Source of the DNA: Otis tarda
Taxonomy: Eukaryota; Chordata; Aves; Otidiformes; Otididae
Reading direction: 5' to 3'
Length of the DNA stretch: 64,000 nt
NCBI GenBank assembly: GCA_026413225.1
Contig: CM048591.1
Location: 35,929,803 to 35,993,802 of the forward strand
Part shown: piece after piece, positions 1-64,000 of the stretch
How the letters are laid out: every line of letters starts with the position of its first letter
How positions within the stretch are numbered: position 1 is the stretch's first letter
The notes under the pieces: generated by a model
What the model saw: the letters and a program-made list of their open reading frames with translations, nothing else
The model's database searches: none
What the model was told of the DNA's origin: nothing
Program-made: the position numbers and the translations under genes

Positions 1-900
1 CTCAAATGTGGGCTTAAGATGTATCCTGGGAGATCATCTAACCTCGCACTTTCAGACCTCCAAGTTTCACATGCCTAGCAGCAATTCACAATTTATTTGT
101 TCTTCTTGCTAGCTCCTTTGCAAGGCTTGAGGGAATTATCAAGACTTACTAGCAATTGCAGTGGAGAACGTTTCAGCCAGGAATGAAAGTTGCTGTCATC
201 AGGTAAACAAAATCTGATGAGATTTAGTCAGAAATAAAAATTAAGCATGCATAAACCTGCTGGACTGTGACCCCCATCTATTCACAACACTCATAGGAAT
301 TTGGTTGAGTAGGCCCGGGCAGAACGTTGCTTGAAACCCCAAAGGGAAAGAGCTAAGTGTGATTCGGTGCATTATGCAGGCAGAGGCAGAACACGGTTTT
401 TACAAGCATATTAGAATATCTTTAACTCCAGGTTTGGGATCTGAATGGGCTTGACTCTTCTGTTTGTTTCCCTTCAGCCTGGGTGGGATCACTGCCTTTA
501 AGAATTTAAGAGGAATCTTGCCACCAACACCAGTAGAAATACATGGAAGCACCCTGTATAAATAGCATCACAGTTGAGCTGGTCTGATCCTTATCCTGGC
601 TAATTGTATGCCTATGCCACTTTGACATGACCGGTATTTATTTATTAGTTATAGGAAAAAGCATTCTGCTGGCTTTTCAGCAGGTTTAAGAAAAAAACTT
701 TTGCTTTTAGGGAGTGTGGGGAAGAAAGACAAAACCATAGTTCTTTCTGTCTATCTTATATGCCAAAATGATGCAATGGAGCCAAAATGGCAATATATTG
801 AAAGAATGCTTTGCTGTAAAGCACTTTGCATCCATTCAACCTATCCAGAACTCACCCAGCCTGCTAAACTAAAGCTTCCTTTCTGATTTGGGCTTGAGGT
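1..900. other. No recognisable gene; possible continuation of the Polinton remnant
   Basis: No frame on either strand shows a recognisable domain. The minus strand lies downstream of the ATPase and possible virion-protein remnants described below. Polintons usually carry capsid and protease genes in such a position, but the minus-strand frames here are broken by many stops and no capsid or protease motif was found. This stretch may be flanking host DNA or element sequence decayed beyond recognition by eye. Confidence 0.4.
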
Positions 901-1102
901 TTGGTAGACTGTAGGTTTAACTGCAAATTGGATAAGGGTGGAAACACCTTATCCAGTGGTCTCTCTTCAGTAGGCACTGTCATGATGTGTAGATTTGGAC
1001 GGAGATGTGCCTGTGAAAGCCTTGCAGGGAACAGGAGTCTGAAGGACACACTTTTACTACTTGGGTTTTTAATGAATCTACAAACCTTTACCAGCATGTG
1101 CA

Positions 1103-1291
1103 TCACTTGGGGGTTAATGCAATGCTCTCCTTCAACGCATTCCGGGCAATTTCAGAAATGGCCTTTATCAGGTCACCAGAAGGAGTGCAAGAATATTGCT
1201 TTCCTCTGCCAGGGGGAGGACCAATCAACAGCTCCAAGAGGGACAGACACTGGGACATTGTGTTCCTAAGTCTGCACTGATAACAACACAA
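1103..1291 (-). pseudogene. Possible small Polinton virion-protein remnant
   Basis: A 62-codon minus-strand frame ends with DLIKAISEIARNALKESIAL and two further residues at about 1174-1106. That pattern (a hydrophobic I-x-x-I-A/C-N-x-L helix followed by L-T-P-K) resembles the start of a short basic protein found next to the ATPase in many Polintons and adintoviruses. The expected Lys/Arg-rich continuation is not seen in frame: a stop follows directly, and the next minus-strand frame (864-1106) is only moderately basic. The position, downstream of the ATPase on the same strand, fits. The match is short and from memory, so this could be chance. Confidence 0.35.
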
Positions 1292-1473
1292 GATGTCAGT
1301 CCAGGTCCTTTCTATTTACTGTTGAACACCAGTTTTTTCTGTTTTCAATGAGTGGAGAGTCAGCTGCTCTGGCTGGAAAAGACCAGTTCTTAGCCTAAAA
1401 GCCTCTGGGGTAAAAGCACTTAAATAGGCAACCAGATACCTATGCAGTACCTACATAACTTTTTCAAATGCTT

Positions 1474-1950
1474 CTAAAAAAAACCAGGGCCTTGCAAGAT
1501 ATATCTGGCTAGGGATGCAACCTGGAGGTTGTCTCTGGGATTCTCAAATAACACCATATATTTTGTGTTGAGAGTGACTGTGCAGCTCTTTCTACCCTGG
1601 CAAATATCCTTCTGGACGCTGAGATTCCTGTAACGCAGATACTTAGTAAAAGCTTTCTCAGTTTCGTTGCTCTCACAAGCAGGGTTCATCAAATCATTGA
1701 TCACAACTGCATTTACTTTATTAGGGGAAAATAAATGGTTATCATTATAACTTTCAGATGAGTCCTCCACAAGTTTGATAAAAAAATATTTACAGAGTAG
1801 TTCCTGCCAACAACAGTCAGATCACACAATATTCTCATGCATAACAGAGAGGTAGTGGTTGGTGTTCCCCAAAATACTTTTTGCAAAATAGACCTTCCCA
1901 CAGTTGTTAGGCTGTGCCAGAATAGCAAAAGAGGGGTGCTTCCAGCACAT
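1474..1950 (-). pseudogene. FtsK/A32-type genome-packaging ATPase, Polinton family (one internal stop)
   Basis: In intact elements this ATPase is thought to pump the genome into the capsid. One minus-strand reading frame runs from an ATG at 1950-1948 to a stop at 1474-1476, 158 codons, broken only by a TGA at 1824-1822. A degenerate Walker A lies at 1914-1894 (QPNNCGKVYF, with the GK lysine kept). Walker B is VVINDLM, with N-D at about 1698-1693 where the family usually has D-D. It is followed by FTKYLRYRNLSV and then VLFENPRDNLQVASLARYIL, both strongly characteristic of this family. Family members are usually somewhat longer (about 200-250 residues), so the C-terminus seems cut by the stop at 1476. 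It begins about 40 bp past the last recognisable polymerase codons on the same strand. The frame is far better preserved than the polymerase. Confidence 0.8.
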
Positions 1951-1989
1951 GCCCATGATCAAAAACTGTAGGGAAGGCTTTTAAAATTT

Positions 1990-2145
1990 TAATTGGTACT
2001 CTCTGTCATTGACAACCTTCTCATCTTCTGAAGGGTCCTACTTCTCCTAATTCCTGATGACAGAGCACTGCTCCATCACACTCTTCTTAAGGTCATCACT
2101 GGCTGGATTTATGATACAGATCAACACGAGATCCCTCAGTGCCTC
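1990..2145 (-). pseudogene. PolB C-terminal tail beyond the LTR-1 insertion
   Basis: This short segment resumes the polymerase after the LTR-1 insertion. The best frame contains DEKVVNDREYQLKF, which fits the family's C-terminal region with its conserved Lys/Tyr/Arg-rich stretch near the end. Stops lie on both sides. The bases 2141-2145 are the copy of the LTR target-site duplication on this side. The assignment rests mostly on position and a weak residue match. Confidence 0.5.
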
Positions 2146-2200
2146 TGTTCTGGTTTTGTTTGGTGAGAGGAGGCCTAAGGTGGTAGCTTCTGTAGGAAAC

Positions 2201-2282
2201 TGCTAGAAGTTGCTCCCCTTTGTTCAGTGGACTCGGCCAAGTTGCTAGAAGTTGCTCCCCTTTGTTCAGTGGACTCGGCCAA
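2201..2282 (+). repeat. 42-bp tandem duplication inside LTR-1
   Basis: The text starting TGCTAGAAGTTGCTCCCCTT at 2201 is repeated from 2243, a period of 42 bp, with the copies identical as far as GGACTCGGCCAA. Confidence 0.9.
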
Positions 2283-2659
2283 GGCCAAGCCAATTGGTAA
2301 CAGAATGTTCTGTGATAACGCCTCTGTGATAATATATTTAAGAAGGGGAAAACAGAAAAGAAAAAATAGACAAGATGTGAAGCAGCTGAGCAGAGGCAGA
2401 GAAGGGGAGGCGCAAGCCTCGTGGGCCTTGCAGGCCTCACCCTCTGGCCTCCTGCCAGGTGGCCAACTGGGCTCGACTCGGCCCAGCCCTGCTGCAAGAA
2501 GTGGAGAGGAGATGAGATGTGAATGAGATGTAAAAAAGATCCTGAGAGGTGTCTGCCAGCCTGTTGTGAATAATTTTTCTTGTGAGAGGAACAGCTGCAG
2601 ATGCCAAAGTCAGTGAAGAAGGAGGGGGAGGAGTAATGTGGTTCCTGGCCAAGGTTCTC

Positions 2660-2760
2660 CTGCAGCCTGTGGTGATGACCATGGTGGAGCAGGTTGTCCC
2701 CCTGCAGCCCATGGAGGTCCACGGAGGAGCAGAGATTCACCTGCAGCCTGGGGAGAACCC
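2660..2760 (+). repeat. Imperfect 39-42-bp repeats with CTGCAGCC in LTR-1
   Basis: CTGCAGCC recurs at 2660, 2702 and 2741. Two of the intervals contain related ATGG, GGAGCAG text. This is a degenerate short tandem array in the U3-like part of the LTR. Confidence 0.6.
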
Positions 2761-3312
2761 CACACCGGGGCAGGCGGAGGACTGAAGGAGGCTGTGGCCC
2801 ATGGAGGACCTGCTGGGGCAGCCGTTCTAAAGGGACTGCACCCCGTGGAAGAGATGACCCACGCCGGAGCAGTTTCATGAAGGACTGTGGCCCGTGGGAG
2901 GGGCTCCACGAAGGAGCAGGGGAGAAATGCAAGGAGTTCTTCCCCCTACGATGAAGCAGCAGCGTAAAACAACGTGTGATGAACTGACTGCAACCCCCAT
3001 TCCCTCTTCCCCACTGTGCTGCTTGGAGTGGGAGAAGGTAGTAGGGATAATGTTAAGCCTGGGAAGAGGGAGCGGTGGGGGGAGGTTATCTCATTCTCTG
3101 TCTCATTATCCTGCTATTTTTAGTAATAAATGAATAGTTTTCCCCAAGTCGAGTCTGTTTTGCCCATAACGGTAACTTTAAGGATTTCTCCCCGTCCTTA
3201 TCTCAAACCTCGAGCCGTTTTTCTTATATCATCTCCCCCTATTCTCTCGGAGGGTGGGGGGAGTGAGAGAGAGACTGCGTAGTCTTGTCCTGATAGGGGC
3301 TGAACTACAACA

Positions 3313-4567
3313 GCCTCAAAATTGATATTTTCTCTGTTTGTTGCTTTTAGAGTGACACCTTTAACCTTTAAACAACACTTGCCTCCAGACTGCAAGTAGC
3401 CATAGGATTTGGGGCCTGATGACAGAAACTCCATAATGTGCTTGTGTGGTGGCAAATTGTCTGTCAACTCACCTAAATAGTCCCTGAGCAGCAGCATCCA
3501 GACCCCTAGATGACACAAACGTCACAGAATCTGTGTCATGATAAAGGCAACATGCAGGGCATGGAAGAGATCAGAAAGCTTGAGGCCTGGGTATGCCGTG
3601 GTGAAGCACACTATGAAAATGTTAGCGTTACACTCCAGGATCATGTATCCTTTGGCATGCTTCCATGAGACAGCGGGTGCATCCTTATCAGGAGCACACA
3701 TCATAAGCCAGAGAAAATAGGTAACCCTGCAACACATCTGATTCTCTTACAATGGCAGTGTTGCATAGGTTGGATCTCTGTCTCAATCTTCCCCATAAGG
3801 AATTTGAGAATGGTTTTCCAATTTGGCATTTGGCAGGGTTTTTCTTAATATGCTTAGGCCACAAAATGACGTCTTCTTTTTGCCTGTAATCTTCAACATA
3901 ATAGCTTTTTTGTCATCATCTGTGTACTAGGCTGGGTAGCCTGAAGCTTCCCGCTTCTGGTGGAGGTGGGGTTTTCTATAATGTGGGAAAAGACTCCTAC
4001 CCCCTATTCAGAATGTCAAAACTCATAGATTTCACAGACCCTGTAACCCTTCTCCAGAGCCTTGTTCAGTTCCAGGGAATATCAGGTACCCACAAGGGCT
4101 GCTTTTTCATTGCTACAGATGCAAAGGGCTTGGCAGCTTTCTGCACAAGCACGGCACAAGGGAAATAGTAGCTTGCCATTTACCCTTATGGGAAGCACAG
4201 GGAGAAAGAGCCCATGAGGTGGGTACACCTTTAATTTGAACATCCGAAAGGCTATCAGGGTGTCAAAACTCTCAAAAATAACTCCAGGGTGTCCAAGAAG
4301 GTAGTGTTTTGTTTTGTTGATGAAGGGATAGAGGCTAGCAAGATCATACTAATGTATTCTTCTGTCAGTGACTGGCTTGTCATACTCACAGATGACATTT
4401 GTCCTGCCACCAAAAAGCACATTTCTGGGGACCAGCAATGTGAGCAGTTTGTGTGCAAGTTCCATGTCTGATTTTGTTGTAGTGACCCATTCATGCACCT
4501 GTTTGGATCTGATTTTAAAACCTACTCTCTTCAGGTGGTCCATCTTTTGTTGTGTTTTGTAATACAC
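3313..4567 (-). pseudogene. PolB polymerase-domain segment (GGRT, motifs A, B, C, C-terminal block)
   Basis: This segment holds the catalytic palm. PRNVLFGGRTNV (about 4432-4397) is the linker motif between the exonuclease and polymerase domains. Motif A, DLASLYP, sits at 4345-4325 in a frame shifted relative to the GGRT frame. Motif B is near 3840-3781 (NSLWGRLR in place of the usual NSFWGKFG-like text). Motif C, YHDTDS, has both catalytic aspartates at 3537-3529, but a frameshift just upstream separates it from the CFTTAYPGLKL frame (ORF 3522-3737). ORF 3198-3518 continues with DYLGELTDN, FLSSGPKSYGYLQSG and KVKGVTLKATNRENINFEA, ending exactly at the LTR-1 junction (3312/3313). At least three frameshifts and several stops are present. 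Confidence 0.85.
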
Positions 4568-5000
4568 ATATCCAAAGCAGGCCCCTGCCAGAGCGTTGCA
4601 GTCATTTTCATTGTAGCATTTGAAACACTCATGGAGAAAGCAGTCATTTAATTAAAAAGCTATTGGCACCCTATCAATGACTACATGGACATCTAAGATA
4701 CAGGATCCTACTTGATATTCACCACCTTGTAACACATGACAGATTTGACTATTTTAGGTTTTGGCCACATGTATAAGCCATTGAATAGAAAGGGTTAAAT
4801 ATCTCTTTTTTCTCTGACGGTAGCTCTCTGCAGGGAGGAGTGTAACCGTGCTAGGTTTAAGGAACATAAACTCATACCTGGACATGCAAGTAGAAACCAA
4901 TGTAATGTACTACAAGGGATCTCTACAGCAACAAACCTTCATCATTTCACTATTCTTTTTCTCAGAATGTGTGATTGGTCATCACTATAATCTCATTCTT

Positions 5001-6117
5001 CTATGATCGGTAGGCATCCCTCAACATTTTTACATCTTGTTGGCAATAGTCACTCTGTTCATTTTGCAAGTCAAAAATATCCCAATTAGTTTTGTGCCAT
5101 GCCAAGAACTGTCTTTTTTCTTCAAGCATCATGCTGTCCAGCCCATAATATTCCAGTGGTGGAAGAAGGACCACACAACTTTGATTTTCAGCAGTGTTGA
5201 AAAAAAAATGGGAGAAATACATAACTGTTGGCACATCTTCATACTCAAAGCTTAGGGAAGGCTGCCTGGTTTCAGGGACAAAAAAATTTAAGGAGTCTGA
5301 AATGTATAGTCAGGCTAGGTACTTCTATGTATGTGAGTTTACCCCCCTGAGTGATTAATTTAACATGCATTTTTTTCATTTAGAAGCTCACTAACAATAG
5401 TAGCCATCATAGCCTTTGGCATTATGTGCTAGGAAAGTGTAGCTGCAAAGCTTTGTGTCCATAAATAAAGTGAACGAAGTCCACAAGACATGTGTCACCT
5501 TTAAACTTCCATTCTCCTTTATTTTTCCTTTCTGCCCCTTCTTCTTCATCCCAAGGGGTGTCTGGAGATAATTCATGGAAAAAAAAATGTAGTTTGGGAT
5601 ATGTGTTGCTGTCTCCTGCATACATTCCATGTCACAGATAATACAGCCTTGACCTTCTCCTGGATTTTTGATCATGGGCATGAAACATTGGTGCTGGTTT
5701 ACATTACAGACCTGTGTATAGCACATTTGGCACTTTTACATTTTTGCTGTTTTTCTAGACAGACATTGCATTTTTCACAAAAGAATCGTAGCCAAACAAT
5801 AAATTACTTTTTTCAGCAGCCAGAGCTTTGAGGGTCTCTGTAAGCATTTCCCAGAACTGCAGAACAGGCTGCAGCTAGGGTATCTTACACTTCCCCCCAC
5901 AGCACCCCCCCCGAAAAAATGCATGGTCATGAGACAAGCAGAGCTGGAAACAATAACAACTATGGCCATGGTTATACAATGTATGACAAAACTCACAAAA
6001 ATTTCTCACCCTAGATATCTTCCTGACCTTCTTAACACTATAATAATGTTCATCATATAAAAAGAAGGAAACAAATCTCAGGTTGTCATTCAGCTCCAAA
6101 ATCTGCCAACCTTTCAA
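5001..6117 (-). pseudogene. PolB zinc-binding and exonuclease segment
   Basis: ORF 5875-6117 carries CEFCHTLYNHGHSC (C at 5997), a Cys/His cluster seen in Polinton PolB ahead of the exonuclease. ORF 5391-5726 carries another Cys/His run (CNVNQHQC), exonuclease motif I DMECMQETATHIPNYIFF (D at 5633, E at 5627) and exonuclease motif II FLAHNAKGYDGYYC (D at 5408). ORF 5001-5234 carries motif III DYCQQDVKMLRDAY (Y at 5048, D at 5036). All four catalytic acidic residues of the proofreading site are therefore still encoded, although in separated ORFs. Confidence 0.85.
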
Positions 6118-6142
6118 CCCCTCAGACAGGATGATGATACAC

Positions 6143-6752
6143 TGTCCTGATTTTGGCTAGGACAGAGTTAATTTCCTTCCTAGTAGCTGGTATAGTGCTG
6201 TGTTTTGGATTCAGTATGAGAACAATGTTGATAATACACTGATGTTTTAGTTGTTGCTAAGTAGTGCTTATACTAAGTTAAGGACTTTTTCAACTTCTCA
6301 TGCTTTGCCAGTGGGAAGGTCGGAGGTGCAGAAGAAGCTGAGAGGGGCACAGCCAAGACAGCTGACCCAAACTGGCTGAACATATGTTCCATACCATATG
6401 ACATCATGCTCTGTCTTTAAACTGGGAGAGTTGGCCAGGGGGTGGTGATCACTGCTCTGGGACTGCAGGTCATTGCTCGGCAGATAGTAAGTGGCTGCAT
6501 CACTTGTTTCTCTTTGGTTTTGTTTCTGTCTCTTTTTGTGTTGGTTTTTTTTTTTTCCTTTTCATTACAATTATTTATTACTATAATTATCATTTTATTT
6601 TATTTTATTTCAATTACTAAACTGTTCTTATCTCCACCCATGAGTTTTCTTACTTTTACCCATCTGATTCTCTCCCCTGTCCCTCCACGGGAGGGTAGGG
6701 TGAGCGAGCAGCTGTGTGGTACTTAGTTGCCAACTGGGGTTAAACCACAACA
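6143..6752 (+). mobile_element. Solo LTR (LTR-2), ERVL-like, inserted in PolB
   Basis: The 610-bp element starts TGTCCTGATTTTGGCTAGGA and ends GGGGTTAAACCACAACA. From memory the whole text closely follows a very abundant neoavian LTR, including TAGCTGGTATAGTGCTGTG, the GACATCATGCTC stretch, the pyrimidine/AT-rich middle and the GTGAGCGAGCAGCTGTGTGG tail. No gag or pol sequence is attached. The flanking pentamers (TACAC on the left, TATGT on the right) are not identical, so the target duplication is decayed or the boundary is off by a base or two. It separates the N-terminal PolB segment from the Cys/His and exonuclease segment. Confidence 0.85.
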
Positions 6753-7260
6753 TATGTATATTAGTGTGTAGCAGATTGTCATGCAAAGGTATATCACTCG
6801 ACATGACCTTTCCATGCACAAACCACCACAGTTTGTCATGTAGATCTTTGCTCTGCTTAACAGTTCTACATCTGTCAGGTCCTTCTTGGCTGTGAGTGCT
6901 GCGACACTTGCAGCAAAACAGATATTATTGCCACTGTTACACAGAACAATTAAATAGTTCTGCTTTTTGACTGTAATTTTGGATTAGGCAATAGGCTGCA
7001 GGGTTCTGAAAACCCTGCCACCTATGGCTTTCATGTACTTTGCAGGAGAGTACTGACCCAATCTAAAAATTCTGTTGCACTTACATTGTTTAAATGAATA
7101 GTGGGAGGAAATAGAGAGTCATGCATGCTGACAGCTTCAAGATAGAGCTAAGCATAATCATCAACAGCTGGCATAAATGATCAAAAATTTGCTCTACACG
7201 CTGAACAAATATTTCATAAGCTCCAACTTGGGATACTGGATCTAAAGTAACAAATCTGTA
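6753..7260 (-). pseudogene. PolB N-terminal segment upstream of LTR-2
   Basis: Minus-strand codons from 7258 read RFVTLDPVSQVGAYEIFVQR. After a frameshift near 7165 a region follows with MHDSLFPPTIHLNNVSATEF and LDWVSTLLQST. Further down (about 6960-6890) lies LCNSGNNICFAASVAALTA. The N-S/D-x-N-x-C-F-A motif and the preceding L-Q-S end are landmarks of the N-terminal region of Polinton polymerases. There is an in-frame stop in the middle and at least one frameshift. The start codon was not identified. Confidence 0.7.
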
Positions 7261-7272
7261 TTATTCTACATA

Positions 7273-8700
7273 TTGCCCAGCTCTGAACCTCTGCACTGGC
7301 CAGTCCCACTGCCTAACATGCTCCATGGCAACTACAGGGCCAACTGCTGCCTCCTCCACCTCTGCTACTATAACTGGTATGTCCCTTCCAGGGGGTCATC
7401 TTCTACCCTAGTTGGGAGGCTTGCTCACTGGTCACACATTCAGAAAAACAGTTTGCACCTAAGGGCTCTGGTAGTCCCCCCTTGCTAATAAAACACTTGC
7501 AGTGGTGTAAAATCCCTTTGGCTTTCCTCATTAGCAGACTTTGTTCTAACTTTTTTTTTTTTTTCTGTTTGGCTGGCCTGTAAGCCAAGAGCCCAGATCT
7601 AACCAACCCACCAACCCTTTTATCCCCAGGAAACTGCTAGCTACTCCTCTGTGCTTGAAAATAAATAATCATGGTTTGTGAGTGCTAAAACCTTTCTTAC
7701 TCTTTACTGTTGCACTTCCCAAAAACTGGCTTAGCTGTACTAATTAATGGCCTTGTTTGTAACACTATGTTTTGCTTTGATGTCCTGTGAACAATAGTCA
7801 CAGCCTTATCAGCACCTCTAGCACTTGTATGACCACTCTTACAACTTCTTCAGCCTCTGTCACAGCACCACTGGCTGCTGATGTTCTCTGAGAGCAAAGA
7901 GCTGCAGTCTCTGTCCCAAATCCTGGGTCTTGCTGCTTTTGCAGTTATCAGGATGTTCTAGCAGAACAGTCTTGATAGCATGCTCAGTCCTCCACCTCTT
8001 ATTTGCAGCACCAACCTAAGGATACAGAGACATATATAGCACTAGCCTGGGCCCCATAGTGGTGTTATAAGTAGAAGATCCCCCACGACCACAGGGAAAG
8101 GGAGCTTCCCACCACTACCCATCCTCTCTGTGTGACACTGACCTTGAAATCCAGTTTGTGGTTCATGGGCCCATTGGCTAGTTCTTCTGGTTCACCTCAT
8201 CTTTTTTGGTATTCCCTGAGGTTCTTTTCTTTATTACCCCCACATGCATATTCTTCTGAAGTTGGCATTTTGCTCTGGTTTTCCACTTTTGCAGACAGGA
8301 TTGCCTGTGTCTTGCAGCACTGAGCAAAGCCTTGAGCCTGCCCCAGTTGCCCTGTGTGGCCATCCTGCTGGGCTGAGTGCGAGAGCCTCTTGGTCCGACT
8401 CACAGCATCAGTCTCTTCTTTGCACACAACAGGGTCTGCACCATGGGCCCCTTGGTGGGCCTCCTAGGAAGGGTCTACAGCCCTTGGGCATATTTCCCCA
8501 CCCTTTTGGCACCCCTCAGCCCTCTTGAGGTCACCCTCCCTCAATGTTTTGGGCTTGTTGTGCAGCCTGGTGAAGTAAGGGACCCCAGCCCAGCCCCAAG
8601 TTCTGTTTAATTGCTTTCTATTCACATTTAAACTTTAATTAGTCATCCAATTAGTTCTTATTAAATAATACTTTATCCATTTTATACCTATGCTTTCATT
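7273..8700. other. No recognisable gene; possible further Polinton sequence
   Basis: This lies immediately upstream of the PolB start on the minus strand. A minus-strand frame at 7403-7606 is Cys-containing (HHCKC, NCFSEC), and minus-strand text at 8178-8427 and near 7990-7800 stays open for 60-76 codons. None shows an integrase, protease or capsid motif I can name. It could be decayed element sequence or ordinary host DNA. Confidence 0.3.
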
Positions 8701-8702
8701 TG

Positions 8703-8862
8703 TTTTATATATTTAATTTCTACATTTTTATAAACTTATATATATAATACTATCTTTATATACAAGTGTATATGTGTAAACACATATTTTTACATATATA
8801 TCTTTATACAGATATATCTCTATATATGTATATTTTGCATATATATGTATATATTTTTGTAT
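8703..8862. repeat. TA-rich simple repeat
   Basis: The stretch is dominated by ATATAT/TATGTA alternation with interspersed TTTATA and CATATA. It is low-complexity AT-rich sequence that produces a meaningless Tyr/Ile-rich ORF on the minus strand. Confidence 0.85.
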
Positions 8863-11800
8863 CTCACCTCTTCCTGGCCCAAAGGACACAGCCAGCCAAT
8901 CATAGGGCTCCCTGAGAACATGTGGGTATGACAGTGTCAAGAAATGTCCATCAGCCAATCCTAATACGGTATGGAAACACATGGGTTACTGTGTTTAACT
9001 AAAGGTGCCATAAAATGTATGAAAACATGCAATTTTCCTGTAACTATTCCGTTACTGTCAGGTCCCTTTACGCTACGTGGTGTCCATATCCCAGCTCCCT
9101 GAATTAGGTGTTGATTTTGTGGAACTTGCCAGATGCACAGATGTCCTCATCTTTTCTTTTGTTTTTTAATTTCTCTTTTATTTTTTTTTAAGTTTAACAA
9201 AGCAGAAAAAAAAGGAAAGGAGTTGACCCTTGACTTACAAGCAAGTAATATCTCTCTTAAATATTCTACAGCCTTAGAAAAAAAATGGGTTGTAGAGGTT
9301 GAAACTGCCTCCAGGCATCTTCAAGTTTTAGGATTGGCACTTACATAACTGATCATACTAGGTCTTACTGAATTTGGCAGCCATATAGGGGTTATGTTTC
9401 TCACATGGATGAACTGTTCTTGAACAATTTCTCCAATGTATTAAGCACAAACAGGCTTTTCTCAACATCAAGCATGCAGGTCTCCTCTCTCTATTTCTCA
9501 CCCTTTCCTCCCCACTCCCGTCCTCCCAACAACAAATGAAGCTATTGTGGCCACGGTGGCAGTTGAGTGGATTCTGTCTAACAAAAAAAAAAAAACAAAA
9601 ACCCCAAAAATTCTGATACCATAGTGCTATTAGGAATGGGGAAATGGAGAGAAGTAAAATCACTTTGGGCTGGGTTGCAACCTACACAATTGTGCCAGAG
9701 AGGGAGCGTACAAGGATATTGCCCCTGTGCTCACACACTCTGCAAATCAGCAATAACCGCAGTCCCTGAGGATTAGCAATGCTCCAGTACAAACAGCTGA
9801 AATCCCTGACAGGGCGGAGGGAATACTGGGGGCCCCTGCCTGCTGTGCACCGCACCCGCCAGCAGAAAGCATGGAAATGGCTCTGCCCTTCCCAGGAGCT
9901 GGGGGGGACGCAGTTCTGCCCTCCTTGTGCAGCAGTATGGTTTGAGCCTTCAGAAAACTTTTCTTTTCCTCACATCCCAGGATCCAACAGGCACAGGAGA
10001 AGGCGGGGGTAAAATACCCACAATGTGTGGTGAGAGGCTATGTATACTTGACCCATCTTTTGCCCACCTTTTGGGTTGTTTTCTAAGTAGTCCTCGCTAT
10101 GTGAGCAGCTCAGGGATATACAAGGGCTTTCTGAAATTATGAGAGAACTGAAACCATAATTATTGTTACAATTTCAGAGAGGAATCTTTTGCTTAAGAAT
10201 ATGCTGTACAGCTATTGTAGGAGGCGTAGGGAAAGTGGTACATTAATTTTCCAAAACAATGCCATCCAAATAAATATTCCAAAATACACTTCTTTTTTTT
10301 TTTTTTTCCCCCCATTTTAGATACTACCAGGAACACAGATTGGGAGAGCAATGATATGTAAGTTAGTCACTCTTTCTGAATTAGTCTGTGAGGTCATAAA
10401 AGCTAACAAAACCCATCTATTATATAAGCGTTAACACAAACACTGAAAACCTGATAGCCCCACCTGGAATTTCCTCTCAGATTTTTTTATTCTATTGTTT
10501 CACTACTCAGGCGTGCATGAATGAAACTTTGAACTTAGGGATGCTTCATTTTGGTTATAGTCAATCTAATTTTTCTCATTTATTAAGTTTTTATATTCCT
10601 GCTAGATTTCTTATGGCTGCTTTTGTTAACCTCATAGTTTAATATAACATCTATTTAAATGTGATGATTTTACTTCCTGCATTTGTGCTAACAGCAGTAT
10701 TTACTTTGGAGGCACATGTTGCCCATGTTTTCTGATTCTGGAAGATTAAGACACCAAACTACTTTTTAACACATGGAGAATCTCTTTTGCTAAATATTGC
10801 AACCATTTTACACAACTGGTTTCTCAGCTTCCAACTAAAACGTTGGAGAATGGGGACTGCAACTGTTTATTAATTATAGATGAACTAGGGACTATCTGTG
10901 AAGGGGAACATAAATATTGCAGCAAGTCCTACACTGTGCCATCTGCTGCTCTAAAATCAGTCTCCAAAGAGACCTTAAAGTGCCACGGGACCGGGTGCAT
11001 TCAAACCCCAGCCTGGCTTACCTGATTCAAAGATAGCCCTGCCACAAAGATAGCCCTCTAGTAAACTATCTTCCAGGCAATCAATATTGTGCTTTAACTC
11101 TATGTGCCAAAGTAATGGGAGAGATTAAAAAAGCAACAGCAGTGAAACAGTTGTGAATTAATTAGCTGATTGTCAGAGATGCTGGGCTAGCCAAGCTACT
11201 TACAACAAGAGCTGCAGGTGTTTCTGTACATTTGAAAATCGGACTATAAATGGGGAAGAAGTGAAGCACAGCAGCTTTAAAGAACATCTGAATGCAAAAT
11301 GAATGCAGGGAGACGCTTCCTAAAAAAGCCCCGTGCAGTTGTGCTTAAATAAAACTGTTCCTTGTTGAATAGTGGATATTCCCCATAGGACATTCTAGCA
11401 GGATGATGTAAAGTAGTTCGGGTGTGGGAGGCCATACCATGAAGCACAGGAAATAGTTGAAATCTTTTGATATGTTTATAATGCTAAGTAAATGGGAAAT
11501 GGCTACAGCTGAGGTTGTCAACCACTTCATAGTCACTTTTTCTGGCAGATGGTCACTTTTCACTGTCAACATTTATCTGAAATTGCATATACAAGCAAGG
11601 TATGTGGGCATGTTCTGCAGCTCGTGCTCAGGATATGCTCTTAAAGCAAGTTGCTTTTAATTTAAAAGTTTTCCTTTGTTATTCCTCATCTCCTTTGTGA
11701 GGCTCCTGAGTACTCCACACACACTTCAAATGTTTAAATATGGTGGCTTTTTCTTTTCACTGGTGGAGTTTGAATGCTCTTTACTGTACTACACATGCTT

Positions 11801-11976
11801 TTAAAACAGCCTGCAACATCAGCTATGACAGTCTTGGAGAGAACTTCTGTTCCCTTTTTCTGCTATTGTAAAGCTGATTTCCAAACCACTGAAAACACAG
11901 CAGAAGACTTTTTTCTTTGCATCCCTTTCTCCTTTCCCTCTCTTCCTTCCTTTCTTCCTTCCTTCCTTTGTTCCTT
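8863..11976. other. Intergenic, nothing recognised
   Basis: AT-rich sequence with homopolymer runs (for example a T run near 10292-10307). Short ORFs on both strands show no family resemblance. A moderately GC-richer patch at about 9775-10010 was checked and not recognised. A 13-bp direct repeat CAAAGATAGCCCT occurs at 11028-11040 and 11045-11057. Confidence 0.6.
11936..11976 (+). repeat. TTCC/TTTC tract at the 3' end of a CR1 fragment
   Basis: Imperfect CTTCCTTCC units run up to the CR1 3' boundary at about 11977. A much longer TTCC tract sits at the other end of the same CR1 fragment (from about 12506). Confidence 0.8.
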
Positions 11977-12505
11977 AGAATCATAGAATTATGGGCAGCC
12001 TGTTCCAATGCTGATAATCCTTTCGGTGAAGACATTTTTCCTAATATCGAATCTAAACCTCCCCTGGCACAACTTGAGGCTGTTTCCTCTTGTCCTATCA
12101 CTTGTCACTTGGGAAAGGAGGCTGACACCCACTTCATACAACCTCCTTTCAGGTAGCTGTAGAGAGCTATAAGGTCTCCCCTCAGTCTCCTCCAGACTAA
12201 ACAACCCCAGTTATCTCAGCCGCTCCTCATAAGACTTGTTCTCTATATCCTTCACCAGCTTCGTCACCCTTCTTTGGAGGTGCTCCAGTACCTCAATGTC
12301 TTTCTTGTAGTGAGGGGCCCAAAACTGAACACAGTATTTGAGGTGCAGCCTCACCAGTGCTGAGTACAGGGGGACAATCACTTCCCTACTACTGCTGGCC
12401 ACACTGTTCCTGATACAGGCCAGGGTACTGTTGGCCTTTTTGGTCACCTGGGCACACTGCTGGCTCATGTTCAGCCGGCTGTCGACCAACACCCTCAGGT
12501 CCTTT
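11977..12505 (-). mobile_element. CR1 LINE 3' fragment (reverse transcriptase C-terminus)
   Basis: CR1 non-LTR retrotransposon, minus strand, 5'-truncated. The minus-strand frame 12211-12492 contains [40 protein letters not shown] and [12 protein letters not shown], all typical of the end of CR1 ORF2. After a frame change, 11989-12204 continues with SDRTRGNSLKLCQGRFRFDI. The 3' end reads ATAATTCTATGATTCT, the usual CR1 3' terminal motif. The 3' untranslated part is shortened. It cannot mobilise itself. Confidence 0.92.
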
Positions 12506-12740
12506 TCCTTCCTTCCTTCCTTCCTTCCTTCCTTCCTTCCTTCCTTCCTTCCTTCCTTCCTTCCTTCCTTCCTTCCTTCCTTCCTTCCTTCCTTCCTTCC
12601 TTCCTTCCTTCCTTCCTTCCTTCCTCCCTCCCTCCCTCCCTCCCTTCCTTCCTCCCTCCCTTCCTCCCTCCCTCCCTCCCTCCCTCCCTCCCTCCCTCCC
12701 TCCCTCCCTCCCTCCCTCCCTCCCTCCCTCCCTCCTTCTT
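12504..12740. repeat. Compound microsatellite (TTCC)n then (TCCC)n
   Basis: About 120 bp of nearly perfect TTCC units change at about 12624 into TCCC units that run to about 12735. A short TTCC reversion lies near 12645-12663. The tract begins exactly where the CR1 fragment stops. Long Pro/Ser- or Gly/Arg-rich open frames across it are artefacts of the repeat. Confidence 0.98.
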
Positions 12741-15700
12741 TCTTTCCCTCTGTCTCTTCCTTTTTTCATTTATTTTTCTTGTTAAAAGCCAGCACTCCCC
12801 TGTAGGATGCCCCAGTGCAGGTACGTTTGTGCCTACCTCTGCTGTATGCCTGACAGTCTGGTTGCAAAGAGGCTCTTTGGAGCTTTTGGTAGGGAGAGTA
12901 GTAATTCAAAGTTGTTTAGAAAGGCTCAGGATGAAGGGACCCAGCAATAAAAATTAAAAGCATTGAGACCCTGATCCAGGAAAATGTCTTCATTCAGTAC
13001 ACTATATTTTTTCAATTTCATTGTTAACAAATACTGTTTTCACATATGTGACTCACAATTCCTGTTCATTTTTCTATACTGCATGGGTGGTATGCTCCAC
13101 AGTTCTGTCCCCTGAGTGTCTGCCCATCTCTGCCTGCAGCTGAAGCCTTCGTTCTAAGGGAAATGAGAGCAAGCCGGGGAATTACCTTAGCAGCAGCTAG
13201 GAAGTGGCCACAGTATGTATGTGGATCTAGGAGCCTTATGCCTTGGTTTAGATGTGTTTATTGAGTGCTCTTCAGTCGCTAGCCAGAACCCAAAACTACA
13301 CCTGTCCTAAGATAATTAATACATAATGGGCATTAAGGCAACTGCATATGAAAAATGTAAATACTGGGAACCTATTTGATAAAAAATAGTTTGAGATATC
13401 TTATGCAACACACAACTTAAGCTTAAAGCTGATGTTTAACGCACAGTTCTTAGGCTGAGTGACATGTACCTTCTTTTATATCCATCAAGTATTTTGACAT
13501 CCCAAATTGTCAATATCTGTAAAGGTCTCTGCTACCTGCAGTTTATCATCTTCCCTGTCCCTACCCAAATTTAACTTACAAGCAACCCACTCCTCATTAC
13601 TTCCAATAAATATTGGAAGTTGTTGTGGTTGAGAGATCAAAATATGAATGTTTTGTGAACAAGAGAAAGAAGCAGTCTATTCCATGCGATTTTATTCTTG
13701 AAACTTGAGCGACTTCCGACTTTGCTTAATCCTACAGCAAGTGCAACACAAAAAGCAGTACTGAAAGGTTCACCACAAGCATACCTGAGCCCTGAACTGG
13801 AAGGGTTGTTCTCTATGTTCCTTCTGCTGCAACTACTGTAAATGAACTAAGTGCTTTGTCCTAGTTTTGCTGTAGCTTTTGTCCCAGCAAAATTGAAAAC
13901 CTATTTAGCTTGGAACAAATTATTGGAATTGGTAAGAAAGTTTTCAGCACAATCAGAGCCTTGGCGCTACTCTGTTCTGCCTGAAATTTTTATGTATAAT
14001 ACAACACCTGGTCGTAAGATAGGCTGCAGGGAAAGGGTACTACTTTGGGACTTTAAAATCCAGGAAAAAAAAAAAAAATAGGTGGTTATGCAAATGTTCT
14101 CATAGGAAACTGTAAAATTAGATATATATCTTCAAATCTATGGTGAGTCTTTTTCAAGGCATTAAGGAGACGCTACTTGCTGCCCACAGAAGGTACATTC
14201 TTTAGCCCAAAAACTAGACAAGAAAAAGTTCACTGTTTAGTAGAAAAAGCAAACAACAAAACCTGCTTTTCTCCATTCAAGTAGTTTAATATATGTGAAT
14301 TTATAATCCCATCTAATGTAGGGTAAATGCCATATAGATAATAGAAAATCCCATACAGAGCCTCTTATAACAAGAACATCTTTCTTGTCATAGAGCTCAT
14401 ACAATGGCTGTAAACTTGCCCAAAACACATAGGAGCCTTCAGTATGAGTGTAGCAGACAGTCACCTATTTAGGCAATGAAGTTAATTCTTAATTTTGAAC
14501 TCTGTGGCTTGCTTACTACCAATGACATTATCAGGAGGAGATATAATCCATATCTGAATAACCATTATGTATCACAGGCCTTCATTTTTACTAGATTCTG
14601 GCTTTTTATATTGTACAAATGTACTGAAATCTTAGTTGCGCTTTAGATTAAGGTAGTTCCAGTCCCACTTGACTTCACACTAATAATTCTTCTGTAGAAG
14701 AATTATTTATCTGAGAAAAGGTACTTATACTGTGCAAGAATGCATATCACGGCTGAATCGTAACGTGGCTTAAAAGTGATTTTTTTTTTTTTTATAATTA
14801 GATCTGACCTGCTGAAAGCAAAACAAACCAAAAATTTTAACTGGTTTACTGTATTCTAATACTTTAGAATAAAGTATTCTTTCCAAACTTTAAAAACTCT
14901 TGTAGTGTTACTACAATGAAAGCTTTGCAACAGGCAGGATCTGATCTTACAGGTAGCAGTGCTCCATTTTATACTGGCTAGTGTTTGTTTCACCTAACCC
15001 TGTTATTTGTGACAGTTTCCAACTTCCCAGCAAGTTACCATATCTCTGTGTGCCTCTCTTTCCCGATCTGTGAAACAGAGGTCTTTACACTTTGGTTTGC
15101 AAAGTATGTTGAAAATTACTTATAGAAGAATAGTGCCTACACCAAATATTTTGGTTTTGGTCCATATGAATGCATTTTTCACACTTCTTTTTTTTCAGCA
15201 TCTGATTATTGCCAAGTCACTATTAACAAATTATTATCTTATTACTTGATCTTTTTCTGCTTATTTTTGAAGGAAGGTCATTAATTTATTGGATCAAGTT
15301 ATTTTCCTCATTGTAATATGAATGGCAGATGCCACATCAACAGCACTGGAAGATACCATATCCAGAGAGGAAAGGGTAGAAGCAGTGCCTACAACCATAC
15401 AGTTCTTAAACCAACCGTGATCTACACGCACCTGCATCCTCAAAACAGCATGTCTTGGCCTCTCTTCCTACTCAGTTTCTTCTAAGACTATCAAAGAGAG
15501 ATGGTTCATATTAAATGTGCTTGTAATAGTAGGTACTATTCTCTTAAAACTGTCCCAAACTATTTAAAAAAACTGACCTACTGTGCATCTGTGAGTTGCT
15601 AATGTATTCCATGCTGGATAGATTCAAACATGGTCTTCTGATGTCTTTTATATATATATAAAAAAAAACAGTTTAGCTTCCTGGTATTTTTTTCAGTGGT

Positions 15701-18700
15701 GAAATATTTCTATTTTTTTCTGGAGTGAAACTGTTGAATAGTAAACGATAAAAACATTAAAATCTAACTATTATATCTATCCCCCATAAGCCTAGATTTG
15801 AATGAAAATTAACTAAAACTGACTATTGCTGTGGTAGTTTGAAATCTTGTGTTCTTTATTGAGTTGTATTTGGAAAACACTTCAGGAATAAGCAAGATTG
15901 ACTACATTTTTCCCGTGTTTCACTAACGGAAAAGTCTCCTTAAGATTTTTTTTTCTGTAAGAAACTCATATTCCTGGGGATACCACATAAATATTGGTGA
16001 ATATGCAATATCCAATACAGCCCAACCACATAAGACTCTCTTTGTTACCTTATGTGTAAAAACTACAATTTCTGGTAAATAAGCTAGCCATAATTTATAA
16101 AGCCCAAAGAGACAAAGACAATGTAGGCTTTTGAATTGTTTTCATTTAGACTGATGGGCTGTAGGCTTTTAATATATTTTGAAGTTAATATTGCTTGGCA
16201 ATATAATTAAACATGTCTTTCTTGATTCACTCAGTCTGAATGCTAATTTTTATTTAGCCCTGAAGGGATCAGTTCAGGAAGAAGTTATGCACCTTTTGCA
16301 ATATTCGTAGCCTTTCTTAGGAAAGTGTGGAATGCTGCACAAACAAGTAGAGTCACAAAGACTCCTTATCTGTTTATATTAACCCTCCAAGCAAACTCTG
16401 CTGTCATCTCCCCACCAATAAAATATGGAATTTACTAAAGGTGGATGATAGTTCGTTCCATTGTAGTGAAGTGTGAAATACCTGTTTAAAGCATCTCTTC
16501 AATTTTGTGAATAAATGTAAATTCTCTGGGCTAAATTTTCTAAGAAACAATTTTAATTTGCAAAGCTAACAGAATTTTGCAAATAAGGTTCAGTGTCCAG
16601 TTTCATTACCCACCAATGTATTCACACACAAAGGTTTATATCTTGTGTGGATGCACAGAGTTTTACAGGGTAACTTTTGCAGATCCATTGCACGTGTCAA
16701 TAAATGTCCATAGCTTTTATATATATCTTTGTACATAAAGTTACAGTTTTCTATATGGCATATTTGTGAATAGGAAACTGCAAAGCATTGGCCAGTTCCA
16801 GCTCTAGAAAGAGCTTGCTTTCCAAATATGACTCTCATTGATCCTCTTCAGCAATTCTTGTTAGATAACAGCAGTTAGGTGGCAGCATTGTAGGTTGGAA
16901 GTGATATCACTAAGAGCAGAGGAAAGCAAAAAAAAAGATCAAATTATTCATTGTCCTATTGGTCTGAAAGTGCCTTAAATATAGTATATAATATCTCTAC
17001 TTGTAATCCAAGAGTTTAAATTGGAGTGGATGCGGATGTGGGTGTGTGTGTCGAGTTACTGAACGTGTGTGATTTTTTTCTTTCTGCCTAAAAAAGGCAG
17101 AGCTCCTATTTTCCCTATGTAAGATCCATGTTCACTCTTGCATCACAAAGAAAGTCTAATGTGGGCATTCTGGGTGTCCACAGGTTGTTTGTAAAGGCAA
17201 AGGAGCTAATTTATAATTGTGATTAACGTTGAAATGTTCATGTGGCTTTGATTATTCATGTTAACCTTAATGCTCTTATAACATGGTGGAAATCTTGTTC
17301 CAGATGAGCAAATGTCCACATTAAAGAGACTGGCACTATGAACAAATGCTCTTAATCAAGAGGCAAAAGGCTACTTTCTTCCTCCAGCAGAAGGCATTTC
17401 TTTTGTGAAATGGAATACTAGCAGTATCTATGCTTTACTTTGCGGTTCAAATTAGAAAACAGTTTACGGACATATAAATAAAACAAAACAAAACAAAACC
17501 AACAAAAAAGCTCTTATGTAGAAATTAGCCTTACAGCATGTGACAACTTTAAAATGTTAGGTAGCACTTTCTGTTATTACTTAAAAAAATTAATGTCATG
17601 CGGGATGCAAGGATGATGACACTTGCCTAATTTGTGCTGAAGAACTGATTAAAACTCTCCTTTCAGAAACTGGCAATGGCACTGAAATGCAGCCTAACTC
17701 TATCTGTGCTTCTGTCCTCCAGACAAGCATGATAAAGAAGTGGATAGCTGTGCAGATACTACCTCAAAGGAAGGTGATAAGCTGTAATTACAGGATTTCT
17801 TTAAAGTATAATAAAATCAATTTATTTTTATTTAAAATTTCAACAAGGTTTTAAAACAGTTTTTAATTTTTCTGTGAAGCAGTATTCAAACATACGTACA
17901 GATCATTTACAGATTTTATGTAATAAAATCAGGGATTTTAATTTTGGTATCTGATTTTCTGCAGTGTCAGATCTTTGAGTATTTACTTCAGTGAAAGTGG
18001 GAATGTTTCTTCATGTGAGTGCTCTTTACAGTATTGTTCTTTATGCTTGTTTTTCAGTAGGCAAAGTAGTCGGCATAAATCAGACCTATGTCTATCAGCT
18101 ATTTTAAACAGTGTTCAGATGTCTGTGCTTGTGGAATGTGCTATGTCACAATCTACAGATTGAGAACAGGTGGTGCCATGGTACCCCACAACCTATTTTC
18201 ACCTTGGCCTGGAAGGGAATGAAAGAGAAGTATGCTACTTAGTATTCTGAATCCTTGGCACTTTTACTGAAACTCTTAAACAGTGGCAGAGGCAGCTTTT
18301 GTTAACAGGAATCCTTTTAGGCTCAAAACAGCTCAAAATACAGCTCTGAAAACTGGCAGCAAGTTTATTTTATTAGTGATGTGTGAAGACTTTTTATAGT
18401 TAGTTATTCTTTCTCTCATTTTTTAACTACAAGATGGAAAAAAGGGAAGAACCTGCAAAATGCAGATCTAAAGCCACACCTTCTGTAAGCCGGGTGATTT
18501 GGATTTATCTTTTGATAGAGAATACAACAGACACTAGCACCTATGTTCAAGTCCACTAAAACTGAATGCAAATCAGTAAAATCTGGGAGTTCTTGGAAGC
18601 ATGATTTCAGTCTGTAGTCAGCTGTGATTTGCGCCAAGGTAACCAGGATATATTTACCATAAACACTGGTGTTTCCTTCTTTCTTTCTTTCTTTTTTTTT

Positions 18701-21700
18701 TAAAACAAATGCTTAACTTCTCATAGACTTTTGATGCACTGGGTTTCCCAAAGCTTGAAGGGTTTCATTGAAAGATGTAAAATTTAGCTAAACATTAATA
18801 CAAGATGATAAATCAGTAATCACATTTGACTACTGGTAGCTCTTCATCCTTACTAAAATGTCTAGTTTGATAACATGGAGTAGCCAAAAGCTATATTGGA
18901 TTGTGTGTTCCTCATGTTCTGCCCCTCACTTTTCCTCTGCTCTTTGTTACACATGAATAAAAATCACCTGCAGAGCAATTTTGGAGTAACTGTTGATGCT
19001 CTTATTTGCATAACATCAAAGATATCTTGAGAAATTCTAAGGAAAAAGGCAACATTCAAAATAGTATGTAATTGAAGTGCCTGGAAATGGTTGTTAGGGC
19101 AGAGTATAGTTTGTAAAGTATAAGTCTTAAAAGGAACATATATTCTAGGAATAGTTTTTCTTTGTTTTTTTTTTTTCCTCTGGTCAAGAAAGGAAACAAA
19201 AAATTGCTAAACATTTATGCATGCAGCTAGCAATCTAGTTTTGTAGTGCAGGCTCTGCAGCCTGGAGAGTAGCTATCGATCCCTTAGGGAGTCCCTGGTG
19301 AGTAACTGAGCGGGCTGCAGAGTGATGAAGTCAGTGTCAACTGTTCGGATTCTGTGCATGAGTATCTTCTGTTCTATTTCAAAAAAGGTGTAAGTAGGAC
19401 TGGAAGGTGAGTTCCCACCTTCCTTCATACTGTGAGGTCTTATCCTGTCTGATAGGACTCCCTAGCAGAGGAGGAGGAGGACCTGGTCCACTGCATATTT
19501 TCTCTAGGGCAGGAGGCAGTCCCCAGAGTTACTGGAATACAGATCTACGGAGCCCTGGGAAAAACCTACTGCTGAGCTCATCTTTCCTGCTCCTTGTTTT
19601 TAACTGTTTATGCTGGCATTGCCACACTAGACGAGATCAGTAACCTGCTTGGTTGAGGTTCCGTCTGTCTGTGTTGAACAGATTGCAGCCATGCATGCTA
19701 GAATTTAGTCAACTGTGTGCCAGACAGTGCATGTTTCTGCCTAGTCCTCATCAGGTAGCTGGACACTGACACATGTAACCTGTCCCTGTCACTTTCTGTA
19801 CACCATGCTTTAGAACTACAGTTTTGGTTTGGTTTTTTTTGCAATATATCTAGCTCATTTTGCCTCCTAGTGATTTTTTAGCCTCAGTGACATCTTGTGG
19901 CTGTAATATGTTCATCTTCCAATTTTTAAAAAGTTGATTTTTTCATCTTGTAAGAGTTCCGCTTCAAAAACTTTGTGAGAGAAGGTGAAGACAAGAATTC
20001 TTAGTGCTATGGAGCTGTAGACTTGCTCCCTGAGTATCAACAAATTGAATACAAGTCTTTAAATAAAAATATTCTCTGGGGTTTTAGCCTGTGGTAAAAT
20101 GGAATGAAATGTGGTAAGAGATTTTCAGGGATATATACAAAAAAAAAGATCAGAAGCTAGGACTCATCACAGCTGGGCATGACTTTTTACATCTCAGATA
20201 AGAGGGTATTGCTGGCTTTCTCGTCAGGCTTCAATTACTTCCCCAACAGTAGGACTGAACTTCTCTGACTTCTGAAATGGTATTTAGGAAGATTACATCT
20301 GATCCACAGCTTATCAATAGGCTTCAAGGGCCATGGGATTAACCTGTTAACATTTGTCCTATTTCATGTTTGTAACTGCAGTGATAGTCTGTGCAAATGC
20401 CATCTGATTGGTATTTGCTGACCCTTCCTAGGTCGGGAGGATCCTCACTTTAGGCTGTATAGGGAAGGAGAATGCAGTCCAAAACAAAGAGCTGTCCTAA
20501 AAGCAAAGTGATCTTTTATACTGTGATGTTTTAAAAAACTTCATGCTTCAATTACTTATTCATTGAACAAAATATTGGAAAAATGCATATTAGTCAATAG
20601 AAAGGGATGTAGATTTGCTGCTAAGGCTAAGCTGCTGACCACATGCCTGGTTCAGAGCTTGTTCTTCACTGAATCATCTCCAAACCACTGGTGTGGAGTT
20701 ATTGCTGTTACTCTAAAATGGAGAGATCAGTTTTTTCCACACATTGTTGCAGTAAGCCCAATGTGCACCTGTTGAATTTCATAATGTTCTGCTTCAAACT
20801 GTAAGGGTATAATGTGCATTACTGTTGGCTACTGCTCTTGTTTTGTACAGAACATGAAGCAATAACAGGATTTCTATTTTATTTTACTTTAGCACTGAGA
20901 TGTGACGTGTTTCTTGGTGCCAAAAGAGAGGATAGTTAAGACTGCCTAAACTGTTCAGGTTGCTTTGTTTTTATGAATACATGGGCTGTTCTTTCATCAT
21001 TGCTAGGAAGGAGAAAAGTTATTTGGTTATCTGTGCATGCCACTGGTGAATGTAAATATTTTTACTATGCATACACTGTATATGTTACGTTAAATTAAGA
21101 TATTCTATGCTGGCAATTTTTCTACACATGTTGCCTGCCTTCCACACAGACAGCCTAGGCTCATCGAAGATTTTGGGCCTGATTCTGCTTTCATCCAACT
21201 ACTGATCAAGTGTAACTCCTGAAAAATTGGACAAATTGTTCTGGCAGGAAAGAATATTTGGTCTTATGAGTAGTTCTCATGGGTCTGATTTTCAAAAAAG
21301 TGGATTGTTTATGTAGTGTTTTAACTTGAGGAATTGTGGATTGTGTGCTCCCCTATATCTGAGACTGATGCATGACAGTGAATTCAATATTGGGAGAGAG
21401 ATAGTGGGAATAACATTTAAAAATGCTGATACTGGATGGTTTACATCACTAGAAATTTTTTGTCTTCAATAACTCTATCAAAAGACAATGGTGCACAGAA
21501 TACCTTACTGCTTACAAATAACTTCTGGGATTTTTGGAGGATGTAAGAGGAAAAAGAGTAAGTTTTCCTCTTCAAAAATGTCTTCCTGTACTATAAGCAA
21601 ATGAAGCCAAATTATGGCTATAAAGACCTGACAAGGAATAAGGTAAATAGTTCTGCTTTTGTGGAAAATGAACCCATCTTCTATAGAGAAGGAAAGGAAC

Positions 21701-24700
21701 AAACGATGAAAAGAGCAACAACCCTTCCGAAATGGCTGCTGCTCTATCTATCCAAAGTCAACATGTCCGGAAGGAACTTGATCATTCCATAAAAACATGC
21801 AGATAAGCCCCAAATGCTGGGGATTATACTGATTTGATTTTTATACTAGAGTATGATCATTCTCAGCAATAGAGAATGATTTGGACTTTTTCTGAGTGAG
21901 GTAGGTGGAAATGGACTGTGTACATTTTTTTAACTCAAGGATATTCCTACCTGTACCTTCAAAGAAACACAACTTGTATAATGGGGTAGAAGACTACTGG
22001 AAAAGATTTGTACCTTGTAGTTGATATTATGAGCCAGTGATACAGTGGCCAAAAAGTTTTATGCAACCATTGGGTGTGTGAAAAATGAAAACTAACTAGT
22101 GGTTAATAGCTGATATTACTGGTGTATTTAGCACAGATGCAAGTATTGCTGATCGTTTTCTTACATCTGTAACTCATATAGGATACTAAACTATAGAAGG
22201 CTCTGAGGAGAGCCAAAGGAATGATTAAGGAGAGGGAATCAAATCTACTGAAGTTTGTCAGAGGATAAAAGTGGTAAGGCCATAGTTTGCATTGGTTCAA
22301 GAAGTTTTATGGCCTGTCTTACAAGGTAAGTCAGCATAGAGGATAAAAATGGTGCCTTTTACCTTTCAGTCTGTGAAAATAAAGTCTTAGAGTGGATCTT
22401 TAAATACAGAACTGCTTCAGGTTGCTAGCTTTCCGGTTGGCACAGTAAAAGTGGCATGTGGCTCCAACCTGCCATTTATCATGTGACGTGAAATAAGCAC
22501 TGTTTCACACTGAGAACTGCAGTGATAGCGTTTCCAGTCAACTTACTGACTACAACATGTTTGGTGCTCTGTAGCAAACACTGAATGATGATGTTAGTTC
22601 AGAAACATCTTTGACCTGGAGAGTTAAGTGCAGGAGATAGGGACCAGGTTTGGATTCAAGTAGAACAACAGATACTGTACTAAAATTTCAGTAATATAGC
22701 ACTTCGGAAAGATAATCAGATGGCAATTTAACAGTATCTGAACAGCGTAAATGAAACAATTGTATGAAATCACTTACGGATTTGTTGGGGTTTTTTTAAC
22801 CAGGCCTTTGGAATTCAAAGGGCTTGGATGTTTACTCCTTGTATTTTCATTGCCTACTGTTATAAATCTATCTGTTACATTGTAAGTCACAAAAAAATTT
22901 GGATTTTGCTCCAAAATAGTGTGAAAGGATCAGGTTAATAGAAGTTAGCGGCATGTTTGGTATTGCAGAAGAGGTCTGCAGATGACAATCTAATTTAGAG
23001 GGAGAAAGTATGTATTAATTTTTATTGCAATTAATCTCACTAAGAGTGAGATCACAATCTCACACAAGAGAGCATCAGAAGCAAAAGTTCATATCACTGA
23101 AAAGTTCCTTAGGAGGCAAATAAGACTGCTTATTTTTATTAGCAGATAAGACTAATAAGAAATACTTAATGAACTCCAAAAGTTGTATTGCTAAAAGATT
23201 ATAACAGAATGTAGGAATTGCCATTATTTGTTTTGGAATAAATACCAAACCTCAGGAAAGAGTTTTCCAGATATGCTGTAAGTACACAAAAGTAACAAAA
23301 AATATGCCCTGGTTCTATGCTAACATGATGCTTTAATGAAGGAAAAAAAAGCACCAAGGTATGCAAACAAGTACTTCAGCCATAGAGAGTGCTATTCTGC
23401 TGCAGCAGAAAATGGTTTCTGGGGCTGGAATGTGTAACTGCCTGACAGCCCCTGTATCAGCAGAGGGTTTCCTATGACACTCCATCCTCCCGTAGTGCAT
23501 ACGTGCACCATGCTAAAATACTGACGTCTGCATCACAAATGGTCATTTACAGGTCAACAAGAAGGTGAATCTCTTTTTCCACAGCTGCTTACATAACATA
23601 TTTAAATGCTGTTGTCTGTATTCTGCTCCTATCCCCTTTTCTGAGTGATGAAATTGCTTGAAAAGAGTTGAGGAACAGGAAAGAGGTGGTAGAGTTTTGC
23701 TACGACCTGTCTCTTCCTCCAGCACATGCGAGGAGACCAAGAATTGCAGGTGCAGGATGAAGAACTGGATTCATCCTAACAGAAAATGGATTTTAAATAG
23801 ATCTGGGAGAGGCTTCCTTCCCTGAGATGTTGCAGCACTTTTCCTGGGTTGGATCTACCTTGCCCTATGTAAAAGGATACTAGCAAGTAACTTTGAGACC
23901 TACAGGATTCTATCCACCAGTTTGGGTTTATATGCTGCTTAACATCACAGCCTGCATTCACAAGACACGGGAGTTGCATTTTTTTTTGCTATTGTCATTT
24001 GTTTTCCCTAAATGATGATGGAGAACTGCTAGAGGAAACTGTCCTGGAACTGCCCTGAATTGATGCACTTCTTACTGTAGACATGACCACATATTTTGGC
24101 AGCACTGTTGACTTCCACTTCTGAGGCTTCCTTATTTGGATAAAGGAAGTATCTTTAAAAAAAAAAAAAACCACAGATCCTTGAAAAATCATAGTGCTAC
24201 TAAATGTAGTCTGAAACTAAATTCAGTACAATATATGTGTCGGTTTCCCGATTATATTGCAAGTATAGAGACTTCTAAACTACAAATGAGGTGGTAAGGG
24301 AATCAGAAATAACTTCTGCATCAGTCTGCCTCTTCCACAAATGTTATGTATCTTTGTATTTTAAGTACCTCCTGTGTATCCTTGGGGAAGAGCAGATGGT
24401 AAGTGATTTGGGAAGGTCTTTAAACACTCTATGACAATTTCAACAGCTTTTTATTGTTATTAATCCTAGATCTTGTATAGCTAGTTAAGCCTCACCCAGA
24501 AAGCCTCACCCAACAGAGTTTATATGTGTTATTATACTTTGGAATGTTAAGTGTTTTAGATGCAGTCTCTGCTGGGAGCTCTTATATAAAGAACAGGTTT
24601 TCTGCCATGAAACAAGCAAGTATTCAAAACACGCTCCCCCCACCCCCTCACCCCAATCCTGAAGTTGTGCTGTATTGTTGCACTTCTTAACAGCTTGTGA

Positions 24701-27700
24701 TGTTGTTTTTTTATAATATAAGAAAAACAAATGCTGTCACATTCTGAGTTTTGAACAAGCCAAAATCAAGAGATTAAGTGTTCCAAACACTTAAACATTT
24801 CATCCAATTAGTTAGTTCAGTCTGGCTTCTCTATCTCTGAACTGCTTCCAATAAACTGCGGATTTGAATATAGGAAAGATAAACCCCTTGATAAGTTTCT
24901 ACTACTGTACAGATATAATGTTTCTTTTCATATAAAGTAGTTTTGATGTTTAAATTTGCATGTGAATACTTTGTTCTTTTTCTATGCTGATTCCTGAATT
25001 TCTGTGACGTATTTTACTAATTCACTGTATTCTGTCACTCTGAAACAGATTCTGAAGGGGTCTGATTCTGAAGACTCTGAAAGACCACCTCAGATGTCTG
25101 CTGGCTGGAGGGGAGGCAGGGCAAGAGCAAGGGAGGGGAGTTGCAGACGTTCTGCTTCACTGTTCTTATCATTAGTAGTAAGGCATATTCTAGAGGAGGA
25201 TCCCCTTCAACTTCACCATCTGGGACGGAATTACACTGTCAAACCTACATGTTCTAAGGAAAATAATTAACTTTTCAAGAATGAGAATTATAGCTCACTA
25301 ATAAATTTAATATTTCAAACATTGCTGTTTTCTGCTTAAAACGCTTCCTCCACTGGTTGTAATTAAACTTGTGAGGTTCAAGTCAAAGTCATGCCAGACA
25401 CTAACTATAAAGAAAAATCATGTTTGCTACTTATTACTGATTTTTAATAATGTGTAGTTAAAAATGCAGAGGAAGAAAAGGAATGTGAAGATGCTTAATC
25501 ATACAGTGCAGTTTGTCCACCCTGTACCTGAGCTAACTCTAGCTATGGAATGGAACCTGTCAGACAAGCTGGAAATCGTTGTATTAGTGGCCAAGTAGTG
25601 GAGGAAAAGAAGGGAAAACTTATACACATATTTTCTATATTCTTTGAAAAGTGCTGGGGATCTTCACTGCCTTAGCAGCAGGTGACATACAGGAGCGAAG
25701 AAGGGTCTACCTACCCTGTGAGACACCCGAGGGCTCCCATGTTCAGACTCTGCCAATCATCTCAGCAGGACCAAAGAATCCCAACAACTTTCTACATTTA
25801 CGAAAGGATTGTGTACTCACAATATGAGCTGCTGCTCACTGAAAGCGAGTTGTATGTATTCAAGCACCTAAGTCGAAACTGTGAATATCTAAATGGAAAT
25901 GTGGCTCCCTTCAGACTTTCTGAGCTACTGCAAAACTTGGGCCCCAGGAATTAATCCTGTAGAAATACTGAGAGTGGTGGGTCATCACTATTGTAGCACA
26001 GAGGAGCATTTTGGCCAAACATGCTGTGAAACTCTGAGAACAATGTAGGAAAATGCCTAAAGCCTCAGATGTTCAATTTAACATCAGCCTACCCTGTATT
26101 ACATCTGCTCGGAGACTCTATCTGAATTTAGAGCTGCAAGTCTGTGTTGCCATTTCTGCAGGAAATAAAGAAGTTACATAGGAAACAGAAAGAGACACCG
26201 AACAATCCTATCTTGTAATACCAAGGCAATGTTGCTGGGAGGGAAAGGCTGGATTTTCTAAGAGTGTACCCTGCCTGCATTCTAAATATGGAGAAAAACA
26301 TATCCTTGCTAAGCATATTTTTTTTTGCCTTCTTCTGGCTAAAAATGACTTCAAAGTTGTTAACCTGTCTCTTTTTCTGAAGAAGGAGAGTCATTCCTTT
26401 GGAAACCTCCTTACATACATTCCCTCCCTACACATGAAGCCTTGATCTTTTCTGAGATCTTAAATCATTCTAAGTTTTCTCAGGTCCCTGGGCTGATGAC
26501 AGTGTAGATTTGATATCTGGTGCCTGGCAATACCGTTGTGAGTCTCACAAAAGAGTAAGAAGCATAATTCTGTAAGTTCTGTTCAGTTCTTCTCTGGTTA
26601 AAAATAGCATTGTTAAATGTCTTCATGTCCGTTTAACTGGGAAGACACTTTCAGAAAGCTCTTTGTTTTTCCCCCTAATCATTAATGCGTAACTCTACTG
26701 TTCTTCTAGACTCAACTCTAAGAAAAAAATACGCATTTTTTTTGTTTTTGTTAAATCACTATTAGACAACAATGGAACACTTTCAATAGCAAAGGACTGC
26801 AAAACCACCTGTAGCTAGAAAGTCAATGTAAGAGCAGAGAAATCTTGTATTTTGTATACTAACAACATAGAATTCATACCGTAAATAGTAACAATTGTCA
26901 AAAAAACATTTCATGAACATTAACATATAGCTCTCAGGCCTTCAGGCAGTTGTAAATGCCAGGAAACATCCTCCTCATTTCTTAAAAGATAAGCATAGTT
27001 TACAACATGAAACTTGTAAACAGCTCATTCCTGACAAATTGGATGTCATGTTTTGTTCAGTCAAATTGTGTTTCTTGGATCGTGCAGCATTTATGACGTA
27101 TTTTAGACCACACTACTCCATGCATACAGGAACCTTCACCTCTATAATTACATGCTAATAAAAACAAGAACGACAGAATGTTTACATCTTTGTCCAATCA
27201 TATGTCTTTAGAAAGAAAACAAAAATCCCAGAAGTTCATCTGTCATGCATATTCATAGGTTATTCCTGGGTGTACTTGAATAAGCAAGCATTTTTCAATT
27301 TAAGCTACTGTGCTTTATGTACCTGTACTTGAAAGAGCATTTCAAAATGTTAACCATAGCACTTCTGTTTGTGGTATAAATAACAGGTTGTAGAAAGTTA
27401 TCAGATGAAATAGGTTATAAATCTCAATGTAAAAGAGCTGTTATGATTTCACATGCAGATCTGAGCCTTAAACCCAACATGCCTTCTCTGTGTGGCGCAA
27501 AGACTTTCTCAACAACGCCTGACGTAACACGTAAAAGATGAAGAGAAATGTGGCAGTCTTTAGTCCATGCACATGCTGCTGCATCAACATATAGTTTTAT
27601 TTAGGATTCCCCTATGATTTATTTGGCTCTTCAATGAGGTGCGCATTTTCCAGGGATAATCCAAGTATGTAAATACATGTGCCCATATGCTATGGGAGCA

Positions 27701-28136
27701 TCTGAATAGGCTCACGGTGAGAGCTTTAGAAACGTGTGTAATAACAGTACATATTCTTGTGGTTTTTCAAGAGACTTATAGGAGCTGCCATGAACCTTTC
27801 GCAAGCAGCCAACACAAATTTGGCCAGGTTGATGTTCTAGTTTGAGCTCTGCCTTTGGCTGTTGCTTGCCTTTCGACTGTTGTATCAGCAGATGCTGGGG
27901 TTGCAGGTAGCAGCCAACACCCTCATGTGAAAGCTTGAAGGCGACCGAGAGAGCTGTAGGAAGGGGCTTCACGCTCCCGGCCAACTGCCTGCAGCCTTTA
28001 CCTCTAGGCAGATGTGAGCAGCAAGTGTCACAGCACACCAACATTTGTCGGAGAAATGCTCCTAGGCCTAGAAGGCAGGCATATCAGAGAAAGTAGACCC
28101 CCATGGTGGGAGGAGGCCCGTCCCTGAATCGCCTGC
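12741..28136. other. Long gene-poor stretch, nothing coding recognised
   Basis: AT-rich sequence with only short ORFs (under about 115 codons), none with recognisable domains. Small repeats seen include an AAAAC run (about 17480-17500), A and T homopolymers, and a direct repeat AAGCCTCACCCA at 24487-24498 and 24501-24512. A minus-strand 110-codon open frame at 27712-28044 lies about 170 bp before the CpG island but has no recognised similarity. Confidence 0.6.
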
Positions 28137-28218
28137 ATGAGTGGCTATGCTTGCCCGCCTTGCGCTTGCCACTGCGTTCCACCCCTGCCAATATGTGACT
28201 TGTGCCAGCTTCAGCCAT

Positions 28219-28400
28219 CCCTGCCTGCGCGCCCCGTCCCTGCGCGCCCCGTCCCTGCCTGCCTCACCCTGTCAGTCCCAACCCTGCCTGCGCGCCCCAT
28301 CCCTCCCCAAACGCTGCACCCCCGCCTGCGCGCCGTCTCCCTCTGCGACCCCCACCGCTGCCTGAGCGCCCCATCCCTGCCCGTGCGCCTACCTCTGCTT
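28219..28400 (+). repeat. Imperfect C-rich minisatellite (CTGCGCGCCCC units)
   Basis: Units resembling CCTGCCTGCGCGCCCCGTCC recur near 28222, 28240, 28285 and 28323, with decayed copies (CTGAGCGCCCCATCCC) near 28360. It lies at the upstream edge of the CpG island. Confidence 0.7.
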
Positions 28401-28448
28401 GCCCGCGCACCCTCCGCCCTGCCCGCTCCCCCGGGGGAGCCTCGGGGG

Positions 28449-28495
28449 AGGCGGCGGCGGCGGCGGGCGGGGGCGGACCGGCGGCGGCGGCGGCT
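28449..28495 (+). repeat. (GGC)n trinucleotide runs in promoter/5' UTR
   Basis: GGC triplets run at about 28450-28466 and again at about 28479-28494, separated by GGGCGGGGGCGGACC. This is about 200 bp upstream of the likely start codon. Confidence 0.9.
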
Positions 28496-28695
28496 GCTCC
28501 CCGCCTCCCTCCCCGCCGCCCGGCAGCGGGGGGCCGCGCCCCCGCGCACCTCCCTGCCCTGCGGGGCCCGGAGGCGCCGCGTAACCCCGCGCCGCTCGCA
28601 GAGGCGCGCAGCGGCGTGCGGCGAGACAGGCGCGGAGCGGGCGGAGCGGCTTCCCCCGGTGCGCGGCAGCGGAGAGCCGCGGGAGGAGGAGGAGG

Positions 28696-28776
28696 ATGGC
28701 CGCGGCGGCAGGGCAGCACTGGGGCACCGCCGCACCCCTGCTCGCCCTCGCCCTCGGGCTCCTCGCCGCCGCGCAG
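28696..28776 (+). CDS. Likely first coding exon of an unidentified secreted or membrane protein (signal peptide)
   Basis: An ATG in good context (GAGGAGGATGG, A at -3 and G at +4) opens 27 codons with an N-terminal Ala-rich region followed by the hydrophobic core LLALALGLLAAA and ending in Q. The exon then meets CAG|GTAAGG, a near-perfect splice donor, with the intron starting at 28777 in phase 0. This is the classic design of a signal-peptide exon of a secreted or type I membrane protein. An in-frame read-through would continue only into GC-rich intron sequence without domain character. The rest of the gene must lie beyond a first intron of more than 35 kb, because no further exon was recognised here. 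The short exon is too little to name the gene, and other short or distant exons could have been missed. Confidence 0.6.
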
Positions 28777-31700
28777 GTAAGGGCCACCGGGGGCTCGTCC
28801 GCCTCCCCGGGGGGCAGCGCCGAGCCAGAGCTTCCCCTCCTGCGGGGTGGGTGGGGGGCGGTGCGGGCTGCGGGAGCTCTGCGGAGCGCGGCGGCGGGAC
28901 CCCCGCACCTGCAGCCCCTGGGGTCGGGCAGCGCTGCCGCGGGCGGCGGCCGGGCAGCCCCGCTCAACCGCAGGTGCCCGCAGCCGCTGCCCCGCACGAC
29001 GGGCGGGCGGGCGGGGGGCTCTGCCGGCGGCTGCCTGTGCCGGCGCCGGGCCGGCCGCTCGGCTGTGGGCAAGGAAGGGTGGGAGTGTCTTTATCACAAA
29101 AGTTACGGTGCTGCGGAGCTTTGCTGAGTGTCGGGGCGGGGGGAGCGGGGGGCTGAGGTCCCGTAAGGAGGGGGGACTTAGTCCCAAGTTTGAGAGTCCC
29201 CTCGCTGCGTTTCTCCGACGGGCATTTCGTCCCGAGGGCAGAGCGCTGAGGCGGGCCGTGTCACTGCGCTTCTCTTGGGTGTCACTTAATCCTCTAACAG
29301 GCTCTACAGGTAGTTTGCTTTGCGTGGTCATCCATTTGCCATTGTCCAGCTTTTATTCCAGATTCTAGCCAAGGCGAAAAAAAAAAAAAAAGGAAAAAAA
29401 AAAAAGAAAAATAGCCTCTGATAATGCCTCAGTCAGCCCTCTGGAGACAATAAATGAACTCACTTTCAGCTTTTTATGTGCCCTAAAGAAAAGCAAGTGT
29501 GAGCATGGGTGTCTTAAATCATTCCCATTTGGTTTTATTTTCAAATTTTGAAGATGAGTTTTGAATAAATAGTAGCACACTTGCAGTAAAGATGATGTTC
29601 CTTTTGTGTTTAGGGCATTGGCTTAATTTAACCCTCTCAAGAAATAAAATACTTAAGAATTAAAAAGAATTTTTAATAACTAAAGACTTTTTTTAAAAAA
29701 AGAAAAGTACAGGATGACTTGAATTTAGAAACATTATTCTTCATATAACTTCAGGCTGCTGCTGGATGGGACATTTCAGCCCTCCTCCTGTGCTCCTGAC
29801 CATATATTTCCTCCTCCCCTGAAACTCTGTGGTGACTGTACATCCATGAGCAGGTTAGCTTAGTGATCCCAGCGAAGTTCTTAATTTTAGTAGAGAAACT
29901 TTTATGTTAGATTATTTTGCCTTCTGTTGTTCTGGATCCCGTGTGAAGGAGATGATTCAGAAGCACAGTAGAGTGTGGTGGGGGCTGAGCTGTGACGCCA
30001 CCGCACACCTGCAGGTGTTTGGTCGGCAGTGGGTCATGACCATGTCACCGGAAAAGTTGTTGAGAAAAGGCTGCAGGGTGCATTGGTAGCGCTGCTGCGC
30101 CTCAGGAACCCACAGACTGGCCTGCAGAGACCAGTGTCCAATGGGATCTGGTATATCTTTCTGATAAAGGCCACTGGCACCACAATAGCGTTGATCCTGT
30201 GATGGAAACCTCACCTGCCACAAGCTCTGTTCCCAGGGCTGACATTGGGCTGATCTCCCCTCGCACTCAGCTCCATCCCTGCTTCTTCTGGCCCTGTGCA
30301 CCTGCTTGCCCTCTTTCTTGCAAGCAGCTCCTCTTTGTGGGGAATTAAATAGCTCCTTACTTCTTTTTTATGTGCAAATACAGAATATTCTGATGTAGTT
30401 TTGAAAATTGTGGACTGAGTGAGATGCAGCGCAGTGGCCTACGAGGTGGAACAGACAGGTGATGTAGGTTCCTTTGGCTTTTATGTTGGGTACTTGGTTA
30501 CATGAGTTTCATTTCACAGTTACTGAGATAGTGTTCCCCTTGAAATAGCAGTGTTTGGCACTGCCTCCTGCCTCTGGTCTCAAATTTACATGGTGATAGT
30601 GTGAATAAAATTGGTTGACCTCACGGACAGCATTTCCTAGGGCCGAGAACATAATCAGCCCCGGAAGCCTTCTGTTGTTTTTCTAGCATTTGTAATGCGA
30701 GGTAGTGGAATAAGTTGGGATTAAAGTTATGCCTTACTAAGCAGTGACAGGTATGTGTACATATCACAAAGAAGATCTTAAAAAAGACTGTAATTCTGTA
30801 TAATGCTGTATTGCATTAATCTAAATTTTTTATTAAATTAAGATGAAAAATTATTGTTCTCATGTACTAAGTATGACCATACTTAGGTTTAGGATTTGAA
30901 CCTGCCTTTTTTTAGAAGGAGAAGTAAACTGAGTCTTCAAATTCTGTGTTGCTGTTATAACTGTTTTATAAAATAGTTCAAATAGATCCAAATATGGGCA
31001 TTTAATAAGTAATAAATAGGATAAATTAGTAATTATAGGTCTGAACTCTACTTTCAAGTTGTATTTTGGACTTAAATGCTTCTCTTCTGGGGATGACATT
31101 CATTCCTCCTGCATCCTCAGTTCAGTGTTCCTGTGGAATTTCGATTTACTCTTCTTTTTTTGCGGTCACCATTTTTTTTTTATAATTTTGTTTGGGTTTT
31201 AGTGGAACTCCTCTGCTTAGAATGATTATTGTCACAGTGATTTTTTTTTATTTTACATTCGCTGTTGCAAATTTTAAAAATGTGGAAGAATTTATAGTAG
31301 ATATTGCAACAAAAGAGCCTAAACTGGCTTTTAAAATTTCTTTGTGACATAATAGTTATTGTAGTAGCCCCAGCTTTTATCTTTGCGTAAGACTTCATGT
31401 ATGAGTTTTATGGATAAAGGCCAGCATTTTCACATGTTTTCTATGGGCTGACTTGGTATGAGCAGGTTTAGGTCTGGAAGGGGTGTAGGGAAATGTAGGC
31501 CATTGATAAATTGAATTTCCATGCTTGCCATTGTACTCCTAGACTTTTTGTGCCTCATATTTGCTATATCCTATTCTGTTTTCCTATTTAAATGGTGTGG
31601 TAGCTACAGTGTTCCCTTTTTTTATGACCACAATACGTGTTATAGGGTCGGAGGGAGTGAACTGGGGGTACTTTGTGTATTAGGAAATAATTTCATATGG

Positions 31701-32462
31701 AAAATATCCTTCTAAAATATTTGCATGTAGTGCATTTAGTGACACAATAGTAAATTATATTAAGCATCTACTTCTGTCTTTTCCCCAACAAAATACTTAC
31801 CAAATAAAAATTATCTGAGTTTTTTTCCGCTGTCCAGAGAAGACTGTAACTTTCTCGTCTATTGAATAAAGTCAGAAACAAAGATAGTCAAAGATACTGA
31901 AAACAGGAATACAGTCAGAATCCCTACATTTGAAAAATTGACCATGTTGCAGTTAGAAGGTCGAAATACTTTGGTCTGGAAGCATTGTAGATAAGACTGT
32001 ACAAAAAAAAAAAGAGATAAGGACAAAATATTAGAATACAAGCAGTAAAATTACATAGTTCAACTAGTCAGCCAGTACCAAAATATCACCATGCCCCTAC
32101 TCGTTTCATGTAGAATCATCTTGAAGGCAGTTTGTACCCATCAAAATAATTTTATAGTGTGTTTCTTATGGGTCTTGGCAGTATTATGACCAAAATTATA
32201 TTGATGAACGTAATTATGATTGGTAATGTTTAAGCTGAGCAAACTCAAATAAATTTTTCCATATTGTGGAGGACTTGAATAAACTTCTGTTACTTTAGTG
32301 ACTGGAGTTGTCTTTTGAGTTTTCTAGTAGATAAAATGAGTTCTTGTTTATATTGTCATCTGAAGGCATAAAGCTGCAGGAGGGATATTCTTTTTGTGTC
32401 ATCGTCGTATCATTGAAGTTCCTGTTGTTTCAATAATAAGGCTCCCTCTCCCTTTCTAATTA
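28777..32462 (+). other. Start of the probable first intron; nothing coding recognised
   Basis: After the CpG island the sequence becomes AT-rich. It contains an A-rich run at about 29373-29411 and a GC-richer patch at about 29940-30320. In that patch the minus strand is open for 114 codons without recognisable similarity. The remainder shows only homopolymers and short ORFs. Confidence 0.5.
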
Positions 32463-33100
32463 GACTCACAATCATAGACTGGTTGAAGGTGACAGGAACC
32501 TCTGGAGGTCGTTTTTTCCAATCACCTCTGGTCAAGCATGGTCACTTACAGCCAGTTGCTTAGGACTGTGTCCAGATGGCTTTGGAGTATCTTCAGGGGT
32601 GAAGACTCTACCATTTCTCTGGGCAGCCTGTGCCAGTTCTTAGTCACCCTCACAGTGAAAAAGTGTTTCCTGGTGTTCAGAAGGAACCTCCTGTGCTTCA
32701 GTTTGTGGCCATTTCCTCTGGTCCTGTCACTGTGCACCATTGAAAAGAGCCTGGCTCCATCTTCTTTGTGGCCTCCCTTCAGGTATTTATCTACATTAGT
32801 AAGATGCCCCTGAGCCTGCTTTTCTCCTCATGAGGCAGGTGATCCAGTCCCCTTTGTTGGACTCCAGCATGCCCATCTCTCTCTTGTACTTGAGAGCCCA
32901 GAACTGGACACAGAACTCCATGTGTGGCCTTATCAGTTCTGAGTAGAATCTCCCTTGATCTACTGGCAATACTTTGTCTAATGCTGTTCAGGATACCATT
33001 TGCCGTCTTTACCGCAAGGGAACATTGCTAGCTCATGGTCAACTTTGTGTCTACCAGCACTGCCCCTGCCTCATCCTTTTCTGCAGAGCTGCTCTTTACT
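32463..33100 (-). mobile_element. CR1 LINE 3' fragment
   Basis: Minus-strand, 5'-truncated CR1. The 3' end shows a degraded AATCATAGACTGGTT-like terminus followed by TTGAAGGTGACAGGAACCTC. A minus frame at 32546-32740 contains SDRTRGNGHKLKHRRFLLNT and NWHRLPREMVESSPLKILQS, diagnostic of the CR1 ORF2 C-terminus. The segment up to about 33100 still matches CR1 text (ACATTGCTAGCTCATGGTCAA) but is frameshifted. It is non-functional. Confidence 0.9.
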
Positions 33101-36100
33101 TACCAATTTGGTGAAGAGAAGGCTTTGGGCTAGCTTTTTATCATGGTGGTGGGCACCTGACTTCAGCCAAACGTTCTTAGGAAAGTTTCGTGAAAAACTG
33201 TAAAGCCATTTCTGAGAATTGAGGTGCATGGAGAAAAGTGTAATTTGAAGTAATTCTAATGAGCTTTCGTTCGTGAAAGCCTTAAGCCCCCTTAATTTCA
33301 TTGTGAAGAAGGGCTGACAATTTAGCAAGAGGAAGGCCTTTGCACTGGAGCTGTCTATTGCTAAAATTGTGAAAGTGAGACTAAATTTGCTTAAGTTACA
33401 GATCTCTGAGCATTCATAGCCTGCAGCTCACTAGAGATTTAGACTGTCAGCGTTTTCACACGTTTTCACAGGCCATATGTGAATATGTGCATATGTCAGG
33501 GAAAGAAGCTGTATTTCCTCTTCTCCTGTTGCACCAGGCAAAGTGAGATTATGCAGAAACTCATATTACATCTGGATCCTAAGGTCATGTTTTCATCTGG
33601 ATATGTTGTGCAAAGGTGGGGTGAGTGAAGGACTTGTGAGATCTAGATGTAGATGAAACGAGCTACAACAGGTCGAGAGATAAGTACAGGGAATGGGAAT
33701 ATTTTACCACAGATCTGATTGTACAGCTTCTGACAAGTTATATGATCTCTGACAATATTACTTGTTGCTCTCTTGTGTGACCCCAATAAACAACTCTTCT
33801 GTAATAATTTTGCCTCCTTAAGAGGAAGGGAAAGGAGGGAACCATACTGTACTTTTATGTCATCTCTTTGATCTGAAATGTTCTTTTTTAGAGCTGTATG
33901 CCAAATTTCACGGACTTAAACATATTGCTGTGTTTGTGACTATTTCCAACAATAATTTGGTTGATAATGCAGTCATACAGTTAGGTATACACTTATTATT
34001 AATGAGTGATGGCAGAATTTATTGCTGAACATATCCTTCAAAAGGTGAAGGTATAGTTTTTGATAATCTAAATTAGATTACTAGCATCATTTTCCAGTCT
34101 CACATCCCTGTAAATTACTTCTCTTAATAAAAATGTAAGTTGTGCATTAAAATGCATCTCTGCTCTTGGTGCAGAAAGTAGGCACTACTAGAGCTTTATG
34201 GAAACATCGGAGGATTTAAATTATTGCTTCTAGGTGTCCCAAGGATTAAGGAATTCTATGTGGCTATTAGATAAACATGTATTTTATATGAGGAGTTTTG
34301 AAAATCTTGGTTAGAAGTTGAATCTTTTCCTTAGACTTTGAGGTCAGTCAGTGTGAAAAAGGAAAAAAAAAAAAAAAAGAAAGGGAGCCCAGGTATGCTT
34401 TTAATCCTCTTTCACTACAAATCACACGTCAATGTTTTTAATCTCCAGTATCTTCTTCTAAATTTTTTCCCCTGCAAAATAGAATAAATTGTGCCTTATC
34501 TGTGATCAAAAAGATGATCAAACATGAAGAAGTCTACTAATGGGATGGTGTATAGTGAGTGGACTAGCAAGTCATAAGCTGGATTTCACAGCCGCAGCAT
34601 TCCCTGTAGTTTAAATCTTCCCGTAACAGCTCAAGTATGTGTTACCATTGTGCACCTTAAGCCACTTTGCACCCTAAAAATGCAGTTGTGTCCCAGCTGC
34701 AAACAAAGTGTTTTAGTAAGCAACCTAACAGCAATGTAACATGTCATTTACAAGACTTGGTGAATAATGCTGTGTGCATCTGAGTCATGCCTCTATTAAA
34801 TTTAATTAAACTCTTTAGACCCTTCTCAGTCTTAAGGGTATGTATTTTGTATGCCTTCTGAGAGAAATGTGCAGTCAGCATAACGGTTGAACATGTATGT
34901 GCAAGGAAAGTTATGAAGAGGGGGAGAAATGGAAAGTAAAGAGACAATTCAAGGCCTTTGGGAATTACATTAAGTAGAGCTGCACTGGGTAGCCTGGAAT
35001 AAATCGTGAGATGAATAGAACGCCAGTGTTCTATTCGATATGTAGTTACATTTTCTAGAATTAGGAGAAAAAAGAAAGGAGAGAAAAAAAAGAAATTGCA
35101 TAATTTGGACTGAACATGCAGAGGAAATCAAATTAGAACAGTGATTTCGGGCAGATAACAGAAGCCTGGTTCTTTAAGTATGTAGTTCTATTGAGCGGAC
35201 AAGAGCAGTATTATATGTGCTGCTTACACACCAGCTCAGGACTGGTGTGGGAATGGAGTGGGTGATCTAGCAGGACTGTCCCATCTCAGCCAATAATATC
35301 CATCAGAGGAATTAGACAAAGCCTGTTCTTGCATCCATGCTTCAGTTTGTTCATCATCCTATATGGCTAGGTGCCATAAATAATGACTGCATTACATCAG
35401 TCCCAGATATGGCTTGTAGAGTGCTGTTTGGTACTCTTACTTTTGACTCAACCAAGTGTTTCCAGAATTTTCATCTGTGCAAATATATATTTTTAAACTA
35501 ATCGTGTGTATGTCAGTTCTTTCAATGAGGCGTTTAATAATAAGGGTGGACTTATGCAAAACTGCCAGTAATTGTTTCATTTAGCTTTGTTTTGACTTGA
35601 GGATTAAACAGGCATATGTATTGCATTGAATGGAAAGACCTGCTTGTGGATTTTGACATAGTTATAATAATACCCCCACTCCCTTTGTAGCTCAGGTGGG
35701 CTTCAGAAACCAGTTTTCGTTTGGACTGCACATGTTTTTTGATTCTATGAAGAGCTGGTATGAAGGAAAGACTTCAGGTATAAGAATGATACTGCTATGT
35801 AGTATAATAGGCAAAAACGAGTCCTGTGTGGCTGCATGTTTTATTTCTTGATATTTATCTCAGTGGGGTTTTTTGGAGGAAATGGAAGGGAGGCAGACTC
35901 ATCCTGACTTATGCTAACTCCTGAGGAAGTGGCTGACCAATGGGTGCACTCAAGAACACCCTTACTTTTTTGTCATGAGCTTGGCTGAGCTATGTTGTGG
36001 TAGAGAAGGGGAAATGGAGAAAGAAAGATTTTTTTTTAACAGATGAATGACACTTCAAGCTTTCCTTTCAATTTCAGAAAATTTGATATTTAACTGTTTA

Positions 36101-39100
36101 AAATTTCTCAGTTGGCTGGAGAATTGAGGAGGCAGCAAAGGTCAGAGCTGAATGTCTCTGTGGTCATTTTGCTTAACTAATGTTTGGAAAAATGGCACAT
36201 TTGTAAAGCTACTCTTTTTTTCTCAAGGAAAGAATAACTGCTTCATTGTAATAGGCAGTGTCAGTAATTTAATGGCAATTTACTATGGTAGACTGGTGCA
36301 TAGAGTGGTGCATGGGACCATTTTGAAGTGAAAATAGTTTAATTTTTCTCTGATGTTTTCTTAGAAAATTCCCCTTTTGATACGTGACATTTTAAACATC
36401 TGTATGTTTCAATGAGAAAAAACTGCCTTTGCAAAATCTCTCAAAGAAAAAAAAGTATGCCAATGTAAAAGACAGAAATGAATTTCCAAATAGTTTTTCT
36501 CTTCCCACACTACTTTTACCTGGCTTTCCGAATCCTCTTGCTACAGCAGTGCTACTGCTAAAAAGTGTGTGTGTTGCGTATTTGTAGCTTTGGTTGTAAG
36601 TGATCCGAGTGAACACAGGAAATCAGTCATATGGATCAACCTATGTGTTTGCAGCTTTGGAGACTGTGTCTGAACAGTCCTCAGAAAGGCAAAAAGACCT
36701 CTACATTTGATATGTTCTCCCCCATTGCCTTTTACTTTTAACCTTTAACTCGCAGATAATGGCACCGGATATTGCATCCAAAGGCTTTTTACGGGCGCCG
36801 CCACTGAAGCATAATGCTTCGCCTACAATTTGTACAATGGCTTTTCAAATTCTGTTCAGTGGAAGACCCCTGTCAAGAGTTAAACTCTTGAAATCCACTT
36901 GGAGTTTAAATAAAGTACCTATGAGTTTCTGTGCTGTACTGCCATGATTAATTGAAGGTGGTGTTTTTCCTGGAGGTGAGTGATTTTCGAACTTTGAATA
37001 TAAAATATAACCTTTTTTGTTGTTTGTTTAACAGATGCTTTTCAGGCATGAGTCAGCATTATATTTAATGACCTGTCTACAGATATGTTTTTGTAGAAAC
37101 TGTTCTGTTTAGGGTTAAATTCTATAACATGTTAACCAACATTTATTCTGTCTTCATGAAGAAGTATTTCAAAAGACTAAAGAGAGTTGCTAGATGGGTC
37201 AGAACCTTTGACTTTCATTGGAATCTTTGTGTTGGTATTTAGGTTCCTACTGAAGTTCATTTCATGAGCAAGTGAGCTCTCTGTTTGCTTTCTAAATTCC
37301 ATATTTTTATGTTGCATAGTTCATAAATGCTTAAGCGTTTTCATTTGCTAACAAAATGTACACTTATCCTGTAGTCCCTTACAGGAATAAGCTGTTACAA
37401 CAGTCTTGCACCTGTATACCTGAACATGCGTATGTGGGGCAAAGGCAGAAGTAGTGAAAAAAAAGCTCTTCTACATTTGAAAATTACTTGGCCCTCATTT
37501 CTTTCACATTTGATTACAGAGGGTAGAGAGAATATGTTTTAACAGGTGATTTTGAATATGAATTATGCACTATCAAAAATGTGCTTAATTTGTAGTAAGC
37601 AAAACTAAGATAGAGAACAAATACAAGTTCTACTCAGACTGTTTTTCTTTTAACCTGAAAGCTTGTGCTCTATTAACGTTTTTATTAGCAAAATGTTTCT
37701 ATCCTCTCCGTTCTGTATTCAGTCTCTGATACTTTTGGGAACAGTGTCATAACATTGCTAGGATGTTTTGCACTGAAGAGTAAATGGGCATACTGACGTG
37801 AGGACTATGTAGTTCTGGGTTTTGAATCAAAGCCCAGGAAATGACTTTATCTTTGCCTTGTTTTATTTATTTAATTTTCCTGATTTAAAAGATTTTGAAA
37901 CAGTGTGGTTACAGAACATACACATCTTCAATGGCAAATTTTAAACATACCTGCCATAGGTTAATCATAGTGAGGTGGTAGTGTAGAAAGGATTTATTAT
38001 TTGATGACTGTCTTCTTCAAGGAGTTTGAGCATAGAGGTACCTGACTGCCATTAATTTTAATAAAGTTTGGAAACCTAGCTTAATCTTCTTATTACAGTA
38101 ACTGAGGAATCCACTAGACACTGAACAGCCACACAGTAAAGAATGTTTTTATCTGCTAGAAGAGACACCTAAGGGAAAGAAACAGGAAAAGCTGATGCTT
38201 TATTGTTGTTCAGAGGGAGAAATACAACAGAACTCATCAGACAGGTGGTAGTTCCTGCACTTCCCTGACTGACTGACCTTTGGCAGCCAGGGGACAGCAA
38301 GCCGAAAAGTGATGTGCTTAACATTTCAGATAGATAATATAAAAGTGACTGCATGCTGATAGTGGGGAAGTGACCTTACTAGATGTGCATATGAATGAGA
38401 ACTCTATTAAATTTTTAGACTTGTTGCTAAAAGATAATTTTGGGAAAGTATTTTAAAGCTATAGTTGAACATTTTTGAAAGAAATATCTATTTGTCAGAA
38501 GAAATATCTTCTTAGGAAAAGCTTACATCTAGAGCTTTTAGAAATTTTAGAAACTATTCTTTTTTTTTTAAAGCTTTATTTGTATTATATTTGAAGTAAA
38601 AAAGTTATACTTTGTTAGGCTATTTTTTTTTCCTGCAGTTATGTGAAACTTCGTACTTCATATCTGGTTAAAGTGGACTATTCTGAAATTAATTTAACTA
38701 GTGAAACCTGCAAGCTATTCAAATGATTTTGGCATGGAATGGGTGCTTTTTGGCGGTTTGTTTTCTCTCCAGATTTATAAAATTTCTTAGGGAGTAGGGT
38801 ACTGTTTGTGATTTGTTTCTTTTCTTCTTGTCTTTTTTCTTAAACTGTGTCAATAACATTTCTGATAGCTCACATTTCTGTAAGAGAGGAACATGGATTT
38901 CTGATCAGGCTTAAAACACTAAAATCAGCTTGCACCATGTCCTTACTTCCCTGTCTCCTGAAGCTGAAATGATGCAGCAATCTTTGAACATGTTGATGTA
39001 AATTAAATTTTTATACAGAATCTGAAATATTTTTCAATAAATCATAACAAAGATCTATTTTTTTTTTAGTGGCAATGCTTTTAATTTTTATTTCCTTAAA

Positions 39101-40811
39101 CTTAAACCTCAACTTTGAGGGGAAATTTTTACCTAGAACAGTATGTCAATTGTAAAGCAGTAGTCTGGGGAAAAGCAAAAGAGGCTTGTATAACATCAAA
39201 ACTATCTTCAACTGTAATGAATAACTGTAATTCCAGAGTCTTGCCACATGTCTAGCACTGGGCATACTGCTATTAATCGGTTGCTGACGAAAAGGAAGGA
39301 GAACTCTGATATTTTAACAGGATCCCTGAAATGTTCTGAGTTGCAGAACAACCCTTTTCCTGGTCTTGGAGACTGCATGTTTTCATGTCAGATCACACAT
39401 AAAGAATTCTGGATGTTGGAGTGCAGTTAAAATGAGTATTTACTGGGTCCCTTTCAAACTGGTTTACTACCAAGAAAAATATTACAACTGTAAGCTATGC
39501 CATTTATATGACATAGACCTCCAAAAAGGTGAGAATATAGAGGAAAACCCAAGAATTTATTAAAATAATTTGAAACATTTATAGGACAATATTGAAGGAA
39601 AGGACCTGTGCAGTGAAGGATGGGCTAGTTTTGTTTGAAAAAGAGTGTCCCTCTGTAGCTGATTCTATCCTTAATATAACTTGGCACTGTATTGAGACTA
39701 TGCCAATATTAGGAGGAAAACAGGTGTGTTTAAAAAATGTGTGAAAGCTCTTATATATGTATTTTATGCTAGTGGTTTGGAATTAACTGCTGCCTATGTT
39801 GGATTTTACCGCAGATGTGATGTTGTGTTTTTGAAAGCTTACTCTACAAAGCTGAAGTGGGCTGTTTCCCTATGAAACATTGGTTTGACTCAGATAGTTC
39901 CATGCAGAATTTCAGCGCTGGTCTGTGTCTGCTTTTGTGCAGAACAGATTCTGGGTTTGTGTAGCTGGATCTTCCTAGGCACCCTTAAAAATTCATGCCA
40001 AGATGAAAACATGGAAGAAGGCTAAGTATAAAGCTGCTCCCTAGGCTTTTTCTAAAAGTATATTTTAAGCCTTATGAGGCTCCTGTAATACCCTTGCAGG
40101 GTTTTGACTATAGTAGAGCATGTTCTGAAACAGTGACCATAGCTACAGAAGAAAGCTGACTTATCACAGGGTCACTGTGGGCCCGTAGTATGATAAAATG
40201 TAGTAGTTCACCAGCCTATTTAGAAAAACACCACAGATAAATGGATCGTTAGTCAGCAATCCGTATGATCCAAAAATATTTCATCATGTAATGACCATTT
40301 TAAGATTGAGCAGATATGAATATTTGACTGAGTGGCTAATAAAAGTACAAGTACAAAAGTAGTGCTGGCATAGCTACATACTGGTACAGCTGGTGTTTTA
40401 TTTTTTGGTTTGTTTGTTGTTTGTTTGTTTTTAATTTGGAAAATGGCTCTTGGGATTAATACAAGAGTTAAAATATTTTTGCATGCTATGAAACCAACCT
40501 TAGGATGATTTTTGTGTTCCTGTGATCAAATTGCATCCAATATTCAGTGAATGAATTTCAGTTAGAGAAGAAGGGATGGAAAGATATATTTTTGCATTTA
40601 TTTTGTTATCTTTTACTCTCTGAAGGACTTTAGTATGTCCCACAGAAAAAAAAAAACCAGGAATCTGTTACATGAGGAAGCAGTTTTGCAGAAATATAAT
40701 TTTCAAAACATACTTAATACTTTGTTATGAAGATGTCCCTGGGATCATGCAGCTGAAAGCTGAGGTTTGTATGTTTCATTCCTCTTGTAAATTTTGCTGT
40801 CACAGCCTTCT
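33101..40811. other. Intronic/intergenic, nothing recognised
   Basis: AT-rich sequence with short ORFs and no recognisable domains. Minor repeats include a 10-bp tandem CGTTTTCACA at 33451-33470 and a T/G-rich run near 40399-40432. A small GC-rich spot at about 36790-36825 contains the 15-bp inverted repeat GAAGCATAATGCTTC (36806-36820). Confidence 0.55.
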
Positions 40812-41936
40812 ATGAAGGGGTTACAGCATTGGTGAATAAGGGAAGAGTGACGTGGACTTAATGCAAAGCATTTGATACTGTCCCAGACAACACCCTTGTG
40901 TTTTAGATGGAGAGACATGGATTTGACAGGTGGACCGCTTGGTGGATAAGGAATTGGCTGGATGATTGCACTCAGAGAGTTGCTGTCAACAGCTCAGTGT
41001 CCAAGTGGAGACCAGTGACAAGTGGTGTCCCTCAGGGGTCTGTACTGGGACCAGTATTATTTAATGTCTTTGTTGGGGACATAGACAGTGGGATTGAGTG
41101 CACTCCTAGGAAGTCTGCTGACAACACCAAGCTGTGTGGTGCAGTCAACAAGCTGGAGGGAAGGGGTACCATCCAAAGGGACCTTGAAAGGCTTCAAAGG
41201 TGGGCCCATGTGAACCTCATGAAGTTCTATAAGGCCAAGGGCAAGGTCCTGCTCTTGGGTTGGGGCAATCTCAAATATGGATACAGGTTGGAGGATGAGT
41301 GGATGGACAGCAGCCCTATGGAAAAGGAATTGGGGGAACTGGTGGATGCAAAATGGAATGAGAGCCAGCAATGTGCACTTGCAGCCGAGAAAGTTGATCG
41401 TATCCTGGCCTACACCAAAAGAAGCATGACCAGCAGGTCAAGGGAGGTGATTCTGCCCGTTTAATCTGCTCTGATGAGACCTTACCTGTAGGGTATTGTA
41501 TTCAACTCTGGAGCCCCCAGCATGAGAAAAACATGGACTTGTTGGAACAAGTTCAGAGCAGGGCCACAAAGATAGCCAGAGGGCTGGAGCATCTCCTGTA
41601 TGAGGACAGCCTGAGAGAGCTGGGGTTGTTTAGCCTACAGAAGAGAAGGCTCTTCTTGCAGTCTTCCAGTACTTAAAGGAGGCCTACAGAAAAGATGAGG
41701 AGGAACTGTTTATAAGGGAGTGTAGTGATACGATGAGGGGTTAACAGTTTTAAACTGAGAGAGGGTAGATTTAGGTTAGGTATTATGAAGAAATTATTTA
41801 CTGTGGGTGATGAGACACTGCAATAGGTTGCCTAGAGAAGTTGTGGGTGTCCAATCCTTGGAAATGTTCAAGGCCAGGTTGGACGGGGCTTTGAGTGACC
41901 TGATCTAGTGGAAGGTGTCCCTGCCCACGACCAGAG
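40812..41936 (+). mobile_element. CR1 LINE fragment (reverse transcriptase domain to 3' region)
   Basis: The plus-strand frame 40907-41464 encodes part of the CR1 reverse transcriptase. It includes MERHGFDRWTAWWIRNWLDD, SGVPQGSVLGPVLFNVFVGD, SADNTKLCGAV and SREVILPV. The F/Y-A-D-D catalytic box reads SADN (about 41120-41131), so the active site is lost. CR1 coding text is visible upstream from about 40812 (CKAFDTVPDNTLV, with an in-frame stop nearby). Downstream, after the TAA at 41462, decayed ORF2 C-terminal text continues to about 41936. It is cut before the normal 3' terminal ATTCTATGATTCTA motif. It is 5'-truncated and dead. Confidence 0.93.
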
Positions 41937-44900
41937 CAAGACATTGCAGGAAACCTTCAGCCAGATGTCACTTGCTTTTTCCTTAGCTTTTGTCCCCTGG
42001 TGAATCTTGACTTCAGCAGCCTTAAAAAGTAACCCAGCTCCTTTCAGTGTAGGGAGAAGAAGTATCGCTGTCTTTTGCCCTCCTGTACTCTAGCAGAACT
42101 CTGACTCATATAGAGCATCAGGTGCAATGGAGAAGCACACACAAATTTTTGCTAAACAAATTTTTAAATATCTAAAATGTGTTTAAAAATTTTGAGTTGA
42201 AAACTTTTAGATATTTGGCAAAATGTGTGTAAGTACCTAAATATTACCTAAATATTATTTATTGCATCAGGCTTATATGTGCATCAATAGATATTTTCCA
42301 AATGTCCACTACTCCCACTACTTAAAAAAAAAAAAATTTGTGAAAATAAAATTGATTTTTGGATTTGAATAATAAACAATTTAGCATTAAATATCTAAAA
42401 GAAAAAAAAAAACCATTCATATGAATGAGTGGGTTTTGAACATGCAGACCCAGATGATTTGGGCCAGATTCATGCATGAACACTGTTAAATGTTGTGTAT
42501 GTACAGCATTCTGTAAATATAGCTTATGAATTGCTGTATCCTGTGACCATAAGAAAAACAAGTAGGCTTTTTAGGGCTCCTTGCGATTATTGTCTTTACA
42601 GAAAGAAAAAAAACAGCCAGTTGATACTGACACAGTTTCAAAACCTTCGATTTCAGAAAGAAGCAAATTATAAACAAAAGAAGAAGTTATTAAATTTTAT
42701 TCAAAGCCTCTTTTTTTTTAAAAAAAAAAAAAAGGCTCAATAGATAAAACTAAAGATAAAATGCTGAAGCTCCATACAGAAATCTGCACAACATTTGTGG
42801 CACACGGAGCAATAATTGAAAACTGACCAGATTTGTACCAGTTCCTTGCTCCCAAGGAAGCTGCATCACAATACCAAGAGGTCAGTTACAGCCGATGGAG
42901 GCTTTGTAATGAATCACTGCTTTAATTTGTTTAGTGTTTCTTCTGTAAAGTGTAGAATAATAATATGACTTTGAAATTACAAGTAAACCTGAAAATTGCC
43001 CAAGTACTGCTGTTAACTCCACTTAGTTAATGAAATCAGTTTTGAAGGACTGGATTTATAAACAAAGGTCAAAGTGGGAAGAAACTGAATGCAACTAATG
43101 AGCTGATTCAGCAAGGCTAAGTCTAGGCTGAGTGTCTAATTTGGGCTCAAGTAAGTGGGGCAGGAAGACCTGATTTAGTCACTTGATCTCCAGATTTGGG
43201 AATTCAGGCAAGGGCTGGTTTGAGACCACATGTGCCTCTTTCTTTACTGCTCTGTTGCCCAGGTGCCCTAGTCATGCTAAGCCTCAAGTTGCAATCAGGT
43301 GTAGGGAAAACAGCGGTAACTGTGCTAATCTGATTCGTAGGCTTTTTCCAGATGCGAGTGGAGACAGGGGGATGGGACTGCACTGGGTGTGAAGATACTG
43401 GTGTAGGGTTTAGCAGCAGATAGAGCTGACCAGATATTACTGGGTCTAGGATCTGTATTTCCCAATGGCTTGAAAACAGGGAGGATTAAAAAGTTGGTTT
43501 TGTGAGAGCTGCAAGAGCCTACTCTGATTAATTCAGTATGTTATTTGAAGGAATTTTTTTTTTTTTGTTAGGATGAGAGTAATGTATGTTGAAACAAGTG
43601 GAAACAGTGCTAAAAGAAGTGTGCTAGTGCTGACACATCTTACTGCAGCTCAATTCCGCACATCAGACCTGAAAAATATTTCTGAAAATATCGCTGCAAG
43701 TGGTTTATCGTGAGTGAAACTGCAAAAGTAGGAGAGAGAATAATTTTCTGTTTTTCACCTGTATGAATGCAATAGTGCAATATGTGTAGATTTTGCTACA
43801 AGGTAGGGTTTTTTGTAAAATTTTGTTTCAAGTTTTTTTAAAAGAAGCTAGCAGAACTGTAGTTGCGGAGATCTTTAGTTTCTGAACTGATTTTTAATGA
43901 TTTGACGTGTTCCTTTCATCTACTGCTTAGTCTGTACAGGATATCTGCTTCTCTTTTTCAAGTTATTTTCTGAAGATAGGTAGTGGTGTAACATGACAGC
44001 CTTATGAAACCAGTTTGCTTCATGATTAAGGATCTGTAAGTTTTGCTGAGCGAGGTATGATAAGATGTAAATTGAAACAATCTGTGGATAGATCAAGTAT
44101 GTGTAAACAGATTACTTATAAAAGATTTATCCAATAGATTGTCTTATTACAGATTAGTTCTCTAAATGTTTGGGTGTGCAGGAGTATAGCATGTATAAAA
44201 GTGCATTTCAATGTATGCTACTTCTTTCCATCTATTCTTTATGAGGCATATTTGTGTTTATATATAGTGGATTAGCATTCACCCTTTTACAGATGACGTA
44301 TCTATTTGTGATAACATCTGTTACCTACTGCAACCATATTTTATCTATGACAACTGTATTTTATAGTAGGTATATTTATTGCTGATTTTGTCTGCATTGC
44401 AGTCAAGACCAGTGTTTATTCAAAGGATGCTAATCCACTGTAGCTTATCACTTTGATTTGAAGTCTATGTGCCCTGCTTTCTAAAGTAAATCATTCCTCA
44501 GTATAAATTTATATGTCTCTGACTGGTTGAGGGTTACCCCAGGAAAGGGTCCACTAAAACAAAACAATTGAGCTAAAAAAAAAAAAAAAAAGACATTGTG
44601 TGATCTGAGATGGAAGGAATGACATTTATATGATATTAAAATGCTGAATGCAATCTGCAGACTAATAGAGAGAGGAAGAGACAAAGTCCTGGATATTTAC
44701 TCATTAAAGGATGGGTAATAGAGGCATGAATTCACTGCCAGCTTCATCACAAAGCCTCCATGGCCTTTGGCTAGGCCATTTTAGGACTGTGATTTTCTTA
44801 TGGTGACTATACTTCACCTACCTGAGGAAAAAGTGGGTTAGAAGAAGGAAAAGATTTGTAATGTACATTGAAAATGAAATGTCCTTTCTTTTTAAATTCA

Positions 44901-47900
44901 CTGATTGTTAGAAATAAAGGACATTTTTAAAGTGCACATTGGCGTTTGAAAGACTGTTTTGTCACTGAAGTGTTAGTGATTCAGCAGTGTCATGGAGATG
45001 AAGAGCTGGAGAGACCTGTGAGGATGGTACTGCCAGTGTTTCAAACAAAGCTGCTTCTTTTAGGTGGTGTACAGTTTCTCAGCCATTATTTCTCTCTTAA
45101 TAGAGAAGATGTAATGAAAGGATGCTTATGCAGGCAATTACCTGGAAGACAGGAATCCAAAACTATAGATTAAATGTAGGTGTTTTTTCCTCTAATCAAT
45201 TGTGAGGGAGTACATGGAATTAATTTCTTAATTTTTTCTCCTAGAAACAAAGTTGTCCTGGAGCACAGAGGTGCCAAGTTATTTTTAAACAAAATTTAAG
45301 AGTTAACTGCAAGGACAGCACCAAGTTTTAAAATTATTATACTTACTGGCAATGTTGCTGAAATATAGACAAAATGTTTTGAATAACTGTAAGATAAATA
45401 TGTAATAAAAGTGGAATAATAAATTTTTTATATAGCTGTTGCACAGTCAAGTTACAGAATAGACCTACTGGCTACTATACTGGAAACAAACAGGTCTGTA
45501 AGACTTAAGGGAAATTTCCCCTTGTGTTGTATAGCTATATTAGTCAATTGTCTGTTTGAAGTTGTTCTTGAAAGGCCAGAATTCAGTGTTTTGCCTCTAT
45601 GCCTGCATGAGGATGGAGTGAGGCACAGAGTTACATATAATTTGTAGCAGGGGAAAGCTGAATTTTCCGTTTGAACTGGTTATTTGATTTTTTTGGGGGA
45701 TGAAAAGAGATAGTCACTTGCAGAAAAATCTCACTCTGTGTTGTTTTTAGGCCAATGGGATAGGAGGCAAAGGTTCACTTCTTTGAGTGCTATATCCTGC
45801 AACAAGGAAACAGGGTTGATATGGACTATTTAGAAAAGGATACAAGTACTGAAACGTGTTAAATGTGGCTGAAAAAAGGAAATCGATTAGTGTTACCCTC
45901 TAAGAAGAATATTATGTAAGTGAAAAGGAGTACAGTATGTGTATTTACATCTCAAAGAAAAGAGGCAGAATTTTTGTTTGTTTTCGTAAGCTTAAACTCT
46001 GATACCACATTCAAGATTTTATCCTCAACTTCAAATGTTTACCTGTCTGATGAATGAGACAGCGTTCTGTGTATTGCCCATTTCTGTGTCAGGAGGGGGA
46101 AACCCTTTTAACAGCGAGAAAGGAAAAATTATTGCTGCTAGTCTTTAGCATACCCTTTAAAAACTGGTGGATGGAGAAAAGGGAGAACACAAGGAGGATG
46201 TTGGACCTGCATCTTACTAGTATTTTCCTTGCAGCTGTGAACTGAAGCCTCTTACTTCCTTTTACTTCCAGACTTTTCTTCCTGATCCCATATCACTCAG
46301 AGGGTGATATTTTGTTCATAGATCCTTCTACAAGATCAAGCTGAGGTCTTGAATTTCTGACATCTCTTAAGTACCCAGTATTTTACACTCTTTATACAAT
46401 TTTTCCAGTTGCAAAACAGAGATGAGAATTTGTATTTTCTTGTGTCTTCTGTGTTTCTGGTTGGTTTGTTTGCAGGGATTTGTATGTTCATTAGGCAGTG
46501 CACAGCACAACACAACTTAATTCTTTGCAATGTTCTTCAGAAAACCTTGCAATTTAAATAACAACTGTAAAAACCGCAGGTTTTAGTGGCCAGACCTTTG
46601 CTAGCTACATTCTTGCTAGCTGAATGTTTTTGGATTACAGGATTAACACCTGAAAATGATGTTTAAAAAAGTTGAAGTTAGATTTTTGCACATGTCAGCT
46701 CTGAAACTCAGGTGAGGATCTGTAGGGAGCATTTTTCTTACTTGTAATAACAAGATTGCATGTCTTCTCCCGAAAGTCTGCATTGTGCAAAGAATCAGTC
46801 ATGAGCCCATACCCTTCAAACTCTTCAGTGCTTTTTCTGTCACTATCCCTGCTTTAGTCATGATATCCAACTTTTTCTAGGATTATAGCTGCTGATAAAT
46901 TTATCTGCAATACTAGGTAAAATCATGGTCTGGAAAGACATTTCTAAAACAGTATTAGGAGGAAACAACTTATTTTTAAATACCGTGTTTTAGTGCTTTT
47001 GTCAACACTTTGTAGTATAGCTGAAATACAGGACACAGAAGCCAAAGAACTGACAGAACGTCCCTTGCTCTGGAGACACCACCTTCAGGAAAAATTCCAT
47101 CTACGATTCTGCATATTGGTATATGTGTCAAGCGAATTGTCTTTGTACTACAGAAATTTTATAGTAAGCAAAATTGGCAGTGGGGATATTGAACTTGACA
47201 GCTGTATTTCATTTCTCGAACGTGGGTTTTTGGCACAGTTGCAATTCTTGCAGTAGACAGTGTTTGCCTTAACAGTGTCATCTATTATGAACTCAGAATT
47301 TAGGATAGGTTCCTGATTGCATAAAAAGCGCAGAATGTCAAATATGCTAAGGCCAAAATCTTGGCCTTACTTTTTTTCCACTACGTACTATTTTAACAAA
47401 GTAGGAGGATTTATTTTTCTTTTTTACTTTTTAGGACTGTTTTGGAAGCACTTCATCCTGTTCATATTTAGTTTGTTTTGTAGGGCTTTTACTTCTGTTT
47501 ACTCCTTCTGAATATCCAAAACCACCTAGATGAAGGACTGGATTTCTTAAATGGCCTACGTTAGAAAGATACAGATGGTTCTGTGAGATGAAGACAACAT
47601 GGGATTTAATTTAACCTGATAGAATTTTCCCACTTAATCTGAAATCGAAAGCCTAGGGCTCCAAAGATGTCTAGTTTCTTAAAACCTCTGGGATTTATTC
47701 TTGTAACTCTGAGAAGGACAAATAACTTATACTGGATTTTAAAAGTTAAGACATTTTAAATAGTTTTCAACATGTGCTAGAATGACCAGAAGGAATATAC
47801 TTGTAATTGGTGAGACTCAGTTTTGTGTGCCTTTAGTCTAAAAGGGTGGATTCTAAAATCGTCAGATTTTGAAAATGGGGTTTTTTTTTTGGTTCATGTT

Positions 47901-50900
47901 TAACAGCAGCTTCTTCACTTGATGCTAAATTTTCAAAGTTGTGAAAGAGTTAGCAAGAGAAAGCTGAGGAACTCATTTGAAGCTAGGAACTTACCTAGAG
48001 GGTTTTTTTCAGTGTTTCAGAGATAAACCTTGCCCTTATATTCTCAGTATGACTTGGTTCTTAGGAATCAAATCATTAGGTCCAGAAATTCTAAGGATTC
48101 TCCCCTATAGCAAAGAGGAGAGAATGAAATTATGTAGGATTATAGCTTCAAATCGCTTCAGCTGGTTTTGTGTCACTGAGGAGTGCAGCAAGAGTTGGTT
48201 TTGGTTTTGTTTTTTTTTTTTTAAATAAAGTGGGACAAATGATCTATGGAGATTCAAACAGTAAGTGTTTGGAAGTGTTCCGTTCCAGTTGTGTCTGGTG
48301 GGTTTAGACAAGCACATCACTAATCTTACTGAGGTCAACAACAGGTAGAAAAGCTCCTTTAACTTTCTCATAGTTGAACTGAAGGAATATATCTATCTTT
48401 CACCTTTTAAACACAATCTGTAAAATAGGAAATCACTGCATGGCATTGAAAGCTGAGGGCTTACTGTGGGTTTGCTATGCATTATTGGATGCAAGAATAA
48501 AAGTAATTGAGCTACAAAAGAAGGAAGTATGAATTTTTAAACAATTAATTTGAAAATATTTTAAAATAATTAACTATAGTCAATATGAAATTTGAGATTG
48601 TGTTTGTCTTTAGTAGCAGCAAGTAGTTTCACTTCTTGAGTGATAGCAAGTAACCATGTAATTACTATGTTTAAGTAGCTGGTCAAAGGATAGATTTGCC
48701 TTTGGAAAGGTTGTTTAGATAACTCACAGGATTCACACAGACAGTATGTGTTTATTATCTTAACTACAGTGATAAACTACTTAAGAAAACCAAGAGAGTA
48801 TTGTTCTTCTCATAGTGTTTGAGCACTATGAGAAGAAAGCAAACATAAAAGTTATTCTATGCCATTTCCCCATTAGAGTGTGTAGGTATTGCTTTGAAAG
48901 AGTTTCCTTAGATATGGTGTCTTCTTCACTTTATGTCATGATTTTTGTTACACCACGACTAATTTTAAATGCTTGCAAAACAAGAGATCTAGGAAGATTA
49001 TCTTCAGAACAGAGTACTTCAGAAAATACTGTTTCATTTCCAAGAAGGAGAAAATTCTAAAAATGAGAAAAGATATAGTTCAAAGGAAGTTATGAAAACA
49101 GAATAGAGGATGACCCTGGATTTTCGCTTAATGAATTCCTCTAGCAACATTCACGAGCAGGCACAGGAATCTCACTGGAAATGTTTTGAATAGTTATATG
49201 CAATATATATTGCACATTGAAAAAGGGTTTAGAGAAAGGTATGGACAGAAACAACTAACTGAAAAGGTAACCAGAACTTCATTATGATAAACACTGAAAT
49301 AACTCCTTCTCATGTTCCCTGATCTTTTGGGTAGGCATTTCCTTTTTTTTTTTTTTAACAAGCCTTTAACTAAACATTCGTTTATTTATTTATTTTTATA
49401 TAAACATTATATTATTCTCCTGCAGCTTTTAGACTTGAACTTCTATTGGCTAACAGTTCATCCATTAAATTTAAAAAGAAAGAAAGAAAAAAAGTGATTA
49501 GTTTAATGTTGGCAGTAGCTTATTGTAATGAAATTGCTATAACCATTGCATTCTGTATGGACATAGGGTTTTTCTCATGTTTCTCTCTCTTCTTCCTCTC
49601 CTATCTCCTCCTTTGCTGGTAGACTTACCAGCAAAAACAAAGTTTTCCCCACAATGACATACTGTGTCTTGTTGAAAGCAAAGTTTAATACAAAGATTTA
49701 ATTATATTAATTATACCAAATCAATGATAATAGAAATATGACTTTGTTCCTTCTTAACCTTGAATACAGGATGACATGCTCCAGTTATCTCCAGAATCTT
49801 GGAAGAATTATTTACAACCTCTACTGATGCAGATTATTTGTTTCTCCCTCCCCTTCTTCCACCACCCGCATTCCTCTGAAGTGCTGGATGTTTGCCATGG
49901 CTCAAAGGATGTTAAGCTGCACGTGCTAGTGTTACTGTTTACTTGAGAAACTTCACTAGTGCTTGGTTGTGTCATTTTGCTCACTCTTAAACCACTTGCC
50001 CAATTTTTAAGTCAGCATCCCTGTGCTTTTCTCAATATCATCTAACTTCAATTCAACAAATTCTTTGTTGTAGGGGTGCCAATGATGTGTTTGACTTTCC
50101 CCTTCCTTGTGAAGTGCACTGATTTGTGACCTTAGGTATTTGTACAAAAGTGATGTGTCTAACCGTCATTCCCAGGGGCGTTTGGCTGTATGTGTGTGGC
50201 AAGCATGCTATGAAGCATTCTGAAATAGGACTCTTATGTGAAATTAGTGACCCACGTGATTCTATCCAGCTCTGTTCTCATAGCTCTACAAAAAAATGTA
50301 CCCTCAAGTGGGTCTCCTCTCTTGTCAGGTAATTGCTTTTTGTAAATAATCCATTATCAGCTTTTGTATTATCCATTGTCATGGGCTCTTCAAACTCCCT
50401 GTCTTGATTAATACGGTAATAAAATTTCATACTGTGATTAATCCTGTTAATCAGTCTTTTTCATTTTCTTTAGAAGGGTTTGGATAATTAGATCAGTGTT
50501 CTCTGGAGCTGTATTTTGTTCAATAGAAAGAAACATGAGAAAAGGTATTAACAGAAGATTAATCCTTTTTGAACCTTCCATTAAACTTCTCTTTTCTAAT
50601 TGAAGCAAATTGCCAATGCATCCATTTATGTTTGAAAAAATATTTTTACTCTCTTCATCAGGAGCTGTCACAGTGCTATTCAAGGATTTTAGTGTTATCT
50701 TGCTATGTTAGAGACTGGAAAATACAAAATACCTAAAAACAACTGGATTGGTAATCATAACCTGAGATAAATTAATTGTCACTGAAAAGCTAAGAATGAC
50801 ATTTGTCCTTGATTTATCCATGTATGAATTCAGTGGCATTTTAATGCAATAATGCATAGGCACTGTTGAATTAAAAACTCAAACTCTGTAATGCTGATAT

Positions 50901-53900
50901 TATTTTCTGTGGTGGTGTTTTTTTCTCTTCTTAGTGACCCCACCTTCACCCCAAATCCTGCCGGTGCACTGGCACAATTTCACAGAAAGATTTAAAGGAG
51001 TTTTGTTTTGTTTTGTTTTTTTTTTAAATACTGTTTCCTGCCCCAGAAACCTAAAATTTAGAAGGTGGTGGCTTGTCCATCTTTGAAGGCCTGTGCTTAG
51101 AAGAGGAAAAAGCAGCATGTTGTGGATTGAAGTCACCAGCATGCAAGCAATAGCGAGGGAAACATAGCTAAAAGCCTGTATGTGAAGGGAGCGGTGATGA
51201 GTAAGTGTGACAGTAGAGCAGTAGATACAGTAGAATGACATGTGAGTGAGCCATAAACACAGAAAGTCTAGAGGGACAGAAAAAAAAGAGAGGCAAATTT
51301 TTTCTTGTGGGATTTTTTGGCATATATGAGGCAAAATAAATTAAAATTATGTTAATACTGGTCAGAACTTAACATGCATTTCTAGACAATTGCTACATGT
51401 AACAAAAATGAGACTCTGTAATTAGGAACCACACTGGTTTTTTTTAATCTTAATCACACCTTCTGCTTTATCTACACCATAGAATTTTATCCAAAGAATC
51501 TGTAGCTAGACGTGACTTGTGTTGAAATTTCATCTATGCAAGATACCGATATATTGATTCAAATGTTTTAATTTTAATTACATAGTAATAGCATTGCTGC
51601 TCAAAACCAAGACTATCTACCCCTTACAGAAGATGCAACGTTTTAACATGGTACAAGAGATGGCTTTTGTTCTACAATAAGTTTGTTTGGACTGGGAGAT
51701 GGAAGAGGCAGCCTCACTAACTCAGGTTTGTAGGGTAAACTCTTCTCGTAGCTATGAGAACCAAACACATCCCAGACACCTTGATGAGCAGAGCTCAGAG
51801 GCAAGGGACTGTATGACTCCACAGGGAATCCTGTCCTGGGACAATGCAGGGACTGAGAGCCTGCTGGATCCTGGGGTTTCTTTGCAGATCCTTCCACCCT
51901 ATCTGGGAATTTAAATCAAACAGTAGGCCCCGCGTTAGTGGAGGTCTTCTGCTGCTCATGTGAACTAACTAGTAGCATTGCAAGAGAGTTGTTCATAAGC
52001 CACATGTGGCTAAAAACTGCATGTTGATTGCTCATCCATTACATATGTGAGCATATAAGAAATGCTGTAGTGCCATTGGTATGATGTTCTGTATCAGCAG
52101 GAGATAAATTTAACCACAAAGGGATAAATTCAATAGAACTAATGAAGCACACATTCCAGAATGTGGGCAATTAGCCAAAGATGCATATTTTGACTCTGTA
52201 AGGTATGTGATGCCATTTTAAGTAGGTGGGAAAGCAGAAAAACAGGTTTGCACGTTACTTCTGCTTGGGAACCATCCTGTGTTGTACAGGAACACTGTTT
52301 AGCTTGGATAGTCTGGGAGATAACAATAATTAGTAAGATCATCACTTAATTCAAGGAGATTGAAACTTTTGAATCCAATGCTACAGAATTATTCTTCTGT
52401 TTTTAGCTTACATGGTGCTGCATGGAATTGAAGAGCACTGAATAATTAGAACAGTAGTAGGCTAGATTAACCCTGGGGTGAATATAACCACTATAAGAAT
52501 TTGTTATTTGCATTTTAAAAGTTTTCTTTAACCATTTGAGCATGCTTACTTTCACTTTTTTTTTTGTGAAAAGGTTTTCTATTTATTGGAATGTTAGCTG
52601 GGAGCAATGACCATTAGCCTGTGCTTTTCTAGGAGATGACTGAGCCAACATGCCAAAATCACCATGTATGGTATGGTGGGTACGTTCATTTCCTAAACAG
52701 CGTGTACTGCGTGTTCTGTGATCTTACTGGTTCAGAATTTAGCACAGATGCCTTTTTCAGGTAAAATAAATAAAACAAACTGCATACCCCTCATCACAAC
52801 ACACTTTAAAGGAATGTGTACATATATGTAAATGTGTATTTATATATATGTGTGTGATTACAAATTCAGATAAGAACAGAGTGAGTACTAAGAATATTTT
52901 TAATATAAATTTATATGTCTGGTGTACAAACAGAACTAACCATTTTATTTCTGTGAAAAATAGCTTGATACTGAATGCAAAATACAGCCTGGTTATAAAA
53001 GGGAATAAGTATTTTTCTTAATAATTTTTAGATACAACTTTTGTTTTCCTGCCTCTAGCTGAGCAAAAAAATTGATATCATTAATCGATCATTTTAAAAT
53101 GTTAAACTAAATTGTAATTTCAAAGTGTCAAAGTTGTCTAACACTGAATAAGTACTCATTTTAATACTAGTTAATTACATGGCAGCCAGCAGTCACTTTT
53201 TTTTTGGTAGACTTATGGGCTAAGGAAATACAGATTTATTTGCAAACTGGTAAGCAGTGGTTTTAATCAGTGTGGCAGTAACAATATGTGGTTCTGATAC
53301 TGTCTTCTTTGGGACATTACAGAGACAATCTATAAAGAGGTGTATCAAGGCTATTAATTTTTCATATATGGTATATTTCCAAAAGGATAGGGCTGCTAAA
53401 ATAATGGTGCACAGGATAGTTTTTGTAATACTAGATTTTTCTGAATTTGTTCTACATGTGCTCTGAACTGCTTCTTTTGAAGAGTCCGGAAGGCCTTCCT
53501 GATCCTCCTGTGAACTAAATGCTGTCTAAATACAAAATAGAAAGAAAATAGAATTATTTGTCCAATGAAAATAGCAAAAGGACATGTGATTGGGGTTGGC
53601 AGAAGGAAGGAAGAATGGCTAAAAATTGTTAGACATCAGTTGAAAGTCACTGTCCAGCTGAACATAAGAAGAGGTGAGAGATGTGGTGTTGTCAGCTGAC
53701 CACATTTAAATTCTTTCCTCATATTTGTGGAGAGTTCAGTGAACCATAAGATGGCTTGATGAGGAATGCCTTTGGTGTAGATAAAATGGTGAAGAAGAGT
53801 TATTTTAATATCCTCAGGTTTGCGTTCAAGTCTGTCTTTTGACAAAGATGAATAGAAGGCTTTTCAATGAGATCTCCTCCATTGCTTTTCCAATGCAAGC

Positions 53901-56900
53901 AAACGATAATTCATTCATAGGTTGTCATAAAGATACAGTACAACAGATTTGTTCAAGGACCAGGTGTGGAAACAGCGCCACTATTTGACTTTTCCCTTTG
54001 ACAGATGACTGGATTTGAAGATTTGTCTGGGGCAAACATTACCTCATAACATATTTGGCACCAGCACAACTGGAAAGATTATTAAAAAAAATGGTAACGT
54101 GCTAAAATATGAAAGAGAAAAGAATATTATTTCCTCTATCCAAAATTCACAATTTGTCCATTAATGCAGCATAGATTGTTTGAGAGTAAATTATTTTACT
54201 ATTTTTAAAATGGAAATAGGTGATGCTTGCTGGACAAGATATGTCTGGACATCTCTGACCATTTGAATGAACAATTATTTCTTGTGTGATGATAGGCAGT
54301 CTTATTTATCGTGCTTGAGGAGGGTGAACAAGGTGGTCATGCTGTCATTTTGTGTACTAACATACCAAGCTGCCACTTTCTTCCTGTTTTCTCAGGCCTA
54401 ATTACCTCTGAGCTATTAGTGAGCTAGTAGCTTGCTACGTTTTGAGTAATTTCTGTAGTAACACCTGGTAAGAGGGAGGCCTACCAGCTCTAAGATCCCT
54501 GGCCATTGAGTCCACCCAGCAATCTGCTTTCAATTTTCTCACAAGCATTCCTGGTTTTACTTTTCAGCCGTTGGGAACTTTATGGACCAGTTTTCCTTTT
54601 CCTCTCTGAAACAAATGTCAGCAGAGTCAAGATCCATAAACTCACTGTTGAAAAGTGAAAACAAAGTGCTGACTCAGCCACAGGGAGTTGGAACCAGCTT
54701 GGTCCCATAACAGGTTTGCGTGGAAATAGCTGCTATGATAGCTGGGAGGGTCCTGTAAGTTTGTTTTTTATTGACATTTCCATCTGGGCATCTGGCATTG
54801 TGCTTTTGCATCATTGCTTGAATTACATGGGCTGCACAAACTCTTTTGGGACACCGGAACAGTAACTCCTGTTGCGCCCATTCACTTATTTGTGTGGTTT
54901 TGAATCTGTATGGCCTGGTGTTGATCATTGCATCCCTTTGCTCTGAAATGTAGTGGTGTTCACTTCTGGGAACCGTGCTGATGTAACTATGAACTGGCAG
55001 GTGCAGGTGCTTTCTGGCTTTTATTTTATTTCTCCTGATTACGTTTTGAAGGTGAAATCAGAACTATTCTTTGCTTTTAAAGAGTTGTATCTCTGAATTA
55101 GGTAGGGTTTGTTCCCTTGAAGACATGCCATGTGCTGCTATCCATTTATATAATCTCTGCATTTATATAATCTCTGCAGTGAGAAATAAATCTAGCAAAC
55201 AAAACTGGTTTCATTAGCCTTAACTTTATAAATTTTCCACACTAGGCAGTTATCTAGTTAACATATGGATCATACAATAGATGATCCCAATGTGCCTATG
55301 CTGTAAGCCACTCAAGGGATTCTGCTGCTGTGATCAATCACAAGAGCATTTGCTCTAGGGCCATGTGTTATTATTTGTAATATATACTGTTTATACTTCA
55401 TAAAAATCCCTTATCACTCCTTATTTCATAAAATCAATTTATTGAAAGAAAGAGCCAAAAGATTCATCATTTTTGTAATAAAATATCTGACTTCACCTGC
55501 CAGAAGTAGCCAAATTGATTTTTAACGTCTGTTAATGATTTAAGTTTCCCTTTTTACTGACGTCAATAAAAGGGTGTTACCACTCCCAGTTCTCAGTGAA
55601 AGGATATTTTCAGTTTACATAAAAATATACTACTTGTCTCTGCATCTGTATATATGTAATGTGTACTACAATTTAATTGCTTACCTGTAAAATGTTGAAA
55701 ATTTATGTAGAGCCTAGGTAACAGGAAAACTGGGCAAGCGGGCATAAGGACAGGTTTCTTAATAATTCACATCTTATGTTTGCTCTTTGGCTATTTATTA
55801 TGAATATGTAAAGTAAGAAGTCACTTTGATTTGCATAATTATCAATACTCCCAGTTACCACTCAGAGATCTTCAGATCAAGTACTGATTAAGTTAAGCAC
55901 CAAGAAGTGTGTGCACATATGCATTTTTAGAAAGAAAATAAATTTCAAAAGGAATTAAAGTAATTAATTTAATCAGTGCTGTCTTATGCCTCATAGTATA
56001 TAACATAAACACAGATACTATTTTCCTTATTTCACAGTAAAAACCATCTTCTTAAAGATATCATTAGCATCGTGTGCTGCGTAAGGCTAGGGTGAATTTC
56101 AACCTTAATTGTGCTTGTGTGATAGGTTTTCTTTTCTCTACCTTATTAAAAGGTAGATATAAATACCTAATCTTGAATATAAAGGGATGTGATTACTTCG
56201 TATGTAAGATCATATCAGTTGAACAAAAAATACCTTTGTTTACATGTTCCTCCTGAAACCAGGTTAGACAGAGGTTCTTATCTAACATAATTTGAATTAT
56301 TGCCTGATATTTGTTTGTCACAACATTTTGTAGACATTTAACAATTTCAGTTTACCAAAACTTTTGTTATAAGGGTTGTCTGCATCCAGGATGGTTCTCT
56401 TGTTTCACAGTAAGTAAAAGAAAAAGAGCACCCATTACAGAGTAGCCAGAGAATAGGGCAATGAGGAATCTGAATCCATTTCTGCTGCACTTCATTTGTA
56501 AGCTGTCACTGATAATAATTATTACTAAGTCTTATGGTATGGTTCTTTGTTGTTGAAGAAGGAAGCTGGGATGGAAAGGTCATTCACTCTGCTTAATTCT
56601 CCAACAGGGGAATTTTTTTTTTTTTTTACTCCCTATTCTGTCAAAAGCAGGCAAGTTTATGCACCTTCTGGAAGATGTGAATTGTTTTCTGAAAGTGCCT
56701 ATTTTCCTCACTTCGGTATGCAGTGAGCTTAGGAAGACTGCCTTTGTGATTTAGCACATGTATGTTGACTTCTGGTATCTTGGTGATGAACCACTCTGAA
56801 TCTGTGGCCTAGTGACACAACCTGAGGAAGAGGGCGCTAAGCTGCTTTGTAAGAGTCCCAGGAGTCTGAACCTAAATACTGATTCCCATATGCTTTGTCT

Positions 56901-59900
56901 TAACTTGCTGTCCTTAAATTTCAAATGATTAAATTTGGGTTTTTTTCCTGATAGGAAAAAAAGAGATTCTGAATTTTTTGAGGTAGTTGTTGGCATGAGC
57001 TATAATCATGAATACATTTACCTGTTGCCTTAATTGCTTAGAAGTGAAAGGATCTTAACTGTCACTCACTTTGAAGTCTCGAATCAGATCCAGTCATTAA
57101 AAAAAATAAAATTACTATGTCTATGTTCTGAATAATAATCAGTTCTCACTAACGCTTATTTAAGATCATATTTTTACTTGTTAAAATTACATTCTTAAAA
57201 TTATTATTTTTTAAAGGTCTGTCTAAAGAGCCTAGCCTTTTGGCTACTTTGCTCTGGGCAACAGTGAAATGTTGCATTCTTCTTAAAATCCACTTCCTGC
57301 AGCTTGAACAGTGGGTAAGCAGAACTCAGTCAAGACAATCTTGATATTTCAAATTCTTTCTTTTTTTTTCAGAAAAGTTATATTTAAATGAAGAATGGAC
57401 CTCTTCCTTTATTTTTTTCTTTTCTTTCCCCTCTCCACCCTCTGGGAAGATCACTCTCCAAAGAGTAGAAATCAGTGTTGGGATTATCATCAGGAGACTG
57501 ACCATTTCAGAAGTCCATTTACATAGACAGATATCTGTATTAATGTTCGTACTCATTTTTCCGCCTCAAGAGGAGAAGACTATTCTTACTCTCTCAAAGT
57601 CTTGCTTACACTCAGGTTACTAATAGCCGAAGTAGTTTGTTGCCTACTTTAATAAGTGCATGAACACTTATACCTATATAACTGCATTTTACTCTGATAG
57701 AAACCGCGTTTTGAGGGCTGAGCTGTTTTGGACAACAGAGTATATGACTGAGCTTCTGTGTGCTTACATTACTGACCATGGCAGGAGCTTAATTATACCA
57801 GAGGGAAAGAAATTCCAAGTACAATAGCAGTTCATAAAAAAAATGGTGTCTAAAGAGATTTCAAACGTGGTGGGAAGCACCAAAAGGTAATTGGGAGCCT
57901 GTAAGTGTGTAAATAGGTCTGACAGAGGGGTGAAGATATTTTTCTCTTCATTAGCAAGTCAGCTAACTCTGGCAGGAATGAGAGGACAAGCAAAGCTTGG
58001 CAAAGACAGGTCACAGGCTATTTAAATAATTATCAGGCTTTTCCAGTGCTTTGCAGGACACAGTAAATTGCAGCAACTTCAGCTACTGGGTAGTTAGTTC
58101 AGTGTTAGTGACTGAAATGCTATTTCTTCAGTGAGACACCCAGGAGCCAGCTGTTACCTGATATGAATGAAAGTGTAATTCCCTTAATTTTGTTACCAGT
58201 TTCTGGAGAGTATGATAGGGCTGCTAAATCTCTTCTCTTGAAAGCCTGGCTATTGCTGGGGACTGTGTTTTGGGTTTATGTGGAGAACCAACTGCAAACT
58301 GGCAGGACAGATACCTCTTACGATGACGAGTGTATGGTTCAATCAAACCGAATGCTGAAGTTTCCTTCTCCTTTGGGATCTATACAGCTCATTTCTGGTT
58401 ACATAGGTAACATATACCATTTTTCATCAAGAAGCATGATTGCCCATATGGTGAGCAAGTCCATGCGATGTAACTATATCACTCCAGAAAATTAGTTTCT
58501 AAGCTATCTATAGTTGGGAGAAACACTTTGAAATTACACGTGGGGGCCCACTGAAGTACTGCTGTGAGTCTTGGCTGGCAATGTAGCAGCCTCTCCATTT
58601 GTTTGCCTAATTGCATAAATACTCTGTCAGGGAGGTAACACAACTGACAAAAGGAAGTTTAGCCTCATGGAAAAAATTATAGAGAAAAAGGACTTGGTTT
58701 AATCATTGACACAGGATTAAGAATGCAGGGTTCACATTAGATCATAGTACAAAGCATGCACTGCAAAAAGTTATCTGTGAAATAGTTGTATTTGACTTAC
58801 TATATATAAAATAGCTTTTGTAAAAGACAACTAAAATGTAATAATGGGCATGAGGAACTTAAGAATAAGGTTCTCCATTTTTTAAAAATTTTTTTTACAA
58901 AAGAAAAAAAAAGTAAAGGTTTGATAATACAAGCTGAAATAATTAGTGATTCAATCCAGAACTGTGTCCTCAGATTTCTGGTAGCAATTAACTATTAGGG
59001 AAAATGTGAACGGAGCATCTGTGTAATCCACTGCAAGTGCAAAACTGGTCCTGTAAAACAGTTTGACTTGTTGTATTACTCTTTGATTGCTTGATTTGGT
59101 ATTTGATTGAAAGTTCTTACTATATGAAGCGCAAACAGTACTTATTGCTGATAGTGGATAAATAGTTCACAGACCCTAGCCTTCTGTGGCAGGCAAGGTG
59201 TACTGGGTGTTGCACTTCAAACAAAGAGAGCATGTAATCTCCATTGGCAAAAGAGAGACAAGACAGTACAAGCAGGAGTCAGAAAGTTAAGAATGCAGTG
59301 ATCTTTTAACATAAAGTAGTAATAATACATATTGTGTTTTCTTTCCTGAGGTAATTAACCATTTGTTGCAATCTTTTGACAGAGGTTCCAATTGTCTTTC
59401 CCTGCATGTGTGTCTTTTGTTGAAAATGGAAACAGAAGTTAAATTAAGCATAGATCTGTTACTTTTTAATGTGAATCTTTTTTAACAATTGTATACACAT
59501 TGAAGTCACAAAATAGCAAGAGTGTTTTTACTCTGGGTTTTGATCCAAGCTTTGAAGAAGCCTGCCTGTTTTGAAGACCTAAATAGAATTTGACCTCCAA
59601 AGTTCTGTAGCAATCTGCCTTACAAACTGCATTTAATACCCCATACAAGCAATTAGATGTGCTGGAATAGGCTTGGGATATATACATACATAAGACAAAA
59701 ATTTTGAAAAAATAAAAAAATTGCAAAATATTAAAATTTTGTTTTCAGAGGTGAAAATGTCTTACTAAGAATCAATGAGGTCTGGGAGCATAGGTGTATG
59801 TTAGCATTTTACAAAACAACTTTTTGGTTAGGTTAAGGAGTTTAAAGCAGTATGGATAGGACTCTGAATCGTTTATTTAGTGCAAATATTTTTCTCAGGC

Positions 59901-62900
59901 TAAGCTGACTTTTTAATTTTTTCTTTAGAAACTCATCAGTTATTCCACTGGACCATGCCAAAGTCCTTCTCAATCCAACATTTCCTTAACTTTTCCTCAC
60001 ATTACACCCACCTTGTCCCATTGAGTTCAGTAGCTAACCAAAAATAGTGTGGCAAAGTGCTTACTGGAAATAGTAAGGCGTGACTGTTTTATTTTTCCTA
60101 ACATAATCTACTAGAGTCACAAATGCTGCACTATTTACCGTAAAAATAAAACTATTTCCTTTTGACCGGAGATAACTGCATTTTTAATTAAACTTCTTTG
60201 CCTTTCAGACGCAAAGGAAAAGGACCTCCATTTGTACAGGCAGTTTGCTTAACTTTGAGCTATTGATAGAGAGGTTCCCAGCACTCTGCTGCATTCCACA
60301 AGTGTCTTTAGTTCCAAGTGAACACGAAAGGGTGTAGTGTGGCACTGGATTTGTCCCAATCAGGTTAGAACGTAACTCAAATTCAAATAGACATTCAAAT
60401 AGGAGTATATACTTAAAAGATACTAACCTGCCAAATGCAGGCTTTTAATTAATTTCTACTAACTAGCTGCATCTTGTAAAAGTCTGATCTCTGATCTGTG
60501 TGACCCGAGTACTCTGCTTCAGCTCTTAAGCTCTGTACCTCACTGTGGGCTTGTCAAACCCTGGTACTTACTTAAAAGGAAAGATGCTGTAGTTAATCTA
60601 GGGCAGTAGGCAGGACAAGTCCCAGGGTGATGCCTTGTTGTTTTGATGTATATATTTTCCTTTCCTTTTTGTTTTCATGCATGTTTTAATTTTCATCAAG
60701 ATCTATCTCCAGCTGTGGAATGAAAACACTATTAAGGTTATGGTTCAGAAACACTGTAGACTTTGCAGGCTTAAATGTTTCTGGATAAAACTTCTATCTA
60801 GCATGGTAAAAAAAAAATGGCTTTAGTATCTGTCTCCCTGTTCTGTAGATGATGATCCTTTTCTTTTGCAAAATAATTTATAGGAATGGAATAAGCAGAA
60901 TGAAAAGTACTTGGGGACTGGGAAAGCATTGCTGAGAGCAAATTCTTCAATAGTCAGATGAGAGTGGATAGTTTGGCAATATCTCTTCTCTTGCTCCCTT
61001 CATCCTCCTTTCTCCTGGGACACAGATGAGTAGGATATGCTGTCTGTCAAATGCTGTTGAACACAGCATGCATCCTCTGACTTCAGGTTTCTTTCAGACC
61101 TTTACTTTGATAACATGTGAGGAAAACTCTCCAGAATGAGATAGTTTGGAACAAAGTCAGATAGTTTGTGGAAGCATTACAAACTTCACAAATCAGCTGT
61201 TTTGTGCTTGGTTTTTTTTTGTAAGTAGTGACAGTAACAGGTTGCATGCTACATCTGATAAATTCCATGGGCTAGTTCCCTTCACAAGACTTGAAAAAGA
61301 CTACATCAGAGGTATCAGCTGAAAAGGGACTTTGCTTGATTACCCATATGGATCATGAAGATTAGAAAGAATGACTGACATAGAAACTAGGAAATGTAGA
61401 ATGAAACAGAGGATCCTGCAAAGATTTTTCTTCGAAAAGCTGAGTAATATTAACTCTGCTTTTTATAAAATGGGAGCTGTGGGTTTTCAGTGCATTTTTT
61501 TTAAAGCTTTATTTCATTAGCTTTGTGATTTCTTCTTAGTCAGTGTTGTGACCAGTAACATTAGTGCCAAGATAGTTATGTGCTAATGAAGGGGCAATAT
61601 TCACAGCTTAAAATCTCATTGATCCATTGTGAAAGAGGACTGAAAAATGAAACCTGTGGCAAACAGAAGGAACATTTTCATGGCAAACTACAAAAAGGAG
61701 GTTGTATTTCTTAGTCTTTTCCCTCTTCCTTTACAATTTTAAACTGTATGACATGCCCTGGTGGTTAATTATGATATAATCTTCCCGTGCTTCAAGTAAC
61801 CTTTCACCTTTCTTTAACACAAAGAGAATCACACATGCTGGAGTTTCAAAAAAGTTAGCTTTCATTTCATAACAGAGTACATTGTGGACTGCTCTGTATC
61901 TTTGGTCATTTCCAAGGAGCTCCTAGGTGAAAAGAGCTGGTAGGCAGTTAAACATAACCTTGATTTTGTCAGTACTGAACCCATTCTGTACCAGTGAAGT
62001 TTACAGTATAAATCACAGCCAGCTACTGTGAAGCTGGCTGGCTGCCATTTGCTCCAGAGACCTAGTAAGGAATTTGGGGATGAGTGAATCAAGTGAAAGC
62101 CCAATCCGTACTACTTCTTCCCTGGTTATGCTCATGAGATGAGGAAGCAGGAGGACTATATCGTTTTGTACCATTTTAAAGTTCTGCTTTCATGTTCCAT
62201 CTTAAAACTGGTCTGTACATATTTTAGCAAGATGGATAAAAATTACAGAGGAAAAGAGTGAAACTGGCTAGACCATGGTAGGTATGGTACCAAACAACTG
62301 TCATTTACTCATGTCCTGGTGGAATATTTCTTAATAACTGAATTACACTCAAAATTTGAGATTTATGTAGAACATGTTAAGAATTCATACACTTCACTAG
62401 CTGCAAAATACAGTCAATCTTCGATGAAGCATTTGGTTCTAGATGTAGAGGACAGTTCTGATCAGCTCTGTAATTTACTGTGTAGATCCAGTGAGAACTA
62501 GTATAGCTATAACTAATAACAGCAGGGCTTTTAAAATTGAATTACACTTTTCAAATAAATATTAATTGATAGTCATCTGGTAGTAAGAAATGGATTCTCC
62601 AGTTTCTAAATCAGTGCCTCCAAAATGTATGCATTTATTATGTCTTTCTAGTTAGCTCAACATAACTTTGGAATTATGTGCAACAGTGAGAGATTATGTG
62701 CACCTGTTTTGAGAAGATTAATGTAAGAGTAGGTAAGCGAAAGAATAGCTCAACAGATTATTGAAAATTAAAATTTATTCATTTTTAGAATTCTTAAGAC
62801 TAATTTAAAATTTGCTTTTAGAAAGAGTACACTAAATATCTAAATGAGCTATTTAAGATTTCATCTCAGGGTAATTTGTAACTTAGGCTGTCTTTATTAA

Positions 62901-64000
62901 AGGAATATGGGGAAATGCTACTTCAAGCACTAGCATCTAAAAAAAAATGCCATGACTGTACATAAGGAATCCTGTCCCTACATTATTATTGTGGGCTTGT
63001 TTTAGACTGCTCAGCAGAATGTTTAACACTTCCGATTACCTCTGACTAGCTGCTGTTTAATGAGTCCTTATCCTCTAGAGAGATCCCAGTGATGCAGAGG
63101 AAAATGTATTAATTCAAGAAGTGAGATGAAGTCCCCTAATTCATAATCTATTAATCTCAGTTTTGAAGACACTTTTTCCTTCCAGTTGAACCCTTTTTAG
63201 AAATGACCTCTTGTTTCTGCATCCCTTAAGGGCTCCTGTATCCAAATACAAATAAGGCCCTATAACATCTGCAGTATTTTCTTATACATATAAAATAATG
63301 GAGTGAAAAGTGATGAATTTATATTACATTAATATACAAACTTATACTGTAATTTTTTATATTTTCAATCTCCAATGAAGCAACCATGTAAATATAAATA
63401 TACCGTCTTATATTAAGTTGTCTACCATCAATGCGCTACCATCAGTGTTATTTTGGAATTACGTAAGCAGAGAAGAGAGTAAAAGAAATACCTTTGGCAG
63501 TTAATTCCCTTTGCTGCACATATCTTAATGTGTCCATTTAAAATATGCAAATTCAGAGGTAATTATTTAATGAATTTTCCTTTGAACTGAGGTGTACTTG
63601 TGCTTGAATAGTCCTAGTACTTTGGGAACAAATTGCCATCTTAAAATACCTTTTTTATTTTCTGATCGTAAGTGTTTAAGAAAAGATAATAGAACACCTG
63701 ACATTATCCTTGTTATAACTTGTTGTGAGAAAATAATCTATTTATGGTCTATCATAATATATACTGTGGTACTGGTCAGGTGATACCTTATGCTTGACCT
63801 TTATTAAAGAAAAAAAACTTCAAATCTGAAGCGTTTGGTACAGGTTAATAGCTTTTTTTCCCCTCCAGTTTTTGCTTTACTGAACAATGACTTCATGTTT
63901 ATATTCCAGACTTTTTCCCTCGGTTAAATACAGAGGCCTAAAATTACCAAGTGCTTCAGTAAGGTGGCTGTATAAAGCTTCAGAGGTGGCAATGTCGTAC
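41937..64000. other. Long AT-rich stretch, no coding exon recognised
   Basis: This is probably still the first intron of the gene starting at 28696. Short ORFs (up to about 144 codons on the minus strand near 51000, which overlaps a homopolymer) show no domain resemblance. Simple repeats include T/A homopolymers (for example 42710-42734, 44576-44591), a TTTTG run near 51001-51030 and a TTTA run near 49380-49396. A perfect 17-bp tandem duplication lies at 55144-55177. I cannot exclude small exons. Confidence 0.5.
55144..55177 (+). repeat. 17-bp perfect tandem duplication
   Basis: ATTTATATAATCTCTGC occurs twice head to tail (55144-55160 and 55161-55177). Confidence 0.95.

Follow-up and report, generated by a model that had tools for sequence, protein, structure and literature searches.

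The left end of a 64,000-nucleotide stretch of the Otis tarda genome, hereafter the window, raises the question of whether the minus strand carries the remains of a Maverick (Polinton/adintovirus) and, if so, how such remains relate to those already described from birds. We put at about 95% the probability that this region represents part of a dead Maverick/Polinton, one with a packaging ATPase that, of the named proteins, most resembles that of a Betadintovirus. The fossil, with its decayed polymerase and packaging genes, is genuine but of a sort already reported in birds. A family-B DNA polymerase (polB), present as decayed pieces, is followed colinearly by a nearly complete packaging ATPase (atp), and both genes are interrupted by stops and frame changes in the tblastn alignments. 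The features are summarised in Table 1.

Table 1. Coordinates of the features at the left end of the window and the evidence for each
Feature	Position	Strand	Evidence
Candidate pm/pz remnant, by position only	864..1315	-	Follows atp as in the available text of PMC8097293
Decayed packaging ATPase, FtsK/A32 type, Maverick atp	1319..1944	-	tblastn of P0003, profile search, alignments
Presumed P-loop part of ATPase, then in-frame stop	1822..1944	-	Alignment to P0003 residues 5-44
LTR-like block, 1122 bp, TG...CA ends, between polymerase and ATPase matches	2191..3312	.	Sequence and flanks
Decayed family-B DNA polymerase, residues 387 to ~1034 of P0036	3315..5297	-	tblastn; pieces in changing frames
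Short polymerase pieces, correct order, residues 206-351 of P0036	5400..5794	-	Region-limited tblastn, summed E 2.4e-4
Cysteine-rich piece, probably N-terminal polymerase, residues 117-169 of P0036	5926..6072	-	tblastn, residue shuffles
LTR-like block, 610 bp, TG...CA ends, just past polymerase match	6143..6752	+	Sequence and flanks; strand presumed

The ATPase covers residues 5-222 of P0003, the FtsK protein of the Terrapene box turtle adintovirus (Betadintovirus terrapene; Polintoviricetes, Eupolintoviridae). In a tblastn search of bases 1-7400, residues 5-168 aligned at 1944-1477 (59% identity, E 1.7e-59, 189 bits) and residues 160-222 at 1507-1319 (E 1.7e-12, 55.1 bits), the corresponding values for the whole window being E 4.5e-58 and 1.7e-11. 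The turtle protein is intact with 223 residues, whereas the window copy is broken by two in-frame stops and one frame change and lacks two stretches of four residues; its first piece is the part that we take to be the P-loop (Walker A). A profile search with the ATPase, in which 34 of 393 candidates scored at E ≤ 1, again yielded P0003 as the best named match (E 1.2e-59), and 6 of those 34 carried Pox_A32 (PF04665), in agreement with the original prediction of an FtsK/A32 packaging ATPase. P0003 itself showed no Pox_A32 match at E ≤ 1, and the link to A32 therefore runs via its relatives. Compared with phage records, it matched nothing at E ≤ 0.01.

The polymerase is more fragmented. Residues 387-479, 508-787 and 799-1036 of P0036, a protein of 1040 amino acids from Mytilus edulis, aligned at 5297-5019, 4906-4085 and 3992-3309 (50.8, 155 and 58.9 bits), with summed E values of 2.6e-61 for bases 1-7400 and 2.2e-60 for the whole window, and seven stops interrupt the aligned frames, some of which may fall in out-of-frame stretches of the alignment. 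The piece at 4082-4348 showed 50% identity, over 100% of its length, to P0035 and P0036 (E 3.2e-17 and 6.1e-17). These were the only 2 of 42 candidates at E ≤ 1, and both are full-length PF03175 (DNA_pol_B_2) proteins, such that no other family-B group emerged. Both are also mussel proteins, the only polymerase relatives found by a search whose length range may have excluded longer vertebrate ones. Pfam yielded weak PF03175 matches in the correct order at 4082-4348 (E 0.015) and 3688-3912 (E 0.13); no match of a window piece reached the curated cut-offs, and equally good matches came from unrelated families (RAP 0.0082, Haem_bd 0.017, DUF7796 0.044). A comparison of P0036 with solved structures gave nothing at E ≤ 1. 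From its family, the polymerase would be of the protein-primed type, and priming itself is attributed to it on that basis.

Towards the N-terminus the signal fades. The short pieces lying beyond the main match produced nothing at E ≤ 0.01 when bases 1-7400 were searched. The cysteine-rich piece at 6072-5926 scored 28.1 bits, less than the best shuffle, with E values of 0.077 in the whole window, 0.008 in bases 1-7400 and 8e-5 in 5300-6147, and a count of 0 of 500 in residue shuffles; it is accepted as a probable polymerase piece because its position and order fit. An N-terminus at 6753-7260 proved unsupported, the lowest count being 260 of 1000 shuffles that reached its score, and a C-terminus sought at 1945-2190, to the left of the larger LTR-like block, was not found. 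The supported extent of the element is 1319-6072, with firm polymerase at 5297-3315, probable polymerase from 6072, and the ATPase at 1944-1319. All pieces lie inside the range 900-7400 that had been predicted, and neither 6753-7260 nor 864-1315 contributes support.

Both genes share one strand and, in the tblastn matches, the order polB then atp, which corresponds to the first module of vertebrate Mavericks as set out in the available text of PMC8097293.

This arrangement bears on the possibility that the polymerase came from another protein-primed replicon and lies beside the ATPase by chance. According to its description, PF03175 occurs in organelles and viruses and is therefore shared by several groups, namely mitochondrial and cytoplasmic linear plasmids, adenoviruses and adomaviruses, and the turtle FtsK showed a weak match to Adeno_IVa2 (E 0.015). 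Such an origin is nevertheless very improbable given the common strand and Maverick module order, the degree of identity of the ATPase to an adintovirus protein, and the shortness of the gap (some 250 bp) separating the ATPase match at 1944 from the LTR-like block at 2191, at whose far side the polymerase match stops at 3315. Linear plasmids with a family-B polymerase are, moreover, defined by a polymerase without a packaging ATPase, whereas here an ATPase adjoins on the same strand. Slighter still is the likelihood that a fragment of either gene was adopted by the host and maintained under selection, as might be suggested by the frame-preserving nature of both small ATPase deletions and by a 115-residue piece that is still open; it is countered by the stops and frame changes, which affect both genes, and by alignments in which related fragments depart from the ATPase frame at differing points. 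Chance similarity in noncoding DNA, to which the weak Pfam scores of single pieces and an N-terminal piece no better than the best shuffle could be ascribed, has a negligible probability and is refuted for the main pieces, which reached 155 and 189 bits, compared with maxima of 29.6 (P0036) and 26.6 (P0003) in 20 dinucleotide shuffles of the window; the reversed proteins matched nothing at E ≤ 1.

These controls, together with tblastn, bear out the prediction of a family-B polymerase and a packaging ATPase in order on the minus strand, and a dead Maverick remains the preferred reading. Isolated matches outside the element are regarded as fortuitous, given their lack of order and scores that roughly equal or fall below those of the best shuffle. 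They comprise P0035/P0036 at 60444-60304 (30.0 bits against the shuffle best of 29.6; E 0.013 and 0.020), P0036 at 9692-9928 on the plus strand (28.1 bits, E 0.077) and at 31317-31177 (E 0.87), and P0003 at 24561-24593 (E 0.96).

The larger LTR-like block is flanked by GCTTC and GCCTC, equal at 4 of 5 positions, and contains a 42-bp tandem duplication at 2201-2283; it is classed as LTR-like from its ends and flanks. No matching target-site duplication was found in the flanks of the smaller block, which presumably resembles avian retroviral LTRs and lies on the plus strand. A reverse transcriptase fragment in the window is, we assume, CR1-like; together with the LTR features it is what, in the sequence itself, suggests a bird host. 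Rfam (gathering scores) and tRNA scans of the window revealed nothing, and the host gene presumed at the CpG island, with a first exon near 28696-28776, yielded no Pfam match.

The second Maverick module, encoding integrase, capsid and protease, is expected to the left of window base 1, so that the window captures the element incompletely. Within the window, neither integrase, capsid or protease sequences nor a terminal inverted repeat or a 6-bp target-site duplication came to light, most of these being expected beyond its end. Second-module proteins (integrase, capsids, PW and protease) had no match among 30 scanned pieces, 27 of which lie in bases 1-12000, a stretch with 116 frames of at least 50 amino acids. 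For the candidate pm/pz remnant, 864-1151 and 1103-1315 had no Pfam match, and the latter weakly matched a PHROG of unknown function (E 0.16); PHROG matches, for 4 of 10 pieces, were only weak and unrelated. As many as 2,166 degraded Maverick elements without discernible repeats are recorded in the available text of PMC8097293.

The history of the locus may be reconstructed as follows. A DNA virus of the Maverick kind would have inserted itself into the germ-line DNA of one of the host's ancestors, presumably by means of its own integrase, with copying by its protein-primed polymerase, as is typical of the family. The copy lost its coding capacity through the observed stops, frame changes and small deletions, and the two blocks in or beside it, if they are LTRs, probably arrived later. 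In all likelihood no protein is produced from the element, whose sequence would evolve neutrally. Its polB-atp module runs leftwards, towards where the other module would lie.

The expectation that such elements are far less documented in birds was only partly right, given that avian Mavericks had already been reported in 2016 and 2021. Degraded copies are described for chicken, turkey and many other birds in the available parts of PMC8097293 and PMC4992247, those of Barreat and Katzourakis (2021, PMC8097293) being likewise defective. The chicken has Polinton remnants on chromosomes 2 and Z, which are conserved in turkey and whose polymerase B frames are broken as in the window (Guizard et al. 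2016, PMC4992247). The placental Maverick fossils of human chromosomes 7 and 8 are similarly ancient, degraded and devoid of terminal inverted repeats in the available text, but they are mammalian and their orthology was shown by synteny (Barreat and Katzourakis 2022, PMC9683012). No IMG/VR relatives were confirmed when the queries were pieces of both window genes, two degenerate DNA patterns for the ATPase, P0036, and alignment A2 of 13 of the 34 proteins; 7 stretches in one pattern scan and 57 in another failed the tblastn check, and two further pattern matches were L001 and L002.

A tree was constructed from 24 of the 34 profile-search proteins and one window piece, leaving out P0017, P0022, P0023, P0025, P0027, P0029 and P0031-P0034 and trimming P0002, P0015, P0019 and P0020 to their aligned parts. 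The window groups with fragments P0001, P0002, P0019 and P0020 (94/89, just under the starred level), within a set of 16 rows that includes the turtle FtsK (87/96); 2 of 22 inner branches are starred, neither concerning the window. Alignments revealed that a few database fragments share one or other of the two four-residue ATPase deletions, hinting, at the sequence level, at one broken ancestral copy behind window and fragments, and making an integration common to several bird lineages plausible. More tentatively, and with the odds somewhat against it, the locus and the deletion-sharing fragments may represent a single ancient integration, an already broken Maverick copy inherited through much of the bird tree, or else duplicated after its death.

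The sequence itself breaks no new ground. Nevertheless, polB and atp are still recognisable and the deletions recur in fragments, such that the locus could be dated by synteny across birds, providing a minimum age of integration and inactivation and, if the single ancient integration is real, a datable marker of Maverick extinction in birds.

The window carries a genuine fossil of a Maverick (Polinton/adintovirus-type element), as the original prediction had recognised, and elements of this kind are already known. The window was searched by tblastn, with every piece in its own frame, using P0003, the 223-residue FtsK of the Terrapene box turtle adintovirus, and P0036, a 1040-residue Mytilus edulis DNA_pol_B_2 protein (Pfam, E 9.8e-39). 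In bases 1-7400 it recovered pieces of both an ATPase and a polymerase (Table), the best scoring 189 and 155 bits, respectively, well above the maxima of 20 dinucleotide shuffles (26.6 and 29.6 bits), and the reversed reference proteins gave no match in the window. Both genes and their minus strand were thereby upheld but the proposed extent of 900-7400 was not, the sequence comparisons supporting a genuine feature at 1319-6072.

Table. Matches to Maverick proteins, and LTR-like blocks, in window coordinates
Feature	Position	Strand	Evidence or location
ATPase piece, P0003 residues 160-222	1507-1319	-	tblastn in bases 1-7400
ATPase piece, P0003 residues 5-168	1944-1477	-	tblastn in bases 1-7400
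LTR-like block, TG...CA ends, 1122 bp, flanks GCTTC/GCCTC	2191-3312		between polymerase and ATPase matches
Polymerase, P0036 residues 799-1036	3992-3309	-	tblastn in bases 1-7400
Polymerase, P0036 residues 508-787	4906-4085	-	tblastn in bases 1-7400
Polymerase, P0036 residues 387-479	5297-5019	-	tblastn in bases 1-7400
Short polymerase pieces, order fits	5794-5400	-	region-limited tblastn, summed E 2.4e-4
Cysteine-rich polymerase N-terminal piece, probable	6072-5926	-	region-limited E 8e-5
LTR-like block, TG...CA ends, 610 bp, flanks not matching	6143-6752		just past polymerase match

A 115-residue piece at 1474-1821 matched two database fragments, P0001 (84% identity) and P0002 (75%), in a protein search with four candidates, and the three sequences were combined into profile A1, which yielded 34 matches among 393 candidates at E<=1. 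The best named match was P0003 (E 1.2e-59), from a virus classified in Polintoviricetes, Eupolintoviridae, Betadintovirus, and six of the 34 carry PF04665 (Pox_A32), in agreement with the predicted placement among packaging ATPases; P0003 itself showed no Pox_A32 match in a Pfam scan. Decay shows in this gene as two stops, two deletions of four residues each and a single frame change.

The polymerase was likewise correctly assigned to family B. When Pfam was run on individual stop-to-stop pieces the outcome was not decisive: two weak DNA_pol_B_2 matches, one at 4082-4348 (E 0.015, profile 235-310), the other at 3688-3912 (E 0.13, profile 366-403), were in the correct order, but both fell under the curated cut-off and unrelated families scored equally well there. 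Protein searches were far stronger, and the only two of 42 candidates matching piece 4082-4348 at E<=1 are Mytilus edulis proteins carrying PF03175, each with 50% identity over its full length (E 3.2e-17 and 6.1e-17). The N-terminal piece is only a probable match: it scored 28.1 bits, below the best of the 20 shuffles, but it lies where the gene order requires, and none of 500 shuffles of that piece reached its score. Counted in the frames of the alignment, the polymerase pieces contain seven stops, though parts of them may be aligned out of frame, and the frame group changes three times if the weak N-terminal piece is included.

The two LTR-like blocks are presumably solo LTRs left by endogenous retroviruses of birds. 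The searches detected no further polymerase match beyond either block; the final few residues of the 3992-3309 piece enter one block, and a separate search stops at 3315. Within that block, at 2201-2283, lies a 42-bp tandem duplication (2.0 copies), suggested to be recent by its lack of mismatches.

Elsewhere in the window, a reverse transcriptase fragment at 40907-41461 (RVT_1, E 8.2e-7, just below the curated cut-off) resembles CR1, and an apparent second CR1 remnant adjoins a long TTCC/TCCC microsatellite (12505-12747, 61 copies of the 4-base unit). A CpG island spanning roughly 28.0-29.1 kb (28001-29100) includes, by our own reading, a probable plus-strand first exon from 28696, signal-peptide-like and ending in a CAG/GTAAGG donor. 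Taken with the avian look of the LTR-like blocks, these features make a bird the likeliest host.

Intact vertebrate Mavericks are described as carrying one module of polB, atp, pm and pz and another of integrase, minor capsid, PW, major capsid and protease; the majority have the two on different strands, both pointing to the centre (PMC8097293). The minus-strand order of polB, then atp, is that of the first module; next in line would be pm and pz, at 864-1315 and leftwards. Since the intact architecture would put the second module left of base 1, the window appears to cut the element.

Guizard et al. (2016) report that chicken chromosomes 2 and Z carry remnants of Polintons that contain polymerase B frames and are conserved in turkey (PMC4992247). 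Barreat and Katzourakis described defective Maverick copies in birds in 2021 (PMC8097293) and, in 2022, ancient degraded Mavericks of placental mammals on human chromosomes 7 and 8 (PMC9683012). Polinton insertions have been inferred to predate the amniote/amphibian split (PMC9004415), and the rate analysis described in PMC11089739 excluded this group. Among the literature titles listed, none concerned this particular locus, which may already be catalogued.

In a tree of 25 rows (24 of the 34 A1-search proteins and the window piece), the window groups with P0001, P0002, P0019 and P0020 (94/89), next with P0015 (92/78), and the wider set around it includes the turtle protein; two of 22 inner branches were starred, neither involving the window. 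None of 13 full or near-full ATPases (alignment A2) is gapped at either deletion site. Among nine aligned fragments, sampled with a query containing the window, the first deletion is shared by three of the four covering it (P0002, P0019 and P0022, P0015 being without) and the second by one of four aligned in frame (P0001; P0021, P0023 and P0028 being without). P0020 resembles the second-deletion form by eye, its alignment ending just before the site, and neither it nor any other fragment was shown to carry both deletions. ATPase fragments P0015, P0019 and P0022, from public assemblies, exit the frame at differing points, so that other genomes seem to hold additional copies of Mavericks, either decayed or diverged. 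The shared 4-residue deletions offer a lead towards a single broken ancestral copy, present now as one locus inherited by several species or as duplicates of it.
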